This document shows, one piece after another, positions 1 through 64,000 of a DNA stretch of 64,000 bases (positions are counted from its first letter, which is position 1; each line of letters begins with the position of its first letter). Under the pieces are notes generated by a model that was given only the letters and a program-made list of their open reading frames with translations, did no database searches and was not told where the DNA came from. The translations under genes and the position numbers were made by a program. The stretch is from Anaerolineae bacterium. Its GTDB lineage: Bacteria; Chloroflexota; Anaerolineae; Aggregatilineales; Aggregatilineaceae. The stretch covers positions 62,001-126,000 of the forward strand of contig JAHDLB010000019.1 in assembly GCA_018432315.1 (NCBI GenBank), in the 5' to 3' direction.

Positions 1-2
1 CC

Positions 3-1553
3 GCCATGACCATGCGCCGGCTCATCCGGTCGCTGCCCACGCGCCAGGGCGTCATGGGCATCGGCACCTGCGACAAGGGGCTGCCAGCGATCATGATGGC
101 GCTGGCCGGCACAGCCGATCTGCCGGGAATCGTCGTCCCTGGTGGCGTGACGCTGCCCGACCCTGAGGCCGAGGACACCGCCATCGTCCAGACGATTGGC
201 ACGCGGTTTGCGCATGACCTGATCACGCTGGACTACGCCGCGGAAATGGGATGCCGGGCTTGCGGCTCTGCGGGGGGCGGCTGCCAGTTTCTGGGCACCG
301 CCGCCACGTCCCAGGTGATCGCGGAGGCGTTGGGCCTGGCGCTGCCGCACAGCGCGCTGGCGCCGTCGGGCGAACCGGTCTGGCTGGATATCGGGCACCG
401 TTCCGCGCTGGCGCTGCTCCACCTGAAGGCCACCAACATCCGCCTGCGCGACATTCTGACCCAACATGCGCTGGAAAACGCCATGCTCGTTCACGCGGCG
501 GTCGGTGGCAGCACGAATCTGCTGCTGCATCTGCCCGCGATTGCGCACGAGGCCGGCCTGAGCTTGCCCACCGTCGCGGACTGGCAGGCCGTCAACCGCA
601 GCGTGCCGCGTCTGGTGGATGCCCTCCCGAACGGCCCGCGCAATCACCCGACCGTGCAGGTCTTCTTCGCGGGAGCCGTGCCCGAAGTCATGCATCACCT
701 TCGCGCGATGGGGCTGCTGCACCTGGACGTTCTGACGGTTTCGGGACAGACGCTCGGCGAAAACCTCGACTGGTGGGAGCAAAGCCCGCGCCGGCGACTC
801 TGCCGCGAGCGGCTGGCGAGCGAGGCGCGAGTCGATCCCGACCACGTGATCATGAGCGCCGAACAGGCGCGGGCGAATGGACTGAGCAGCACCGTGATCT
901 TCCCGGTGGGCAACATCGCGCCACAGGGGTCGGTCGTCAAGGCCACCGCTATCGACCCCGGTGTGATCGGTCCGGACGACATCTATCGCAAGCGCGGGAC
1001 CGCGCGGATTTTTACGAGCGAAAAGGACGCCGTTGCAGCGGTGAAAGGCATGACTGACGCGCCGGTAGAGCCCGGCAACGTGATCGTTCTGATCGGCATT
1101 GGTCCCCTGGGGACCGGCATGGAAGAGACGTATCAACTCACCTCCGCGCTCAAGTACGTCCCCTGGGGAAAACACGTGCCGGTCATCACCGATGGGCGTT
1201 TCAGCGGCGTCTCGACCGGGGCATGCATCGGGCACGTGGGACCCGAAGCGTTGGCCGGCGGCCCGGTTGGCAAACTGCGCGATGGTGACGAGATAGAGAT
1301 CGTGATCGACCGCAAGACCCTTGAAGGGCACATTAACCTGGTTGCGGCGGATGGGCGTGAGCTTGCGCCGCCGGAAGCTGACCGCCTGCTGAGCCAGCGA
1401 ACACCGCACCCGGACCTGCACGCTCACGCGAAGCTGCCCGACGATTCGCGGCTGTGGGCGGCCCTGCAGCAGGCGAGCGGCGGCGTTTGGAACGGCTGCA
1501 TCTACGATGTGGATCGCATCGTAGCGGTCATCGAGGCGGGCCTGACGGTGTAG
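3..1553 (+). CDS. Sugar-acid dehydratase, IlvD/Edd family, YjhG/YagF-like (5' truncated by window edge)
   Basis: The reading frame is open to the left edge, so the first roughly 130-140 residues of a protein usually about 650 residues long are probably missing; the first ATG at 6 need not be the start. Counting from that ATG, the conserved Fe-S region reads [18 protein letters not shown] with cysteines 83, 86 and 93. This glycine-rich form with GEPVW shortly after is typical of the D-xylonate dehydratase branch (YjhG/YagF) rather than IlvD proper. The C-terminal signature [20 protein letters not shown] is also present. Family members dehydrate aldonic acids such as D-xylonate to 2-keto-3-deoxy acids using an Fe-S cluster and Mg2+. 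The arabinofuranosidases and sugar importers next door fit pentose catabolism; the exact substrate is inferred, not shown. Confidence 0.85.
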
Positions 1554-1634
1554 CACCGGTCCGGCGCGCTGTCGGGATGGGCCACGCGATACGATCGCTG
1601 ACTGCTCCGGTTACCTACGAGCACAACCTGATAT

Positions 1635-3107
1635 TCAGGTGAGCGTCAGAGCGACCACCGACATGGCGGGAAGCGTAATCGCCAGATGGCCGTTACATAT
1701 CGAAAACCGGTCAAATGGCTTGGGTTCGACTGCCTCAGGCGATTCGAATGTGTTGCGGGCATTCATCGATTCGGCAGTGAGAATCCGCCCGGTGACATTG
1801 AGAGCGCCAGTGCCGTGCAGATTACAGGTCAGATCAGCCGGCTGGTTTGGACTCGTATTGCAGAATGTCACCAGGATTTCTCCCGCAGCGTTCCGCGAGG
1901 CTGACGCGCTTATCTGCGGAATTGCATCGTTGTCAAAGACATAATCCTCAGGTTCTACCAAGATGGGCAGCCGGGTAGCGTTCTGGTGTCCCTTGAACAT
2001 CTCGAATACGTGATAGGTCGGCGTGAGGATCATGTGCTCGCCCTGGGTTAGCACCATCGCCTGGAGCACGTTCACCGTCTGCGCGATGTTCGCCATATGG
2101 ACGCGCTCACAATGCTTATGGAAAATGTGAAGGGTCACGGCGGCGACCAGCGCATCGCGCAGCGTGTTCTGCTGGTACAGAAATGCCGGATTCGTGCCCG
2201 GTTCGGCGTCATACCAGGTGCCCCACTCGTCGACGACCAGGCCCACGCGCCGATCAGGATCGTAACGATCCATGATCGCACTGTGCTGGCCGATGATCGT
2301 GTCCATGTAAAGCGCCTTCTTCAAGATAGTGAACCACCCGGACTCATCGAAATCAGTTGCGGACCCCTTGCTATCCCATTGGATCATGCTGTAATAATGC
2401 AGTGAAAGCCCGTCCATGAAAGCCGCCGCTTCGCGCATGAGCACGTCGGTCCAGTGATAATCGGCGTTGTGGGGGCCACCGGCGATCCGGTAAAGTTTGC
2501 GACCATCGAAATGGCGACAATATGTCGCGTAACGCCGGTAGACATCCGCGTAGAATTCAGCGCGCATGTTACCGCCACATCCCCAGTTCTCGTTGCCGAT
2601 CCCCCAGTAGGTAATCGGCCAGGGATCATCACGGCCATTTTGGCGGCGCGCATCAGCCAGGGTACTGTCACCGGCAAAGGTCAAATACTCCAGCCAGTCG
2701 CGCATTTCTTGCACCGTGCCGCTGCCCACGTTGCCGCAAATATACGGCTCGCAGTCTAGCTGCTCACATAAATCGAGGAATTCATGGGTGCCAAAGTGAT
2801 TGGTTTCAATCACATTGCCCCAATGCGTGTTGACGCGGCCCGGACGTTCTTCTCTTGGGCCGATCCCATCACGCCAGTGATAATCATCGGCGAAACAGCC
2901 GCCCGGCCACCGCAAGTTGGGAATGTTTATGTGACGCAGCGCGGCCACAACATCGTCACGAATGCCGCGCGTATTGGGGATCGGGGAATCCTCCCCTACC
3001 CATATGCCATCGTAGAAGCAGCGGCCCAGGTGTTCTGCGAAATGCCCGTAAATGTGACGATTGATCGTCGGGCCATTCCCATCAGTGTGAATCGTGAGTC
3101 GGTTCAT
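1635..3107 (-). CDS. Alpha-L-arabinofuranosidase, GH51 (copy 1)
   Basis: This 490-residue protein has the length and layout of intracellular GH51 arabinofuranosidases: a TIM-barrel catalytic domain followed by a C-terminal beta domain. The acid/base is probably Glu173 in GIGNENWG and the nucleophile Glu294 in VDEWGTWY. The N-terminal [20 protein letters not shown] and the [19 protein letters not shown] stretch are characteristic. There is no signal peptide, so it should act in the cytoplasm on imported arabino-oligosaccharides, releasing terminal L-arabinose. It lies downstream of a second GH51 gene on the same strand with an 81-bp gap, so the two are probably co-transcribed. The paralogues differ clearly, suggesting different linkage or chain-length preferences (inference). 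Confidence 0.95.
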
Positions 3108-3188
3108 TATTTAACCCCTCGTTTGAATGAAGGCCCTCAAAGCTCAAAATATCTGCCCTCGCGTGCGCGCTCGATGATGAACCGCCCG

Positions 3189-4679
3189 TCAGAACGCCAC
3201 TTCAATCGCCGTGAATGAAAGGGGCGGGAGCTTCAGTGTGCCCGTACCATCGCTAACGTCCTGAACCTCAATCGGGCGGGCTATGATGCATTCGGGATGC
3301 TCAAAGCTGTTGACGGCTTTTGGATCAGTCCCGGCTACCTGATAGGCCGATGTCACGCGGGTCGGTGTGAGCGCCTGCCAACACAGGTCCACTGTCACGC
3401 TGTCGGCCTGGCTCCGATTCACGATAAACACCGCGTTGGTTCCGGTTTCCAAAGCATGGGATGCCGCCACATCCAGAACCGGCACGTCACCGAACTCGCG
3501 GGTCTCAACCCGCTGAGATTTGACGGCAACATCCAGCGCATTACCCGACGCCATCCGGCTAAACAGCATGATCGGATAATAGGTCGCGTGTTTGAGCAAG
3601 CCGTCCCGCGTGGTGGTGATCGGCGAAATCACATTGACGATTTGCGCCAGACACGCGATCTTCAGCACGTCGGACTTGCGCAGGAACACGTTCATCCATT
3701 GCGCAACGACCAGCGCATCTTCCAGGTTATAGACTTCCTCGCTCAGGTGCGGCGCTTCGGTCCAATGCCCATCGCCGCTGCGATCCTTGTACCAGACATT
3801 CCATTCATCCCACGATAGATACACATCATGCTTCGAGCGCGTCTTGGCCTTGACGTAACGCAAGACACCGGCCAGCGTATCCACGGCATTTTCGAGCTCT
3901 GCGGTCAGCGCCAGATAGCTGGCGGTGTCGTCTTCGAAGTTCGTGGCATAGTAGTGCATCGAATGATAGTTGACATACTCCCACGCGATTTCAAGCGTGA
4001 TGCGATCCCATTCGGGATAGGTCGGCATCCGCGCGCTGGATGACCCACACAGCACGGTTTCGATTGAGGGGTCGTGCCAGCGCATCATCTTGGCAGCCTC
4101 AAGCGCCTTCCGGCCATATTCGTCAGCCGAGAGCTGGCCGATTTGCCAGGGACCGTCCATCTCGTTGCCCACGCACCAGTATTTCACACCGTAAGGATCG
4201 GCATGGCCATTGCGGGCGCGCAGATCGCCATAGACTGTGCCAACCGGCGCGTTGCAGTATTCGACCAGGTTGGCGGCATCCTGGATGGTGCCGGTGCCCA
4301 TGTTGACACCCAGCATCGGTTCGGCATTCAGTTCCCGGCAAAAATGCAGAAACTCATCCGTGCCAAACTGATTGGTCTCGATGGATTTCCAGGCGAGGTC
4401 ACGACGGCGCGGACGCTGGTCTTTGGGACCGATGCCGTCTTCCCAGTTATACCCGCTGAGGAAATTGCCGCCGGGATAGCGAACGGAACGCAAGTTGAGA
4501 TCGCGCAGGGCGGCAAGCACATCCCGACGCAATCCCTGTTCATCGGCATGGGGCGATGCCGGATCGTAAATGCCTCCATAAATGCACCGCCCCATATGCT
4601 CCGCAAACCCGCTGAAAAGTAATGGCGAAATGGCGCTGATAACCCGGTTTGTATCAATATACACGGTGGCTTGTGCCAT
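3189..4679 (-). CDS. Alpha-L-arabinofuranosidase, GH51 (copy 2)
   Basis: This 496-residue GH51 enzyme is the first gene of the two-gene glycosidase unit. The predicted acid/base is Glu173 in [11 protein letters not shown] and the nucleophile Glu292 in [29 protein letters not shown] and [21 protein letters not shown] match the more common AbfA type. No signal peptide is visible, which implies a cytoplasmic enzyme working on oligosaccharides brought in by the neighbouring importers. An AGGA sequence lies about nine bases before the ATG. It is clearly related to, but not a recent duplicate of, the gene at 1635-3107. Confidence 0.95.
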
Positions 4680-4918
4680 AATCAGGGTTCCTCATAATAA
4701 AAGGATTATCTGTAACAATTGATGCGCGACAGCAGAATGGCACAGCGACATCCGTCATCAATGGTCAGTGATGCCTGTCACGCGCTAACTGGGCCAAACG
4801 TCTACGTCATCTCTGTGCCTGTGGCGGCGATAGTCTACGTGAACTGATGGCGCAGCAACAGGAACAAAACGTTATGCGGAATAGTCGCCAGGTCTGAAAA
4901 TCACCTGCTGGATCGAGA
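4680..4918. other. Intergenic region upstream of the GH51 pair
   Basis: No gene is visible in these 239 bases. The region should contain the promoter of the GH51 genes and the 3' end of the importer operon. The first 50 bases are AT-richer than the surroundings (minus-strand TTGTTA and GATAAT/TATTAT boxes), but no pair has ideal spacing. I found no copy of the TGTTTAGTAAACA-like operator here. Confidence 0.5.
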
Positions 4919-5938
4919 TCAAGGTTGTGCTCCGGCCTGAGGTTTCTCGACGTGTTCCGCATACAGGTAGCATTTCACGGTTTGCCGCCCAACCTGAACA
5001 TCCGGCGGATCAGCCTCGCGGCAGATATCCATCACTTGGGGGCAGCGGCCCGCAAACTTGCACCCGATTCTCCCGTACTCTTTGACTTCGGTTGTTCCAA
5101 GCTCGATATGTTTTGCCCAGGACTCGCGTTTCTCGGGGGCGGGCTCGGGAACCGATTCCTTCAGCAGCTGCGTATACGGGTGCGCAGGCCGTTCCAGGAC
5201 ATCCTCAACCGGTCCCAACTCAACAATGTATCCACGCAGCATGATTCCAATCCGGTCGCTGATGTAGTACGCAGTTGCCAGATCATGCGTAATGTAAACG
5301 ACGCTCACGCCCTGTTCGTCGCGCAGCTTTTTGAACAGGTTTACGATCTCCATACGCAGTGATGCATCGACCATCGAGACGGGTTCGTCAGCGAGGACCA
5401 GCTTGGGCTCCGAGATCAGCGCCCGTGCCACCGACACACGCTGGATCTGACCGCCGGAAAGTTCATGGGGATAACGCTGCCTCACTTCATCCAGCGACAG
5501 CCCCACCTTGCGGAGAGCGTCGTCCACAATCCTGGTCGCATCTCGACGATTTGACGCCATCCCGAAGTTCTTGACCGTATCGAACAGGTACGCGTCCACC
5601 CGCCGCAATGGGCTGAACGTGTCGAACGGGTTTTGGAAAACTGGTTGGACTTGCTTCATAAACTCAATGAACTCGGATCGTTTACGGATAGTTGACACAT
5701 CGCGGCCTTCAAACAGCACTTTGCCCCTTGTGGGTTCCAGATCGCGAAGCAGCAAGCGAGAGAGCGTGGTTTTACCACTGCCGCTTTCACCGGCGAGGGT
5801 GAATATCTCTGGCTTATCACTTTCCAGGGAGAAGGAGACATCATTGACCGCCGTGAGGAGGGTACCCGCCAACAATCCACCAATGTGGAATTCGACCGTT
5901 ACGTGCTGGACATCCAGCAGTTTTTCGTTTGCGCTCAT
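4919..5938 (-). CDS. Oligosaccharide/peptide ABC importer ATP-binding protein, DppF/OppF type
   Basis: This 339-residue ATPase energises the Dpp/Opp-type importer encoded just upstream. It has Walker [11 protein letters not shown], the ABC signature [10 protein letters not shown] and Walker [14 protein letters not shown]. The C-terminal oligopeptide/dipeptide transporter extension has [14 protein letters not shown]. Its ATG overlaps the stop of the preceding ATPase gene by four bases, indicating translational coupling. In this family DppD and DppF form a heterodimer under the two permeases. Although the family is named for peptides, many members in saccharolytic bacteria carry plant oligosaccharides, and the GH51 genes downstream favour that here. 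Confidence 0.93.
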
Positions 5939-6927
5939 TGAGAGCCTTCCTTGACGAGATGGCAGGCCACGCGATGACGTTCCTTAACCGAGATCAAATC
6001 AGGTGCCACGGTCCGGCACTCGTCCATCACATACGGGCACCGGGGGTGGAACCGGCACCCGCTCGGAGGATCAGCAAGGTTTGGCGGTGACCCTTTCAGA
6101 CTCGCTTTAGTCGATTTTTCGCCGATCACGGGCAGCGAGTTAATCAGGTGCTGGGTATATGGGTGGAGCGGCGCATTGAAGATGCTCTCGGTTGGCGCTT
6201 CTTCGGCTATCCGGCCCGCGTACATGATCATCACGCGATCGGCCACGTTGGCATGCACGGCCATATCGTGGGTGACCAGAAGAACCGTGTTGTTGCTCGT
6301 GGCCTGGATATCCTTGATCATGTGCAGGACCCCGCGCTGCACGACGACATCCAGGGCAGTGGTGGGCTCGTCCGCAATAATCAGCGCGGGCTGGAACACG
6401 GTCGCCAGGGCGATTGCCACCCGCTGGCGCATGCCGCCAGAGAGTTGATGTGGATAGGCGTTGAGCACGTCGGTCGGGAGTCCGAGCCGGTTGACGTGGG
6501 TGCGCGTTCGTTGAAGGAATTCGTTTTTATCCGTAATGTGCTCGTGTGTATCAACAATATCCTCGAAGGTCTTTATCACCTTGCGTACCGGATTGAGGAC
6601 GCTCATCGAGCCCTGCATTACATACGAGATCCGCTTCCAGCGGACGTTCCGGCGGAGTTCAGACTGCGAGATCTGCAGCATATCAACCTTGTAATCACCG
6701 AAGTTGTAGTTGACGCTCCCTTCAAAAGCCTTCAATGGATGTTTGATACTTCCCGAGATCACTTTGATCAGTGTGGTTTTTCCGCAGCTCGACTCACCGG
6801 CCACGCCATAGATTTCATTCGGAAAGAGGTCGAAAGACACCCCATCCACAGCCCGAACGGTCCGGGAGATTCCATAGGCCTCGGTCCGGTAATACGCGTG
6901 GAGGTTTTGTACGCTTAACAGGGTCAC
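5935..6927 (-). CDS. Oligosaccharide/peptide ABC importer ATP-binding protein, DppD/OppD type
   Basis: This 330-residue partner ATPase has Walker [11 protein letters not shown], signature [12 protein letters not shown] and Walker [13 protein letters not shown], plus the C-terminal [14 protein letters not shown] extension found in DppD/OppD proteins. The start is a GTG at 6927, supported by a strong GGAGG ribosome binding site about seven bases upstream that lies inside the end of the permease gene. It sits between the DppC-like permease (3-bp gap) and the second ATPase (4-bp overlap). The Walker A variant with Cys in place of the usual Gly is a small peculiarity and probably does not abolish function. 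Confidence 0.93.
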
Positions 6928-6930
6928 GAG

Positions 6931-7788
6931 TTATCCTCCAATCAAGCGCAAGCGAGTACGCGGATCGATGAATTCATTGATGCTCGTGAATAGCAGGTAC
7001 AATCCGAGGAACAGGATAGCGGTCACCACAGCGGGGGCGGTGATCCACCACCACACGCCTGCCACCAATGCCCCGTGCTGATTGGCCCAAAAGAGGGCCG
7101 TTCCAAGCGTAGGCGTGGTCAAATCTGAAAGCCCAAGAACACTCAAAGTGACTTCCATTCCAATGGACCAGAGTATATTGTTGAGGGTCGTAGCAAATAC
7201 GATCGGCAACACGAAGGGAAGGTGCTCGTTGATCGTGATCCAAAATCCACTGGTTCCAGAATAAATTGCGGTGCGTGTGAACGAGCGCTCTCGCAAGCTC
7301 AGCACCTGCGAGCGAATCAGTCGGGCGTCAAACGACCAGCCGAAAAGCCCCAGGATGATCGCCAGGTTCAAAAGGTTCATGCTATCGCGCAGCAAGAAAC
7401 TCAGCAAGATAAGAATGGGAAGCAGGGGCAATACCACGAACGTGTCGCTGATCGCCATCAACACTCTATCGATCCATCCACCCCGATACCCGGCAGTCAG
7501 ACCGACCAGGACAGAAATCACGCGCGAGATAATCGCGGTCACTATCCCCAGATAAAGCGAATTGCGCACGGCAAAGGTCAACCACCAGAAGAGGTCCTGT
7601 CCTCGGGAGGTTGTGCCGAAAAGGTGTTCCCGCGATGGTGGCAGGTCCCACGGGACCACAAAGGACTTGCCCGGATCATAAGGCGAGTCGTACGATAGCA
7701 AAACCATCGCCGCCACGCCTCCCAGCAAAATGATGGCGAGACGAAAGCGGCCATCGTACCTGAGGAGATCACGCAGAACTTTGAGCAT
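6931..7788 (-). CDS. ABC importer permease, DppC/OppC type
   Basis: I place the start at the ATG at 7788 (285 residues, [15 protein letters not shown]) because AGGAGG lies about seven bases before it. The longer open frame to 7866 overlaps the preceding permease and begins with non-protein-like sequence. The protein has the N-terminal cytoplasmic segment followed by a first membrane helix, a periplasmic/external loop with [18 protein letters not shown] (the usual DppC loop motif), and five further hydrophobic segments. It should pair with the DppB-like permease to form the channel. Confidence 0.92.
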
Positions 7789-7798
7789 AGTCCCCCTC

Positions 7799-8812
7799 CT
7801 ATTGGTAGCGCACCCGCGGGTCGAATAACGGGTAGAGTAAGTCCATGATGAAAACGGCGGTCGCAACCCCGATGATCGAATAAATGGTGATGCCCATGAT
7901 CATTGAGTAATCGTTATTGTAAATCGCTCTTATGGCCAGACTGCCAATTCCGGGGTAACCAAAAACGACCTCCATGATGAGGGCGCCGCTGAAAACCGTG
8001 CCGAGCACCATAGCCAGTGCGGTGAATTGCGGCAGTATGGCGGTGCGCATAATGTACTGGACGAGGATCCTGTTCTTACTCAGTCCGGCAGTTTCGGCAT
8101 ACACCACGTAGTCTTCAGAGATAATATTGGAGGTGAGGGATTTCATGCCGACAAACCAGCCCCCAAATCCAACCAGGATCAGAGTGGCTGCCGGGAGCGC
8201 GGCATGCTCAAGGTAGGTCAAGATGAAATCAATCGAGGACCAATCAGGACGAGTCCCGATCGGGTACGCCCCGCTGAATGGAAAGATCGGGATGAAATAC
8301 GAAAACACCACGAGCAGCACGATGGCCACGATGTAGTACGGAATCGATCGGACCACCTGGCCCACCACCTCGAGCACATTCAACGCCCTGTTTGCCGGGT
8401 AGTAGCTGGACAAGGCCCCGAAAAGGTTGCCAAATATGAACGAAATAACCACCGCGGGGATCAACAGCCTGAGGGTGTACGGCAAAGCCTGGCCTATCAT
8501 CTTGGATACCGGGGTCGGGAAATTATTGAGCGAAGGGCCAAGGTCGCCCCGGAACAAACGCCCCCAAAACGCGAAGTACTGTTCGACCGGATTGCCTGAC
8601 AGCCCGTACAGGTCGGTCAGAGCGGCGCGCATTGATTCGACAGACTGCGGGTCGAGCGTGTTTCCCCTCGCTATCATCATGGATACCTGCGCTTCTACCG
8701 GGTCAGTGGGAGCGAGCCGGGGAATGATATACGTGACGGTGATTCCGACAAAAATGAGCGTCAGGTACTGAATGATTCGCGGAATCAAATACCTAAGGAT
8801 GAATTTTCGCAT
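7799..8812 (-). CDS. ABC importer permease, DppB/OppB type
   Basis: This 337-residue permease has the typical DppB layout: a first helix right at the N-terminus ([22 protein letters not shown]), a long external loop ending in a Dpp-like [14 protein letters not shown] stretch, then five membrane helices. [23 protein letters not shown] is the EAA loop that contacts the ATPase. It is the first permease gene after the binding-protein gene, from which it is separated by 157 bases carrying a terminator-like hairpin. Confidence 0.92.
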
Positions 8813-8830
8813 GGGGACTATTTCCTTTGT

Positions 8831-8876
8831 AAAAAACCTCCACCGCGATCGCCGGTGAAGACAACCGCAGTGGAGG
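8831..8876 (-). terminator. Attenuating terminator between binding-protein and permease genes
   Basis: Read on the minus strand, the arms CCTCCAC (8876-8870, as complement) and GTGGAGG (8843-8837) form a stem extended by further G-C pairs across one mismatch, followed directly by a run of six T. This is a rho-independent terminator layout inside the importer operon. Partial read-through would give much more binding protein than permease, a common arrangement in ABC import operons. Confidence 0.7.
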
Positions 8877-8969
8877 ACTTACACGTTGAGACTGCTGGCT
8901 TGCCTCAATTACCGCATTCAATTCCCTGGCACTAGCCCAATGATCAGCGCGATCTGTGCTGCGCCGGGG

Positions 8970-10919
8970 TTATGTCGCCTTGGGCTTGATCTTGACGAAC
9001 ATATACTTGGTGTTACCCCAGTTCGGCACCGGATCCGTATAGGGGTCATCGATAGAAGGATACCCGGTGAAGTAGGTGGTGTCCATGGTCGTGAAGACGT
9101 TGTACGCCATGAGCGGCGTAATTGGCATCTCCTGGGCGGCGAGCTTGCAGTACTCCAGTCCCAGCTCGATACCCTTCGGGTCGTCGAAGGAAATATTCTG
9201 GATTTCTTCAATGATCCGGTCGAGTTCGGGGCTCTTCCAGCGCATGCTGTTGCTGCCTACAGAGGATTCGCCGCTCGCCACGTAGAACTTTGAGTGCCAG
9301 GAATTAAGGAAGAAGAACAGGTCGGGGTGGCCGCCCCAGGTCTCGATCGTCCAGGCCAGGCTGGCGGTGTACTCGCCGCTGCTCATGATGGGCCAGAGGT
9401 TAGCCTGCGCTTCGAGGGAGGTATCGATGCCGAAGGCAGCCCAGTTATCGACAACCATGGCCGCCGCCCGGTTCATGGTCGGGTTCGATTCCCCCAAGCT
9501 CATCAGCGGCACCTTGAAGTCCGAGCCATCGGGCAAGGCCCACTTGCCGTCTTTCTTCTGCATGCCGGCATCCAGCATGAGCTGTTCAGCCGCGTCGAGA
9601 TCGTGTTTCCACCAACCGGCCCCGATATACTGTTTGATGGTGTCGGGATCGGTCGGCACCAGATCGCCCAGGCTCGGGCGAGCCAAATCGGCAATTCGTT
9701 GGGCGGCGGTTGGATCGTAGGGTTTGTAGTCCTCCCCACCGACCTTGATGGTGAAGTCATTTAGCCAGGGTTCCAGCGGCTCGTGATAGTACTGGGGGTA
9801 CATACCGGTCGGCGGGACGTGAATGGCGGAGATGGTTGCCGCGCCTCGATACGAGGCCAGGGCGATCTGGGCGATGTCCATCGCCAGGGTCAACGCCCAG
9901 CGCACTTCCCACTTGTCCAGCCCGGGTTTTTCGTTGTTGTAAATGACAGCCGGTAGGGTGGGATCCGGATGAGCCCAGGGGAACGAGGGGAACCAGCCGA
10001 CCGAGGTCGGGCTATCCTTGGCCAGGGTAATTCGGCCTTCGGGAGTGATGTCGTGGATCACATCCAGCTCGTGTGCCATCTGGGCGATAACGCGCTTGTC
10101 GCTGGGGCCCGGATCAATGTACATGGCGTACTTGACATCCACGTCGCCCAGGCGAGCGAGCGAGGTCCGCTGCCAGTCTTCGCGGCGCTCCCACAGATAC
10201 CATTGTCCGTTCGGATCGAAATCTCGGAGCGTGTAGGCGCCCAGGCTGACCGGCGGATTGAATGTGAACGCCACCGGGTCGTCTACCTGTTCAAAGATGT
10301 GTTTGGGCATGATGTACTGGGCGCCCCAGCGCACGGTGAAGGCAGCGTGGAAGCGCGAGTTGGGTTCTTTGAGGTAGAAGATCACGGTGTTTCTATCGGG
10401 CTGTTCCATACGGTCGATACTGCCCTCGAACAGGCCCTGATTCGCCAATCCAGGCGTGTTCTTGATGAGATCAACGGTATAGTACAGGTCATCCGCGGTA
10501 AACTCAACGCCATCGCTCCAGTAGATGCCCTCGCGAAGTTTGACGGTCATCTGGGTGAAGTCGTCATTGTAGATCGGCGGCTCGGCTGCCAGGGCATCAT
10601 CCCACACGCCGTCGACTCCCGCATCCGGGTCGATGTACCACAGCGCGTCCAGGGCCAGTTGCTGGAGACCGCATACCCAGACGCCGCTGTAGCCGCTCCG
10701 CCAGCGGTTGAAGTCATCTGCCGGGAGAACTGTGCCTGATGGGTTCTCGAGGATCAGGCATTCCTCCCTGAGCACGCCTGGTGCAATTTCCTGTAGCTGG
10801 GGGGCAGCCATGAGGGTTGATGGCTTAAGGCCCAGCTCCTGAGCGGAAAGGGCAGTTGCTGCGCTGACAGCGGCTGCCTGCTTCAAGAACTGTCGTCTCG
10901 TCAATATGTACTTTTTCAT
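8970..10919 (-). CDS. Extracellular solute-binding protein, family 5 (Dpp/Opp-type), Tat-like signal
   Basis: The best start is the ATG at 10919 (649 residues), with GGAGG about eight bases upstream; the longer frame begins inside the promoter region. The N-terminus MKKYILTRRQFLKQAAAVSAA has a twin-arginine motif (RRQFLK) followed by an alanine-rich hydrophobic stretch, so export by the Tat route is likely. The body has family-5 features such as the LREGIYWSDGVEFTADDLYYTVDLI block. No lipobox cysteine is obvious, so how it is held at the surface is unclear. It is the first gene of the five-gene importer operon and should determine substrate range. Neighbouring arabinofuranosidases suggest arabinan or arabinoxylan oligosaccharides (inference). 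Confidence 0.92.
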   Translation of the reverse strand: MKKYILTRRQFLKQAAAVSAATALSAQELGLKPSTLMAAPQLQEIAPGVLREECLILENPSGTVLPADDFNRWRSGYSGVWVCGLQQLALDALWYIDPDAGVDGVWDDALAAEPPIYNDDFTQMTVKLREGIYWSDGVEFTADDLYYTVDLIKNTPGLANQGLFEGSIDRMEQPDRNTVIFYLKEPNSRFHAAFTVRWGAQYIMPKHIFEQVDDPVAFTFNPPVSLGAYTLRDFDPNGQWYLWERREDWQRTSLARLGDVDVKYAMYIDPGPSDKRVIAQMAHELDVIHDITPEGRITLAKDSPTSVGWFPSFPWAHPDPTLPAVIYNNEKPGLDKWEVRWALTLAMDIAQIALASYRGAATISAIHVPPTGMYPQYYHEPLEPWLNDFTIKVGGEDYKPYDPTAAQRIADLARPSLGDLVPTDPDTIKQYIGAGWWKHDLDAAEQLMLDAGMQKKDGKWALPDGSDFKVPLMSLGESNPTMNRAAAMVVDNWAAFGIDTSLEAQANLWPIMSSGEYTASLAWTIETWGGHPDLFFFLNSWHSKFYVASGESSVGSNSMRWKSPELDRIIEEIQNISFDDPKGIELGLEYCKLAAQEMPITPLMAYNVFTTMDTTYFTGYPSIDDPYTDPVPNWGNTKYMFVKIKPKAT

Positions 10920-10989
10920 TCTTTTCCTCCAAAATTTGATAGGGCGATACGGGATTGATAGAGAGGTTTCCAGCAGTACTTCACACAGG

Positions 10990-11002
10990 CATTCACTAAA
11001 CA
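10990..11002. promoter_or_regulatory. Candidate LacI-family operator O2 (imperfect)
   Basis: CATTCACTAAACA matches 10 of 13 positions of the minus-strand form (TGTTTACTAAACA) of the perfect palindrome at 11146-11158. It lies in the leader of the binding-protein gene, about 75-85 bases downstream of the predicted transcription start. The centres of the two sites are 156 bases apart, on either side of the promoter, which would allow DNA looping or a roadblock. Confidence 0.5.
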
Positions 11003-11083
11003 AAGGCGAAATATGTTCAGAAAACACCCGGTCCTCAGAATTCACTTGCACCGCATGTTACGCAAGAAAAACGCCTCAAACTC

Positions 11084-11112
11084 ATTCTATGACGTTCTGG
11101 TGGGGTTGTCAA
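11084..11112 (-). promoter_or_regulatory. Sigma70-type promoter for the Dpp-type importer operon
   Basis: On the minus strand a perfect TTGACA (11112-11107) is followed after exactly 17 bases by TAGAAT (11089-11084). The predicted start point is near 11076, giving a leader of about 155 bases before the binding-protein ATG. Its -35 box overlaps that of the divergent regulator promoter. Confidence 0.7.
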
Positions 11113-11133
11113 TTCGGCAACTTATTGTAAAAT
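11106..11133 (+). promoter_or_regulatory. Sigma70-type promoter for the divergent LacI regulator gene
   Basis: TTGTCA at 11106-11111 and TAAAAT at 11128-11133 are separated by 16 bases. The -35 box shares five bases with the opposing promoter's -35 box, so the two promoters cannot easily be occupied at once. The palindrome at 11146-11158 falls just after the predicted start point, the usual place for an autorepressing operator. Confidence 0.6.
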
Positions 11134-11145
11134 GAAATTCAGTCT

Positions 11146-11158
11146 TGTTTAGTAAACA
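11146..11158. promoter_or_regulatory. Candidate LacI-family operator O1, perfect 13-bp palindrome
   Basis: TGTTTAGTAAACA has perfectly symmetrical arms around a central base. It lies between the predicted -10 box and the ATG of the LacI-family gene, so binding there should block that gene. A weaker copy lies in the importer operon leader at 10990-11002. That this particular LacI protein binds them is inferred from position only. Confidence 0.6.
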
Positions 11159-11182
11159 CGAGCGCACTAACGGGAATGATCA

Positions 11183-12238
11183 ATGAACAAATCTAAAGCG
11201 AGCATGCGCGACATCGCCTCGGCGGCTGGCGTATCGGTGACCACCGTCTGGATGGTTATCCACGACAAACCGGGGATCTCGCCCCAAACCGCGGAGAAGG
11301 TCTGGTCAGCCATCAATGACTTGGACTATAGGCCGCGCAAGTCCGGCAACAACTCCCAACTGAACACAGTGGGGTTGTTGATCGAACAGTCGTCGATTCC
11401 GGCGATCAGCGACGTGTTCTATGGCGACGTCATTCGCGGGGTCCAGTCGGAAGCCGAACGCCTGGGTATGCGCGTCGTCCTCTCGGTTTTTGATCGGAAC
11501 AAACGGGGTTTTGACCTGAATGGGCTGATCCATGACGTTCGTGGGGTGGTCGTTGCCAATGACGGTGACCTGCCTGCCCAAACTGTGCTGCAACTGACGG
11601 CGCTGGATATCCCAATCGTGCTGATCGAGAGTTATATCGCTGCCCAAGACTTTCCATGTGTGCTGGGCGATAACTTCATAGCAGGGTACCAGATCACGCG
11701 GCACATCCTGGACCTGGGGCACCGCGATATCGCCGTGCTGAAGGGGCCATCCAAATACAGCAGCCTGGTGGACCGTCTGCGTGGCTGTATGGCTGCGATG
11801 GCCGAAGAGCACTTGCTCTTTCCCCCCGAGTGGATGCCAGAACCCATGTCCGGTCATCCGATCAAGGGGTATGTGCAGATGCAGGAGATTCTGGCGCTCG
11901 ACCGCCGGCCAACGGCGGTGATTGCCATCAGCGACAAGACCGCTATCGGCGCAATGGATGCCATTCGAGAAGCGGGGTTGCGTATCCCTGAGGACATCGC
12001 GATTGGGAGCATTGACAATACAAGGGAAAGCCAGTTTACGCGCCCCCCACTCACGACGGTCCATATTCCGAAATACGAAATCGGTATGCTGGCCATGCAA
12101 AAACTCAATCGCATCATCATGGGCGAAGACACAACCGCGTTCAAGAGTGTGGTCTATAGCGAACTCATCGTGCGCGAATCCTGCGGGTCGCCAGGGCGAA
12201 GTCTCGAAAACCCTGAGACACCTGGAAACGCAGGCTGA
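11183..12238 (+). CDS. LacI-family transcriptional repressor
   Basis: This 351-residue regulator has an N-terminal LacI helix-turn-helix (MRDIASAAGVSVTTVWMVIHDKPGIS, where the usual SRVLN is replaced by WMVIH) followed by a periplasmic-binding-protein-like effector domain (from NTVGLLIEQSSIPAISD onward, ending with RPPLTTVHIPKYEIGMLAM). It is divergent from the importer operon and shares its promoter region, so it most likely represses that operon and itself until a sugar ligand is bound. The effector is not known; an arabinose- or oligosaccharide-derived ligand is plausible from context. Confidence 0.93.
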   Translation: MNKSKASMRDIASAAGVSVTTVWMVIHDKPGISPQTAEKVWSAINDLDYRPRKSGNNSQLNTVGLLIEQSSIPAISDVFYGDVIRGVQSEAERLGMRVVLSVFDRNKRGFDLNGLIHDVRGVVVANDGDLPAQTVLQLTALDIPIVLIESYIAAQDFPCVLGDNFIAGYQITRHILDLGHRDIAVLKGPSKYSSLVDRLRGCMAAMAEEHLLFPPEWMPEPMSGHPIKGYVQMQEILALDRRPTAVIAISDKTAIGAMDAIREAGLRIPEDIAIGSIDNTRESQFTRPPLTTVHIPKYEIGMLAMQKLNRIIMGEDTTAFKSVVYSELIVRESCGSPGRSLENPETPGNAG

Positions 12239-12305
12239 CACGCATGCCTCCCGGCGCAGCACGGTCGGGGAGCAGGTCAAACCCGCGGCTCAGGGCCCTT
12301 GCTGC

Positions 12306-13130
12306 TCATCCCTTGACCGATCCCTGGAGCAGCGCTGTGATCATCTGGCGCTGGAACACCACAAAGAGCACGAGCGTGGGCAGCACGATCAGAATCGTAC
12401 CGGCGCACAGCAGGGGCACATCGGTCGCGTAGTGGCCCTGGAAGGCTCCCAGGGCACCGGCCATGGTCCGCTGAGTCGGGTCCTCGACGAGCACGAGTGC
12501 GATGAGGAACTGGTTCCACGTCCAGACGGACATGAGAATCCCCAGCGACAGCATGGGCGCCCGCGCAAGCGGGAGGTGGATGCGCCAGAACAGGCTCCAC
12601 GTGCTTGCACCATCGACGCGGGCTGCCTCCGAGATCTCGGTTGGCATGTTGACGAAGTGCGCGCGCATCCAGAATACAGCAAACGGCATGTACAGGCCGA
12701 TGAGCGGCAGCACGATAGCCAGCCGCGTGTTGTAGATGCCCATGTCGCGCTCAAGGTAGTAGAGCGGGACGATGATCCCCGTGAAGGGCAGCGTCAGCCC
12801 GAATACGAACAGAAACAGGAGGACGCGCGAGCCAGGGATTCGCAGGTGGCCGATAGCGAAGCCAGCCATCGTCGAGATCGCGAGGGATACCGGGACAACA
12901 GCGATCACAAGATACGTGCTCGAGGCGAGCAGTGCGGGCATTTGGGCGACCCGGAATGCCTCTGCGAAGTTACCCCACTGCGGGTCCGCAGGCCATTCCA
13001 GTCCACCGGGCACCGTTCCTGAGGGATGCAGCGCGGTCATGAAGATGCTGATAAAGGGCAGGATCGTAATGACCATCAGCCCAATGAGGAGCGTCCGGCC
13101 TCCCCAGAGTTCGCCATAACCGATCTTCAT
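12306..13130 (-). CDS. Sugar ABC importer permease, MalG/CUT1 type
   Basis: The start at 13130 (274 residues, MKIGYGELWGGRTLLIG) is set by a four-base ATGA overlap with the stop of the upstream permease gene; the longer open frame to 13355 is an out-of-phase shadow of that gene. The protein has six hydrophobic segments and the binding-protein-dependent transport loop EAARVDGASTWSLFWRIHLP, as in MalG. It ends about 70 bases from the convergent LacI gene. No ATPase is encoded in this cluster, so a shared MsmK/UgpC-type ATPase elsewhere in the genome is likely. Confidence 0.93.
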   Translation of the reverse strand: MKIGYGELWGGRTLLIGLMVITILPFISIFMTALHPSGTVPGGLEWPADPQWGNFAEAFRVAQMPALLASSTYLVIAVVPVSLAISTMAGFAIGHLRIPGSRVLLFLFVFGLTLPFTGIIVPLYYLERDMGIYNTRLAIVLPLIGLYMPFAVFWMRAHFVNMPTEISEAARVDGASTWSLFWRIHLPLARAPMLSLGILMSVWTWNQFLIALVLVEDPTQRTMAGALGAFQGHYATDVPLLCAGTILIVLPTLVLFVVFQRQMITALLQGSVKG

Positions 13131-14068
13131 GCCGTGGTCTCCCTGCTCAGACGCTGGATGGGGATGACTACGATTAACACCAGGACCATCAGCATCACCG
13201 CCAGAGCCGATGCCAGGCCGATCCGCTGCTGAGTGAACGCCAGGATATAGATCTGGATTCCGGGAACTGCCGTCGAGTTGCCCGGTCCGCCAGCCGTCGA
13301 AACGTAGACGATATCGAACGCGGCCAGTGCAGCGATAATCGTGACCGTGAGGCACACGCCGATCTCATGCCTGAGAAGCGGGATGGTGATCCTGACGAAT
13401 TCTGTGAACCAACCGGCACCGTCAATCCGCGCAGACTCGTACAGGGCCGGGTCAAGCTTCGTCATGCCGGTCCACAGCAGGACGGTGCAGAATCCCAGCA
13501 GGACCCAGATTCCGATGAAGCCAACCGCCGGTAGCGCCCAGTCAAAGTCCCCCAGCCAGGCGCGGGTATACGCACCCAGGCCAACCACTTTGAGGACCTG
13601 GTTAATCAAGCCGGGAAGGGCCAGCAGCCAGCCCCAGATGATCCCCGCCGCCACGAGCGGGATGACCTGGGGCAGGAACAGAACGGTTCGGGCCACGGAT
13701 CCAAGCCGCCCGCTTGCCACGCGGTGCATGATGCTCGCGACGGCAAGTCCGAGCGTCACCGGAACAAAGCTGAAGTATACGACCAACTGGAAAGCGTTGG
13801 AGATGGTCCCAAGCAGGTCGGGAACCTCCAGGACGGTTTCGTAGTTGCGGGTGCCCACCCAGGTCATCGGGCCGATGCCATTCCAGCGGTAGAACGAGTA
13901 CTTGATGCTCAACACGAAAGGTAGCAGCACAAACACCGCGTACACCAGCAGCGCAGGCAGAGCAAACAGCCAGCCAACGAAGGTCTCCCGGCGGACCACC
14001 TTGCTGAGGGTGATCCTCCGGGAGACTGCGAGAGACGCGGGACGATTGTCTGAAGTCATCATGGTCAC
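13127..14068 (-). CDS. Sugar ABC importer permease, MalF/CUT1 type
   Basis: This 313-residue permease has a cytoplasmic N-terminal tail, a first helix around FVGWLFALPALLVYAVFVLLPF and the EAA-type loop ESARIDGAGWFTEFVRITIP, as in UgpA/MalF proteins. The start could be the GTG at 14068 or one of the two ATG codons directly after it at 14062-14059; a weak GGTGA favours the ATGs. It is translationally coupled to the second permease gene and separated from the binding-protein gene by a strong hairpin. Confidence 0.93.
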   Translation of the reverse strand: MTMMTSDNRPASLAVSRRITLSKVVRRETFVGWLFALPALLVYAVFVLLPFVLSIKYSFYRWNGIGPMTWVGTRNYETVLEVPDLLGTISNAFQLVVYFSFVPVTLGLAVASIMHRVASGRLGSVARTVLFLPQVIPLVAAGIIWGWLLALPGLINQVLKVVGLGAYTRAWLGDFDWALPAVGFIGIWVLLGFCTVLLWTGMTKLDPALYESARIDGAGWFTEFVRITIPLLRHEIGVCLTVTIIAALAAFDIVYVSTAGGPGNSTAVPGIQIYILAFTQQRIGLASALAVMLMVLVLIVVIPIQRLSRETTA

Positions 14069-14080
14069 CGTCGATGGGAG

Positions 14081-14106
14081 GGGCGCAGGACACGCATCCT
14101 GCGCCC
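14081..14106 (-). terminator. Hairpin between sugar-binding-protein and permease genes
   Basis: GGGCGCAGGA and TCCTGCGCCC form a perfect 10-bp stem with a six-base loop in the 45-base gap after the binding-protein gene. There is no T run, so it is more likely an RNA-stabilising or attenuating hairpin than a full terminator. The same gene order with a hairpin occurs in the other importer operon at 8831-8876. Confidence 0.6.
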
Positions 14107-14113
14107 GTTACCA

Positions 14114-15454
14114 CTACTCAGCGAGCTGCCGCTCGTATTCTGCCTGTACGGCCTCGAGGAGACCGGCAGCATCTTGCCTGCCGCCGACCATCTTCTGCAG
14201 CTCGGGCGTCCAGCCCTGGGCGAAAATCGCGCTTGTCGCATTGGCGATGAAGTCCATCGACGTACCGGCTTCGCCAACGATCACACCGGCGGCGAGCGTC
14301 TCGTTCGTGACCGAACCGGCAGGCACTTCTGGTATCTCCAGGCCGGACGGGCCACCCGGGTTCGAGCCGCCAATCGCGACGTTGATCTGGCGTGCGACGT
14401 CGTCGGAGGCGACCCAGTTGAAGAAGAACGCCGCGCAATCCGCGTTCTTGGCATTGGCGGCGATGCCGAATGTCAGCGGGGCCGACATGGCGGCAGGCGA
14501 TCCGCCTTCCTCCGCGGGCGGCATCAGGAAGAACCCGACGTTGCCGGGCATGTCGGTATCGTAGCCGGCGTTCTGCCAGTCACCATTGAAGATGAAAACC
14601 CCCTCACCCTGGCCGAAGCGGGCGTTGGCATCGGTATACTCGATAGCGTTGATGTCAGGCGGGAAGTAGCCGTTCTGGATCCACTGCTCCAGGTGTTGGG
14701 CAGCAATCAGGTTCGACGGCGTATCGATGGTGGCGCCGGGCTTCTGGAAGACCCAATCGTTGATCGGCTCGACCGGGCCAACGGACGCCATGAGCGCCTG
14801 CAGCGGGAAGGCCAGCCCCATGCCACTCTTGGCGCTGCCCCACTGCATAATCGGGAGCAGTCCGGCTTCCTTCGCCTCGGCGAGCAGTCCTTCGAACTCG
14901 GCGAGGGTCGCGGGCGGCTCGGTCATGCCGATCTGGGCCGCCAACTCTTTGTTGTAAAAGATTCCGGTCAGGCTGTAGTTGAGGCCCATCGCATAGAGCG
15001 AGCCGGAGCCGCGAGTGCCGTCTTCAGCGACGCGGTTCTGGTTGAGTTGAGGTACGGGCCACTCGTTCCAACCAAAAGCCTCGGCGTACTCGTCAAGGTT
15101 CTTGAGCAGCCCCTGCTCGGCAAACGAGACCATGGTGGGCAGCCGGATGAGGTCCGGTGGATTATCGCCGGAAAGCAGGCGCGGCGTGGAATTGATCAGG
15201 TTCGTGAACTGGTCCTGCTTGATGTCCCAGGTCACATTCGGGTACTGGTTGGTGAACTCTTCCGCGAGCTTAAAGGGGATATCGAAGCCCGTCTCGAAAT
15301 AGGCGTTGAGCGTCACCGGCTCGGTTCCGCAATCGGGGACAGACTGGGCCTGGACGACCTGTGGCGCCCGTACGACAGCATTCGGCATCTGCCCGGCGAT
15401 CAGGACAACTGCCACCAGGGCGATGATGAAAGGGAACAGGTGTTTTCTAAACAT
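14114..15454 (-). CDS. Extracellular sugar-binding protein, family 1 (CUT1)
   Basis: I choose the ATG at 15454 (446 residues) because GGAGG lies six bases upstream; two earlier in-frame ATGs lie on top of or before this site. The N-terminus MFRKHLFPFIIALVAVVLIAGQ is a Sec signal peptide. No lipobox cysteine follows it; the first cysteine comes in VPDCGTEPVTL near residue 43. The mature part has family-1 features such as LSGDNPPDLIRLP and the FIFNGDWQNAGYDTDMPGNVG pocket region. It starts the three-gene CUT1 importer operon. The ligand is unknown; nearby genes suggest a plant-derived sugar. Confidence 0.93.
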   Translation of the reverse strand: MFRKHLFPFIIALVAVVLIAGQMPNAVVRAPQVVQAQSVPDCGTEPVTLNAYFETGFDIPFKLAEEFTNQYPNVTWDIKQDQFTNLINSTPRLLSGDNPPDLIRLPTMVSFAEQGLLKNLDEYAEAFGWNEWPVPQLNQNRVAEDGTRGSGSLYAMGLNYSLTGIFYNKELAAQIGMTEPPATLAEFEGLLAEAKEAGLLPIMQWGSAKSGMGLAFPLQALMASVGPVEPINDWVFQKPGATIDTPSNLIAAQHLEQWIQNGYFPPDINAIEYTDANARFGQGEGVFIFNGDWQNAGYDTDMPGNVGFFLMPPAEEGGSPAAMSAPLTFGIAANAKNADCAAFFFNWVASDDVARQINVAIGGSNPGGPSGLEIPEVPAGSVTNETLAAGVIVGEAGTSMDFIANATSAIFAQGWTPELQKMVGGRQDAAGLLEAVQAEYERQLAE

Positions 15455-15541
15455 TGTCATCCTCCATGGGAAGGAAACCATAAGAATCTGCTGAATCTCG
15501 ATTTCATACGCTTGCCCAAAAGAGAGAATAGCGCCGGAGAA

Positions 15542-15614
15542 ACAGACAGACTCTATCTGGACGCACCAGTCAGGACCCGCTTTTCGGGTATAATACTGCC
15601 AGATAGCTGTCTGG
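15542..15614. promoter_or_regulatory. Two related inverted repeats flanking a possible promoter of the CUT1 importer operon
   Basis: CCAGATAGCTGTCTGG at 15599-15614 is a near-perfect palindrome, and a related, weaker one (ACAGACAGA-C-TCTATCTGG) lies at 15542-15560. Between them a minus-strand TATTAT box (15595-15590) could be a -10 element; the matching -35 box is poor. The two repeats share the half-site CCAGATAG/CTGTCTG, so they look like paired operators. They do not resemble the sites in front of the neighbouring LacI gene. Confidence 0.45.
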
Positions 15615-15735
15615 TGGGATGCATCGGCACTATCGCAGGGGTAGTCATGCCGGCCAGCATACTACCCCATCGTCTTGTCGGCTATTCACTCATAGCGCCT
15701 CCTTTTCGCCTTTTCCCACGTTCCAGCATGCATAC

Positions 15736-16743
15736 TTACACAGATCGCCTGATGATCAGTGGACACTCAATGATGTGTTGGACAAACTGTCCGTCTTGAG
15801 CGATAGCTCCCTCTTCCAGCAACATCCGAACGGCGAGCTGCCCCATCTCGAACATGGGGAGTTCGATGGTCGTGAGCGGTGGGTGGATTTGAGCCGCCAG
15901 CATTTCCACATTGTCGAAACCAACAATGGCAACGTCTTCGGGAATCCGCAGGTTTGATTTGCGGATCGCGTCGTAAGCGCCCAGGGCCATCAGGTCGTTG
16001 AAACAGAAGATGCCGGTCGGCGGATCATTCATCTGCAGCAGAGACAGCACACAGTCATACGTGCTGGTGGCGAGACCCTCGAAGGGTTCCTCAATGTAAC
16101 GCACAAGTGCTTCATCGAAAGGAATCCCGTAATGGGCCAGGGCCTGTCGATAGCCCTCGAGCCGCCCAAGCGGGGCAGGCTCTTGAGCTGCCACGTTGAC
16201 AAATCCAATCCGCCGGTGACCTTTCTTGAGCAGCGTTTCGGTCGCCAGTCGCCCACCACCCACCTCGTCCGGCACAATGCATGGCAATGAACGATCATCT
16301 GCATAGCAGTTGACCAGCACGATTGGAATATCTTCCGGAAACTGGGAGTGCCCGATCTCGCGGTGATACATCGTCGCGTAGATCATGCCTTCGACCTGAT
16401 GGTCGCGCATCATGTTGATTGCGCGTATCTCCACTTGCGGATCATTGCCTGTGTTCAGCAGAAACAGGAGTTTTTCGTGTTCCCAGGCGGCCTGCTGCGC
16501 GCCAATAATCAGGTCGTAGCTGAAAACATTCTGTGCGACCTCATCAGTGAGAAAGCCGATCAATTGTGATTGGCCGGTACGCATATAGCGGGCGGCGGCG
16601 TTTGGCCGAAAATCGAGTTCCTCAATGACCCTGAGCACACGCTCCCGCGTTTCATTGGCAACGTGGGGATGCTCGTTAAGTACGCGAGAGACTGTTCGTA
16701 TTGAAACGCCGGCGCGCTGGGCTACTTCTTTGATGGTTGCCAT
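15736..16743 (-). CDS. LacI-family transcriptional repressor (second)
   Basis: The start at 16743 (335 residues, MATIKEVAQRAGVSIRTVSR) gives the canonical LacI N-terminus and has AGAGG upstream; the frame extends nine codons further without support. The helix-turn-helix is followed by the hinge, then the effector-binding domain, ending with VAIVGFDNVEMLAAQIHPPL and a C-terminal PLIIRRSV. It lies upstream of, and is oriented like, the CUT1 sugar importer operon, its most likely target together with its own promoter. Confidence 0.93.
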   Translation of the reverse strand: MATIKEVAQRAGVSIRTVSRVLNEHPHVANETRERVLRVIEELDFRPNAAARYMRTGQSQLIGFLTDEVAQNVFSYDLIIGAQQAAWEHEKLLFLLNTGNDPQVEIRAINMMRDHQVEGMIYATMYHREIGHSQFPEDIPIVLVNCYADDRSLPCIVPDEVGGGRLATETLLKKGHRRIGFVNVAAQEPAPLGRLEGYRQALAHYGIPFDEALVRYIEEPFEGLATSTYDCVLSLLQMNDPPTGIFCFNDLMALGAYDAIRKSNLRIPEDVAIVGFDNVEMLAAQIHPPLTTIELPMFEMGQLAVRMLLEEGAIAQDGQFVQHIIECPLIIRRSV

Positions 16744-16770
16744 TGGCCAAACGCCTCTGAAAAACAACAC

Positions 16771-16819
16771 TTGCTATCGTTGGCAATTCCATGATAGCAA
16801 TTTTTGCCATCGTTGGCAA
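16771..16819 (-). promoter_or_regulatory. Autoregulated promoter of the second LacI gene with two operators
   Basis: A minus-strand -35 box TTGCCA (16819-16814) and -10 box TATCAT (16796-16791) are 17 bases apart. Two 16-bp inverted repeats cover the promoter: TTGCCATCGTTGGCAA at 16804-16819 spans the -35 box, and TTGCTATCGTTGGCAA at 16771-16786 covers the expected start point. They are 33 bases (about three helical turns) apart. This fits autorepression by the LacI protein encoded directly downstream. Confidence 0.65.
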
Positions 16820-16853
16820 GGCCTTCGACACACTCATAGATCATGTCCGACGG

Positions 16854-16997
16854 AAGTATGGTTAAATGCCGAGCGCCGCCCGAAAGGCGTTACGCAGCCA
16901 GGGCGGCACTGCCCGCGCAAGCCGGTGGTCTGGAAGGGCCACACCGCGCCAGAAGGGTGCAAATTGGCGCCCGAAGAACCTCCCTGACGGTCCCGGG
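16854..16997 (-). mobile_element. Remnant of an insertion sequence: transposase 3' end and terminus
   Basis: On the minus strand about 33 codons reading VREVLRAPICTLLARCGP and onward to a stop (TAA) align with the C-terminus of the transposase remnant at 57764-58250 (VEEFLQTPILTPLARSDP). The DNA beyond both stops also matches, ending in GGAAGTRTGGTTAA on the plus strand, which is probably the element's terminal sequence. The match breaks off at about 16997, where Rhs-like sequence begins. Only the 3' end of the element remains. Confidence 0.6.
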
Positions 16998-17006
16998 CAT
17001 GGGCAG

Positions 17007-17300
17007 GTGAACACGTTCGCGTATGATGCCCTAAACCGCCTGCAAACCACCAGCACGTTCGACGGCCAGACCATCACCTATACTTACACCGCGTCCGGCC
17101 AGGTGCAGACCGTCCAGGATGCGCGCGGCAGCGTGAGCTACAGCTATGACTACGCCGCGTTTGGCGACCTGCTGCAGGACATCCCCGATCCGCTTTCGAG
17201 CTACCTCTACACCGGCCAGCGCTTCGACGCTGCCACCGACACATACTATCTGCGTGCCCGCGAGTATGATCCGCGGTTTTCCGCTTCCAACTCGCCCGCT
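17007..17300 (+). pseudogene. Rhs/YD-repeat protein fragment
   Basis: About 95 codons carry typical YD repeats (NTFAYDALNRLQTTSTFDGQ, then ITYTYTASGQVQTV) and the end of an Rhs core: YLYTGQRFDAATDTYYLRAREYDPRF. Rhs cores normally continue into GRFLSxDP and a variable toxin tip; here the match is lost after YDPRF and the rest of the open frame to 17492 is not recognisable. The 5' side is cut off by the IS remnant. This is a residue of a much larger gene, not a working toxin. The frame continues upstream only as IS-derived sequence. Confidence 0.7.
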
Positions 17301-17488
17301 CTCGTGGCTCCGAGCGTTCAAATCGCTGCCCAATCCGCGTGCCTACGATGGTCAACTCTTTTTGCCCAGACTTCGACTTCTTCTAACTCTGGCATTCTTT
17401 CGCTCACAGTCACCTTTTTCCCTGTGAGTTTTCCTTCTATTAGCATAAGTGCGGCTGTCGCACTGGCGCCCCGTGTGATACGAACAGG

Positions 17489-19378
17489 CTAATCCGATTC
17501 GCGCTGCTTCACGGGCTGAAGATAGTCGAAACGCAGATGGCTGGAAGCCTCTCCCCGGCCCATGCGCTTACGTACACCCAGCCAGACGTACACCTGCCCG
17601 CCGTACCAGCGCGTGCGCTGGAAGCTCTGCTTGACGTTAGTACCCGCGCGCAGCACTTCTTCTTCCTCGACGAAGTAGCTTTGCCTGACCGGCTGGTTGA
17701 GGCCCTCGCGCAGCAGATTCGTGCGCGGCTTGATCCGCTCGATCTTGCCCAGCGGGTCACCTTCGATGATGCGCGGCATGGAGCCACGCTGGAGGCGCGT
17801 TTCGCGCAGGCTGCCTTCTTCGTGGGTGGGCACGAATGGGATCCAGTTCTCCGGCACGCTGCTCATGACCTTATAACGCAGGTCCGCCGCTGGCTCGAAG
17901 TCGGGTTCGCCCGGCCCGCCCAGCGCGTCGACGATGCGCCGCAGGTGCCGCAGCGTGTCGCGTGCCGCCTCGCGCCCCGGGGCGCTTTCTCCGCTCGGCA
18001 GCGGGACCAGTTTTTCGATGCCCCACACCATGTTCGCCACTTCGTCGCGGGCAAGCTGCACTTCCTCGATCGGTTTGCCCTCCTGAATCTTGGACACCGA
18101 CGGCACCACAATCAGGCTCAGGTCGGCGGGCAGGCGCTCCGTCCCGGCAATATCCATCGAATACATTGTCCACCGGTTCGGGTCGTCGTCCAGCCCTCTG
18201 CCGGTGGCCGTGATCCAGAAGTTCTCGCCGAACACGTTGCGCACCGACATGCCGCGCAGCCGCGCCAGTGTACCCGCCGGTAGGGTGAAGGGCACCATGT
18301 ACCAGTCGTTGGCGTACACCAGGCCAAATTCGATCAGCAGCAGCTTGTTGATATCGGTCGTATCAGGCTTGATGTCGCCAAAGTTGGTCCGGCCCTCCTC
18401 GAAGGTCCACCAACGCGTATTCGGCATCCCATCGAACTGGACTGGCGTTGGGATGAGCGACCGTTTGATTGGTGCGTCGAACCCTTCCGGCAGTGAAGGT
18501 GCCTCGACCTCGCCGAGCATCTCGGTCTTGTTGTCCACCGAGAAGTTGTACCAGTCGAGGTGGCCGTGATAGTACTCCTCCGCGAGCAGCACCTTTTCGC
18601 CGCCGTCCTGCGGCGCCGATACGGCAAACTGGTACTCGAGCCTGGACGGCTGCCACGCGTCGTTGCCTTCTGGGCCCTGGGGCTGGTAAAATAGCCGGTC
18701 GAACCACGCGACAAAGCGGTCGCCCAGGCTCACCAACTGCGCATGGTCGCTGGGATCGGCTCCCACCGTCACCGGGTGCCGTTCTCTGTCTTCGAGGATA
18801 TCGTCGTACAGTTTTTTGCCGTCGATATGCCGGGTCGCCGTCGCGGCATGCTTGCGCCACGACTGCTGCGCCGCCACGTAGTACACGTCGTCACGGCTGT
18901 CCGGGTCTGGCTGGTGAACCGCGAAGTGCTCGACGTAGCCGCCCTTCAGCGCACCGAAGCCGTGTTTGGTCAGCAGCCTGGCCCAGTAGCGCCCCATGAT
19001 CAGCCGCACGTCGAGCGCAATCTCCAGGTCCCCGGCGGCGAACGGGATCGGGCGCCGTTCGACTTTGGCTTCCAGCGGCACGGAATCGTCGAAGGCTTCT
19101 GCCGCGTGCTGGCCGGGCTGGTACTTGGTCAGCATCGTCTTTTCCATGTACACCTTCGAGGACACCGCCGAGCCCGCGTCGTCGCCCAGAAATTCGCCCA
19201 TCTGCCACTGCTTGGTCAGCATCCACAGGGCGTCACGCACTTCGGCCTTCAAAGCGCGGTCGAAGTCGTGCGTGCGCGGACGAGCCTCCAACCGGTTGAA
19301 GACCGGCAGCATGGAAATAATCAGGTCTTTGCTCAAAAACTGCTGGAGCTGCGCGGTGCTTAGCTGCTGACTACTCAT
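17489..19378 (-). CDS. Large conserved protein of unknown function, last gene of five-gene giant operon
   Basis: This protein of 629 residues has no signal peptide and no membrane segment. The N-terminal third contains DLIISMLPVFNRLEARPRT near residue 18 and ALWMLTKQWQMGEFLGDDAG near residue 50, tryptophan-rich blocks that look strongly conserved. The C-terminus has GTNVKQSFQRTRWYGGQVYVWLGVRKR. I do not recognise a domain of known function. Its start overlaps the end of the 1885-residue gene by eight bases, so it is translated with that gene. It is the last gene of the operon; only the Rhs fragment on the other strand follows. A structural or scaffold role alongside the other giant proteins is possible but unproven. 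Confidence 0.85.
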   Translation of the reverse strand: MSSQQLSTAQLQQFLSKDLIISMLPVFNRLEARPRTHDFDRALKAEVRDALWMLTKQWQMGEFLGDDAGSAVSSKVYMEKTMLTKYQPGQHAAEAFDDSVPLEAKVERRPIPFAAGDLEIALDVRLIMGRYWARLLTKHGFGALKGGYVEHFAVHQPDPDSRDDVYYVAAQQSWRKHAATATRHIDGKKLYDDILEDRERHPVTVGADPSDHAQLVSLGDRFVAWFDRLFYQPQGPEGNDAWQPSRLEYQFAVSAPQDGGEKVLLAEEYYHGHLDWYNFSVDNKTEMLGEVEAPSLPEGFDAPIKRSLIPTPVQFDGMPNTRWWTFEEGRTNFGDIKPDTTDINKLLLIEFGLVYANDWYMVPFTLPAGTLARLRGMSVRNVFGENFWITATGRGLDDDPNRWTMYSMDIAGTERLPADLSLIVVPSVSKIQEGKPIEEVQLARDEVANMVWGIEKLVPLPSGESAPGREAARDTLRHLRRIVDALGGPGEPDFEPAADLRYKVMSSVPENWIPFVPTHEEGSLRETRLQRGSMPRIIEGDPLGKIERIKPRTNLLREGLNQPVRQSYFVEEEEVLRAGTNVKQSFQRTRWYGGQVYVWLGVRKRMGRGEASSHLRFDYLQPVKQRESD

Positions 19379-22300
19379 TGGCGATCACCTCTGAGAACGA
19401 CACCTTGTTGTTCAGCGCGAGATTCAGGCTGGCCGTCAGTGGCAGCGGGCTGGCCAGCGACACGATGGGTGGCAGGAAAAGGCTGTAGGCGGTGCCATCG
19501 ACGTGGTCGGGTTCCACCGCGCGTTTCTTGGCCATATCCAGCGTGGCGTGCAGCGTGTTCACCACGTCTGCCCAGCGCCACCGCCCCGTGAACTCGGTCG
19601 GCGTGACCAGCAGCAGGACCTGGGGCGGCTCCGTGTTGGGCTGATCGTAGTGGAAGGTCAGGCCAATCGTCTCGTCGCGCGACGGGATCACTTCGGTCCA
19701 CTCGTCGAGCAGCAGGCCGCACTGCGGCGCGGTCGGGTCGAACGGCGCGTGGTAGATGGTGGTGAACAGCAGCTTGTCCTCATCGATGCTAAACGGCTCG
19801 TCGGTGCCCGGCTTCTTGTCCGGGAACTGCATGCCGAGCCAGAAATCGTCTTCGCGATACGGGAACTGCGAGGGCACCAGCGCCAGCGTCGGGCCGTCGA
19901 AGCCCTCGACGTGCACCAGCGTATTCTCCAGGTGGTGCATCTTTTCCCGAACGCGGCCCATGCCGTAAAGCCAGTCGTCCAGCGGAAAGTCGATGTCCAG
20001 GTCGGTGCGCAGGTAGCGCAAGCTGTGCTCCGCTGCAAGCACGGTGTTCTGCCACTCGGTGGCCTGGTCCGGGTCCAGCGTGAAGCTGGGCACCATCACG
20101 AAGTCATCCCCGAAGATCGACTTTCCAGCGCTGCGCACCAGCTCCACCTGTGCGCGCCGGTCGCTCGTGGCTGGCACGCTCGCCAGCAGATCCCCCGCGG
20201 TGGTCGCGCCGCTGTCGATGGCCTTGTCCAGATTCTGTGCGTGGACGAGCAGGTCACCGGCCAGGGTCGCCACCTGCTTTAGCTCGTCCTCGATGTCGAT
20301 GCCCACCACGTCGAACGGCGGCAGTTCGGCGGCCAGCGCCTGAATCGCCTGGATCAGGTCGGTCAGGTTGTGGATGTTCAGAATGGACGGCATGGTGACC
20401 GTCAGGAGCTGCTCGAACGGCTCGGCCCGCGTGTCGCGAATCTGGGTGAAGTACTCGGCGGGTGACGGCGGCAGCGGCAGCGAAATGGTGCTCGAAACCG
20501 TTTCCTCGGCGCGGCGCAAGATATCGTACAGTATCGAGTCTGGCGCGCTGCCTTCCGCCGCGGTGTACTCGGCCTCCAACAGCGCGTAGTCGGCCAGGCG
20601 CACGTTCCAGCGCGCGATCAGGTCCTGGACTTTGGTGCGCAGCCGGGTGAACATGGCCTGCTGCCACTGGACCATGAAGCCGGTGCCCGCGTGCGGCAGC
20701 CCGTAGCGCCCCACCTCGCTCAGGATCGCGCCGAGATCGGCCAGCAGCGGGTCGAGCGCGCCGACGATGGCGTCCACGTCGTCCGCCGCGATGAGGGCCG
20801 ACAGGTCGGCAATGTAGTCGGCCAGCCCGTTCGTCCGGGTGCGGATGTCGTCCAGCCCGTCGATGATAGGCTGCAGCCGCGCGGGATCGAGGCTGACCGT
20901 CTGTTCCTGCTCCTTGGCCGCCTCGTTCGGCAGCCGGGCGTCCGGCGCGGTGAGCGCCTTCGATCTCAGCAGCAGCGCGCGCAGGCTGGCAACCAGAGAA
21001 GTCATTTCGAACACGCTGAACTGCCCGGTCCCCAGCGCGCGCGTGTATTCGATGGTGATGGGCAGGTCCAGGCGCGGCGTGTGAATGGTCTGGATATGGT
21101 ACACGATGCGGTCATCGAGGGTGGACATGGCCTGCTCGCTGTCGATGTCGAGCAGGTACAGCAGGTCGATGTGGGCCAGCCCCAGGTCGTCCATCGTGAC
21201 CGGCACTTCCTGGTCCACATCGCCCACCCGGTTGACGTAGCGCACCACGCACTCGATCTGGTCCGTGCGCGGCATGATCTCGCTCAGCCAGTCGTGCATG
21301 GCAGGCTCGGCAACCATACGCGGCGTCACCCCCGGATCGCCCAAATCAAAGCTCACGTCCGCGCGGAATTGCAGCGCCACCCGGTGCGTGAGCTGGATAC
21401 CGCTGCGCGGCGTCTTGATCACGTCCGGCGTGGGCGGAAAGTTGCCCTTGCTGTAGGTGTCCAGTGTGGCCGCCGCACGCTCGTAGTTGCCCAGCACGAC
21501 CTGATGCACGCTCTCGGCCAGCGCGAGATCGGCCACGGCATCGTTCACGTCGATCAGCTTCCGCACTTCCTGGTTGATCGCGGCTTCTTTGTCCGGCGCG
21601 GGTGGCAAATCGAGGCCGAAAGGATACGTTTTGTTGCCCGTCTTTTCGATGTGTTCGAGAAAGGCCACGCCGTCCATGACGTTGCTGGCTTCGATCTGGT
21701 CGATCGATTCGTATTCGGGATCGTCCGGGCCGGGCGCGGTGTCTTTGAACTTCTTGGCGGAGAGCGGGAATTCGTTGCGCAGGTCGTAGATGAAGGCGTC
21801 CACTTCCACATCGGTGCGGTCGTGCAGGCCGCGCTCGAAGCGGTAGCCCAGCAGCGCCGACAGGCTCTGCCCGCCCTGGATTCCCTCGATGATCTGCAGC
21901 GCCGTCCGCACCCGCTCCGAGGACAGCTTGATCTTCAGGGCTTCTTTGTCCTCCGGATCCTCATTGGACAGGTGCCCGTTGCGCAGCACGGCGGCGGTCA
22001 CGGCGTGATTCTGCGACGGGGCCAGGATATAACCCGCGTTGCTCTTATCCTCGACCAGGTCGCCGTCGGGGTTGAAGACCTTCTCCAACTCGTCCGGCAG
22101 CTCGACCGGCTCCAGCACCTTGTTCTCGGGCCGCAGCTCTTCCAGCCAGCCGTAGGCCCCAACGTACAGGCCGCGCACCGGCGGGCGTTCATCGCGCGAC
22201 ACATGCAGCCTGCGCATGGTTTCGAGCTGCAAGTGCAGAAAGCCGAGCATCCAGGCGTCGTAACGGTACGATACCGTGTCGATGTGTTCCATCAGCAGGC

Positions 22301-25028
22301 GCTCGAGCGCGGCGGTCGGCACGTTCTCCAACACCCGCAGCCCGGCCAGCACGTCCCGGAACGCCGCGGCTTCGTCGAGTGTGTCGATGTGCCGGGCGAT
22401 GTAGTCGCCCAACAGCAGGTCCGGATCGTCCGTGATCCGCACGTCGGCTTTGTACAGGTGCTTCCAGCGGCTCTCGGTTTCGTTATCGGCCTCGATGTGG
22501 ATGAAGTCCGGCTCGACATACGCCAACTGCACCTGCTGCGGAGTCATGATCTCGCGGTTCAGGTGCAGCTTGAGGCTGGTATCGATGTAGCTCAGGTCGA
22601 GCGCGTGATACATCAGCAGGTACAACAGCGCCGTCGGCGGCGTGTCGTCGATGAAGCCATCCTGCAGGCGCAGCCGGTCGTGCGAATGCTCCGCCGCTTC
22701 GATCAACCACCCGATGTAGTTCTTTTCGTCCTCGACGGTGTAGATTCCAATCGGCTCCACCTCGCTGTTCGGGACGCGGTCGATCCGGTCGCCACGCAGA
22801 ATCCAGGCGTTCTCGAAGAACGACTTGGTGAATATATCCGGGGCCGGGTGCTCGGCGTCGATGGTGTAGCCGTGCGCCGCCAGCAGGCTGGTCGGCGTGA
22901 GGTAGCTGCTCGCGTAGTAGCCGAACACCGCTTCGTGCGGCAGCCCGACGAGGTTATAGATGTTGTGGACCTGCTTGACGGTGTTGGCGTAGCGCTTGTA
23001 GACCTCGACCGAATCGGGATGCAAACCGATGATGTCCAGCAGAATCTGGTGCGGATCGCCTTCGGGCTGCCCCACGTGCGCCACCCTCCGCCGCAGGTTT
23101 TCCCACGTCTGGTCCATGCCCAGCAGGATTTCGTACAGCTTGAGCAGAAAACGGTTGCCCGAAACCAGCATCGCGGCGCTGGCCAGCATGTCGTGCCCCT
23201 GTGGGCGCGGTGCGAACCACCGCATGCGCGTGTAGTCGGTCGCGGGCAGGATGCCGTAGGGCTGCCTGCCGACGCGGATGGCCGGAATGTTGCCGCGCCC
23301 GCTGACATAGCGCGTGAAGAACAGCCGCACCGTCTCGATGGCCGCCGGTTCGAAAACCGGGTTCATCATGCTGTCCATGAAGTGGCCCATCGTCGCGGGC
23401 CACAGTGCCCGCTGCATGGCCCTGCCCTCGGCGATGTCCGTGCTGTAGTAGTTCTCGACCGCCCGGAGCCGGGCCGGATCGATGCCCAACATGTCGGCCA
23501 GCCACCGCCCGTCGGTCCTGGCGAACCAGTCGGTCGGGTCGGGTTCGGACGCGCCCTCGCCGAAGTAGATATCGAAACTGTCGTCGGGATCGTGCCGCCA
23601 GCTATAGCCCGCGCCGTCGTCCTCGGTGTTGTTCGTCGGTGTGCCCTGCTTGAGGATCGCCAGCCCCTTGCGGCTGAACTGGTGCTGCTCGAACAGCTCC
23701 TCGACCAGCGCCGCGCCGCGGTCGCGGTCCGCGCTCAGCTTGATGCCTAGCACGAACACGCGGTCGAAGCCGTTCTTCGCCTGTTCGGGCGACAGGTCGA
23801 TGCGGAAGCCCATACCCTTCGCCACCGCCTCGTCGAAGTCGAACATCCACCGCATGTTTTCGGCAATGATCAGGTCGCCTTCCTGAATGCTCGGATCGGC
23901 CTCCGCGTCTTCCTGGGTTGCCAGCCGGAAGTCCTCGCCCTGCTCGGCTGCCGGGTCCGGCCCCAGGATCAATTTGGGCGGCACGAGGTTGCCAAGCTGC
24001 GGCGGCAGCGCCAGATCATCACCCTGGAAGGCCAGGAACACGAACCGCTCCGGCAGGATGCTGCTGGTGGGCGGCTGCGACCAGGCGTGCAGCTTGGTAT
24101 CCAGGTCGTCCGCGCTGGCAAAAAGCACGAATTCCACGCGCACGACCGTCTCGTCACGCGTGCGCCCTGCCGGGGGCGGATCGCCGAGGTTGGCGGGCTG
24201 GTAATCCCTGACCAACTCTGCCGCACGCTCGGCGCTGACCACCGCCAGCAGGTCGTCCCATGCCTCGTCCAGGCGCGCCTGGTCCTGGCCGGCCTGCCAG
24301 ACTGCCCCCCAGTAGGCCACGACCGCGCCCAGTTCCGGCGCGACTAGCGCGGTCTCGGTGCCAATCGCCAGAATCACTTCGCCCTCGGCCTTTTCGGGTT
24401 CGTCGGGCAGGTTGAGCGGCACGTAGCGGTCGCCGGTGATCAGCCAGTAGGCGCGCCCCGGACCATGTGCCGCCGCCAGCGCGCGCCATGCCCCGCGCAA
24501 GCCCGCCTCGTCGCCGCCTGCCGCCCAGCGCGCCAGCCAGTAGGCACGTGCGTTACGGACCTCTGTCTCCGACAGGTCGCTTTCGAACGTGTTGATCGCG
24601 ATGTCGTCCGGGAACACGCGCACCCACAACTGATCGACCATCGCGTCGTCGCGCAATACTTTTTTGAAGCGCGTTTCCAGCCGCAGCGGGAACAAGAGGA
24701 TCGGGCAATCGTCTTCGAAATGGGCGATGTTCTCGACGGGGTCCGTGAATCGGATGAACTCGCGCAGCCGCGCCCACTCGGCGCTCACGGCGTGGGCATA
24801 GTTCGCTCGGCCCGTCCGCACAGCTTCGGCAGAGCGGCGCTCCAACGCCTCGAGCCGGGCCAGTTGCGGGGCGTTTTCGCGCGCGTCGATGGCGATTTTT
24901 CGCAGCAGCTCGCCCTTCTGGCGCCCGAGGCTGCTCGCCCGCTGCCGCGCGGTCTTCAGGTCGCGCTGCTGCTTCTCACTGCCGGACCTGGCCCGGCTCA
25001 CCTGCTTCTGGAAGTCTTCAAAGCCCAT
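19371..25028 (-). CDS. Giant protein (1885 residues) of unknown function
   Basis: The N-terminal 75 residues are rich in Lys, Arg, Gln and Glu and probably form a coiled coil (EDFQKQVSRARSGSEKQQRD). A block with LLFPLRLETRF near residue 112 and QLWVRVFPDDIAINTFE near 133 follows, then a long central region including FFTRYVSGRGNIPAIRVGRQ and a motif near residue 1180 (QVVLGNYERAAATLDTYSKG followed by TPRSGIQLTHRV). Around residues 1400-1700 helical sequence dominates. No signal peptide or membrane helix is visible. Composition and codon use look native, and the whole frame is intact over 5.6 kb, so it is under selection. The start lies five bases after the stop of the preceding gene. I recognise no enzyme motif and assign no function. 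Confidence 0.87.
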   Translation of the reverse strand: MGFEDFQKQVSRARSGSEKQQRDLKTARQRASSLGRQKGELLRKIAIDARENAPQLARLEALERRSAEAVRTGRANYAHAVSAEWARLREFIRFTDPVENIAHFEDDCPILLFPLRLETRFKKVLRDDAMVDQLWVRVFPDDIAINTFESDLSETEVRNARAYWLARWAAGGDEAGLRGAWRALAAAHGPGRAYWLITGDRYVPLNLPDEPEKAEGEVILAIGTETALVAPELGAVVAYWGAVWQAGQDQARLDEAWDDLLAVVSAERAAELVRDYQPANLGDPPPAGRTRDETVVRVEFVLFASADDLDTKLHAWSQPPTSSILPERFVFLAFQGDDLALPPQLGNLVPPKLILGPDPAAEQGEDFRLATQEDAEADPSIQEGDLIIAENMRWMFDFDEAVAKGMGFRIDLSPEQAKNGFDRVFVLGIKLSADRDRGAALVEELFEQHQFSRKGLAILKQGTPTNNTEDDGAGYSWRHDPDDSFDIYFGEGASEPDPTDWFARTDGRWLADMLGIDPARLRAVENYYSTDIAEGRAMQRALWPATMGHFMDSMMNPVFEPAAIETVRLFFTRYVSGRGNIPAIRVGRQPYGILPATDYTRMRWFAPRPQGHDMLASAAMLVSGNRFLLKLYEILLGMDQTWENLRRRVAHVGQPEGDPHQILLDIIGLHPDSVEVYKRYANTVKQVHNIYNLVGLPHEAVFGYYASSYLTPTSLLAAHGYTIDAEHPAPDIFTKSFFENAWILRGDRIDRVPNSEVEPIGIYTVEDEKNYIGWLIEAAEHSHDRLRLQDGFIDDTPPTALLYLLMYHALDLSYIDTSLKLHLNREIMTPQQVQLAYVEPDFIHIEADNETESRWKHLYKADVRITDDPDLLLGDYIARHIDTLDEAAAFRDVLAGLRVLENVPTAALERLLMEHIDTVSYRYDAWMLGFLHLQLETMRRLHVSRDERPPVRGLYVGAYGWLEELRPENKVLEPVELPDELEKVFNPDGDLVEDKSNAGYILAPSQNHAVTAAVLRNGHLSNEDPEDKEALKIKLSSERVRTALQIIEGIQGGQSLSALLGYRFERGLHDRTDVEVDAFIYDLRNEFPLSAKKFKDTAPGPDDPEYESIDQIEASNVMDGVAFLEHIEKTGNKTYPFGLDLPPAPDKEAAINQEVRKLIDVNDAVADLALAESVHQVVLGNYERAAATLDTYSKGNFPPTPDVIKTPRSGIQLTHRVALQFRADVSFDLGDPGVTPRMVAEPAMHDWLSEIMPRTDQIECVVRYVNRVGDVDQEVPVTMDDLGLAHIDLLYLLDIDSEQAMSTLDDRIVYHIQTIHTPRLDLPITIEYTRALGTGQFSVFEMTSLVASLRALLLRSKALTAPDARLPNEAAKEQEQTVSLDPARLQPIIDGLDDIRTRTNGLADYIADLSALIAADDVDAIVGALDPLLADLGAILSEVGRYGLPHAGTGFMVQWQQAMFTRLRTKVQDLIARWNVRLADYALLEAEYTAAEGSAPDSILYDILRRAEETVSSTISLPLPPSPAEYFTQIRDTRAEPFEQLLTVTMPSILNIHNLTDLIQAIQALAAELPPFDVVGIDIEDELKQVATLAGDLLVHAQNLDKAIDSGATTAGDLLASVPATSDRRAQVELVRSAGKSIFGDDFVMVPSFTLDPDQATEWQNTVLAAEHSLRYLRTDLDIDFPLDDWLYGMGRVREKMHHLENTLVHVEGFDGPTLALVPSQFPYREDDFWLGMQFPDKKPGTDEPFSIDEDKLLFTTIYHAPFDPTAPQCGLLLDEWTEVIPSRDETIGLTFHYDQPNTEPPQVLLLVTPTEFTGRWRWADVVNTLHATLDMAKKRAVEPDHVDGTAYSLFLPPIVSLASPLPLTASLNLALNNKVSFSEVIANE

Positions 25029-25033
25029 GTGTG

Positions 25034-28000
25034 CTAGCCCTCGGTTCCGTTACTGCATTCATCCGGCAGCATCTCGGCGGCGTGCACGCCGATCAGCACC
25101 GGCACCTGGTAGAGGATGTACGCCAGTTCGGCGGAGTCGATGGCGCTGCGCCACGTCACGAAGGAGTCTTCCTTACGCTGCTGTTCCGCGTCGTTGTCCG
25201 GCGTACCGGGGTCCGGCACGGTGATCGCGCGCGTCCCGTCGATCTTCAGGAACATGCCCGCTTCCACGTCCTCCACGACGTGCGACCATGCCAGCTCGTT
25301 CCAGGCAGTGACCGTCGTCGCGGCGAAGTCGCTTGCGTCGCCTGGCACGTCCAGCCCGAAGCGCGGCTCGCCCGGGCGCTCCTTGATCACAAAGAACCAG
25401 CCCGGCTCGTCGTTTTCGTCCTCGCCGCTGCCACCCTTGGCCTCTATGACGTCCAGGTCGAACCCGAAGAAATAGATGTCCGGCTCGATCTTCGCTTCGT
25501 ACAGCGGCGTCTTGATGACGACTTCCTCCGGCGCGCTGTCGTCGAATTCGCGCGGCTCGGTCAGGATGCGGTTGCCTTCGTCGTCGGTCGGCCACCTGGC
25601 GCGGTGCGCGTACACGACCGCCGTTGGGTATTTCTTGAGCAGCTCGCCCCGGATGACCAGCACGACTTCGTTTTCCTTTTCGCCGCCTTCCTCGCGGTGA
25701 TCGTGGTCGCCCAGGTCGGAGGCCCGCGGCCAGCGGTGCAGGGGCGGGATATCGCGCAGCTTCTCGCGCAGGGCCTCGGCGTCCAGACCTTCCGTGTTCA
25801 GGTAACTGCTTACGTCCCAGAACTGCCGGAAGTAGCTGCCACGTTGGTCGGTCGGGTATTCGCGCCACAGCAGCTCGCGCGCGAATTCGTGGTTGAGGCC
25901 GACCATGTACGACTCGATGAAGCGCTGGTTGGTCTCCAGCAGCGTGATCGAGTTCGGCTCGATCAAGTGGATGTTGGGCACAAAACGGTCTTCCGAGGTG
26001 TCCAGCAGCGGCTGGTACATCGGCACGTCGATCTCGGGATAGGCCATCGCCTCGACGAACTTCTCCTGGTCGATGGCGTCGACGATGCGCGGCGGGAGGT
26101 GAATCTGCCCCAGCACGTAGCGCGGGATGGTCACGTCCGGATTGAGTCCCACGACCGCCGCATCCACCATCAACCCGATATCCAGTTTGGGATAAACCGG
26201 CGGCTGGCCCGCTGCGGCGCTGCGCTGCACGAAATCGAAGTTGTCCGTCAGCGCCCGCTTGAAACGAACCGCTTCGCGGCTGTCGGCAGGGCCTGTGCTC
26301 GGCACGAACGTGTCGCCAAACTCGGTCACGCGGAAGTCCGGCGTGCGGCGGAAACCGCGCACCGCGCCGGGCGTCTGGTGCTCCGGCAGGATCGCTTCCG
26401 CGTTCTGGCCCGCCTTGATCAGCCTGCGTAGGAACAAGAACCCGGCGATCCCTATCAGCGCCGCGAGCACCAGGGCGGGCAGCACCAGCACAATCACCGC
26501 GATGGTGGCGATCGTTGAGAGCGAACCAAGACTTGCCAGGACCACCAACAGCAGCAGGACGGCCACAATGACCAGCACCACCGGCAGGTACAGCAGCCAG
26601 CGATAGCGCAGCAGCAGGTCCAGCACCGGGGTGGGCAGCGTGTCGGGCTTGGCGACGTCGGCGATATCTTCATTGGTGACAAGATCGTCGGGCACCTCGC
26701 GGGGCCGCGCGGGCGTCACTTCGCCCTCGTTCACGCGGCGGATCAGGCTGTCCCGCCCGCCGACGGTATCGAGCTTCAGCCCCCTGGCGAGGCGTCCGCG
26801 TGGGCGCACGATGCGCCGTGTCGGGGCCGCGATCAGGGCCTGCGGCACGCGGCTGGTGCTCACGTAGTGGAACACGGTCTTTCCGTTAGCCAGGATGCGC
26901 TTTTGCACAGGCGTCGTCAGGGCCAGGTAGCGCTCGGTCGCAATTCCCGCTTGCGGCGTGATGTTCGCCTTGTACCAGACCCGGCTGGTCAGCGTCGCCA
27001 GTTGGGCCCAGCGCAGGCGGCGGTTGGCCTCGATCACGTCGCCCACCTGCTCCCAGGCCGCGTCCATGTACGCCTCCTGATTGGCCTGGACGACCTCCGT
27101 GCCGAAGTTGGCGGCGGTGCGCCAGCGTGGGTCCAGGTTCAGGTCGTGCACCCAGTTTTGATCGTTCGGCGCGGGCGATCCATCGTCCTGCGTCAGCAAG
27201 CGCGACGTGAGCGCGTGCCAGCGCCCGTACAGCGGCGGCGTGATGAGCGGATCGGGATCGCCCTCGTCCTCGTCCTCGATGTTCAGCCCGGAGTCGTCGT
27301 GCGCGTCGGCGGTCGTCTTGCGCTTGTATTCGTCCGCCAGGTTGATAAAGGCCGCGAGATCCGTCTGAAAGCGGTGGGGATAGCTGTCGTACCAGACGTC
27401 ATAGTTTAGGTACTCGGTCGCCTCGGCGGGATTGAGGCAGGCCGTCGGCACTTGCAGCGCGCCACCCAGGCGCAGGATGCCGTGCAGGCGTTCGTCCAGG
27501 ATGCCGTCGATGTTCGAGCCGGGGTCCTGCACGTCGATATCGCGCCGCCCAACGCGGCTGTCCGGGAGCACGGGCTTCAGCAGGCGCACGAGGTATTCGA
27601 AATCCCCGATTGAACTGGTGCGGAAATACCAGCGGTAGTAATAGGGAAAACTCGCCGGTTCGGGCCGCCCGCTATAGTCGGTCCACGCGATCGAATTCGC
27701 GCTGAAACCGGTCACTGCGCCGGGGTCTTTCCCCAACCCGGCCAGCCGCCCGGCCTCGAAGGTTGGCACCACGAAGGCGTGATAGGGCGTGTTCTCGTCC
27801 AGCTTGCGCGGGCACATGATACGCGCATAGGCCAGGTCCGGGTTCTGGGCCAGGACGTTTTTGAACTGGCCGATGAAGGCCGTCTCGTTCGTCGAGATCG
27901 GATCGTCGCCGCTGCCGACGATATTCTTGTTGATGTGGACGTGTGCCCAGGCCCACAGGTCCGCCTCTGGCGGAAAGACGGCAGCGGCCCCGACCGTGTC

Positions 28001-28438
28001 CTTGAGCGTGAAGTAGTTCAACGGGCGGTCGAGGATGTTCTGGCCGTCGTCGAATTCATCCTCGGCCAGCACGATGAGCGTCAGCCAGGGCACGAGCCGG
28101 TTGCCGTCCGGGGCGCTTGGCGTGTAGCGCCAGGGGAAGTCTTCGTCGTAAAACTCGATGTAGGGCAGGTAGTTGGGCTCGAAGTTCGTGATCCAGTTGC
28201 GCGGCTCGGTCTTGACGATGGCCCGCGCGTCGATGCCCACGATATCGCCCGGCCCGTAGAGTTCGATCTGCTTTTCGACCGCCTGGGCGGGCGGATCGGT
28301 CAGGCCCGTGCCGGCGATATCCAGCGTTACCGTGATCTGGCCGCGCCGGGCGTCCGCGTCCGGCGGCGCTTCGACCTGGTTGGCCAGCCCCTGCCGCAGC
28401 CAGGGCAGAAACGAATAGGTGCCGATTTCTTCGCTCAT
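25034..28438 (-). CDS. Giant protein (1134 residues) with central membrane-spanning pair, unknown function
   Basis: The N-terminus (TYSFLPWLRQGLANQVEAPP) lacks a signal peptide. Two long hydrophobic stretches at about residues 612-672 (LLYLPVVLVIVAVLLLLVVLASL and, after a short polar link, TIAVIVLVLPALVLAALIGIAGF) predict a membrane hairpin in the middle of the protein, splitting it into two large soluble parts of about 600 and 460 residues. Both are acidic and rich in Trp and Tyr. It overlaps the DUF6603-like gene by four bases (ATGA). The membrane hairpin makes it the likely anchor of any complex formed by the five products; this is inference. No known family is recognised. Confidence 0.87.
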   Translation of the reverse strand: MSEEIGTYSFLPWLRQGLANQVEAPPDADARRGQITVTLDIAGTGLTDPPAQAVEKQIELYGPGDIVGIDARAIVKTEPRNWITNFEPNYLPYIEFYDEDFPWRYTPSAPDGNRLVPWLTLIVLAEDEFDDGQNILDRPLNYFTLKDTVGAAAVFPPEADLWAWAHVHINKNIVGSGDDPISTNETAFIGQFKNVLAQNPDLAYARIMCPRKLDENTPYHAFVVPTFEAGRLAGLGKDPGAVTGFSANSIAWTDYSGRPEPASFPYYYRWYFRTSSIGDFEYLVRLLKPVLPDSRVGRRDIDVQDPGSNIDGILDERLHGILRLGGALQVPTACLNPAEATEYLNYDVWYDSYPHRFQTDLAAFINLADEYKRKTTADAHDDSGLNIEDEDEGDPDPLITPPLYGRWHALTSRLLTQDDGSPAPNDQNWVHDLNLDPRWRTAANFGTEVVQANQEAYMDAAWEQVGDVIEANRRLRWAQLATLTSRVWYKANITPQAGIATERYLALTTPVQKRILANGKTVFHYVSTSRVPQALIAAPTRRIVRPRGRLARGLKLDTVGGRDSLIRRVNEGEVTPARPREVPDDLVTNEDIADVAKPDTLPTPVLDLLLRYRWLLYLPVVLVIVAVLLLLVVLASLGSLSTIATIAVIVLVLPALVLAALIGIAGFLFLRRLIKAGQNAEAILPEHQTPGAVRGFRRTPDFRVTEFGDTFVPSTGPADSREAVRFKRALTDNFDFVQRSAAAGQPPVYPKLDIGLMVDAAVVGLNPDVTIPRYVLGQIHLPPRIVDAIDQEKFVEAMAYPEIDVPMYQPLLDTSEDRFVPNIHLIEPNSITLLETNQRFIESYMVGLNHEFARELLWREYPTDQRGSYFRQFWDVSSYLNTEGLDAEALREKLRDIPPLHRWPRASDLGDHDHREEGGEKENEVVLVIRGELLKKYPTAVVYAHRARWPTDDEGNRILTEPREFDDSAPEEVVIKTPLYEAKIEPDIYFFGFDLDVIEAKGGSGEDENDEPGWFFVIKERPGEPRFGLDVPGDASDFAATTVTAWNELAWSHVVEDVEAGMFLKIDGTRAITVPDPGTPDNDAEQQRKEDSFVTWRSAIDSAELAYILYQVPVLIGVHAAEMLPDECSNGTEG

Positions 28439-31400
28439 ACGTCTGTCTGCACTTCCACTTGTGGGATGACGTGTAACTCGCGCGCCAGGTTGGCATCACC
28501 GGCCACCTGCTGCTGCATGTAATCCTGCGCCTGGGCCATGCTCGTGAAATTCATCGCCTCGCCGTTGAAGGCCGTGTTGTCGCTCGTGAATGCGACCCCG
28601 TAGAGCGTATGTCCCACTTCCACCTTGTCGGCAAAGGGCACGCGCATCGTCTGCTGCTTGTACGACAGCACCGAATGCGACACCGAGTTGCCGTTGAGGA
28701 AGAGGTTGAACAATGAGCCGAACCACGTGAAGAACGGCCTGACGAAGCGCTTGAAGTTGGTATCGATGATGATCTGCTCGTAGCGGACCACGCGCTTGAC
28801 GGCTACCGGGGCATGGTATTGCTCGCCCGCGACCGACAGCTCCACGCCGCCCTTCATCGGCTCGAACGATTTGGCGTTCAGCAGCTCGCTGTCGGACTTG
28901 TCCAGGTACTGGCCGACGGCGAAGGATTCGTTGACCTTGCCTCGCTCCTCGATGCCGGAGGTGGTGACCGTGATATCGAACCGGTTGGCGTCGTCCGGTT
29001 TCTGATTGCCTACCTTGGCGATGGTGATGTCCAGCGGGACGGCACGCTGGCTGATCTTGAGGCTGCCGACCGGGTGCAGGACAAATTCCTCCGACCCTTC
29101 GTCGGCGCTGCGCAGCGACACCAATAGCTGGTTGCCGGCAGGCAGCACGGCCAGCCAGTTTTCGAGCTTTTCGTATTCGGCCACTAGCAGCGGCATGACG
29201 CTGATCGGCGGCAGCGTGGTGTCTTCCTCGCTGCCCCACGTATGGCTGAAGTCCACGTCGATGTCGAAGAACAGCAGCGAGATCGACCCGGTGCCCTCCA
29301 CGTGCCAGGGCGTCGGCCCTTCGAGCGCGCCGCGCATCCGCACGCTGAACAGCCCCACGCCAAACACCTTGACCGATAGCGAGGCCGAGATGGTGATGAT
29401 GAAGTAGAACGGGGAGAAGCGGAACAGCGCGTCGAAGGCCAGGTGCCCGTCGATGTTGAACGCATCGAGACCAAAGTAGACCTCGACGGACGCCCCGAAC
29501 TGCACCGAGTTCGACGTGACCGCGAAGTAGCCCTCGACCCGGATCCGCGCGAAGTCCGTGTTCAGGATACTGATCGCGATCCGTGCCACGGCCCCGAATG
29601 GCAGCGGCGGCGGGTTGAATGCCGGGTGGAAACCGCCCACGCTGACGACGAAACTGGCGTCGTCGCCCCAGCCGACCAGCAGGCCCATCTCGCCTTCGAG
29701 CGTGATGTACAGCACGCGTGACTCGAACAGCGCCGCAAAGAACCACAGCCGGCTCTTGTCGAACTCGATCGCGCCGATGAAATTGACCTGGATCACGATC
29801 AGGGCCGCGTCTTCGTCCGGCAGCACGACCTTCAGTACGCCCAGGATAGCGATGTTGCCGGGAATCTCGATGATGATGCCCAGCGAGACTGTCACCAGGT
29901 TGGGCGTGCCCCACCCGATCTTGACCATTGGCCCGATCAGGAACGTGTCGGCCTGCACCGGGAAGTAATTCTTCAGGTCGCTGATGATGCGCGGCGCGTT
30001 GGCGACCACGTCCTCAGGGAACATGATGCTGTTGATCCCGCCATCGCGGATGCCGCTCGCGATCGCCTCGAGGCGCATGGTGCGATTGAGGCCCAGCAGG
30101 CCGCCAACGCCGCTCAGCGTGAAGCCCAGGCCAAGCTGGATCGGCGAGCCAAATTCGGCGGTGATGATGATCAGCAGCGAGAAGCCCTTCGAGCCGTCCG
30201 GCATGCGCGTCGTAATCAGCCCGACGGCCTTGACGCTGACGATCCCGCTCAGGTCCAGTTCGAGGATACCCGCGTATTCTTCCTTCTCGAAGTCGAAGTA
30301 GAGGTATCCGCCACCCTTGACGACTCCGGCATCGATCGCGATACCGACCCCGTTGGGCGGCTTGAAGCCCAGGCTGATGTCGAACGGCCCGGCGTTGCCC
30401 TCTTCGAAGACCGTGTTGACCGCGAGGCCGATGCCCTCGACCACCAGCTGCAGTGGTCCCAGGTCGCCGGAGACGTCCGCGCCCAGCTCGAGCACGGCCT
30501 TGGGCTGCGGATCGTCCGGGACATTCAGCCGGATCGTCATGCCGTTGATCGCGATCGGGCCAAGCGTCAGGTGCGGGTTGAGTGCGATTTCAAAGCCCCC
30601 GCTGCCCCGGAAGTGCGCCCCCGTCCGGCTGGACACGTCCAGCCCCAGTGAGAGGTCAATCCTGGTCTGCCCATCGCCCAGAATCGTATTGAGGAAGCCA
30701 TCGCCCTCTCCCGCCGCGAGGACCAGCGCCAGTTCTTTCAGCTCGGCGCTAAACACAACTTCCAGTTCGCCATCGACCAGGTTGGTCCCCAGTCCGACGA
30801 GGAAGCCTTGCAGCTCCAGGCGCGTGCTGCCCGGGCTGCCCAGCAGCAGCGCCGGATCGCTCGGATGGAAATCAAAATCGATCCCCAGCTTGACCGAGGG
30901 CAGCGCTTCGCCCTCTTTGAACGGGTAGCTGACCGTCACCTCGTCGGGCCGCAGCAGAATGCCAAACTGCGAGGCGATGTCCGTTCCCGCCCGTATGACG
31001 AGGTCGATGTCCTGCGCGAGGCGAAGTGTGAACGGGAATTCCTCGGGGATCTGAGGCTGGATGATCAGGCCGGGCAGTTTGCCACCGCCGCCCTGCAGTT
31101 CCATGATGCTGAACGCCGCTTCGTGGGTCTCGCCGTCGATTTCGATGTAAAAGAACGGCACCTTGAGCATGGAGGGGGGTTCGTCCAGCCCGGCCTCCGC
31201 CTCGTGGAAAGCACCGGCCAGCAGCTCATCCGCCTCCCCGACAACGACCGGGAAACGCAGCGCAAAGAACAGCTCCGCCACGTGTTGCAGCAGAAGCAGT
31301 GTGTTGAGGTCGGGCGTGCCCCAGCCGTACACGCGTGCGGGCAGCGTTTGGGGTTCGGAGATGATTTTCGGAATCTCGTCCCACTTGAAGCGCGTGCGGA

Positions 31401-31860
31401 TGTGGCCTGCCTTTTGGGCCGTCGCAGCGACGTTCTCGACCTCAATCACGTTCAGGATCGACAGCAGGTTGTAGGCGGCGGGCAGTTGGGCAGCCAGGTA
31501 ATCGGTCAGCAGCAGCTCAAACAGGCGTTCGCCGATCTCGGCCAGGAAGGCTCCCGCATCGACCCCCGGCGGGGCCACACTGATACCCTGGATCGCCACA
31601 AAAGCGTCTTTGGCTTTCAGCAGCACGTCCAGAATTTCTTGCGGCTCGGGTTCATCGGCCAGTGCTTCGGCGGCCCGCACCGCGCCCACGACTGCCGCAC
31701 CGAGATCGATGTACTCCGGCGGCAGGCCCGTCGTGTTCCAGCCAAGCCGCAGCATGAAGGCCCGAAACGTATCCTCGCTGCTGACGGCCCGTACCAGCGG
31801 CTCCATCACGCCCGTCAGGTGACGGGCCACGAGCTCCAGGGTATCGCGCTCATCGCTCAT
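28435..31860 (-). CDS. Giant beta-rich protein (1141 residues), DUF6603-like
   Basis: After a helical N-terminal region of about 200 residues, the sequence consists of many alternating hydrophobic/polar strands (for example ALIVIQVNFIGAIEFDKSRL and ESRVLYITLEGEMGLLVGWG), which suggests a long beta-sheet or groove-like fold. The stretch VVSVGGFHPAFNPPPLPF and the general pattern resemble the uncharacterised DUF6603 family; this is from memory and should be checked by profile search. No signal peptide is seen. Start and stop each overlap the neighbouring genes by four bases, so it is translationally coupled on both sides. Long amphipathic beta proteins often contact membranes or lipids, but nothing here proves such a role. 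Confidence 0.85.
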   Translation of the reverse strand: MSDERDTLELVARHLTGVMEPLVRAVSSEDTFRAFMLRLGWNTTGLPPEYIDLGAAVVGAVRAAEALADEPEPQEILDVLLKAKDAFVAIQGISVAPPGVDAGAFLAEIGERLFELLLTDYLAAQLPAAYNLLSILNVIEVENVAATAQKAGHIRTRFKWDEIPKIISEPQTLPARVYGWGTPDLNTLLLLQHVAELFFALRFPVVVGEADELLAGAFHEAEAGLDEPPSMLKVPFFYIEIDGETHEAAFSIMELQGGGGKLPGLIIQPQIPEEFPFTLRLAQDIDLVIRAGTDIASQFGILLRPDEVTVSYPFKEGEALPSVKLGIDFDFHPSDPALLLGSPGSTRLELQGFLVGLGTNLVDGELEVVFSAELKELALVLAAGEGDGFLNTILGDGQTRIDLSLGLDVSSRTGAHFRGSGGFEIALNPHLTLGPIAINGMTIRLNVPDDPQPKAVLELGADVSGDLGPLQLVVEGIGLAVNTVFEEGNAGPFDISLGFKPPNGVGIAIDAGVVKGGGYLYFDFEKEEYAGILELDLSGIVSVKAVGLITTRMPDGSKGFSLLIIITAEFGSPIQLGLGFTLSGVGGLLGLNRTMRLEAIASGIRDGGINSIMFPEDVVANAPRIISDLKNYFPVQADTFLIGPMVKIGWGTPNLVTVSLGIIIEIPGNIAILGVLKVVLPDEDAALIVIQVNFIGAIEFDKSRLWFFAALFESRVLYITLEGEMGLLVGWGDDASFVVSVGGFHPAFNPPPLPFGAVARIAISILNTDFARIRVEGYFAVTSNSVQFGASVEVYFGLDAFNIDGHLAFDALFRFSPFYFIITISASLSVKVFGVGLFSVRMRGALEGPTPWHVEGTGSISLLFFDIDVDFSHTWGSEEDTTLPPISVMPLLVAEYEKLENWLAVLPAGNQLLVSLRSADEGSEEFVLHPVGSLKISQRAVPLDITIAKVGNQKPDDANRFDITVTTSGIEERGKVNESFAVGQYLDKSDSELLNAKSFEPMKGGVELSVAGEQYHAPVAVKRVVRYEQIIIDTNFKRFVRPFFTWFGSLFNLFLNGNSVSHSVLSYKQQTMRVPFADKVEVGHTLYGVAFTSDNTAFNGEAMNFTSMAQAQDYMQQQVAGDANLARELHVIPQVEVQTDV

Positions 31861-34460
31861 GTCTGCGGATAAATCTCCTCGTAATCACGGTCGATGAGGA
31901 AGTGTTTGTAGGGGTCGATGATGTCTACCAGGATGTAACGGCACACGGCGCAAAACTCTTTGCCGTCGTCGTCCGAGTTGCGCATGATGCAGCTTCCGGT
32001 CGGGTGATACACGCCACAGTCGAACCCCCTGCCGCCCGTGAACAGACCTACGATCCGGTTCTTGTTCTTGTAGCAGAATGGCAGGTCCACGGTCAGTTTC
32101 ACGGGATTCTGGATGTCGTTCGGATCGTGCACGCACATCTCGGCCCGGTCGGGATCGATGTTCAACGCGCGGTTGCGAGCGGTGATGTGGTCCTTGATGT
32201 TCTTGGCGATCAACTCGGAATAGGGATACGTCGTGGCGTTGAAGACCGAATCCCTGGCTTTCACCGGCAGGTAGACGATGGACCCTTCCGGGAACTCTGC
32301 AGCATCGGCGTTATTGAAGGTGTGGCCGCTCGCCGCCTCGACGACGATGAAGGCTTCCGGCGTGCCGCCCGCTGTCTGATCCGTCGCATCCGTCACCTGC
32401 TTGATTTCGAGCAGGTCGCTGATCAGCCCGTTACGCGTCCCTGGGTCCGGCGGCAGCGGGTCTGGAAAGTCACGCTTGCGCAGCAGGACCTGGTTGCCGA
32501 CGGCGAACTGGTTGGCCTGGCCTAACACGAGCGGAATCTTGAAGCCACTCCCCGAAGGCGTGATCGCTCCGCTCAGGACGGCAGCCTTATGGATGCGGGG
32601 CCAGCGCCACTTGATCCTATCGCCGTCAAGCTGGTTGGTCGCCGGGTCTTCGATGTCCGAGTGTTTCTGAAGATTGCCATAGAAGGCGTCGATGGTCTGC
32701 GTTTGGGGCATCTCGCCCTTTTCGTTGTACTCGTCGCCGAGGCCGAACGAGTGGGCTATTTCGTGGCAGCCCCGGATCAGGCGCGAATGGGTGATGTCGT
32801 GGGTGATCTTTCCGGTCAAGTCCACCTGGTACGTCGGTTTGCCGGTAACCGGTCGGCCTGGAATCCACCTCCGTTGTTCCACGTTCATCGCGATGTAGCC
32901 GCGCCCGTAATTGACGCCGCGATCCCATCGCGCCGACGAAAGGAAGAAGACCAGCGGGTGACTGTTCGGGCGGCTGCCGGTGGTCGGTTGCGCCCAGACT
33001 TCCCCCATCGAAATTCCATTGCCATCGACCAACCGGCTCAGAAACGGATCGATCCCGCCGACAAATGTGTCCGAGCCGATAGTCTCGCGGTCGGACCGTT
33101 TCATACGGTACGGGTGAAAGCCGACCATCAAGGTGTTGCTCTTTTCGCTGGCGGAGGGGTACTCGCCGTAGGCCAGCCCAAAGACCGTATCAACCTCTTC
33201 CAGAAAGGTGCGCTTCGCCAGCTTGCGCCAATACTTCACGGTCGAGGCGCTGATCTTGTCGTGGTCGATGCCGTCCACGATCTCGTCCCAGTAGTCGCGG
33301 ATGTCGCCCACGTCCAGCCCGGCCTGGGCGGGTACGGGCAGGCCGACGGTGTAGATCACATTCGCCAGCCCCCAGTTGCCATCCCCGGAGGGCTTCTCTG
33401 GATCGGGATAGACGAACAGCCTGACGGTCCCATCCGATTCTGTTTCGATGTTCCCGCTCGAATCCTGGTTGGGATACACTTCGCACAGCACCGAAATACC
33501 ATGATTGTCGCTCGGCACGAAGGCGCGGAAGTAGTTCATGGAGGTCGAGAGAATGTCGAAGGGCCGCGTGATCTGGCTCCGTTTCATCAGGCCGAGCAGG
33601 CTGCGTACCTGGGCCTCAAAAGCGGGCTGATCCTCGGCCTTGTAGCCGTCGCACAGAAAGAGGAAGTTTGGCACGACCTCGGGATTGATGGTGCCGGGCC
33701 ACGTGTCCTGAATCTGGACCGTCTCAGCAACGATCGGGGCTTCGTCGGACCACGTATCCGCAAACCGAATCTGCCCCGTCGCCTTAATCTCAGGCGGATT
33801 CGGACTGAGAAAGTCCTCCAGGTCGGGCGGCAGCACGGCTTCGACATCGACGGGCGGCGTACTGGCATTGTTGCCAGTGTCAATCGTGATCTCGCCAATC
33901 CCGTTGAAGTTTGCGGTAGGGCGCCAGATAATGTTCGGGTGGTGGGTGATGTCGCCGACAGTGTCGTCGTCGAACAGGGCGCGCACGCTGAAGCGCACTT
34001 CCGTCTGCTCCGGACGCGGCCTTCCAGTTGGACGCACGGTGAGCACGGGCGGCGTCAGCCACGCCGACATGACCTTGTTGTGCAGATGGACGCGGATGGT
34101 GGTTTCGTAGGTTTTGCCATCGCTTGAATCTTCGGCGCGCGCGTGCAGGATGAAGTTGTGGATGACAGGATCGGGCGTGGGCGGTGCATCGACCTCGACG
34201 GTGCCCGTCTCCGTGTCGATGCGAATGCCAAATCCGGTGCACTGCGGGGGCGTGGTCGTGACGTCGACCGTGTGTTTGAAAGAAGGAAAAAACTCAAGCG
34301 TTACGTCGGCGTTGGAAGCCAGGTAGGTGGCCGCGTCGACGGTTGAGCCGTTTGGCCTGGTAAATTCCAGTCCATCGCGCACGTTGAGGCGGTGGTTGCC
34401 GCGCAGCAGGTGGATATCGTACCCTTCACCGTCTTTCCAATCCATGTCTCTGATCGGCAT
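31857..34460 (-). CDS. Zinc metallopeptidase, M64 (IgA-peptidase-like), first gene of giant operon
   Basis: This 867-residue protein opens the five-gene operon. The zinc site is HEIAHSFGLGDEY, with His566, Glu567 and His570, and Asp576/Glu577 close behind, as in family M64. The C-terminus contains CIMRNSDDDGKEFCAVC, the cysteine-containing block that also occurs near the end of M64 domains. The first 270 residues are beta-rich and may be Ig-like domains. The middle includes NFLFLCDGYKAEDQPAFEAQ, matching the start of the M64 catalytic domain (about residues 285-400). Unlike secreted M64 peptidases, it has no signal peptide at this start; a GGTGAG lies seven bases upstream of the ATG. It may process or release a partner encoded in the operon, which is inference. 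Confidence 0.85.
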   Translation of the reverse strand: MPIRDMDWKDGEGYDIHLLRGNHRLNVRDGLEFTRPNGSTVDAATYLASNADVTLEFFPSFKHTVDVTTTPPQCTGFGIRIDTETGTVEVDAPPTPDPVIHNFILHARAEDSSDGKTYETTIRVHLHNKVMSAWLTPPVLTVRPTGRPRPEQTEVRFSVRALFDDDTVGDITHHPNIIWRPTANFNGIGEITIDTGNNASTPPVDVEAVLPPDLEDFLSPNPPEIKATGQIRFADTWSDEAPIVAETVQIQDTWPGTINPEVVPNFLFLCDGYKAEDQPAFEAQVRSLLGLMKRSQITRPFDILSTSMNYFRAFVPSDNHGISVLCEVYPNQDSSGNIETESDGTVRLFVYPDPEKPSGDGNWGLANVIYTVGLPVPAQAGLDVGDIRDYWDEIVDGIDHDKISASTVKYWRKLAKRTFLEEVDTVFGLAYGEYPSASEKSNTLMVGFHPYRMKRSDRETIGSDTFVGGIDPFLSRLVDGNGISMGEVWAQPTTGSRPNSHPLVFFLSSARWDRGVNYGRGYIAMNVEQRRWIPGRPVTGKPTYQVDLTGKITHDITHSRLIRGCHEIAHSFGLGDEYNEKGEMPQTQTIDAFYGNLQKHSDIEDPATNQLDGDRIKWRWPRIHKAAVLSGAITPSGSGFKIPLVLGQANQFAVGNQVLLRKRDFPDPLPPDPGTRNGLISDLLEIKQVTDATDQTAGGTPEAFIVVEAASGHTFNNADAAEFPEGSIVYLPVKARDSVFNATTYPYSELIAKNIKDHITARNRALNIDPDRAEMCVHDPNDIQNPVKLTVDLPFCYKNKNRIVGLFTGGRGFDCGVYHPTGSCIMRNSDDDGKEFCAVCRYILVDIIDPYKHFLIDRDYEEIYPQT

Positions 34461-35030
34461 GATCGCTCACCAACTTTCGCTTCTGTATACGTTGGGGAAT
34501 CCTATGGCGCGAACGTCAGGTTACAGCCAGACAAGGCTACCGCTGAGGTGGAAAGTGGCTCTTTCTGCCAGCCGGGTCGTTTTCTCCTACTACCTAGAAG
34601 TCTTGTATCGGACGAATCAGGCTGCTCTGATTCTGTATACCCACGACTAAGGTAGCAGAAGGTCAGCAAGCAGTATGGGAATTAATTAGCTGCGGCGGAG
34701 GGTGTGAAGGTGAGATGGCCTTCACTGGGCAGCAAGAAATGGAGACTGTTAGGTGAGTTCGTGCTGTACTGGGAAACCCCGGTCCGTCGCTTCGTCTCAG
34801 TTTTTCATACTATCATGAACAAAAATAATTGTCAATAATAATTAAAGTAATAAAAACAAATAGACTTTTGGGCGTCGGATAAGTGGGTTCACGAACAAGT
34901 TGTCAGGAAGGGAAAAAAGAGGGTGAAGCCTCCCGCACCGTTGGCTCGGCCCCGTATAACCTTCGCTGCGGATGATCTCGTACCTCTTGCGGGCTGTGCT
35001 GTTTGCGCCGATTCGGCAGGCCTTGAGTTA
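34461..35030. other. Intergenic region upstream of the giant operon, with AT-rich stretch
   Basis: No gene is supported in these 570 bases. The stretch 34796-34870 is strikingly AT-rich compared with the rest of the window. Two identical 10-mers TTCTGTATAC lie exactly 150 bases apart at 34481-34490 and 34631-34640; on the minus strand each gives a TATACA -10-like box. A 20-bp inverted repeat GAATCAG-N6-CTGATTC at 34614-34633 overlaps the upstream copy. The region most likely carries the giant operon's promoter; no good -35 box was found for either copy. Confidence 0.5.
34614..34640. promoter_or_regulatory. Inverted repeat overlapping a TTCTGTATAC box upstream of the giant operon
   Basis: GAATCAG (34614-34620) and CTGATTC (34627-34633) are perfect 7-bp arms with a six-base spacer. 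The right arm runs into TTCTGTATAC, which recurs at 34481. It looks like a transcription factor site; the factor is unknown. Confidence 0.35.
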
Positions 35031-35402
35031 TCACCCGCGTCCCCAGGGGAGTACCTCCGGGCCATGTCCATGAGCTTTGTGTGTTCCCAAGAGGGCTATG
35101 AACGCATTGACATCGACCCACAGAACATCAGATTTCAGCGCCAGCGCGTGGCGATCGGACTGGATCCATTCTGTGGGAACAACTGCTGTCAGGGTGTGCA
35201 GCGCGCTCCGCAGTGCAGAACGCGCATGATCACGGTCGAGATCGGGCCACAAGAGATTCGCAATGACATCGCGGCTCTGTTTACGGTCAATCAGGGCCAG
35301 ATAAGCCACCAGGGCCAGCGCCTTACGCCGTTCAATAGTTACTGGATTGCCCTGATACTCCAGGCGAGGCATGCCGAATAGATAGAGCCGCAACTCGGCC
35401 AT
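35031..35402 (-). pseudogene. Truncated SARP/BTAD-type transcriptional regulator (N-terminal fragment)
   Basis: The first 100 or so codons encode the winged-helix part of an AfsR/SARP-like activator: MAELRLYLFGMPRLEYQGNP, then RRKALALVAYLALIDRKQSRDVIANLLWPD and an ARSALRSALHTL helix. Such proteins normally run for 600-1100 residues with a BTAD domain, ATPase and TPRs. Here the similarity ends near codon 115 and the frame stops at 35031; no continuation is seen in any minus-strand frame downstream. It is probably a decayed regulator, although a free-standing DNA-binding fragment cannot be excluded. It is upstream of, and oriented like, the giant operon. Confidence 0.6.
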
Positions 35403-35768
35403 TTCAATGTCCTCGTATTACATGTTTATTATGGCAACTTACATCTTCAATACTACACGAATCTTTAGAGAAATAACCACACTGGAAGGGGTTGCACTGG
35501 GTACTAAAACCATCCGGATATGATAAGGACGCTGACGACCGGGTGTTCGGATAGGTCCGGTTCGGCGTTCAAAGTTTCCTGATTTTTGTGCCCTCGATCT
35601 GTCCTGCCAATTCCGACCCGAAACACAGCCCTGCCAACCTGGCAGAACAACCTGAGGCCACTCCCTGGAGCGCTTTTCCGGGATGTTTTAGCGGTTCACT
35701 GCCTGATCGACTACACCATTAGCCAGACTTGTCTCACCTCTCAAGGCACACCCGAATTCACCCACGAG
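35403..35768. other. Intergenic region without recognisable gene
   Basis: These bases separate the SARP fragment from the ABC exporter operon. The short open frames present have no recognisable protein features. The only clear signals are the inverted repeat and -10 box that follow immediately at 35769-35814. Confidence 0.5.
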
Positions 35769-35814
35769 ATCACCCCGCCGGGTGATGACCGTTCACCCAA
35801 TCGCCCCGTATACT
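35769..35814 (+). promoter_or_regulatory. Inverted repeat ATCACCC-N4-GGGTGAT plus -10 box in front of the DrrA-like gene
   Basis: The 18-bp site at 35769-35786 has perfect 7-bp arms. A TATACT -10 box follows at 35809-35814, 22 bases downstream, with no good -35 box, so the repeat sits where an activator would contact RNA polymerase. The same 18-bp site with nearly the same spacing lies at 62622-62668, and a variant lies at 59901-59918. Confidence 0.65.
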
Positions 35815-35851
35815 GCATGCATAACACCTTCCGAGAACAGGACATGACGCG

Positions 35852-36835
35852 ATGAACCCCATCATAGAAACCCGCCAACTGAAAAAAGAGTTCCGGGTGC
35901 GCCAGAGCAAGGAACGCCAACCGCAGATCATCGAAGCGGTCAAAGGGATCGATCTGGTGGTGCGCGCCGGGGAGATCTTCGGCTTCCTGGGCCCAAACGG
36001 AGCAGGCAAAACGACCACGCTCCGCATGTTGGCGACACTCATCCCGCCGTCGAGCGGACAGGCGACAATCGCCGGATACGATCTCGCCCGTGAGGCGAAG
36101 CAGATTCGCTCGTGCATTGGCTACGTCAGCCAGGCGGGCGGCGCCGACGTCACTGCGACGGGCCGCGAAAACCTGATGCTCCAGGCGCAGTTACACGGCT
36201 TGAGCCGCCGCGACGCCGAACAGCACACGAATGCGCTGCTGGACGTCCTGGAATTGGAGGCGCTCGCGGACCGGCTGGTCAAAACCTATTCCGGCGGGCA
36301 GCGCCGCCGCCTCGATCTGGCATTGGGCATGGTCCACCGGCCCCGGCTGCTCTTTCTCGACGAGCCGACCACCGGCCTCGATCCGCAGAGCCGCGCGCGG
36401 CTGTGGGACGAGGTGCGCCGCCTGCGCGCCGACGGCACGACCATCTTCCTGACGACTCACTACCTTGAAGAAGCGGATGCTCTGGCGGATCGTCTGGGGA
36501 TCATGGACGATGGCCTGATCGTGGCCGAAGGCACGCCGGAATCGCTCAAGCAGCAGATCGCGGGGGACGTGATCACGTTCGGCGTGAAATCGAGCAACGG
36601 CACCCGCCAGAAGCTCGAAGCGCTGTTCTGCCAGCAGCCGTACGTGCGCGAAGTGCATCCCGCCGACAACCAGATTCAGCTTTACGTCGAGCGCGGCGAG
36701 GAAAACCTGCCCGCACTGCTCCACCTGCTGGACGCTGCCGGGTTGGCCGTTCAGCGGGTCGCGCTGACGCGCCCCTCGTTGGACGACGTTTTTCTGCGCA
36801 AGACAGGCCGTTCGCTGCGTGAAGAGCACGCCTAG
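35852..36835 (+). CDS. ABC exporter ATP-binding protein, DrrA-like
   Basis: This 327-residue ATPase has Walker A GPNGAGKTTTLRML, signature YSGGQRRRLDLALGM and Walker B RLLFLDEPTTGLDP, with the DrrA-type C-terminal extension (residues about 240-327) ending LDDVFLRKTGRSLREEHA. DrrA-like pumps export drugs, lipids or other hydrophobic molecules. The permease gene follows 30 bases downstream. A weak CAGGA precedes the ATG. Control is probably through the ATCACCC-N4-GGGTGAT site upstream, perhaps by the LuxR-type regulator encoded three genes on. The substrate is unknown. Confidence 0.93.
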   Translation: MNPIIETRQLKKEFRVRQSKERQPQIIEAVKGIDLVVRAGEIFGFLGPNGAGKTTTLRMLATLIPPSSGQATIAGYDLAREAKQIRSCIGYVSQAGGADVTATGRENLMLQAQLHGLSRRDAEQHTNALLDVLELEALADRLVKTYSGGQRRRLDLALGMVHRPRLLFLDEPTTGLDPQSRARLWDEVRRLRADGTTIFLTTHYLEEADALADRLGIMDDGLIVAEGTPESLKQQIAGDVITFGVKSSNGTRQKLEALFCQQPYVREVHPADNQIQLYVERGEENLPALLHLLDAAGLAVQRVALTRPSLDDVFLRKTGRSLREEHA

Positions 36836-36865
36836 CCCATCACGACCACACAGGAGGAAATTACC

Positions 36866-37624
36866 ATGTTCGGTTTCTGGCGTGAAACGCGCCTGATGAT
36901 GGTTCGCAACCTGACCCGCTGGGCGCGCAATCCCGCCTGGCTGATGGTTGGCCTGTTCCAGCCCATCCTATACCTGCTGCTGTTCGCCCCGCTGCTGGAC
37001 AGCCTGCACATGCCGGGCGTGGATCAGGGAAACACGCTGAAGAGTTTCACCCCCGGTTTGCTGGTGATGCTGGCGATGAACGCCGGGTTCGCCGGGATGA
37101 ACATCCTGGATGACTTGCACGACGGCGTGATCGAACGCCTGCGCGTGACGCCCGCCAGCCGCCTGGCGTTGATCCTCGGCATCGTGTTGTGCGAGGTGCT
37201 GATCGCCCTGCTCTCGTCCCTGCTGCTCATCCTGGCCGCCGTGCCAATGGGTTTCCGCGCCGACTGGCCGGGGATCGCGCTGCTCTTTGGGCTGCTGGTG
37301 CTGGTGCACACGATGATGGTATCCGCTTCCTACGCGGTGGCGCTGGCCATCAAGGATTCAAACGCGCTGGCGGCGATGGCGTCGGCGATCACCATCCCCC
37401 TGCTGCTGTTGTCCGGCGTGCTGCTGCCGCTGACGCTAGCGCCCGCCAGCATCCGTACCATCGCTCACGCGAATCCGTTTTTCTACGTGGTCGATGCAGC
37501 GCGCGCGCTGGCGAGTGGCGAATTCGGTAACCCGGACGTGCTGCGCGCCTTCGTCATCGTCGGGGCGCTGGCCGTGCTGGCGCTGCTCTGGGCCACACGC
37601 CGGTTCCGCCAGGCAGTGGCCTGA
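36866..37624 (+). CDS. ABC-2 type exporter permease, DrrB-like
   Basis: This 252-residue membrane protein has six predicted helices and the ABC-2 loop NPFFYVVDAARALASGEFGNPDVL. An AGGAGG lies seven bases upstream of the ATG. It directly follows the DrrA-like ATPase and completes the pump. It ends 29 bases before a strong hairpin that separates it from the LuxR regulator gene. Confidence 0.93.
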   Translation: MFGFWRETRLMMVRNLTRWARNPAWLMVGLFQPILYLLLFAPLLDSLHMPGVDQGNTLKSFTPGLLVMLAMNAGFAGMNILDDLHDGVIERLRVTPASRLALILGIVLCEVLIALLSSLLLILAAVPMGFRADWPGIALLFGLLVLVHTMMVSASYAVALAIKDSNALAAMASAITIPLLLLSGVLLPLTLAPASIRTIAHANPFFYVVDAARALASGEFGNPDVLRAFVIVGALAVLALLWATRRFRQAVA

Positions 37625-37652
37625 CCGCGTAGGATAATGCTAAGGTTAGCAA

Positions 37653-37679
37653 TGAGGGCGGACCTGTTCTCCGCCCTCA
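37653..37679 (+). terminator. Hairpin between exporter and LuxR regulator genes
   Basis: TGAGGGCGGA and TCCGCCCTCA form a perfect 10-bp stem with a seven-base loop. No T run follows. The AGGA that would serve as the ribosome binding site of the next gene starts at the last stem bases, only 13 bases before its ATG, so the hairpin may limit translation of the regulator as well as transcription. Confidence 0.6.
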
Positions 37680-37691
37680 GGACGTCAAACG

Positions 37692-40385
37692 ATGCGTGAA
37701 ATTCGACGACCCGCCGGGGCAGCTCACGATCTCTTCCTGCGCACAAAGCTTATCCCGCCGCGCAGTCACGACAACCTGGTCGCGCGCGGGGCGCTGTGGG
37801 CGCGGCTGAATGCTGGATTAGATAGCAAACTGACGCTGATCTCCGCGCCAGCCGGGTCCGGCAAAACCACCCTGATCAGCCAATGGTTAGCTACTCGCAG
37901 CGAGCCTGCCGCGTGGCTGTCCCTGGAAACCAGCGACAGCGACCCGGTCCGGTTCTGGCGATACGTCGTGGCAGCGTGTGAATCGTTCGATGCGGACGTG
38001 GGCCGGAACATTTACCCGCTGCTGGAACGCCCCCAGCGCGATCTGGCCGAAGTGATCCCGACAGCGCTGATCAATGCGCTGGCGCAAGCGAACGGGCCGT
38101 TCATCCTCGCCCTGGACGACTACCACACCATCACGTCCCAGGTCATCCACGACTCGCTGGCCTACCTCATCGACCACCTGCCCCCCAGCCTGCACCTGAT
38201 CCTGATCACGCGCCACGATCCGCCGCTGCCGCTGGCTCGCCTGCGCGCTCGCGATAATTTGAACGAGTTTCGCAACGACGATCTGCGCCTCTCGCGCGCC
38301 GAAATCGGGCGATTCTTCGAGCAGAGCGTTCACCTGTCGCTACCGGGCGAGACGATCGATCACCTCGAAACCCGCACCGAGGGCTGGTGCGCGGGGCTGC
38401 GCCTGATCGCACTGGCGCTGCTCCGCCGCGAGCCGCAGGAAGTCGAATCATTCCTGGAAAGCCTGGGCGGAACGCATCGCCCGATCCTCGATTACCTGGT
38501 CACCGACGTGCTCTTCGCGCAGCCCGCCGAGATCCAGGCGTTCTTGCTGCAAACCTGCTTTCTCAAGCGCCTGACCGGCTCGCTGTGCGATGTCGTAACG
38601 GGATCGGCCAACAGCGCCGAACGGTTGGAAGAACTCGAAGCGGCGAATGTCTTCCTGGTCGCGCTCGGCGGCGGCTGGTATCGCTATCACCCGCTTTTTG
38701 CCGAAGCCATGCAGCATTACGCACAGCGCCAACTTAACGACGCAGATCATCACGCGCAGCTCGAACGGGCCAGCACCTGGTACGAGCAGCACGGTTTCCT
38801 CGCTGAGGCCGTCGACGCCGCCCTGGACGCCCGGGCATTTTCGCGGGCCGCTGCTTTGATCGAGCACCTGCTCGCGGATGATTTCCCGAATGAACTGGTC
38901 ACTTTGCGGGGCTGGATCGAACGCCTCCCGGAGGCGATTCTGCCCGATCATCCGGAGATCGCGTTTGCCTATGCCGCGGCGCTCCTTTTCACGCCGGAGC
39001 GCCATTTGCGCCCCACCCTGGCCGCAGTGGACCGACCGCTGCGGATGGCCGAACGGCGTTGGGAGGCGGAAGAAAACCACGAGCAGTTGGGACGAGTCGC
39101 GTCCCTGCGCGCGATGACCTCGATGTGGCAGGGCGATATGCCCGAAGCCTATCACTTTGCGCACGAGGCGCTGCGGCTGATTCCGGAGAGCAGCCCCGAT
39201 CTATGGCGCAGCTCGGCGCTGATCCTGGCCAGCCGAGAGGCGCTCGACGCGGGCCAGTTGAACGCCGCCCAACGGTTCGCCCTGGAAGCTCGCGCTCTCA
39301 ATGAAGCCGCCCGCAACCCCGACGGGACGCGAGCCGCCACGATCATTCATGGCACCATCTGTTACGAGCAGGGACAGCTTCATCAGGCCTTCCACCTGCT
39401 CCAACAAATCTTGACTCAGGTGCAGGGCGGCAACCAGTACGAAGCCATCTCGGATCGGGGCTATATCTTTTGGGGCCTGGGGCTGGTCGAGTTCGAGTGG
39501 AATGACCTGGAGGCGGCCCACCAGCACGCAGCCGACGCGGCCCGTATCGGAAAGCAGATCGCCGACATCCATCTGGAAGTGCTCGCCACGATCCTGCTGG
39601 CCCGGATCGAGCATGCCCAGGGCCGGAACAAACAAGCGCAACACCTGCTGGAGGCTTTAGTCAGTGCCGCACCGCCCGGTGATCTGCTGTGGAGCATTCA
39701 GATCTGGCAGGCGCAGTTAGCCCTGGCTGGAGGCAACCTGCCCCTGGTCGAGCTATGGCGGGCACGCCGTGCGTGGCGTCAGGGAACAGCGCTGTCTCCC
39801 GCGCTGACCGCGCAGGAAACGCTGCTTATGGCGCGACTGCAGATGTTGGAAGGACGTCCCGAACTGGCGCTTGACGACCTGGAACAGTGCCGCGCCGAAG
39901 CTCACGCCGCCGGGTGGACCCGCGCCGAGCTGGAAGCATCCCTTTTGATCGTCCAGGCCCATCATCTGCTGGGCGATGCGGAGAGCGCCCGCTCGCTGCT
40001 CAACCGTGCGCTGGCGCTGGCACAGCCGGAAAATATCCGGCGACTCTTCCTCGATGAAGGCGAGCCGCTCGCCGCTGCGATTCACGCGGCGCTGCCTGAA
40101 ATGACGGATAAACGGCTATTGACTTTTGCGCGCGCCCTGTTGGTCGATCTCGCGCAAACCGGACACCATGCGGGCTCCGCCGACGCGCTGCCTGACCCGC
40201 TCAGCGCGCAGGAACAGCGCGTGCTGCGCCTGCTGGCAGCGGGACTCTCCAACGGGGAAATCGCGCAGGAGTTGGTCGTTTCCACCAATACCATCAAATC
40301 GCAGCTCAAAAGCATTTATCGCAAACTGAATGTGAGCAGCCGCGAAGAAGCACGCGAAGCCGCTCATGATTTCCATCTACTTTGA
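37692..40385 (+). CDS. MalT-like LuxR-family transcriptional activator
   Basis: This 897-residue regulator has the MalT layout: an N-terminal LRTKLIPPRSHDNLVAR segment, a STAND-type ATPase with Walker A SAPAGSGKTTL near residue 52 and Walker B FILALDDYH near 140, a long TPR-like helical region, and a C-terminal LuxR helix-turn-helix (LSAQEQRVLRLLAAGLSNGE then VVSTNTIKSQLKSIYRKLN). MalT-type proteins bind ATP and an inducer, oligomerise and activate promoters. It lies directly downstream of the exporter genes and probably controls them through the inverted repeat at 35769, and perhaps the distant sites at 59901 and 62622. The effector is unknown. Confidence 0.93.
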   Translation: MREIRRPAGAAHDLFLRTKLIPPRSHDNLVARGALWARLNAGLDSKLTLISAPAGSGKTTLISQWLATRSEPAAWLSLETSDSDPVRFWRYVVAACESFDADVGRNIYPLLERPQRDLAEVIPTALINALAQANGPFILALDDYHTITSQVIHDSLAYLIDHLPPSLHLILITRHDPPLPLARLRARDNLNEFRNDDLRLSRAEIGRFFEQSVHLSLPGETIDHLETRTEGWCAGLRLIALALLRREPQEVESFLESLGGTHRPILDYLVTDVLFAQPAEIQAFLLQTCFLKRLTGSLCDVVTGSANSAERLEELEAANVFLVALGGGWYRYHPLFAEAMQHYAQRQLNDADHHAQLERASTWYEQHGFLAEAVDAALDARAFSRAAALIEHLLADDFPNELVTLRGWIERLPEAILPDHPEIAFAYAAALLFTPERHLRPTLAAVDRPLRMAERRWEAEENHEQLGRVASLRAMTSMWQGDMPEAYHFAHEALRLIPESSPDLWRSSALILASREALDAGQLNAAQRFALEARALNEAARNPDGTRAATIIHGTICYEQGQLHQAFHLLQQILTQVQGGNQYEAISDRGYIFWGLGLVEFEWNDLEAAHQHAADAARIGKQIADIHLEVLATILLARIEHAQGRNKQAQHLLEALVSAAPPGDLLWSIQIWQAQLALAGGNLPLVELWRARRAWRQGTALSPALTAQETLLMARLQMLEGRPELALDDLEQCRAEAHAAGWTRAELEASLLIVQAHHLLGDAESARSLLNRALALAQPENIRRLFLDEGEPLAAAIHAALPEMTDKRLLTFARALLVDLAQTGHHAGSADALPDPLSAQEQRVLRLLAAGLSNGEIAQELVVSTNTIKSQLKSIYRKLNVSSREEAREAAHDFHLL

Positions 40386-40403
40386 TGAAACGAGGCGAAT
40401 GAG

Positions 40404-41021
40404 ATGACCACACGCACGATCATTGTGGGGGAAAATCCGACGGTAATCGTCCGCGCAGGTGGCAGCGCGCGCATCGAAGGCGCCGACACCGACCGCGTGA
40501 CGGCAAGCACCGAAAGCCGCTGGGGGCTGAAGGTCGAGCGGCGCGGGGATCGCATCGAGGTCGAAGCGGGTGGTAGTTGTACCGTGCACGTACCGTTTGC
40601 CAGCGAAATAAGCGTGTACACCGGCAAAGACGCCGAAATTCTCGATATTCGAAACCGGATCGCGATCGCCAGCGTCGGGGGCCATCTGACTATCGAACGC
40701 GCACAGCGGCTGGCTCATGCCCAGTGTGGGCGCAGCATGACGATCGACTGTCAAGAATTCGAGGCAGACAGAGTCAAGTTCGAGGCCGGTGGGAATATTC
40801 GCTGTCATATCGCCAATCTGGTTGACACCAGGGTCATGATTCAAGACCTGGGCGGCAAGTGGGAACTTGGATTTGGCAGCAAGCGGCGAACGCTTCAACT
40901 CAAAGGCGGCGGTGATGTGACGCTGGTCACCGGCCAGACTCCCGACGAACTGCCGGAAGTGTTCGGGCAGATCGAAGGTCCTGATCACAGTGAGCAACCG
41001 GATCCAAATAGCCAGGAATAA
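40404..41021 (+). CDS. Small beta-rich protein of unknown function (DUF4097/adhesin-like)
   Basis: This 205-residue soluble protein is made of short repeating strands (IIVGENPTVIVRAGGSARIEG, VERRGDRIEVEAGGSCTVHV, SVYTGKDAEILDIRNRIAIA), which suggests a right-handed beta-helix like those of DUF4097-type putative adhesin domains. No signal peptide or membrane segment is visible, so it is probably cytoplasmic. It starts 18 bases after the LuxR regulator stop and is followed by a terminator, so it closes this unit. Its role is not known. Confidence 0.8.
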   Translation: MTTRTIIVGENPTVIVRAGGSARIEGADTDRVTASTESRWGLKVERRGDRIEVEAGGSCTVHVPFASEISVYTGKDAEILDIRNRIAIASVGGHLTIERAQRLAHAQCGRSMTIDCQEFEADRVKFEAGGNIRCHIANLVDTRVMIQDLGGKWELGFGSKRRTLQLKGGGDVTLVTGQTPDELPEVFGQIEGPDHSEQPDPNSQE

Positions 41022-41023
41022 AA

Positions 41024-41047
41024 GGCCCTGGCGAACCACCCAGGGCC
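41024..41047 (+). terminator. Terminator after the beta-rich protein gene
   Basis: GGCCCTGG and CCAGGGCC form a perfect 8-bp stem with an eight-base loop, starting three bases after the stop codon. The downstream sequence is only moderately T-rich. Confidence 0.7.
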
Positions 41048-41263
41048 GGGTGTGTATTCCTTATTCGGGTGGCCTTCGCAGCTCGTTTGAGGAACAGTGG
41101 ATTCGTTTTTGAACGGGGGTATTCTGCACGACAATTCACAGGATCATCAGGTCGGATACGTTAAGTCCCCACGACAGCCGTAATCCACCTCTCGCTGCCT
41201 GTCGCACGCTGCCGGATACTGTCGCTGGAGAGGCCGTGCCGCCCGCGCTCACCGGGTCATAGA

Positions 41264-41293
41264 TTGACTTTGGATCGGCGGGGCCCCTATAAT
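41264..41293 (+). promoter_or_regulatory. Sigma70-type promoter of the Hdr-Met operon
   Basis: TTGACT at 41264-41269 and a perfect TATAAT at 41288-41293 are 18 bases apart. The start point near 41300 would give a leader of about 55 bases before the ATG at 41355. Nothing else is recognisable between the terminator at 41047 and this promoter. Confidence 0.8.
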
Positions 41294-41354
41294 GAAATCA
41301 ATCGCATTCCATTGAAGCATTGCATTGTCGCGCCGAGACTCTCACGGAGGCGCG

Positions 41355-44300
41355 ATGGCGAACCCGACTCTCACCCCAACTCGCTCCGCCGTCAGCACTG
41401 TGATGGTGGTCGGCGGCGGAATAGGTGGAATGCGTGCCGCCCTGGACCTGGCAGACGCCGGCCTCAAAGCGGTCGTCGTTGAACAGAGCTCGTGTTTGGG
41501 GGGCCGGGTTGCCCAACTGGGGTATATGTTCCCCCAGCATGACTGCGTCTTGTGCCGGGGTACGCCTGATCATGGGTACGGCTGTACACGCCCTTCCATC
41601 TCTCCTGCGTATATCCAACAGAACCAACACCCAAACATCGAAATACTGACCAATGCGCATGTCGTCGATGTTGTTGGGCAGGCAGGCGATTTCACGATTT
41701 CACTCCGTCAGGAACCGCGATACGTGGACGTGGCGCGGTGTATCAACTGCGGGCGCTGTGCCGAGGTATGCCCGGTAGACCTGCCCGATGGGTACCAGCA
41801 GAACATGGTGACGCGCAAGGCAGCCCATAAGGTCACGGCGCGGGCGGCCCCTGACGCGTACACCATCGAGCGAGGCGCCTATTGTGACGAGTGCGGTAAA
41901 TGCGTCGAGGTGTGTCCGAGTGGGGCCATCGATCTTGACGCGCAGCCCCGCTTGCTGACCATCCAGGCAGGTGCCATCATTCTGGCGCTCGGTTTCGACG
42001 TCTACGATCCAACCGGGCTGGAAGAGCTGGGCTATGGGCGCTATCCGAACCTGTTACATGCCATGCAGTATGAGCGGCTCGCGAGCCGCTCCGGCCCGAC
42101 GGAGGGCATCATCGCCCGCCCATCGGATGGGCGCAATCCTCAATCCATTGCCTGGTTGCAGTGCATCGGCTCGCGCGATCAACAGCACTCGTACTGCTCG
42201 TCCATCTGCTGCATGTATGGCACCAAAGAAGCTATGCTCGCCAAGCAGCGGCTTGGTAAAGACGTGGCGTGTACGGTCTTCATCATGGACGAGCGTGCCT
42301 TTAACAAAGAGTACAGCACGTACTTCGCCAGGGCGCGCGACCAGTATCACATTCGTTATGTCCACTGCCGGGTTTCGGCCATTCACGAAGACCCAGCCAC
42401 TCACGACCTCATCCTTCACTATGCGACAGCCGATGGCAATCTAACCGAGGAGCGTTTCGAGGCGGTGGTGCTGGCAACAGGGCTTCGCCCGCCGGCCTCG
42501 GCGCGGCACCTGGCCGATCTGCTCGACATTGAGCTGAACCAACACGGTTTCTGCCAGACCGACAAATTCACGCCGCTCCAGACATCGCGTCCCGGCGTGT
42601 TCGTCTGCGGCGCGTTTTCGTCGCCCAAAGAGATCGCCGAGACGATCATCGACGCCAGCGGCGCAGCCGGCGAGGTCATGCGGCTGCTCGGTGATCACCT
42701 GAATTCGTATCCGTTCACGCGCGAATGGCCGTTCCTTTCGGTCAACGATCTGCCGCGCGAACAGGACGTGTCAGCAGCATCCCCTCGCATCGGAGTCTTC
42801 ACCTGTTCGTGCGGCGGTACGATCGGCACCGTTCTCGATCTAGAGCAATTGAACCAGCGAGCGCGGCAGTTGCCGGATGTGACACTGGCCGAGACAGTGG
42901 AGTACGCGTGTTTTCCTGAAACGCTGGAGCACATCCAGGCGCGGATTGAAACCGGCGAGTTGAATCGCGTCGTGATCGCCGCGTGTAGCAATCGCACCCA
43001 CGAGGCCCTGTTCCAGCGACGGGCGCGCATGGCCGGTTTGAACCCGTACCTGTTGGAAGTGGTCAACCTGCGTGAGCAGTGCAGCCAGGTGCACCTCGAC
43101 CAACCCGAATTGGCGAACCGCAAGGCGGCGGAGTTGGTCCGCATCGCCGTTGGGCGTGTGCGAGCCAGCGTCCCCGTCCACAAGAATAAGCATCGCTGCC
43201 ACCCAAGCGCGCTGATCATCGGCGGGGGTGTCACCGGCATGACTGCCGCGCTGGCCATCGCCGACAGCGGCTACGACGTGCACCTGGTCGAGCGATCGGA
43301 GATGCTGGGCGGCAACCTGCTCAACCTGTATTATGTGGCGGAGGGCTATAACCCCCAGCGCCTGCTGCGCGATCTCGTCAACCGCGTGCGCGCCCACCAG
43401 CGGATCACCACCTATACCCGAACCGAGGTAGTGCGGCACTGGGGCCATGTCGGCTATTTTCGCGCCGTGCTGCGATCGACGCCTCTCGCGGGCGACATGA
43501 CTGAAACGCAGATCGAACATGGCGTCACCATCGTCGCAACCGGCGCCCGCGAAACCACCGATCATCCGTGGCTTGCGCTGCCCCAGGTGATCACCCAGCG
43601 CGAGTTAGAGGAGATGATCATCCACCAGCCCGAAGCGATCATGCGCTTGCAGGACGTCGTGATGCTTCAGTGCATGCGTCCCCCTGGCACGATGGAATAC
43701 TGCTCGCGCGTGTGCTGCACCAACGCGATGAAGAACGCGATCCGGCTCAAGTTGTTCAAGCCGGACTGCCGGATCACCGTTGTCTACAAGAACATTGTCA
43801 CGTACGGGTTCCGCGAGGAGTTCTACACGCAGGCGCGCCAGCACGGTGTGATCTTCGTCCGCTACACCGACGACCGCCCTCCGACCCTCGTCCAGGATGG
43901 TGAGCGCCTGCACGTGCGCGTGCGCGACCCGGCCCTCGACCGCTGGCTGGACCTGCCCGCCGATCTCGTGCCGATGAGCATGGCCGTCGCCCCCAGCGAA
44001 GGAACCCGCGCCCTGGCGCAGATGTTGCGCGTTCCACTGTCTAGCGAGGGGTTCTTCGAGGAGGCACAGATCAAGCTGCGCCCGATGGACTTCATGCGCG
44101 AGGGGATCTTTCTGGCCGGGATGGCGCACTATCCGAAGTTCGTCGAAGAGAGCATCAGCCACGCCCTGGCCGCGGCTGCGCGCGCCCTGCCCCTGTTGTC
44201 GCAGCAGTCGCTGTACCTGGGTGGAATCGTGGCACAGGTCGATCCGGCCAGGTGTGTCGGCTGCCTGACATGCACGCGCACCTGTCCGTTCGCCATTCCG

Positions 44301-44507
44301 CAGGTCATTCAACAGGAAGACCGGCATGGCGTGGGCGGGCTGGGCGGCGCCGCGTTCATCGATCCCACTGAGTGCCAGGGCTGCGGCACGTGTACCGGTG
44401 AGTGCCCGGCCAATGCCATTCAGCTCGTGAATTACACCGACGAGCAGATCATGCTGCACGCGATTGGAGGATTGGGCAGTTGGCTGCCCGCCGAGGTGGT
44501 GACATGA
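41355..44507 (+). CDS. hdrA: HdrA-like flavoprotein with extra N-terminal half (HdrA1)
   Basis: The start at 41355 (1050 residues) has CGGAGG four bases upstream. The protein consists of two HdrA-related halves. The N-terminal half has an FAD motif (VMVVGGGIGGMRAALDLADA, near residue 14) and two 4Fe-4S sites (CINCGRCAEVCP from Cys129, CDECGKCVEVCP from Cys177). The second half is a complete HdrA: N-terminal Cys domain (VFTCSCGGTIGT near 480), thioredoxin-reductase-like FAD domain (ALIIGGGVTGMTAALAIAD near 617), and C-terminal ferredoxin sites (CVGCLTCTRTCP near 967 and CQGCGTCTGECP near 1008). HdrA proteins bind the bifurcating FAD of heterodisulfide-reductase-like complexes. Its stop overlaps the MvhD start. 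Confidence 0.92.
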   Translation: MANPTLTPTRSAVSTVMVVGGGIGGMRAALDLADAGLKAVVVEQSSCLGGRVAQLGYMFPQHDCVLCRGTPDHGYGCTRPSISPAYIQQNQHPNIEILTNAHVVDVVGQAGDFTISLRQEPRYVDVARCINCGRCAEVCPVDLPDGYQQNMVTRKAAHKVTARAAPDAYTIERGAYCDECGKCVEVCPSGAIDLDAQPRLLTIQAGAIILALGFDVYDPTGLEELGYGRYPNLLHAMQYERLASRSGPTEGIIARPSDGRNPQSIAWLQCIGSRDQQHSYCSSICCMYGTKEAMLAKQRLGKDVACTVFIMDERAFNKEYSTYFARARDQYHIRYVHCRVSAIHEDPATHDLILHYATADGNLTEERFEAVVLATGLRPPASARHLADLLDIELNQHGFCQTDKFTPLQTSRPGVFVCGAFSSPKEIAETIIDASGAAGEVMRLLGDHLNSYPFTREWPFLSVNDLPREQDVSAASPRIGVFTCSCGGTIGTVLDLEQLNQRARQLPDVTLAETVEYACFPETLEHIQARIETGELNRVVIAACSNRTHEALFQRRARMAGLNPYLLEVVNLREQCSQVHLDQPELANRKAAELVRIAVGRVRASVPVHKNKHRCHPSALIIGGGVTGMTAALAIADSGYDVHLVERSEMLGGNLLNLYYVAEGYNPQRLLRDLVNRVRAHQRITTYTRTEVVRHWGHVGYFRAVLRSTPLAGDMTETQIEHGVTIVATGARETTDHPWLALPQVITQRELEEMIIHQPEAIMRLQDVVMLQCMRPPGTMEYCSRVCCTNAMKNAIRLKLFKPDCRITVVYKNIVTYGFREEFYTQARQHGVIFVRYTDDRPPTLVQDGERLHVRVRDPALDRWLDLPADLVPMSMAVAPSEGTRALAQMLRVPLSSEGFFEEAQIKLRPMDFMREGIFLAGMAHYPKFVEESISHALAAAARALPLLSQQSLYLGGIVAQVDPARCVGCLTCTRTCPFAIPQVIQQEDRHGVGGLGGAAFIDPTECQGCGTCTGECPANAIQLVNYTDEQIMLHAIGGLGSWLPAEVVT

Positions 44508-45010
44508 GTGCCCCCCACAGCAGCAACGGTTTCGAGCCCGAGATCACCGGGTTCTACTGCATCTACTGCGGCTACATGGCGGCGGACACGGCGGGCGCGC
44601 TGGGCGTTCAGTATCCGGCCAACGTGAAGTTTCTCAGGCTGCCCTGCACCGGCAAGACTGATATCAGGTACTTGTTGGAAGCATTCGAACAAGGCGCAGA
44701 CGGTGTCTATCTCGTTGCCTGCCCTATCGGCAACTGCCACCATGTGCGCGGCAACGAGCGCGGGCGGGCGCGCGTGGCGCGCGCCAAACACGTTCTCGAG
44801 GAGATCGGCCTGGGCGGTGAGCGCCTGGAGATCTTTTTCATGTCGGGCAGCCAGGCACACGCATTTGCCGAAGCGGCCCGCACTATGACCGAGCGCATTC
44901 GTCGGCTGGGGCCCAACCCGCTGAAACCTGCCGGGCCGCCGCGCCCGCCGGCTGACGAGCCTGATGAGGACATCAGCTTCCGCGGGCGGTGCCCCGACCC
45001 CGCTCCGTGA
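44504..45010 (+). CDS. mvhD: MvhD-like hydrogenase delta-subunit family protein, Cys form
   Basis: This 168-residue protein passes electrons between an electron donor and HdrA in Hdr complexes. The ATG at 44504 overlaps the HdrA1 stop (ATGA). It has the FYCIYCGYMAADTAG and LPCTGKTDIRYLLEAFEQGA blocks and the cysteine pair in ACPIGNCHHVRGN, which ligate a 2Fe-2S cluster in the family. The first cysteine of that pair is replaced by TGA in the paralogue at 49645. Here the usual H/L-P-G-D-C is P-I-G-N-C, so the two copies have diverged. The C-terminal tail of about 25 residues is Pro-rich and non-conserved. Confidence 0.9.
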   Translation: MSAPHSSNGFEPEITGFYCIYCGYMAADTAGALGVQYPANVKFLRLPCTGKTDIRYLLEAFEQGADGVYLVACPIGNCHHVRGNERGRARVARAKHVLEEIGLGGERLEIFFMSGSQAHAFAEAARTMTERIRRLGPNPLKPAGPPRPPADEPDEDISFRGRCPDPAP

Positions 45011-45065
45011 AAGGAATCGTCTATCGATCAAATCGTCCGCGAGACTGACTTCGAGGAAACGCCGC

Positions 45066-48000
45066 GTGGACAGACTGTCGCAAGAGAGAATGATTGAGCA
45101 GTTGGAGGCTCAAGCCCCGGTCGGCGCCGTCATGGTAATCGGCGGCGGTATCGCCGGCATGCAGGCGTCGCTCGACCTGGCCGAGCAGGGATTCAAGGTT
45201 CTGCTGGTTGAAGCCCAGTCCGCCATTGGCGGCAAGATGGCCCAGCTAGACAAAACCTTCCCCACCAACGACTGCGCCATGTGCACGATCTCGCCCCGAC
45301 TGGTCGAGACGGGTCGCCATCCCAACATCGAGATCATGACCCAAACCGAGGTTCTCGGCGTGACCGGGCAAGCAGGCCATTTTCGCGTGCGACTGCATCA
45401 TCATCCGCGCTACGTAGACCCCGACAGGTGCATCGGCTGCGGCGACTGCGTCCAGGTGTGCCCCGTGATCGTGCCGGACACGTTCAACGAGGGCCTGTCA
45501 CCGCGCCGGGCCATCTTCAAGCTCTATCCTCAGGCTATTCCCAACGCGTTCGCCATCGAGAAGCTCGGCATCGCTCCGTGCCGGGACGCGTGTCCCGCCG
45601 GGCAGCGCGCGCAGGGTTACATCGCCCTGATCCGCGAAGGGCGCTGGCACGACGCGCTGCGCGTGATCAAGATGGACAATCCATTCCCCGGTATCTGCGG
45701 GCGCATCTGCAACCATCGCTGCGAAACCGCCTGCAACCGCGGCCTGGTCGATGAACCGATCAACATCCGCGCTCTGAAACGCTTCGTCACCGACAAGGTC
45801 TACGCCGAGCCGCGCCCGCCCGTCGAGCCTGTCCCACGCCTTCACGGCCAGCGGGTCGCGATCATCGGCGCGGGGCCATGCGGCCTCACCGCCGCGCAAG
45901 ACCTGGCCCTGGCAGGGTTTGGCGTGACGGTTTTCGAGGCGATGCCCGTCGCGGGTGGCATGCTGCGGCTGGGCGTGCCGGAGTTTCGCCTGCCGACCGC
46001 GATTATCGAGCGCGAGGTGCAGGATATTGTCGATCTGGGGATTGACCTGCGGCTAAATCACCGGGTCGATAACCTGGACGATCTCTTCGCCGAGGGGTTC
46101 GACGCCGTCCTGATCGCGGTGGGCGCGCACGAAGGGATTCGCCTGCCCATTCCGGGCAGCCGCCTGGACGGCGTGCTGATCAACACGCAGTTTCTGCGCG
46201 ACGTGCGCCTGGGGCAATACCGGAAAGGCGGCGCGGTCGATGCGCCCCCGCTGGGCCGGCGCGTGGTGGTGCTGGGCGGCGGCAACGTGGCGATTGACGT
46301 GGCGCGCAGCGCGCTCCGCCTGGGCTGTGACGTGCATCTGGCGTGCCTGGAAGGTCGCGACGCGATGCCTGCCCATGCCTGGGAAGTCGAAGCGGCTGAG
46401 CGCGAGGGCGTGACGTTGTATCCTGGCCGGTCGTTCGAGCGCGTTGTCGATGATGGCAGCGGGCAGGCATGCGGCGTGGAATGCCAGTTGGTGCAGTCGT
46501 TCAACTTCGACGAAACCGGGCAGCTTCACGTCGAAAAGACCCCCGGATCCGCGCACGTCATCCCGTGCGATACGGTGATTTTCTCCGTGGGGCAGCGTGC
46601 CGGGCTGGCCTTCATTCCCGATGACGCAGGCGTAGGCTTGACCCAGCAGGCGACGATAGCCGTGAATCCCAACACCCTGGCTGCCACGCGCGAGGGCGTG
46701 TTTGCCGCCGGGGACAGCATCTCCGGCACAGCATTCGTGATCGAGGCAGTCGACAGCGGGCACCGGGCCGCGCGCTCGATCATCCGCTATCTCCAAGGCG
46801 AACACCTGGAGCCGCCGCCCAGACCCGCGCTGCCCGTCGTCAGGTTGACTGCTGAAGAACTGGCTGGCCGCGTCGCTCGTGGTGAGATCGTGCGACGGGG
46901 GCGCGTCCCCCTGCCAGAGCTGCCAGTACACCAGCGCATCGACAATTTTGCGGAGGTCGAAGGCAGTTATGACGACGTGTCCGCCCAGCTCGAAGCGGCG
47001 CGGTGTTTGGCGTGTGGCGTCTGTTCGGAATGTATGAGCTGCGTGTTCGCGTGCGGGGTGAACGCCATTGATCACGACATGGTGGCCCGCGAGGAAACGG
47101 TCGACGCCGGCGCGATCATCCTCGCGCCGGGTTACCAGGTGTACCGCGCCGAGCTGTCCGAAGAATACGGCCTGGGACGCTACCCCAACGTGATCACCGC
47201 GCTCCAGTTCGAGCGGCTGCTATCCGCATCCGGCCCGACGCTGGGCCACATCTACCGCCCCTCGGACCAGCAGCCGCCCCGGCGAATCGCCTTCCTGCAA
47301 TGCGTTGGCTCACGCGACCAGAGTCATGATTATTGCTCGGCGGTGTGCTGCATGTACGCCACCAAAGAAGCGGTGATGGCAAAAGAGCACAACCCGGACC
47401 TCGACATTCACGTTTTCATGATGGACATGCGCGCATTTTCAAAGGGGTACTGGGACTATTTCGAGCGCGCGCGGACCCGCTATGGCATCCACTACACGCG
47501 CTGCCGGGTCGGGGCTGTGAACGAAGATCCGCACACGCACAACCTGGTCCTGCGCTACCAGGACGATACGGGCGCGCTCCACCGCGAGCAGTTCGACCTG
47601 GTCGTGCTCTCGGTCGGCATGGAGATCTCACCAGCCGTGCGCGAGTTGGGCCGCCGGCTGGGCATCGAGCTGGACGAATACGGCTTTTGCCACACTGTCC
47701 AGTTCAACCCGCTGGAAACCAGCCGCCAGGGGATCTACGCAGTCGGCCCGTTCCGCGGACCAAAAGATATCCCGGAGTCGGTCGTCGAGGCGAGCGGCGC
47801 CGCCGCAGCCGCCGCCGCCCAGATCCACGGCGCGCGCTTTACGCTCACGACGGCGCCGGAGTATCCGCCCGAGCGCGAAGTTGCGGGTGAACCGCCGCGC
47901 ATCGGTGTGTTTGTGTGTCACTGTGGCTCGAACATTGGCGGCTACCTGGACGTGCCCAACGTGGCCGACAGCGCGCGGGCGCTGCCGGGCGTCGTCCACG

Positions 48001-49583
48001 CGGAAGACAATCTCTACACCTGCTCACAGGACAGTATCGCCCATATCGCCGAACAGATTCAGGCACACGGACTCAATCGGGTGGTGGTTGCAAGCTGCAC
48101 GCCGTTAACCCACGCGCCGTTGTTCGAAGACTGTCTGCGCAGCGCCGGGTTGAATCCGTTCCTTTTCGAGATGGCGAACATCCGCAACCAGTGCTCTTGG
48201 GTCCACTCCAACGATCGCGCCGCCGCCACAGCCAAAGCCCGCGACCTGGTCCGGATGGCGGTCGCGCGCGCGGGGCTGTTGGAGCCGCAGCCGACAGTGA
48301 GTGTGCCGGTCCAGCAGAGCGCGCTGGTCATCGGCGGAGGCGCGGCAGGCATGGCCGCGGCGCTCGCGCTGGCCGATCAGGGATTCCCGGTGCACCTGGT
48401 CGAGCGAGACGGCGAGCTGGGCGGCAACCTGCGCGCTGTGTTAAGGGGCCACAACAGCCGGGACCCCCAGCGCATATTGAACGAGTTGGTGGACCGCGTG
48501 GGTGCAAGCCCTTTGATCATGACCCACCTGAACAGCCGCGTCGTGGCAACCGGCGGCTTCAAGGGCCGTTTCGAGAGCACCGTCGAGCATGCGGATGGCC
48601 GCCGGATGGCGATTCAACATGGCGTGACTATCCTGGCAACCGGCGCGGAGGAATACCGCGGCCCCGACTATGGCTATGGCAGCGATCCGCGCATCCTCAC
48701 GCAGCAGGAATTCGAAGCGCGGCTCGCCAGCGACGAAAGCCCGCCCGGCTCGGTCGTGATGATTCAGTGCGTCGGCCCGGCGGAACGTTTCTGCGCCCGC
48801 ATCTGCTGCACCGTCGCGCTGAAAAACGCGCTGGCGCTCAAAGAGCGCAACCCAGGCGCCGAGGTGATCATCCTGTACCGCGACCTGCGCGTTTACGGGT
48901 TCAATGAGCGGCTATACACGGCAGCGCGCCAGCGCGGTGTGATTCTCGTTCGCTACGACGACGACAGCCGCCCGCAGGTGATGGCTGACGGCGCTTTGAC
49001 CGTGCACGCCAGGGATCACGCCCTGGGGCGCCCGCTACGCCTGCAGCCGGACCTCGTGGTGCTGAGCATGCCAGTGGTGCCGCGCGCAGATGCAGGCGAT
49101 GTGGCGAACCTGTTCAAGGTGAGCATCGACGCCCACGGCTTCTTCCTCGAAGCGCACGTCAAGCTGCGTCCGGTAGACTTCGCTTCGGATGGCGTCTTCA
49201 TGGCGGGGATGGCGCACTATCCCAAGCTGCTCGATGAGAGCATGGTCCAGGGCCAGGCGGCGGCAGCGCGGGCGGCGCGCGTGCTCAGCCGCGAATCACT
49301 GGCGGCGGGCGGGCGTGTGGCTGTGGTAGATGAAGCGCGCTGTACCGGCTGCCTGACCTGCATGCGCATCTGCCCGTTTGGGGTGCCCGAAGTGAGGCCG
49401 GACCGGATGGGCGTGGGGAATATCCTGGGGGCGGCGCATATCGAGGCGGCGGTTTGCCAGGGTTGTGGCTCGTGCGTCGCGGAATGCCCGGCGCAGGCTA
49501 TCCAGCTCATGCATTACACCGACGCGCAAATGGCGGCCAAAGCGGGCGCCCTGCTCAACCCGCCGCCGAAATTCGCGCTGTAG
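45066..49583 (+). CDS. hdrA: Giant HdrA with inserted GltD/NfnB-like NAD(P)H:flavin module (HdrA2)
   Basis: The likely start is GTG 45066 (1505 residues), with GAGGAA about six to nine bases upstream; ATG 45090 is an alternative. Domain order: FAD half-domain (VMVIGGGIAGMQASLDLAEQ near 20) with 4Fe-4S CIGCGDCVQVCP (Cys122); an inserted GltD/NfnB-like module at about 170-575 with Fe-S cysteines (CRDACPAGQ and CGRICNHRCETAC), FAD motif VAIIGAGPCGLTAAQDLA near 265, NAD(P)H motif VVVLGGGNVAIDVARSAL near 398 and GVFAAGDS near 544; a Cys-rich site CLACGVCSECMSCVFACG near 648; then complete HdrA with VFVCHCGSNIGG near 945, FAD motif ALVIGGGAAGMAAALALAD near 1085 and ferredoxin sites near 1426 and 1465. 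The insertion gives the complex its own NAD(P)H site. Confidence 0.92.
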   Translation: MDRLSQERMIEQLEAQAPVGAVMVIGGGIAGMQASLDLAEQGFKVLLVEAQSAIGGKMAQLDKTFPTNDCAMCTISPRLVETGRHPNIEIMTQTEVLGVTGQAGHFRVRLHHHPRYVDPDRCIGCGDCVQVCPVIVPDTFNEGLSPRRAIFKLYPQAIPNAFAIEKLGIAPCRDACPAGQRAQGYIALIREGRWHDALRVIKMDNPFPGICGRICNHRCETACNRGLVDEPINIRALKRFVTDKVYAEPRPPVEPVPRLHGQRVAIIGAGPCGLTAAQDLALAGFGVTVFEAMPVAGGMLRLGVPEFRLPTAIIEREVQDIVDLGIDLRLNHRVDNLDDLFAEGFDAVLIAVGAHEGIRLPIPGSRLDGVLINTQFLRDVRLGQYRKGGAVDAPPLGRRVVVLGGGNVAIDVARSALRLGCDVHLACLEGRDAMPAHAWEVEAAEREGVTLYPGRSFERVVDDGSGQACGVECQLVQSFNFDETGQLHVEKTPGSAHVIPCDTVIFSVGQRAGLAFIPDDAGVGLTQQATIAVNPNTLAATREGVFAAGDSISGTAFVIEAVDSGHRAARSIIRYLQGEHLEPPPRPALPVVRLTAEELAGRVARGEIVRRGRVPLPELPVHQRIDNFAEVEGSYDDVSAQLEAARCLACGVCSECMSCVFACGVNAIDHDMVAREETVDAGAIILAPGYQVYRAELSEEYGLGRYPNVITALQFERLLSASGPTLGHIYRPSDQQPPRRIAFLQCVGSRDQSHDYCSAVCCMYATKEAVMAKEHNPDLDIHVFMMDMRAFSKGYWDYFERARTRYGIHYTRCRVGAVNEDPHTHNLVLRYQDDTGALHREQFDLVVLSVGMEISPAVRELGRRLGIELDEYGFCHTVQFNPLETSRQGIYAVGPFRGPKDIPESVVEASGAAAAAAAQIHGARFTLTTAPEYPPEREVAGEPPRIGVFVCHCGSNIGGYLDVPNVADSARALPGVVHAEDNLYTCSQDSIAHIAEQIQAHGLNRVVVASCTPLTHAPLFEDCLRSAGLNPFLFEMANIRNQCSWVHSNDRAAATAKARDLVRMAVARAGLLEPQPTVSVPVQQSALVIGGGAAGMAAALALADQGFPVHLVERDGELGGNLRAVLRGHNSRDPQRILNELVDRVGASPLIMTHLNSRVVATGGFKGRFESTVEHADGRRMAIQHGVTILATGAEEYRGPDYGYGSDPRILTQQEFEARLASDESPPGSVVMIQCVGPAERFCARICCTVALKNALALKERNPGAEVIILYRDLRVYGFNERLYTAARQRGVILVRYDDDSRPQVMADGALTVHARDHALGRPLRLQPDLVVLSMPVVPRADAGDVANLFKVSIDAHGFFLEAHVKLRPVDFASDGVFMAGMAHYPKLLDESMVQGQAAAARAARVLSRESLAAGGRVAVVDEARCTGCLTCMRICPFGVPEVRPDRMGVGNILGAAHIEAAVCQGCGSCVAECPAQAIQLMHYTDAQMAAKAGALLNPPPKFAL

Positions 49584-49644
49584 GGCAAGGTGAAACTGCC
49601 CTGAACGGACAGAGTTCAGACATGAGGAATGGAGCGTAGTCGCA

Positions 49645-50091
49645 ATGGACAGCCCACAACTGCACATCATCGCGTATTGCTGCGAGCACTGCGCCTACGC
49701 GGCGGCGGATCTGGCGGGCGGGCTGCGGATGCAGTATCCGCCGGAGGTCAAGATCGTGCAGATTCCCTGCACGGGCCGGATCGACGTGCTGACGGTGCTG
49801 CGCGCCATCGAGGACGGTGCCGACGGCGTGATGGCCGCCGGTTGACTGCCCGGCGACTGCCATTACCTGGAAGGTAATGCCAACGCCAAACGCCGGATGG
49901 CGCACATTCAGGATCTGCTCACCGCGATCGGCCTGGAGCCGGACCGGGCGCAGATGTTCAACATGTCGGCGGCTATGGCGAGCGCCTTCGTCACCGTCGC
50001 ACAGGAGATGACCGAGCGTATTGCTCGGCTGGGACCGAATCCGCTGCGGGGCCCGCTGGACACACTGACCGACTCTGAGCGTGGAGAGTGA
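49645..50091 (+). CDS. mvhD: MvhD-like protein, predicted selenoprotein (in-frame TGA = Sec67)
   Basis: The frame from ATG 49645 to the stop at 50089-50091 contains a single TGA (49843-49845), at residue 67 of 148. Around it the sequence is AAG-U-LPGDCHYLEGNANAKRR, exactly where MvhD proteins have the conserved C-x-x-G-D-C cysteine and where the paralogue at 44504 has Cys. Protein similarity continues unbroken on both sides in the same frame. A hairpin suited to a bacterial SECIS lies at 49861-49879. Methanogen VhuD is a known selenoprotein of this family, with Sec at this cysteine as far as I recall. An automatic caller would split this into two short genes. It probably links HdrA2 to its electron donor. 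Confidence 0.85.
49846..49884 (+). promoter_or_regulatory. Candidate bacterial SECIS element
   Basis: CATTACC (49861-49867) pairs perfectly with GGTAATG (49873-49879) around the five-base loop TGGAA; beyond one C-C mismatch two more pairs (G-C, T-A) extend the stem. The loop begins 22 bases after the TGA and has a G at its second position, in line with the usual bacterial SECIS distance and loop rule. The hairpin lies inside the coding sequence, as in other bacterial selenoprotein genes. Confidence 0.65.
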
Positions 50092-50094
50092 CCG

Positions 50095-50778
50095 ATGATT
50101 GTCGCCGAACAAAAATCACTGGATGAGATTAAGAGCCTGATCGGCGACGCCGAGCGGGTGTTGGTGGTCGGGTGCGGCACGTGTGTCACAGTCTGCTTTG
50201 CCGGGGGCGCGCGTGAAGCGGCCATCGTGGCGGCCTCGCTGCGAATGGCGACAAAGCTCGACGGCAACGGAAAAGACGTGACCGATGTGACGGTCCAGCG
50301 ACAGTGCGAGTGGGAATACCTGGACGAGATCGCCGAGCAGATCGAGGGGGCGGATCTCGTCCTGTCGTTGGGGTGCGGCATTGGCGTGCAGGCGATTGCC
50401 GAGCATTTTCCGCGCAAATGGGTCGTGCCGGGCCTCAACACCAGCTTCATGGGGCTGCCCACCGAGCAGGGTGTATGGGCGGAACGCTGCGCGGCGTGTG
50501 GCGACTGCGTGCTGGGCCTCACCGGCGGGATTTGCCCGATCGCGCGGTGCTCCAAGTCGCTGCTCAACGGGCCATGTGGGGGATCGGAGGGCGGGCACTG
50601 CGAGATCAACCCCGATATTCCCTGCGCCTGGCAGCTCATTTACGACCGGCTGAGCGCCCTGGGGAAGCTGGACCTGCTGATGGCGATCCAGCCGCCGAAG
50701 AACTGGAAGACGTCCCGCGACGGCGGCCCACGCAAGATCGTCCGGGACGACCTGCGCCTGGGCGCAGAGGAGGAATGA
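50095..50778 (+). CDS. metV: MetV, methylenetetrahydrofolate reductase C-terminal-type Fe-S subunit
   Basis: This 227-residue protein matches the MTHFR_C family (MetV), the partner of MetF in acetogens. The N-terminal part has VLVVGCGTCVTVCFAGGARE and later LVLSLGCGIGVQAIAEHF. The C-terminal part is cysteine-rich (CAACGDCVLGLTGGICPIAR, then CSKSLLNGPCGGSEGGHCEI, residues about 133-170) and probably binds Fe-S clusters. It starts three bases after the selenoprotein stop and ends three bases before metF. In Moorella, MetV is needed to connect MetF to the Hdr part of the complex. Confidence 0.92.
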   Translation: MIVAEQKSLDEIKSLIGDAERVLVVGCGTCVTVCFAGGAREAAIVAASLRMATKLDGNGKDVTDVTVQRQCEWEYLDEIAEQIEGADLVLSLGCGIGVQAIAEHFPRKWVVPGLNTSFMGLPTEQGVWAERCAACGDCVLGLTGGICPIARCSKSLLNGPCGGSEGGHCEINPDIPCAWQLIYDRLSALGKLDLLMAIQPPKNWKTSRDGGPRKIVRDDLRLGAEEE

Positions 50779-50781
50779 GCC

Positions 50782-51810
50782 ATGGCTGAGTCTCAAGCCA
50801 GCACCGGAAACAGCTACCTGGCAGGCTCGAACCTGGAGCGCCTGCTGCGCCGTGGACATTTCGCCGTCACCGGGGAGCTTGGCCCGCCGCAAAGCGCGGA
50901 TGGGACCGTGATCCGCCAGAAAGCCGCCCTGCTCAAAGGCTGCTGCGACGCGGTGAATATCACCGACAACCAGACGGCCATCGTGCGCATGTCCAGCATT
51001 GGCGCGGGCACGATCGTCGTGCAGGAAGGCCTGGAACCGATCATCCAGATGACCTGTCGCGACCGCAACCGGCTGGCGATCCAAGCCGACCTGTTGGGCG
51101 CGTATGCGTTGGGAATGCGCAACGTGCTGTGTCTCTCGGGCGATCATCAGAGCTTCGGTAACCATCCCACCGCCAAGAATGTGTTCGACATCGACTCGAT
51201 TCAACTGGTTCACATGGTAGCCGGGATGCGCGACAAGCGGATTTTCGAGTGTGGCGAGGAATTCAAGGGGCAGGAGCCGCGCTTTTTCGTTGGCGCGGCA
51301 GCGGCTCCGTTCGCCGATCCGGTGGCGTACCGGCCATACCGGCTGGCGAAGAAGATCAAAGCCGGGGCCAACTTCATCCAGACCCAACTAATCTACGACA
51401 TTGACGCGTTCGGGGTGTTTATGGAGAAGGTCCGGACCCTGGGACTGCACGAGCAGACCTATATCCTGGCCGGGGTTGGACCGCTGAAAAGCCCCGGCAT
51501 GGCGCGCTACATGAAGAACAACGTGCCCGGCCTGCTCGTGCCCGACGCGCTGATTGATCGCATGGTGCAAGCCGGAGCAGCGTGGGACAAGCCGCAAGAC
51601 GAACTCACGAAAGAGGATAAGCGTGCGCGTTCCGCTGCCTGGAAGGACGAAGGCATCAAAATCTGCATCGAGCTGGTCCAGCAGATCCGGCAGATCGAAG
51701 GTGTGGCTGGCGTCCACATTATGGCGATCGAGTGGGAGGAGGCCGTCAGACCCATTGCCGACGGTGCAGGACTGCTCCCACGCCCGGTCATCGATGAACC
51801 GGTAGCCTAG
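50782..51810 (+). CDS. metF: Methylenetetrahydrofolate reductase, MetF
   Basis: This 342-residue TIM-barrel flavoprotein reduces 5,10-methylene-tetrahydrofolate to 5-methyl-tetrahydrofolate, the last methyl-branch step of the Wood-Ljungdahl pathway before transfer to the corrinoid protein. Features include FAVTGELGPPQSADG near the N-terminus (the catalytic Glu strand), DAVNITDNQTAIVRMSS, and NVLCLSGDH with GVGPLKSPGMARYM later. It follows metV with three bases between, and precedes the fused hdrCB gene by nine bases. The operon context indicates electron supply from an Hdr complex rather than direct NADH use. Confidence 0.93.
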   Translation: MAESQASTGNSYLAGSNLERLLRRGHFAVTGELGPPQSADGTVIRQKAALLKGCCDAVNITDNQTAIVRMSSIGAGTIVVQEGLEPIIQMTCRDRNRLAIQADLLGAYALGMRNVLCLSGDHQSFGNHPTAKNVFDIDSIQLVHMVAGMRDKRIFECGEEFKGQEPRFFVGAAAAPFADPVAYRPYRLAKKIKAGANFIQTQLIYDIDAFGVFMEKVRTLGLHEQTYILAGVGPLKSPGMARYMKNNVPGLLVPDALIDRMVQAGAAWDKPQDELTKEDKRARSAAWKDEGIKICIELVQQIRQIEGVAGVHIMAIEWEEAVRPIADGAGLLPRPVIDEPVA

Positions 51811-51819
51811 GAGGGCGCG

Positions 51820-53244
51820 ATGAACGAGCCGCAACCGACCGGTGACATGTCGATCAACACACACCTGGCCCGCCGGGTACAACAGGAACTGGGGCAAAAT
51901 GTGTACCTGTGCTACCAGTGCGTCCGGTGTACCAGTGGATGCCCCGTCAGCGATTTCTTCGACTGGCAGCCCAACCAGATCATGCGCGCGGTGCAGCTCG
52001 GCCAGGACGACATCGCTCTGCACGCCCAGACACCCTGGCTGTGTGCCGCCTGCCAGACCTGTAACACCCGCTGCCCCCAGGGCCTGGACATCCCGGCGAT
52101 CATGGAGTTCCTGACGCGCGAAAGCCGGGTGCAGGGCATTGAGCCCCAGGTGCCCGAAGTCAACATTTTCAACGAAGCGTTCATGCGCGAGATCCGCTTG
52201 TGGGGCCGGGCGTATGAGCTGGGCCTGATGGCCGAGATGAAGCTCCGCACCCGCGACCTGACGGGCGACATGGACCTGGGCATCAGGATGCTGCGGAAGC
52301 GCAAATTGCCGCTGCTGCCGGGGACCGGGCATAAATCCCGGCGCAAGATCGAACCCCTGCCGGGCGCGGCGAGCGCCGTCGCCTATTATCCCGGTTGCTC
52401 GCTGCATTCCACCGCCCGCGAGTTTGACGTTTCGACGCGCGCGGTCTGCGAGGCGCTGGACATCGCCCTGATCGAGCCGCGTGGCTGGGTGTGCTGTGGC
52501 AGCTCAGCGGCCCACCGGGCCGATCCGGACACCGCGGTCAGCCTGCCGACCACAAACCTTGCGCTCATCGAGCAGAGCGGCTTCACCGAAGTCACCATGC
52601 CGTGCGCGGCATGTTTCAGCCGGCACAAGGCAGCCCAGCACGCAATCCGGCACGACGATCACGCAAGAGAGGTCGCAAACCGAGCCGTAGGGTATCCCTA
52701 CCGCGATACGGTGCAGGTCAACACGCTGATCCAGACCATCCTGCAGCGCGTTGGGTCAGCGCGCATCGCCGAAAAGGTCCAACACCCGCTCACCGGCCTG
52801 CGCATCGCGTGTTACTACGGGTGTCTGCTCACTCGCCCGCCCGAGGTCACACAGGCGCCGCATCCGGAATACCCGGTCGATATGGACGCGATCATGACGG
52901 CCCTCGGCGCGACCACGGTCGATTGGTCGTATAAGACGACCTGCTGCGGGGCTGCCCACTCGTTGACTCGTCCGGACATTGTGCTCAAGCTCAGCGGCGA
53001 CCTCATCCACCATGCCCGCGACGCAGGTGCGGACGTCATCGCCGTCGCGTGTCCCTTGTGCCACATGAACCTGGACGCGCGTCAGTTCCAGATGGGACTG
53101 GCCGAGGCGACGCCGGTTCTCTACTTCACGCAATTGATGGCTCTGGCCCTGGGACTGCCGGTCAAAAAGGCAGCGCTGGACAAAAATCTCGTCGATCCGC
53201 GCCCCTTGCTGCGCGACAAGGGCGTGTTGGATTTATACCACTAG
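51820..53244 (+). CDS. hdrCB: Fused HdrC-HdrB heterodisulfide-reductase-like protein
   Basis: This 474-residue protein joins two subunits that are separate in most Hdr complexes. The HdrC part has two 4Fe-4S sites, CYQCVRCTSGCP (near residue 31) and CAACQTCNTRCP (near 75). The HdrB part begins around residue 185 (AVAYYPGCSLHSTAREFD) and carries two CCG domains (CCGSSAAHR near 225 with CAACFSRH, and CCGAAHSL near 375 with CPLCHMNLD), the ligands of the non-cubane clusters in methanogen HdrB. In this operon it probably passes electrons from HdrA to MetFV. AGGAGG lies five bases before the ATG. Confidence 0.92.
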   Translation: MNEPQPTGDMSINTHLARRVQQELGQNVYLCYQCVRCTSGCPVSDFFDWQPNQIMRAVQLGQDDIALHAQTPWLCAACQTCNTRCPQGLDIPAIMEFLTRESRVQGIEPQVPEVNIFNEAFMREIRLWGRAYELGLMAEMKLRTRDLTGDMDLGIRMLRKRKLPLLPGTGHKSRRKIEPLPGAASAVAYYPGCSLHSTAREFDVSTRAVCEALDIALIEPRGWVCCGSSAAHRADPDTAVSLPTTNLALIEQSGFTEVTMPCAACFSRHKAAQHAIRHDDHAREVANRAVGYPYRDTVQVNTLIQTILQRVGSARIAEKVQHPLTGLRIACYYGCLLTRPPEVTQAPHPEYPVDMDAIMTALGATTVDWSYKTTCCGAAHSLTRPDIVLKLSGDLIHHARDAGADVIAVACPLCHMNLDARQFQMGLAEATPVLYFTQLMALALGLPVKKAALDKNLVDPRPLLRDKGVLDLYH

Positions 53245-53245
53245 A

Positions 53246-53282
53246 CCCCCCAGCCTGCGTCGCGCAGTTGCTGGGCTGGGGG
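53246..53282 (+). terminator. Terminator of the Hdr-Met operon
   Basis: CCCCCCAGCC and GGCTGGGGG form a 9-bp perfect stem starting two bases after the hdrCB stop. There is no T run, but position and strength fit the operon end. Confidence 0.7.
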
Positions 53283-53356
53283 CACGCACCCAAAAATCGC
53301 CGGAGTCGATCCCGGCATCCTCCCCGACCTCACGAGTTTTGCGTAGGATGCCCCCC

Positions 53357-53875
53357 ATGATCACGGTCGATTTGTTCGAGGTTTTGCAGGCAGCATGGCA
53401 GGCGCTCTGCGCTGACTATGATGTGACGGCGGAACTGCCCGATTTTGGGGCGATCTTCGATGGCGTGGACCCTGAAGATCCGCCGGAAGCGGCGCACGTG
53501 ATGCTCGTCAATATGCTCTGCGAAATGATGGAGTGCGTGAGCCGGTTCTCGCCCTGGTACAAACGCCCAGCTCGCGCTTTTGGGATTGAACTACGGCGTG
53601 ACCCTGTTACCCAATCCAGCCAGTGGATCCTGTCGACCGATGCCCTGCGAGCAAACGCGCCGTTGCTGGCGTCCCTGGAGCGCGCTATCGAGCACAACAA
53701 GAGCGTAATCCTGGCGACACGCTTTCTGGATGACCTGGAGCTGGAGGAACAGCGCGACGATCCGTGCCTGATGGTGACGTGCCGGTGCGATCCGCCCCGG
53801 GCCATCCTGATTCACCGGTCTGTCGCCGGGCGTGTTCAGATCATCTGCGACGCGTGCAGGCAGCCGTTTGAGTGA
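53357..53875 (+). CDS. Hypothetical protein with possible C-terminal zinc site
   Basis: This 172-residue soluble protein starts at ATG 53357, which has AGGA eight bases upstream; an in-frame ATG at 53339 lacks one. The C-terminal third contains two cysteine pairs (VTCRCDPPRAILIHRS and IICDACRQPFE) that could bind one metal ion. The rest is acidic and helical, with the motif LVNMLCEMMECVSRFSPWYK. It is separated from the Hdr-Met operon by a terminator and from the CopB gene by a strong hairpin, so it appears to be a single-gene unit. I do not recognise the family. Confidence 0.75.
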   Translation: MITVDLFEVLQAAWQALCADYDVTAELPDFGAIFDGVDPEDPPEAAHVMLVNMLCEMMECVSRFSPWYKRPARAFGIELRRDPVTQSSQWILSTDALRANAPLLASLERAIEHNKSVILATRFLDDLELEEQRDDPCLMVTCRCDPPRAILIHRSVAGRVQIICDACRQPFE

Positions 53876-53898
53876 AAGTGCGTCCGATAGCCACCTGT

Positions 53899-53939
53899 GA
53901 GGGTGACCCTGGTAACTGAGCGCTGCCAGGGTCACCCTC
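53899..53939. terminator. Bidirectional terminator between convergent genes
   Basis: GAGGGTGACCCTGG and CCAGGGTCACCCTC form a perfect 14-bp stem with a 13-base loop, midway between the hypothetical gene and the convergent CopB gene. It can serve both strands. It contains the GGGTGA/TCACCC words of the operator family elsewhere, but with a different arrangement and position. Confidence 0.75.
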
Positions 53940-53943
53940 CAAT

Positions 53944-56073
53944 TTACGACCCTAACTGTACCCGGCGCAGCAACTGCGCGTTGACGGCTACGATCACCGT
54001 GCTCAGCGACATGAACAATGCGCCAACTGCCGGGGACAGAAGGATACCAATCGGGGCCAGCACCCCCGCTGCCAGCGGCAGCGCGAAGACGTTGTAGCCG
54101 GTCGCCCACAGCAAGTTCTGGATCATCTTGCGGTACGTCGCGTTGCTAAGCTCGAAGATGTTCACCACGTCGAGCGGGTTGCTGCGCACCAGGATGATGC
54201 CCGCCGACTCGATCGCAACGTCTGTCCCGCTGCCGATCGCGATCCCGACGTCGGCGCGTGTGAGCGCGGGCGCGTCGTTGACGCCATCGCCCACCATCGC
54301 CACTTGTTTGCCTTGCTTCTGGAGCTCGGCCACCTTCCGATCCTTGTGTTCCGGGAGCACCTCGGCAAAGTAGGTGTCGATACCGAGTTCCTCCGCGACC
54401 GCCCGCGCGACCGCTTCGCTGTCGCCGGTCAGCATCGCTACCTCGATGCCCATGTCGTGCAGCCTGCGCACCACTTCATGGCTTTCCTTGCGGATCACGT
54501 CCGCCAGCGCAAAGGCCGCTACGGGATGCGTGTCATCAACCAGATAGACCACCGTTTGACCCTTAGCGCCAGCATCATCGCGGAACTGGCGCAGCGTGTC
54601 AGGGAGATCGCTCTCCAGCATTTCAAGCAGGCGCGGACCACCAACATAGACCGTCCGCCCATCGTACGTCGCCTGGATGCCGCGTCCCTTGATCGCCTCA
54701 AAGTTGTTCACCGTTGGTGGTGTGAGATTGCGTTCTTCCGCCGCCTGGCGTATCCCACGCGCGATCAAATGCTCGGAGTCGCCCTCGACAGCCAACGCCA
54801 CCGCCAGCGCTTGTTCTTCGTCCCACCCGTTGGCGGTCGCCATGTTGGCGACGCCAAACTTGCCCTCGGTCAGGGTGCCGGTCTTGTCGAAGATGACCGT
54901 ATCGATCAGGCGCGCCTCTTCCAGCGCCAGCCGGTCCCGCACCAGAATGCCGTGGCGCGCGCCCTGCGACGTACTGATCGCCACGACCAGCGGCACCGCC
55001 AGGCCCAGCGCGTGCGGGCAGGCGATCACGAGCACCGTGACGGCGCGTTGGAGCACGTCCAGTTCAAAACCGACGGCAAGCAGCCACGCCACAACCGTAA
55101 TGGCAGCGACCGCCAGCGCAATGTAGAACAGCCAGCCCGCCGCCTTGTCGGCTAGAATCTGCGTGTCGGACTTACTCTGCTGCGCTTCATCGACCAGCCG
55201 CATGATCCCGGCCAGCGCCGTTTCTTCGCCGGTGGCGGTTACACGGACACGTAAGCTGCCATCACCGTTGATCGAGCCACCGATCACCTTATCGCCGGGG
55301 TTTTTCTCGACCGGTTTGGACTCGCCGGTGATCATGGCCTCGTTGACGTCCGAGCGCCCTTCTTCGATCTCGCCATCTGCCGGGATGCTCGCGCCGGGGC
55401 GGATCAGGATAAGATCGTTGTTTTTGAGTTGCGTGACCGGTACTTCTTCCGTACCGCCATCCGTGACGCGTTCCGCCGTGTCGGGCATCAGCTTGGCGAG
55501 TTCATTCAACGCGCCGGACGCCTGCCGGACGCTGCGCATCTCGATCCAGTGGCCGAGCAGCATGATGTCGATCAGCGTCGCCATCTCCCAAAAGAAGCCG
55601 CTGTCGGGCGCTGCGAACAGGGCGAATACGCTGTACACAAACGCCACGGTGATCGCCAGCGAGATCAGCGTCATCATGGCAGGCCGCCGGTTTTTCACCT
55701 CCGGCACGGCCATCTGCAGGAAGGGCACACCACCGTAGAAGAAGATCGCGATCGCGAACAGCGGGCCGATCCAGCGGTCGCCGGTGAATTCCGGCATGCT
55801 GAAGCCAAACCAGTTCTGCAACATCGGGCTGAACAGCAGCACCGGGATCGTCAGCAGCAGCGACACCCAGAAGCGGTTGCGAAACATGATCTCGTGGCCG
55901 GTGTGATCCACGTGCGCGCCGCCATGCCCGCCGTGATCCTGGCTGCCGTGCCCGCCGTGATCCATTGGCCGTTCCTGCGCCTCGTCCACTTCTACGGGAC
56001 GATGCCTCGTGTGTTGAGCGGAATTTTCGGGTAGATGCTCATCAGTAACATGCTGTGGCTGTTGATTGGACAT
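53944..56073 (-). CDS. copB: Copper-translocating P-type ATPase, CopB type (P1B-3)
   Basis: The start at ATG 56073 (709 residues) is set by GGGAGG about five bases upstream; the frame extends 12 codons further without support. The N-terminal 75 residues are His-rich ([20 protein letters not shown]) instead of carrying a Cys-type metal-binding domain. Eight membrane segments are expected, with the CPH motif at residues 352-354, characteristic of CopB pumps thought to export Cu(II)/Cu(I) or Ag(I). The TGES loop (MITGESKPV), DKTGTLTEG phosphorylation site near 395 and [12 protein letters not shown] hinge are all present, so the enzyme should be active. No metal regulator or chaperone gene is adjacent. 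Confidence 0.95.
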
Positions 56074-56702
56074 AGTGCCTCCCTGGCGAACATAAGGCTG
56101 GCTGTGCACGAAAATGCGGCAAGAAAGACGGCACAGTCTTCAGCCTCTAGAACTCCCATCAGCTAACGATAGCTGCAAAATGATTAATCCTGGTTTGATT
56201 TATTAATATGATTATAGGGGATATTATGTGGCCCTGAATACGCCAAATGGCCTGTCGTTACTTCGGCCATCTAGCGTACAAAGCCGATCTCTGTCCATCA
56301 TACCACTCGATTCCACGCCAACAGATCATCACTGACAGCAACGTCGAGAAGCGTGTTTTCCTGAACGGCAGCAGGGCACTACTTCAGGTTCCCTCGGCGC
56401 ATCCGAGTGCCAATCAGCAGCAAATGGGGCGCGAAGGGCAGCCGGTGCGGTAATTGACATGAGTATATCCGGCTGTAAGGATCTTGATTAGCGTCGGATT
56501 GCGGGTCCCATACAGGCACATTGGCTTAGTGTGTCGAAACTGCAAGAATCACTCCAAAGGGTTCAGTAAAGCAACACGGCCGTCTTGCTGCCTAAGCCAA
56601 AAGCCTCACAACCAAACGCGTAGAGTGGCCCGTGTGCAAAAGTGTTTTGGGAGCTATACTTCTAGAACAACGTACGTTGAGATACACCCGCCAGGAGGTC
56701 AC
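56074..56702. other. Divergent intergenic region between CopB and GAPDH genes
   Basis: No gene is supported here. Around 56180-56225 the sequence is AT-rich, with a minus-strand TATAAT (56216-56211) that may be the CopB promoter; no good -35 box was found. Near the other end a plus-strand TATACT at 56655-56660 could serve the GAPDH gene, with a leader of about 37 bases. The stretch 56240-56640 shows no recognisable feature. Confidence 0.45.
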
Positions 56703-57746
56703 ATGGCAAACCAAAAAATCCGTGTCGCCGTCAATGGGTACGGCGTCATCGGCAAACGCGTCGCTGATGCGGTACGAGCTCAACCCGATATGGAGCTGGT
56801 AGGGGTGAGTGATGTCGTCAGCGACTATCGTATCAAGACGGCTGTCGCACTTGGAATCCCGGTGTATGCTTCGCTGCGGGACAAACAGAACGACATGAAA
56901 GATGCCGGTATTCCGATCGCCGGAACCCTGGACGGTTTGTTATCCGAAATCGACGTGATGGTCGACTGCACGCCCAAGGGCATCGGGGCAAAAAACCTCG
57001 ACCGCTATCGCGAAGCGGGTGTGAAGGCAATTTTCCAGGGCGGCGAGAAGCACAGCCTGACGGGCCATTCATTCGTGGCGCAAGCGAATTACGCATCCGC
57101 CTTAGGGCGGGATGCCACGCGCGTTGTATCGTGCAACACGACCAGTACCGTGCGAACCCTGACCGCACTGCGCGACGCCGGCCTGCTCAAAAAGGCACGG
57201 GGCGTGCTGGTCCGTCGCGCCACCGACCCGTGGGAATCGGATCACAGCGGCATCATGAATACGGTCGTACCTGAAGACACCATCCCAAGCCATCAGGGGC
57301 CGGATGCGCAGACGGTGGTGCCAGAACTGGATGTCGTCACCATCGCGGCTAAAGCTGCCCACACGCAGAATCACAATCATTTCTGGATTGTGGAACTCAC
57401 CAAAGCCGCCAGTCGCGATGAAGTGCTGGCCGCTTTCCAGGCCGCGCCGCGCATTGCCTTCATCCGCATGAGCGAAGGGATTGTCGCCCTCAACAACACG
57501 GTCGAACTGATGAAGGACCTGGGGCGGCCTCGCGGCGACATGTGGGAAGTCGGACTGTGGGAAGATGTCCTCGAAGCGAATGGCAACGAAGTCTACTACA
57601 CCTACCAGGTCGATAACCAGGCGATTGTCATCCCGGAGAACATCGACGCTATCCGTGCCCTGGCGGGGACCGTGAAAGATGCGGTTGAGTCGATCCGGCG
57701 CACCGACGAAGCGCTGGGTGTCAAGCGCGATTTTCTTGGGGAATAG
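56703..57746 (+). CDS. Type II (archaeal-type) glyceraldehyde-3-phosphate dehydrogenase
   Basis: This 347-residue enzyme starts at ATG 56703 with AGGAGG upstream. It belongs to the archaeal/type II phosphorylating GAPDH family rather than the usual bacterial GapA: RVAVNGYGVIGKRVADAVRA is the nucleotide-binding start, and the catalytic cysteine is Cys144 in VVSCNTTSTVRTL. VMVDCTPKGIGAKN and IFQGGEKHSLTGHSFVAQAN are characteristic of this family. It interconverts glyceraldehyde-3-phosphate and 1,3-bisphosphoglycerate and often accepts NADP+ as well as NAD+. The gene appears to stand alone. Type II GAPDH is less common in bacteria, so lateral acquisition at some point is likely. Confidence 0.93.
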   Translation: MANQKIRVAVNGYGVIGKRVADAVRAQPDMELVGVSDVVSDYRIKTAVALGIPVYASLRDKQNDMKDAGIPIAGTLDGLLSEIDVMVDCTPKGIGAKNLDRYREAGVKAIFQGGEKHSLTGHSFVAQANYASALGRDATRVVSCNTTSTVRTLTALRDAGLLKKARGVLVRRATDPWESDHSGIMNTVVPEDTIPSHQGPDAQTVVPELDVVTIAAKAAHTQNHNHFWIVELTKAASRDEVLAAFQAAPRIAFIRMSEGIVALNNTVELMKDLGRPRGDMWEVGLWEDVLEANGNEVYYTYQVDNQAIVIPENIDAIRALAGTVKDAVESIRRTDEALGVKRDFLGE

Positions 57747-57763
57747 AAGGTCGTCCCCGGCGG

Positions 57764-58250
57764 AAGTGTGGTTAATTCCAGTTCCGCCTGGGAAGGGGTC
57801 ACGCCGCCACAGCGCCGCTGCCCACCCGGGCCAGCAGTCTGGCAGGGTCAGACCGCGCCAGAGGGGTCAAGATCGGGGTCTGCAAAAACTCCTCAACGGT
57901 CCAGACGTGATCGGTCAGCCCCAACGCCATCGCCGGTGTTCGCGGACGCGGCCTTCCGCCTAGCACGCGGTCGGTCAGCGGCTGATGCGGGCGGATCCAG
58001 TGATAGGACGCGCGCCACCACTCCACATGATTCAACAGATGCGTGTCACTCTGTAGCAGTGATCACGTTCGCCGCGTGAGAGCCGCCACACCCTGGCGTA
58101 TCGTCAAAACGTCATTTTGCGCCGCTCTTTGCGCTTGACCAGTTGCCCATGCCGCAGCTTCTCGTCCACCTGCCAGTGATCTTTGCGGGCTCGCGGCGGT
58201 CGAAACCACCGGCCAGAATGCGCGGTGAGAACGCGGTGACAGGTTAACCG
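57764..58250 (-). mobile_element. Decayed insertion sequence with transposase remnant
   Basis: On the minus strand the frame 57799-58035 encodes a transposase C-terminus: WWRASYHWIRPHQPL, then RTPAMALGLTDHVWTVEEFL, a tail typical of a transposase group common in Chloroflexota and Cyanobacteria. Further upstream on the same strand, about 58070-58200, short segments such as RKDHWQVDEKLRHGQLVKRK look like more of the same protein but in another frame and interrupted by stops. The 3' terminus GGAAGTGTGGTTAA at 57764 matches the remnant at 16854. The element is not functional. Confidence 0.7.
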
Positions 58251-58282
58251 GCCCAAACCGGCCCGAGTTAATAGTTCCAGGA

Positions 58283-58315
58283 ATCAGCCCTGGCGTGAGG
58301 CATACCAGGGCTGAT
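58283..58315. terminator. Hairpin downstream of the MDR dehydrogenase gene
   Basis: ATCAGCCCTGG and CCAGGGCTGAT form a perfect 11-bp stem with an 11-base loop. It lies about 190 bases past the dehydrogenase stop on its transcription path and just outside the IS remnant. The bases between 58316 and 58505 hold no gene I can support. Confidence 0.55.
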
Positions 58316-58505
58316 CTGGGCTTTGGCGTTTTGAAGAGGCCGTTGTCGAGTAGGCAGCGGTCTTTTTGCCTGAGACGCAGTAAGCAAAACCGAGAAAGCA
58401 GGCTGAAGCAGGCGCGGAAGCGAAAGCGGCATGACGACGAGCGGCCAACTATCCTGGTTCCTCGATGAATCCACTACCGAACGTGCCCCCCAGAAACGCA
58501 GCAGA

Positions 58506-59555
58506 TCAATAAGTCAGGACGACTTTCACCACTTCATCTGGATGCTGGTCGATGAGGGTGTACGCTTCAGCCGCGCGCGAGAAAGGGAACCGATGCGAGA
58601 TCAGGCCCTCGGTGTGAATCTGCCCTGTCGCCAGGTAATGGGTTGCTGTGGCGTGAATGCGCGCGCGATCCCAGGCCGGGTAATCGCGGTGCGGGCAGTC
58701 CCAGACCCCCATGCTGGAAACCAACGTGATCCGGTTATGGTGCCACTCTTCGCCCAGGCGGAGCGGCGCAGCACCATCCTGATAATAACCGCCCGCCACA
58801 ACCGTCCCCGCCACCTGTACGCACCGGATCGCCTCGTGGAGAGCTGCCGCGCTGCCGGATAGTTCAATCGCCACATCCGCGCCGCATTCGGCGGTTTCCG
58901 ATTTGATCTCTCGCGCCACGTCACAGGTGGTGGGGTCCAGTGTGCGATCCGCCCCAAACGCTTCCGCCAACGCGCGCCGCCGGGGAAGCGGATCCACGGC
59001 ATCGACCCGCAGCGCACCGTTCAGCCGGGCAAGTTGCACGGCCAGCAGCCCGATCACGCCCAGGCCAAAGATTGCCACGTGATCCCCGACCTTGATATGA
59101 GCGTCATGGACCGCCTGAAGGGCTACCCCCGCCAGCGCTAGTATCACCGCACTATCGAGATCAAGTGAGGGGGGCAAGGGCACAATATCGCCAATCATGG
59201 TGCGCTCGGTGGGGCGCGCGGTGTGTGTTGCACGGTGGCCGAAAGGCAGATGAATCCGATCCCCAGGGACGAAGCCGGATACGGCACTTCCTACTTCGGT
59301 CACACGTCCGACCCACTCGTACCCGAGCCGTGCGGGGTACATGACGCTCTCACTCACCGGGACGAAGAGGCGCAGGTTGGGATCGAACTGCTTATCATGA
59401 AACGGCGATGTGCCGCGATACAGATTGAGCTCTGTCCCGTGACTGATACCGCTCAGGATCGCCGTGGCTCGGATTTCATCGGGATGAAGCCGGGTTTCTT
59501 CGTAGGTTATGAGGCGCACATCACGTGGGCCAACCAGCAGCAACTCCTCAGGCAC
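58506..59555 (-). CDS. Medium-chain dehydrogenase/reductase (zinc-type alcohol dehydrogenase-like)
   Basis: This 349-residue protein has the MDR fold: GroES-like N-terminal domain with GYEWVGRVTEVGSAVSGFVP and GDRIHLPFGHRATHT, then a Rossmann domain with VAIFGLGVIGLLAVQLARLN. The start is GTG 59555, chosen because a near-perfect AGGAGGTGATCC lies just upstream. The structural zinc cysteine cluster of classical alcohol dehydrogenases is absent, and the first catalytic cysteine position reads SGISHGTELN, a feature of threonine/sorbitol-dehydrogenase-related and bacteriochlorophyllide-dehydrogenase-like subgroups. The substrate is unknown. It has no operon partner. Confidence 0.88.
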   Translation of the reverse strand: MPEELLLVGPRDVRLITYEETRLHPDEIRATAILSGISHGTELNLYRGTSPFHDKQFDPNLRLFVPVSESVMYPARLGYEWVGRVTEVGSAVSGFVPGDRIHLPFGHRATHTARPTERTMIGDIVPLPPSLDLDSAVILALAGVALQAVHDAHIKVGDHVAIFGLGVIGLLAVQLARLNGALRVDAVDPLPRRRALAEAFGADRTLDPTTCDVAREIKSETAECGADVAIELSGSAAALHEAIRCVQVAGTVVAGGYYQDGAAPLRLGEEWHHNRITLVSSMGVWDCPHRDYPAWDRARIHATATHYLATGQIHTEGLISHRFPFSRAAEAYTLIDQHPDEVVKVVLTY

Positions 59556-60036
59556 GGATCACCTCCTGTGAACGAAAATCAGATGGGCGACAATTTACCC
59601 TGATTGTAACTGCATTTTGTCCCGGTGGGGGTCATTCAGGCTATCCGCTGCGAGGAAAGTCATCCTCTATATGCCTGGCGATGAAGACGGGTGGCCGCGC
59701 CTTTGTACGAGCGACACCGGTCGTCCGTTTCTTCGAGGCGATTGTACGGCCAGCAAGGCAGCGACGTGTGGGACGAAGAAGGCACCCAGGCCCTGTTTGA
59801 CACCGACGCCGGACGCGAAGCGCTGATCGGCTGCTTTCTGCTGTTGCGCTTCTCCAACGCGCCAGTCTGGCAGCCTGTGCTACGTGAAGGTAGCGAGGTC
59901 ATCACCTCTGTGGGTGAATTGGATACAACTATCCAGGCTGCCAGCCCTCTTATTTTCTATTATGATCAGGTATACTTCAAATGCTTGAGGGCGATTCGCC
60001 TTTGGCTGTTGCCAGATTATCAGGAGAACACACGTC
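59556..60036. other. Divergent intergenic region, possible gene remnant
   Basis: A plus-strand open frame from 59691 contains about 60 protein-like codons (DVWDEEGTQALFDTDAGREA, then LIGCFLLLRFSNAPVWQPV), vaguely like part of a solute-binding protein, but it has no supported start and runs into the LuxR gene in another frame. I treat it as a probable remnant. The region also holds the promoter of the LuxR gene (TATACT at 59971-59976) and the operator-like repeat at 59901. Confidence 0.4.
59901..59935. promoter_or_regulatory. Degenerate copy of the ATCACCC-N4-GGGTGAT repeat and a second inverted repeat
   Basis: ATCACCT-CTGT-GGGTGAA at 59901-59918 keeps 12 of 14 arm bases and the exact spacing of the perfect sites at 35769 and 62622. 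It is 52 bases upstream of the TATACT box, about 30 bases (three helical turns) further than in the other two promoters. TGGATA-CAAC-TATCCA follows at 59920-59935. These could mediate control of the LuxR gene at 60037. Confidence 0.45.
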
Positions 60037-62595
60037 ATGGCCCACCCTGCTATTGCGGCACAAGTGGGACATCTGCCGCCCCAGCCAACCACGTTCATCG
60101 GTCGAGAAGACGACATCATCAGCATCATGGAAATGCTGGAAGATTCAAACTGCCGCCTATTGACTCTGGCAGGCGAAGGCGGCATCGGGAAATCCCGCCT
60201 GGCGATAGAGATCGCGGCGCGATCGCGGGGCTACTATCCTGACGGCATCTTTTTTGTGGATTTGCAGCCAGTTTGCACGTCCGATGCCCTGCTCCAGGTG
60301 ATCGCCGATACGCTCTACTGCCCCCTGTCGGGGCACGAAACAGCCTTTGAACAACTGCTCCATTTTCTCCGCGAAAAAGACATGCTGCTTGTGTTCGACA
60401 ACTTCGAGCAACTGCTGCCAGAACGGGCCGAAACGGTGGTGGGCGAGCTGCTCGACGGCTGCCCCGGTCTCACCATCCTGGTGACATCGCGGGAAGTCCT
60501 TAACCTGAAACAGGAATGGGTGTGGCGGGTCGCTGGGCTGGCATATCCACAAGAGCAGGCAGTGGGAGCAGTGGAGCAGTACGACGCCATACGATTATTC
60601 GTCGAGCGCGCCCGTCACATCCGGCGTGACTTCCTGATTGAAAACGACCTGCCGCACGTCCTTCAGATTTGCCAACTGGTCGAAGGCATGCCGCTGGCCC
60701 TGGAGCTTGCTGCTTGCTGGCTGAAAGTGCTGCCCTGTGAAGCCATCGCCGAGGAAATACGCCACAATCTCGACCTCCTCAACAGCTATCAGCGCAACCA
60801 GCCGGAACGCCACCGAAGCATGCGTGCCGTGTTCGAACAGTGCTGGAAACTCCTGTCGCCGGCGGAGCGCGACACCATCAACCGTCTTTCGATTTTCAAA
60901 GGCGGCTTTCGACGCGAAGCAGCCGAGCAGGTTGCCGGCGCAAACCTGGCGACACTGCTGCTATTGGCAGATAAATCTCTCTTACGGTTAGAGGCCAACG
61001 GGCGCTTTCACATACACGAACTGGTGCGCCAGTATGCTGCCGAGCAACTGGGCGATGTCGAGGAACTGCAAAACGCACATTGTGCCCATTACGCGGATTT
61101 TCTTCACAGCCGGTACGAGGATTTATGCGGACGACGCCAGCTCGAAGCGAGCGCCGAGATTTCAGAAGAACTCGATAACATTCGCGCCGCCTGGGATTAT
61201 GCGGCAAAGCGGAGTGATTCTCAGGCCCTGTTTCGGATGGCCGTCGCCTATGGCTTGTTTTGTCAACTTCGTGGTCGTTATCAGGAAGCGTACACCGCTT
61301 ATCGCAGTGCAACCAGGTCCCTTCTGAGCCTGGAAACCACACCGGAAACCGATCTGGCATTGGGCATGATCCTCCCGGGACTGAGTTGGGTCTATATCCG
61401 GATGGGCCAGTTGGACAATGCTGAAGAATACTTTCGGCAAACTGAGGCGGTCTTCGACCGGCTGGGAATCATGCCGACGTTGGGCTACGCCATCGATCCT
61501 TGGATCGGACGGGCGGTGATTGCCCTGGTGCGCGGTGACTACAGCAACGCACAACGCCTGGCTGAAGAGGCCTGCCGGCGAGCGGAGGTATCGCAGAATC
61601 TGGCCAACCTGCGCATTGCCTGCCGCACCCTGGCGGAGGCATATCTGCGCCAGGGCGAACATGAGCGCGCGCATCAGCATGCCCTGACAGCGTACCGGAT
61701 CTGCGAGCAAACGGGCGATCGCTGGTTCATGGCGTATTGCCTGACCACGCTGGGCGAAATCAGTATCGAAATGCGCGAGTATGCGGTCGCCAAAAAACAC
61801 TTCGAGCAGGCCTATGCGCTGCGGCAGGAAATCCGCGATCCAGAAGGCATGGCGCTCGTGCTCGGTTACCTGGGCGACATCGCCCTGCAAGAGCAAGCCT
61901 TCGACGAGGCGCTGCGCTGCTACAACGAGAGCCGGGCGCTGTACGAGGAGCATCGAGTCGGCGATCCGGGCGGGCTGGCAAGGGCGTTGAGTGGCCTCAG
62001 CCGTGCTCATCTGTCCCGCCGTGATTATCTGGCGGCCAGCGAAACCTGCCGCCAAGCTTTGCAGCTCGCGGTGTCCATCCAGTATGTGCCCGTCTTGCTA
62101 CAACTGCTGATCGTCGCGGGTGAACTCTGTTACGCCGTTCAGAAACAGGCGGAAGGGCAGGAAATGCTGGCACTGGTCGTGAATCACGCGGCGACGAACT
62201 ACGCCAGCCGGTCCGCGGTGCAGGATTTCATGGCGCACAACAACCTTTCTGAGTCGCCCTCCCTGCTCACGGGCTATGATCTGCACGGCAGCAGCAGTCT
62301 CATACAGATGGCGCTCAACGCGGAAAAGACGCTTTTAGAGATAGCAGACGTAAAACCACAGGCGGCTGCAACACTTGTGAGGATGCCCGACCAACTGCTT
62401 GTTGATCCCTTGACGCAGCGTGAACTGGAAGTCCTGAAGTACATCGCTGCCGGTCTGCAAAATCGAGAGATTGCGGACGAGTTGGTTGTGTCGCTCAACA
62501 CGGTGAAGACGCACATCAACAACATCTACTCGAAACTGAACGCCTCAAACCGCGTCCAGGCTGTTGCGCGCGCCCGCGACCTCAGCATGCTCTAG
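60037..62595 (+). CDS. Large LuxR-family regulator with NB-ARC-like ATPase and TPR region
   Basis: This 852-residue regulator begins FIGREDDIISIMEMLED, has Walker A LAGEGGIGKSRLA near residue 44 and MLLVFDNFEQLLPE near 117, a predicted-ATPase/NB-ARC domain to about residue 330, a long TPR-like region (about 380-740), and a C-terminal LuxR helix-turn-helix (LTQRELEVLKYIAAGLQNRE, VVSLNTVKTHINNIYSKLN). AGGAG lies upstream of the ATG. Its recognition region is close to that of the MalT-like protein at 37692 (VVSTNTIKSQLKSIYRKLN), so the two may bind related DNA sites. It is immediately upstream of the secreted-protein gene, whose promoter carries the perfect repeat, making that gene its most likely target. 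Confidence 0.92.
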   Translation: MAHPAIAAQVGHLPPQPTTFIGREDDIISIMEMLEDSNCRLLTLAGEGGIGKSRLAIEIAARSRGYYPDGIFFVDLQPVCTSDALLQVIADTLYCPLSGHETAFEQLLHFLREKDMLLVFDNFEQLLPERAETVVGELLDGCPGLTILVTSREVLNLKQEWVWRVAGLAYPQEQAVGAVEQYDAIRLFVERARHIRRDFLIENDLPHVLQICQLVEGMPLALELAACWLKVLPCEAIAEEIRHNLDLLNSYQRNQPERHRSMRAVFEQCWKLLSPAERDTINRLSIFKGGFRREAAEQVAGANLATLLLLADKSLLRLEANGRFHIHELVRQYAAEQLGDVEELQNAHCAHYADFLHSRYEDLCGRRQLEASAEISEELDNIRAAWDYAAKRSDSQALFRMAVAYGLFCQLRGRYQEAYTAYRSATRSLLSLETTPETDLALGMILPGLSWVYIRMGQLDNAEEYFRQTEAVFDRLGIMPTLGYAIDPWIGRAVIALVRGDYSNAQRLAEEACRRAEVSQNLANLRIACRTLAEAYLRQGEHERAHQHALTAYRICEQTGDRWFMAYCLTTLGEISIEMREYAVAKKHFEQAYALRQEIRDPEGMALVLGYLGDIALQEQAFDEALRCYNESRALYEEHRVGDPGGLARALSGLSRAHLSRRDYLAASETCRQALQLAVSIQYVPVLLQLLIVAGELCYAVQKQAEGQEMLALVVNHAATNYASRSAVQDFMAHNNLSESPSLLTGYDLHGSSSLIQMALNAEKTLLEIADVKPQAAATLVRMPDQLLVDPLTQRELEVLKYIAAGLQNREIADELVVSLNTVKTHINNIYSKLNASNRVQAVARARDLSML

Positions 62596-62621
62596 CGCCC
62601 GCCCAAATCTAGTACGCCTCG

Positions 62622-62668
62622 ATCACCCTTTTGGGTGATGACTCTCCACCCCCCTTGCCTCCTATACT
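62622..62668 (+). promoter_or_regulatory. Inverted repeat ATCACCC-N4-GGGTGAT plus -10 box in front of the secreted-protein gene
   Basis: The 18-bp site at 62622-62639 is identical in both arms to that at 35769-35786, and TATACT follows 23 bases later at 62663-62668 with no good -35 box. The bases between also resemble those of the first site (GATGACnnTnCACCC). Confidence 0.65.
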
Positions 62669-62670
62669 GG

Positions 62671-62689
62671 TGTTCAACGTTCGTGAACA
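62671..62689. promoter_or_regulatory. Inverted repeat TGTTCA-N7-TGAACA in the leader of the secreted-protein gene
   Basis: Perfect 6-bp arms lie around the expected transcription start, between the -10 box and the ribosome binding site. It could be a second operator or an RNA hairpin; the sequence alone does not decide. Confidence 0.35.
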
Positions 62690-62709
62690 CACATCAGGAG
62701 GAAACCTCT

Positions 62710-63987
62710 ATGCGTACGAGATTCACACTGCGAACAGCCACCGCGCTGGCACTGGTACTGGTGAGCCTGCTTGGCAGCCTGTCAGTCGCCGCTCACGGCG
62801 GTGAAACAGGTACAGCGCCCAATGGTTTGTTCTTCGTCGACTATCGCAGCCTGAACGGCGGGGCCGACGGGGTGGCGCTGGTCAACCTCGATCCCGAGTC
62901 GGATGGGTTTGGCGAGATCCTGCAGACCCTTGAACTGGGCGAAGGCGTGCTGCCGCATCACCTGTATTACAATCACGATCAATCGCGGCTCTATAACACC
63001 GCACTCGGCGGCGCTTTCCTGTATGAACTGATCCTGGAACGCGATGCTGACGACATTCCGACCATCACCGGGGCCACACCCATCGATACCGGCGGCAGCA
63101 TCGTGGGCGAGGATATGTATTTCTCGGAGGACGGTTCGTCCTTCTGGGTGACGTTCATCGGCGGTTCGGGTGGTGAGCGAGACGGATCGGTTGGCGTATT
63201 CGACGCCAGGACGAATGAACTGCTGCAAACCATCGTCGCACCCGAGCCGGAAGACCCGGCGAGCGGCGAGCCGTTCCTCCTCTATCCACACGGTATCTCA
63301 GCGAACGAGGCGCGCGGCTATATGGTCGTCACCTCGACCGTTCACCCCGATCTCGTCACTGGCATGGGCAACACGGTCACCCTGATCGATATGGACACCA
63401 AGGAACCCGTGCAGACGGTGCTCGTGGGCGAGTCGTGGGAGGATCTGAGCCAGCCGGTGGAAGTGCTGATGCTGCGTGATGGACTTCCGTCTTACGTGCT
63501 GGTGACGACCGTGATGGGGGGCGATGTGTGGGTTGCGCCCTTCGATGAAGCGACCGGTCGCCTGGGCGAATTCACTGAAGTCATTGACGGCAGCACCAAC
63601 GAACTGGGAATCGCCCTCGAGTTCTACATCGGCCCGGGGCAAGACCCGGAGAGCGACGAAGACCAACTGCTGTACGTCAGCTTTGCGGTGCCCGGTGTGG
63701 TGAATGCCTACAGCCTGGATAACCTGCCGGAACTGGAACTGGTGAAAACGTTCCAGGCCGAGCCGGGCACGCACCACTTCGGCTTCTTCCGGACCGAATC
63801 GGGGCGCGAGGCGATGGTCATTCAAAACAACCTGCTCAATGGCGAGGGGATCAACGCGGGCACCTTGACGATCGTCGACATCCACAGCGGTGAGCAGTTG
63901 GGCCGGGTTGACCTCCCTGGCGACCACGGCATTCTGCCCGAATCGCTTGAGTCCGCGATGGGAAATGCCCATTTCGTCCACCACTAG
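62710..63987 (+). CDS. Secreted protein of unknown function, probable beta-propeller
   Basis: The start at ATG 62710 (425 residues) has AGGAGG seven bases upstream; the frame extends upstream through the promoter without support. The N-terminus MRTRFTLRTATALALVLVSL leads into a hydrophobic core and an AHG site, a clear Sec signal peptide. The mature part has repeated blade-like units ending in variants of GxVxVFDxxTxE (GSVGVFDARTNELLQTIVAP, NTVTLIDMDTKEPVQTVLVG, GTLTIVDIHSGEQLGRVDLP), suggesting a seven-bladed propeller similar to YncE or selenium-binding-protein folds. Several histidines (LPHHLYYNHDQSR, THHFGFF) could bind metal. Its control by the adjacent LuxR protein is likely from the promoter repeat. 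The function is unknown. Confidence 0.85.
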   Translation: MRTRFTLRTATALALVLVSLLGSLSVAAHGGETGTAPNGLFFVDYRSLNGGADGVALVNLDPESDGFGEILQTLELGEGVLPHHLYYNHDQSRLYNTALGGAFLYELILERDADDIPTITGATPIDTGGSIVGEDMYFSEDGSSFWVTFIGGSGGERDGSVGVFDARTNELLQTIVAPEPEDPASGEPFLLYPHGISANEARGYMVVTSTVHPDLVTGMGNTVTLIDMDTKEPVQTVLVGESWEDLSQPVEVLMLRDGLPSYVLVTTVMGGDVWVAPFDEATGRLGEFTEVIDGSTNELGIALEFYIGPGQDPESDEDQLLYVSFAVPGVVNAYSLDNLPELELVKTFQAEPGTHHFGFFRTESGREAMVIQNNLLNGEGINAGTLTIVDIHSGEQLGRVDLPGDHGILPESLESAMGNAHFVHH

Positions 63988-64000
63988 CGCGCATTCAGCC

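What the first reader, a model, noticed from the sequence alone, without database searches (positions are those of the whole stretch)
17489..34460. Five-gene operon of giant proteins: M64-like peptidase, DUF6603-like beta protein and three unknowns
Seen: five intact genes on one strand cover 17 kb, encode 867, 1141, 1134, 1885 and 629 residues, and are joined by 4-bp overlaps, a 5-bp gap and an 8-bp overlap. Only the first has a clear catalytic motif (HEIAHSFGLGDEY). The second is a long amphipathic beta protein, the third has a membrane hairpin at about residues 612-672, the fourth starts with a coiled coil. None has a signal peptide. Inference: the tight coupling and large sizes suggest a stoichiometric assembly, with the 1134-residue protein as membrane anchor and the peptidase as processing or effector component. 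No sheath, tube, baseplate or secretion ATPase is encoded, so it is not a standard contractile or type VI system.
Basis: partly seen in the sequence, partly recalled or inferred. Interest (0 to 1): 0.85.

Follow-up and report, generated by a model that had tools for sequence, protein, structure and literature searches.

The report
Giant four-gene core with swappable enzyme
Four very large genes of unknown function always travel together, from many bacteria to salt-loving archaea, next to a slot that holds different enzymes (often protein-cutting ones) in different species, which suggests an undescribed molecular machine that carries interchangeable enzymes.

Summary
The five genes are real, intact and laid out as described, but they are not equal partners. 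Genes 2-5 (a DUF6603 protein plus three families with no Pfam, NCBIfam, PHROG, PADLOC or PDB-sequence relative) form a rigid core: same order and strand in all 77 retrieved loci that hold all four, from eleven bacterial phyla plus haloarchaeal plasmids; among 101 relatives genes 3-5 are all-or-none. Gene 1 sits in a variable slot: M64 peptidase here, elsewhere trypsin-like or subtilisin-like proteases, PLD-like, PhoD-like, tyrosinase or glyoxal-oxidase-like proteins, all without signal peptides. Slot type changes at least 11 times among three protease families on the gene-4 tree. Trypsin- and subtilisin-type slot proteins share a ~140-residue C-terminal domain found only in slot genes in 115 genomes, probably a docking tag. 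The gene-3 membrane hairpin is missing from most Actinomycetota, so it is not an essential anchor. Best reading: a scaffold that carries an interchangeable enzyme, probably for use outside the cell. The architecture is well supported; assembly, place and mode of action are inference. No published description was found.

The parts
31857..34460 (-). Gene 1, slot gene: leaderless M64-type zinc peptidase (867 aa) with a long N-terminal extension
   Evidence: Pfam PF09471 E 3e-10; HEIAHSFGLGDEY; position variable in relatives
32727..32765 (-). Zinc-binding motif HEIAHSFGLGDEY of gene 1 (residues 566-578)
   Evidence: equivalent HExxH...DEY motifs in slot M64 proteins of L068, L078, L111, L114, L116
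28435..31860 (-). Gene 2, core: DUF6603 protein (1141 aa); helical N-terminus, then about 38 amphipathic beta strands in the model
   Evidence: PF20248 E 2.3e-135; AF2 pLDDT 79, pTM 0.47; Foldseek to large beta-barrels, poor superposition
28891..30573 (-). DUF6603 domain proper (residues 430-990 of gene 2)
25034..28438 (-). Gene 3, core: 1134 aa, no known family
   Evidence: no hit above cut-off in Pfam/NCBIfam/PHROGs/PADLOC or PDB profile search
26423..26605 (-). Membrane-hairpin segment of gene 3 (residues 612-672), present in some lineages only
19371..25028 (-). Gene 4, core: 1885 aa, likely helical-bundle or coiled-coil regions at about 1-95 and 1366-1605, no known family
   Evidence: alignment A7
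17489..19378 (-). Gene 5, core: 629 aa, well conserved, no known family or fold match
   Evidence: alignment A4; AF2 pLDDT 80; no PDB or BFVD match below E 0.001

Best explanation
Genes 2-5 encode a conserved four-protein scaffold, and gene 1 is the current occupant of an interchangeable enzyme slot. Shown by sequence: the core is inherited as a unit and appears to move between phyla; the slot enzyme is swapped repeatedly; components lack signal peptides; trypsin- and subtilisin-type slot enzymes carry a system-specific C-terminal domain. Inferred: the four giant proteins assemble in the cytoplasm into one complex that holds the slot enzyme (through the C-terminal domain in the trypsin-type and about half of the subtilisin-type occupants, through other contacts in M64, PLD and PhoD occupants). 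The complex is then released from, or displayed on, the cell, as other leaderless mega-complexes are; the amphipathic beta protein (gene 2) meets a membrane or another hydrophobic surface, and the enzyme acts on an external target. In this bacterium the cargo is an M64-type peptidase.
For: Core unity: 77/77 complete loci keep g2-g3-g4-g5 order and strand with mostly short junctions; genes 3, 4 and 5 are in the same 8 of 101 relatives and no other, apart from one 55-residue gene-4 scrap in G063 (chance of two such sets of eight coinciding about 5e-12). Slot: of 72 slot-region proteins 11 match S8, 4 M64 and 6 Trypsin_2 (31 more broadly have a GDSG motif), with tyrosinase, PLD, glyoxal-oxidase-like and PhoD-like ones besides; at least 11 changes among three protease families on the gene-4 tree, 26 with all others counted; the window and L042 have 69% identical gene 4 but unrelated slot genes. 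Docking domain: hhalign 98%, E 2.5e-13 between trypsin and subtilisin slot families; present in all 22 trypsin-labelled slots and in subtilases L057, L061, L063, L064, L085; 20 of 20 hits in 115 genomes lie beside a core. No signals: 0 of 42 slot proteins, 0-1 per core family. Surface-type inserts in relatives: Kelch propellers on actinobacterial gene 2, lamin-tail domain on haloarchaeal gene 5, FG-GAP repeat in a Streptomyces gene 3, 'BGTF surface domain' annotation on haloarchaeal gene 4. Precedent for leaderless giant complexes released by lysis: Yersinia Tc toxin (abstracts of PMC10847046 and PMC10847048).
Against: No physical interaction is tested. No lysis, holin or secretion gene is linked to the operon and the stretch downstream of gene 5 is not conserved, so an exit route is missing. 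The window's own gene 1 lacks the C-terminal domain, as do the other M64 slot proteins. Kelch, FG-GAP and LTD domains also occur inside cells. Slot type is somewhat clustered on the tree (1 of 200 shuffles as low), so swapping is frequent but not free. Gene 2's barrel-like matches have rmsd of 8-13 A and low TM-scores.
Confidence: 0.45

Rival explanations
1. Intracellular conflict or suicide system: the core senses infection or damage and unleashes the slot enzyme inside the producing cell, as proposed for the VMAP and iSTAND ternary systems, which also exchange trypsin-like and other effectors.
For: Leaderless proteases and PLD are usual effectors of such systems; variable effector plus conserved core is their hallmark (PMC7159879); patchy distribution with signs of transfer between phyla.
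Against: No NTPase, nucleotide cyclase, TIR, vWA or MoxR component in the core; no PADLOC hit for any of the five; tyrosinase and glyoxal-oxidase-like occupants and surface-type inserts fit an external role better.
Confidence: 0.25
2. Surface or matrix-bound exoenzyme platform: a fixed extracellular scaffold that displays a hydrolase or oxidase for feeding, with no target cell.
For: Free-living hosts; hydrolases and oxidases in the slot; surface-type inserts in haloarchaea; gene-3 hairpin in many lineages.
Against: No signal peptide on any component; only one or two tagged slot enzymes per genome and none dispersed, whereas cellulosome-like scaffolds serve many enzymes.
Confidence: 0.2
3. Lipid or hydrophobic-compound carrier: gene 2 forms a hydrophobic beta-groove (ApoB-like or bridge-like lipid transfer) and the slot enzyme modifies the load.
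For: Very strong beta amphipathicity of gene 2; weak Foldseek matches to LptD and ApoB100 among others.
Against: Proteases dominate the slot; barrel and groove cannot be told apart at this model quality (pTM 0.47).
Confidence: 0.1

Closest known systems
DUF6603 (Pfam PF20248)
   Same: Gene 2 is a clear member (E 2.3e-135)
   Different: A domain of unknown function; it says nothing of the other three core genes or the slot. One relative (G080) has DUF6603 fragments without genes 3-5, so the domain also occurs outside the system or in a broken one
Peptidase family M64 (PF09471; PDB 3p1v, 4df9)
   Same: HExxH...DEY zinc site and C-terminal part of the family profile in gene 1
   Different: Gene 1 lacks a signal peptide, has a long N-terminal extension and sits in a slot that relatives fill with other enzymes; PDB sequence matches are only marginal (E 0.13 and 0.43)
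Tc toxin complexes
   Same: Leaderless giant proteins and a scaffold with variable cargo (analogy from established knowledge and the abstracts of PMC10847046 and PMC10847048)
   Different: No RHS-repeat shell or TcA-like domain in the core; four core families with no sequence relation found. A likeness in layout only
VMAP/iSTAND ternary conflict systems (PMC7159879)
   Same: Conserved core plus variable effectors, trypsin-like and subtilisin-like peptidases among them
   Different: None of their core domains (vWA, MoxR, iSTAND) is present
Extracellular contractile injection systems
   Same: Giant leaderless complex with cargo, known in some of the same phyla (own knowledge)
   Different: No sheath, tube, baseplate or AAA+ gene in the operon or recurring in the flanks

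Membership tests
DUF6603 protein family (gene 2) | Pfam PF20248 match above the curated cut-off of 27 bits | tested here: met
   452.5 bits over residues 430-990
Peptidase M64 (gene 1) | Pfam PF09471 match above the cut-off of 26 bits | tested here: met
   40.2 bits, E 3e-10, two stretches
Peptidase M64 (gene 1) | HExxH zinc site with DEY continuation | tested here: met
   HEIAHSFGLGDEY at residues 566-578
Peptidase M64 (gene 1) | Proteolytic activity | not testable with these tools
   needs an assay
Extracellular contractile injection system / T6SS | Sheath, tube, baseplate and AAA+ genes in the cluster | tested here: not met
   none among the window genes scanned; no second conserved gene set beside the core loci
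Tc toxin complex | RHS-repeat TcB/TcC shell and TcA pore-former in the operon | tested here: not met
   no Pfam or NCBIfam match above cut-off for genes 3-5; the only RHS piece is a separate convergent 208-aa ORF at 16866-17492, with no conserved downstream gene in other loci
VMAP/iSTAND ternary conflict system | MoxR/vWA or STAND NTPase core component | tested here: not met
   no such domain in genes 1-5; no PADLOC match
Outer-membrane beta-barrel / usher / LptD (gene 2) | Closed transmembrane barrel | tested here: inconclusive
   Foldseek best E 5e-6 to LptD but TM under 0.35; VIA-align Z up to 13.7 at rmsd 11-13 A
Outer-membrane beta-barrel / usher / LptD (gene 2) | Sec signal peptide for export to the outer membrane | tested here: not met
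   no hydrophobic N-terminus in gene 2 and in 72 of 73 relatives

The most novel reading that the evidence does not exclude
An undescribed class of leaderless delivery machine, unrelated to contractile, Tc or T6SS systems and shared by bacteria and haloarchaea, in which a four-protein scaffold loads an exchangeable hydrolase or oxidase (in many members through a dedicated C-terminal docking domain) and carries it out of the cell to an external target.
Probability: 0.35. Interest if true: 0.95.

Novelty: categorically new. Interest (0 to 1): 0.8.

Why it matters
At least 430 loci in sequenced species carry a relative of gene 4, in a 14 kb block that no database searched here names beyond one domain of unknown function, and no paper in a library of 5.4 million mentions that domain. 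A rigid core with a swappable enzyme and a system-specific tag is what a machine with cargo would look like; if that is right, it is a delivery or display principle shared by bacteria and archaea, and the tag makes it directly testable.

Tried and rejected
NCBIfam, PHROGs, PADLOC and PDB-sequence searches of genes 2-5: nothing useful (hits of genes 2 and 4 to designed bundles are generic helical likeness). Fold search of the gene-5 model against PDB and BFVD: nothing below E 0.001 and Z under 5; a missing match is no proof of a new fold. Homology between core proteins: none. Viral origin: two IMG/VR scans found no relative, and the single 'phage' record MT835531.1 is an actinobacterial chromosome piece. 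Docking domain in the M64 slot family: not found. RNA families in the window: none. Literature searches for the domain name, for giant-protein clusters and for variable-effector clusters gave no description.

Full report
What is there. The five ORFs are present and intact at the given coordinates with the stated overlaps. The window lies on contig C30 of a 5.7 Mb genome; its nearest named relative in gene 4 is a Chloroflexota MAG contig, L042 (68% in gene 4; 74% in gene 5). Flanking genes are ordinary: ABC transporters and LacI regulators on one side, an ABC-2 exporter, a MalT/LuxR-type regulator and FAD/Fe-S and MTHFR-like genes on the other.

Families. Gene 1 matches M64 (E 3e-10) and gene 2 DUF6603 (E 2.3e-135); genes 3, 4 and 5 have no match above cut-off in Pfam or NCBIfam, PHROGs or PADLOC, and profiles of 39-50 relatives find no relative in the PDB. 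NCBI annotation of relatives calls genes 3-5 hypothetical, apart from insert-based names such as lamin tail, VCBS repeat and BGTF surface domain. 'DUF6603' occurs in no paper of the library.

The core is real. tblastn with gene 4 hit plasmids of Streptomyces, Rhizobium, Gemmatirosa and four haloarchaea; each carries DUF6603-g3-g4-g5 in that order. The 80 kept come from Actinomycetota 27, Bacteroidota 19, Pseudomonadota 14, Chloroflexota 7, and Acidobacteriota, Cyanobacteriota, Myxococcota, Bacillota, Chlorobiota, Planctomycetota and Vulcanimicrobiota. All 77 loci with all four genes keep order and strand, mostly with overlaps or gaps below 60 bp; in Actinomycetota there is often a larger gap between genes 2 and 3. 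In Rhizobium and Halobellus genes 3 and 4 are split into pieces, still in order. Among 101 relatives genes 3, 4 and 5 occur in the same eight genomes (one more has a 55-residue gene-4 scrap); DUF6603 is in six of the eight (the other two, G012 and G060, are fragmented assemblies) plus fragments in G080. In a phylum-wide sample 5 of 400 genomes have a gene-5 match. The gene-4 tree joins sequences across phyla (Nitrosomonas with Paenibacillus; a planctomycete with an anaerolinean), which suggests lateral transfer, though some joins may be binning errors in MAGs.

The slot. Upstream of gene 2 there is usually a same-strand gene, of many kinds: trypsin-like with NAL1-type domains, subtilases, M64, PLD-like (L113, G066), PhoD-like (L038, G007, G280), tyrosinase (L104), glyoxal-oxidase-like (L077) and several unknowns. 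None of 42 with an intact start has an N-terminal hydrophobic signal. Of 29 trypsin-like proteins 22 show H and D motifs before GDSG in a simple pattern test, so most look catalytically complete. On the gene-4 tree (FastTree) the three named protease families need at least 11 changes. Sisters differ: window (M64) against L042 (unknown 395 aa); Phormidium (trypsin) against a cyanobacterium (subtilase). Because non-proteases also fill the slot, the slot enzyme is unlikely to be needed for processing the core.

The C-terminal domain. Profiles of the trypsin and subtilisin slot families align only over about 120 C-terminal residues (98%, E 2.5e-13). An iterated model finds the domain at the C-terminus of all 22 trypsin-labelled slot genes and of subtilases L057, L061, L063, L064 and L085. 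In 101 relatives it occurs four times and in 14 further genomes sixteen times, always beside a core. It has no Pfam match in the member examined residue by residue (L120) and no convincing PDB match. A domain shared by two unrelated protease folds and confined to one operon position is best read as a docking or loading tag; this is inference. M64, PLD and PhoD occupants lack it and must use other contacts, if any.

Structure. The gene-5 model (pLDDT 80) has no PDB or BFVD match. Two conserved stretches, residues 18-64 and 316-356, are low-confidence, as would be expected if they are ordered only against partners (inference). The gene-2 model (pLDDT 79, pTM 0.47) is a long antiparallel meander of about 38 strands; Foldseek ranks LptD, the Deinococcus S-layer complex, ushers and ApoB100, but superpositions are poor. 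With no signal peptide and with hosts that lack an outer membrane, a resident outer-membrane barrel is unlikely; a membrane-active or hydrophobic-groove protein is possible. The gene-3 hairpin follows lineage.

Mechanism. I commit to a cytoplasmically assembled scaffold carrying an exchangeable enzyme that is released or displayed to act outside the cell. Shown: gene unity, swapping, shared tag, absence of signals. Inferred: assembly, docking, exit and target. The main rival is an intracellular conflict system; the core lacks every NTPase or signalling domain of such systems, and oxidase occupants and surface-type inserts lean the other way, but location is unproven.

Novelty. One core gene has a DUF name and the slot genes have ordinary enzyme names; the system as a whole was not found described. 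The literature library is partial, so an unindexed description cannot be excluded.

Noticed in passing
window 16866-17492 (+): A 208-aa ORF with RHS repeat and Rhs-core matches, convergent with gene 5 and overlapping it by 4 bp; looks like an RHS remnant; no conserved gene follows gene 5 in other loci.
   Followed up: partly
MT835531.1 (L037, L146): A record filed as an unverified gut bacteriophage carries the core but also WhiB, LexA, ComEC and BTAD-nSTAND genes: it looks like an actinobacterial chromosome piece.
   Followed up: yes
L102:780-6750, L118:918-5561: Actinobacterial gene 2 ends in a Kelch propeller, and L102 has a further Kelch gene between genes 2 and 3.
   Followed up: partly
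L120:1703-3199 and other trypsin-type slot genes: These proteases match the plant NARROW LEAF 1 domains (NAL1_N, Nal1_C), a possible bacterial relative of that plant protease.
   Followed up: no
L035, L038, L039: Haloarchaeal copies on plasmids have an enlarged gene 4 (BGTF surface domain annotation, decapeptide repeat in L035) and lamin-tail domains on gene 5.
   Followed up: partly
L045:751-1623, L060:767-1627, L062:751-1623, L099:649-1521: Nitrosomonas slots hold tandem trypsin-like genes, of which the upstream 286-290 aa copy lacks the C-terminal domain.
   Followed up: no
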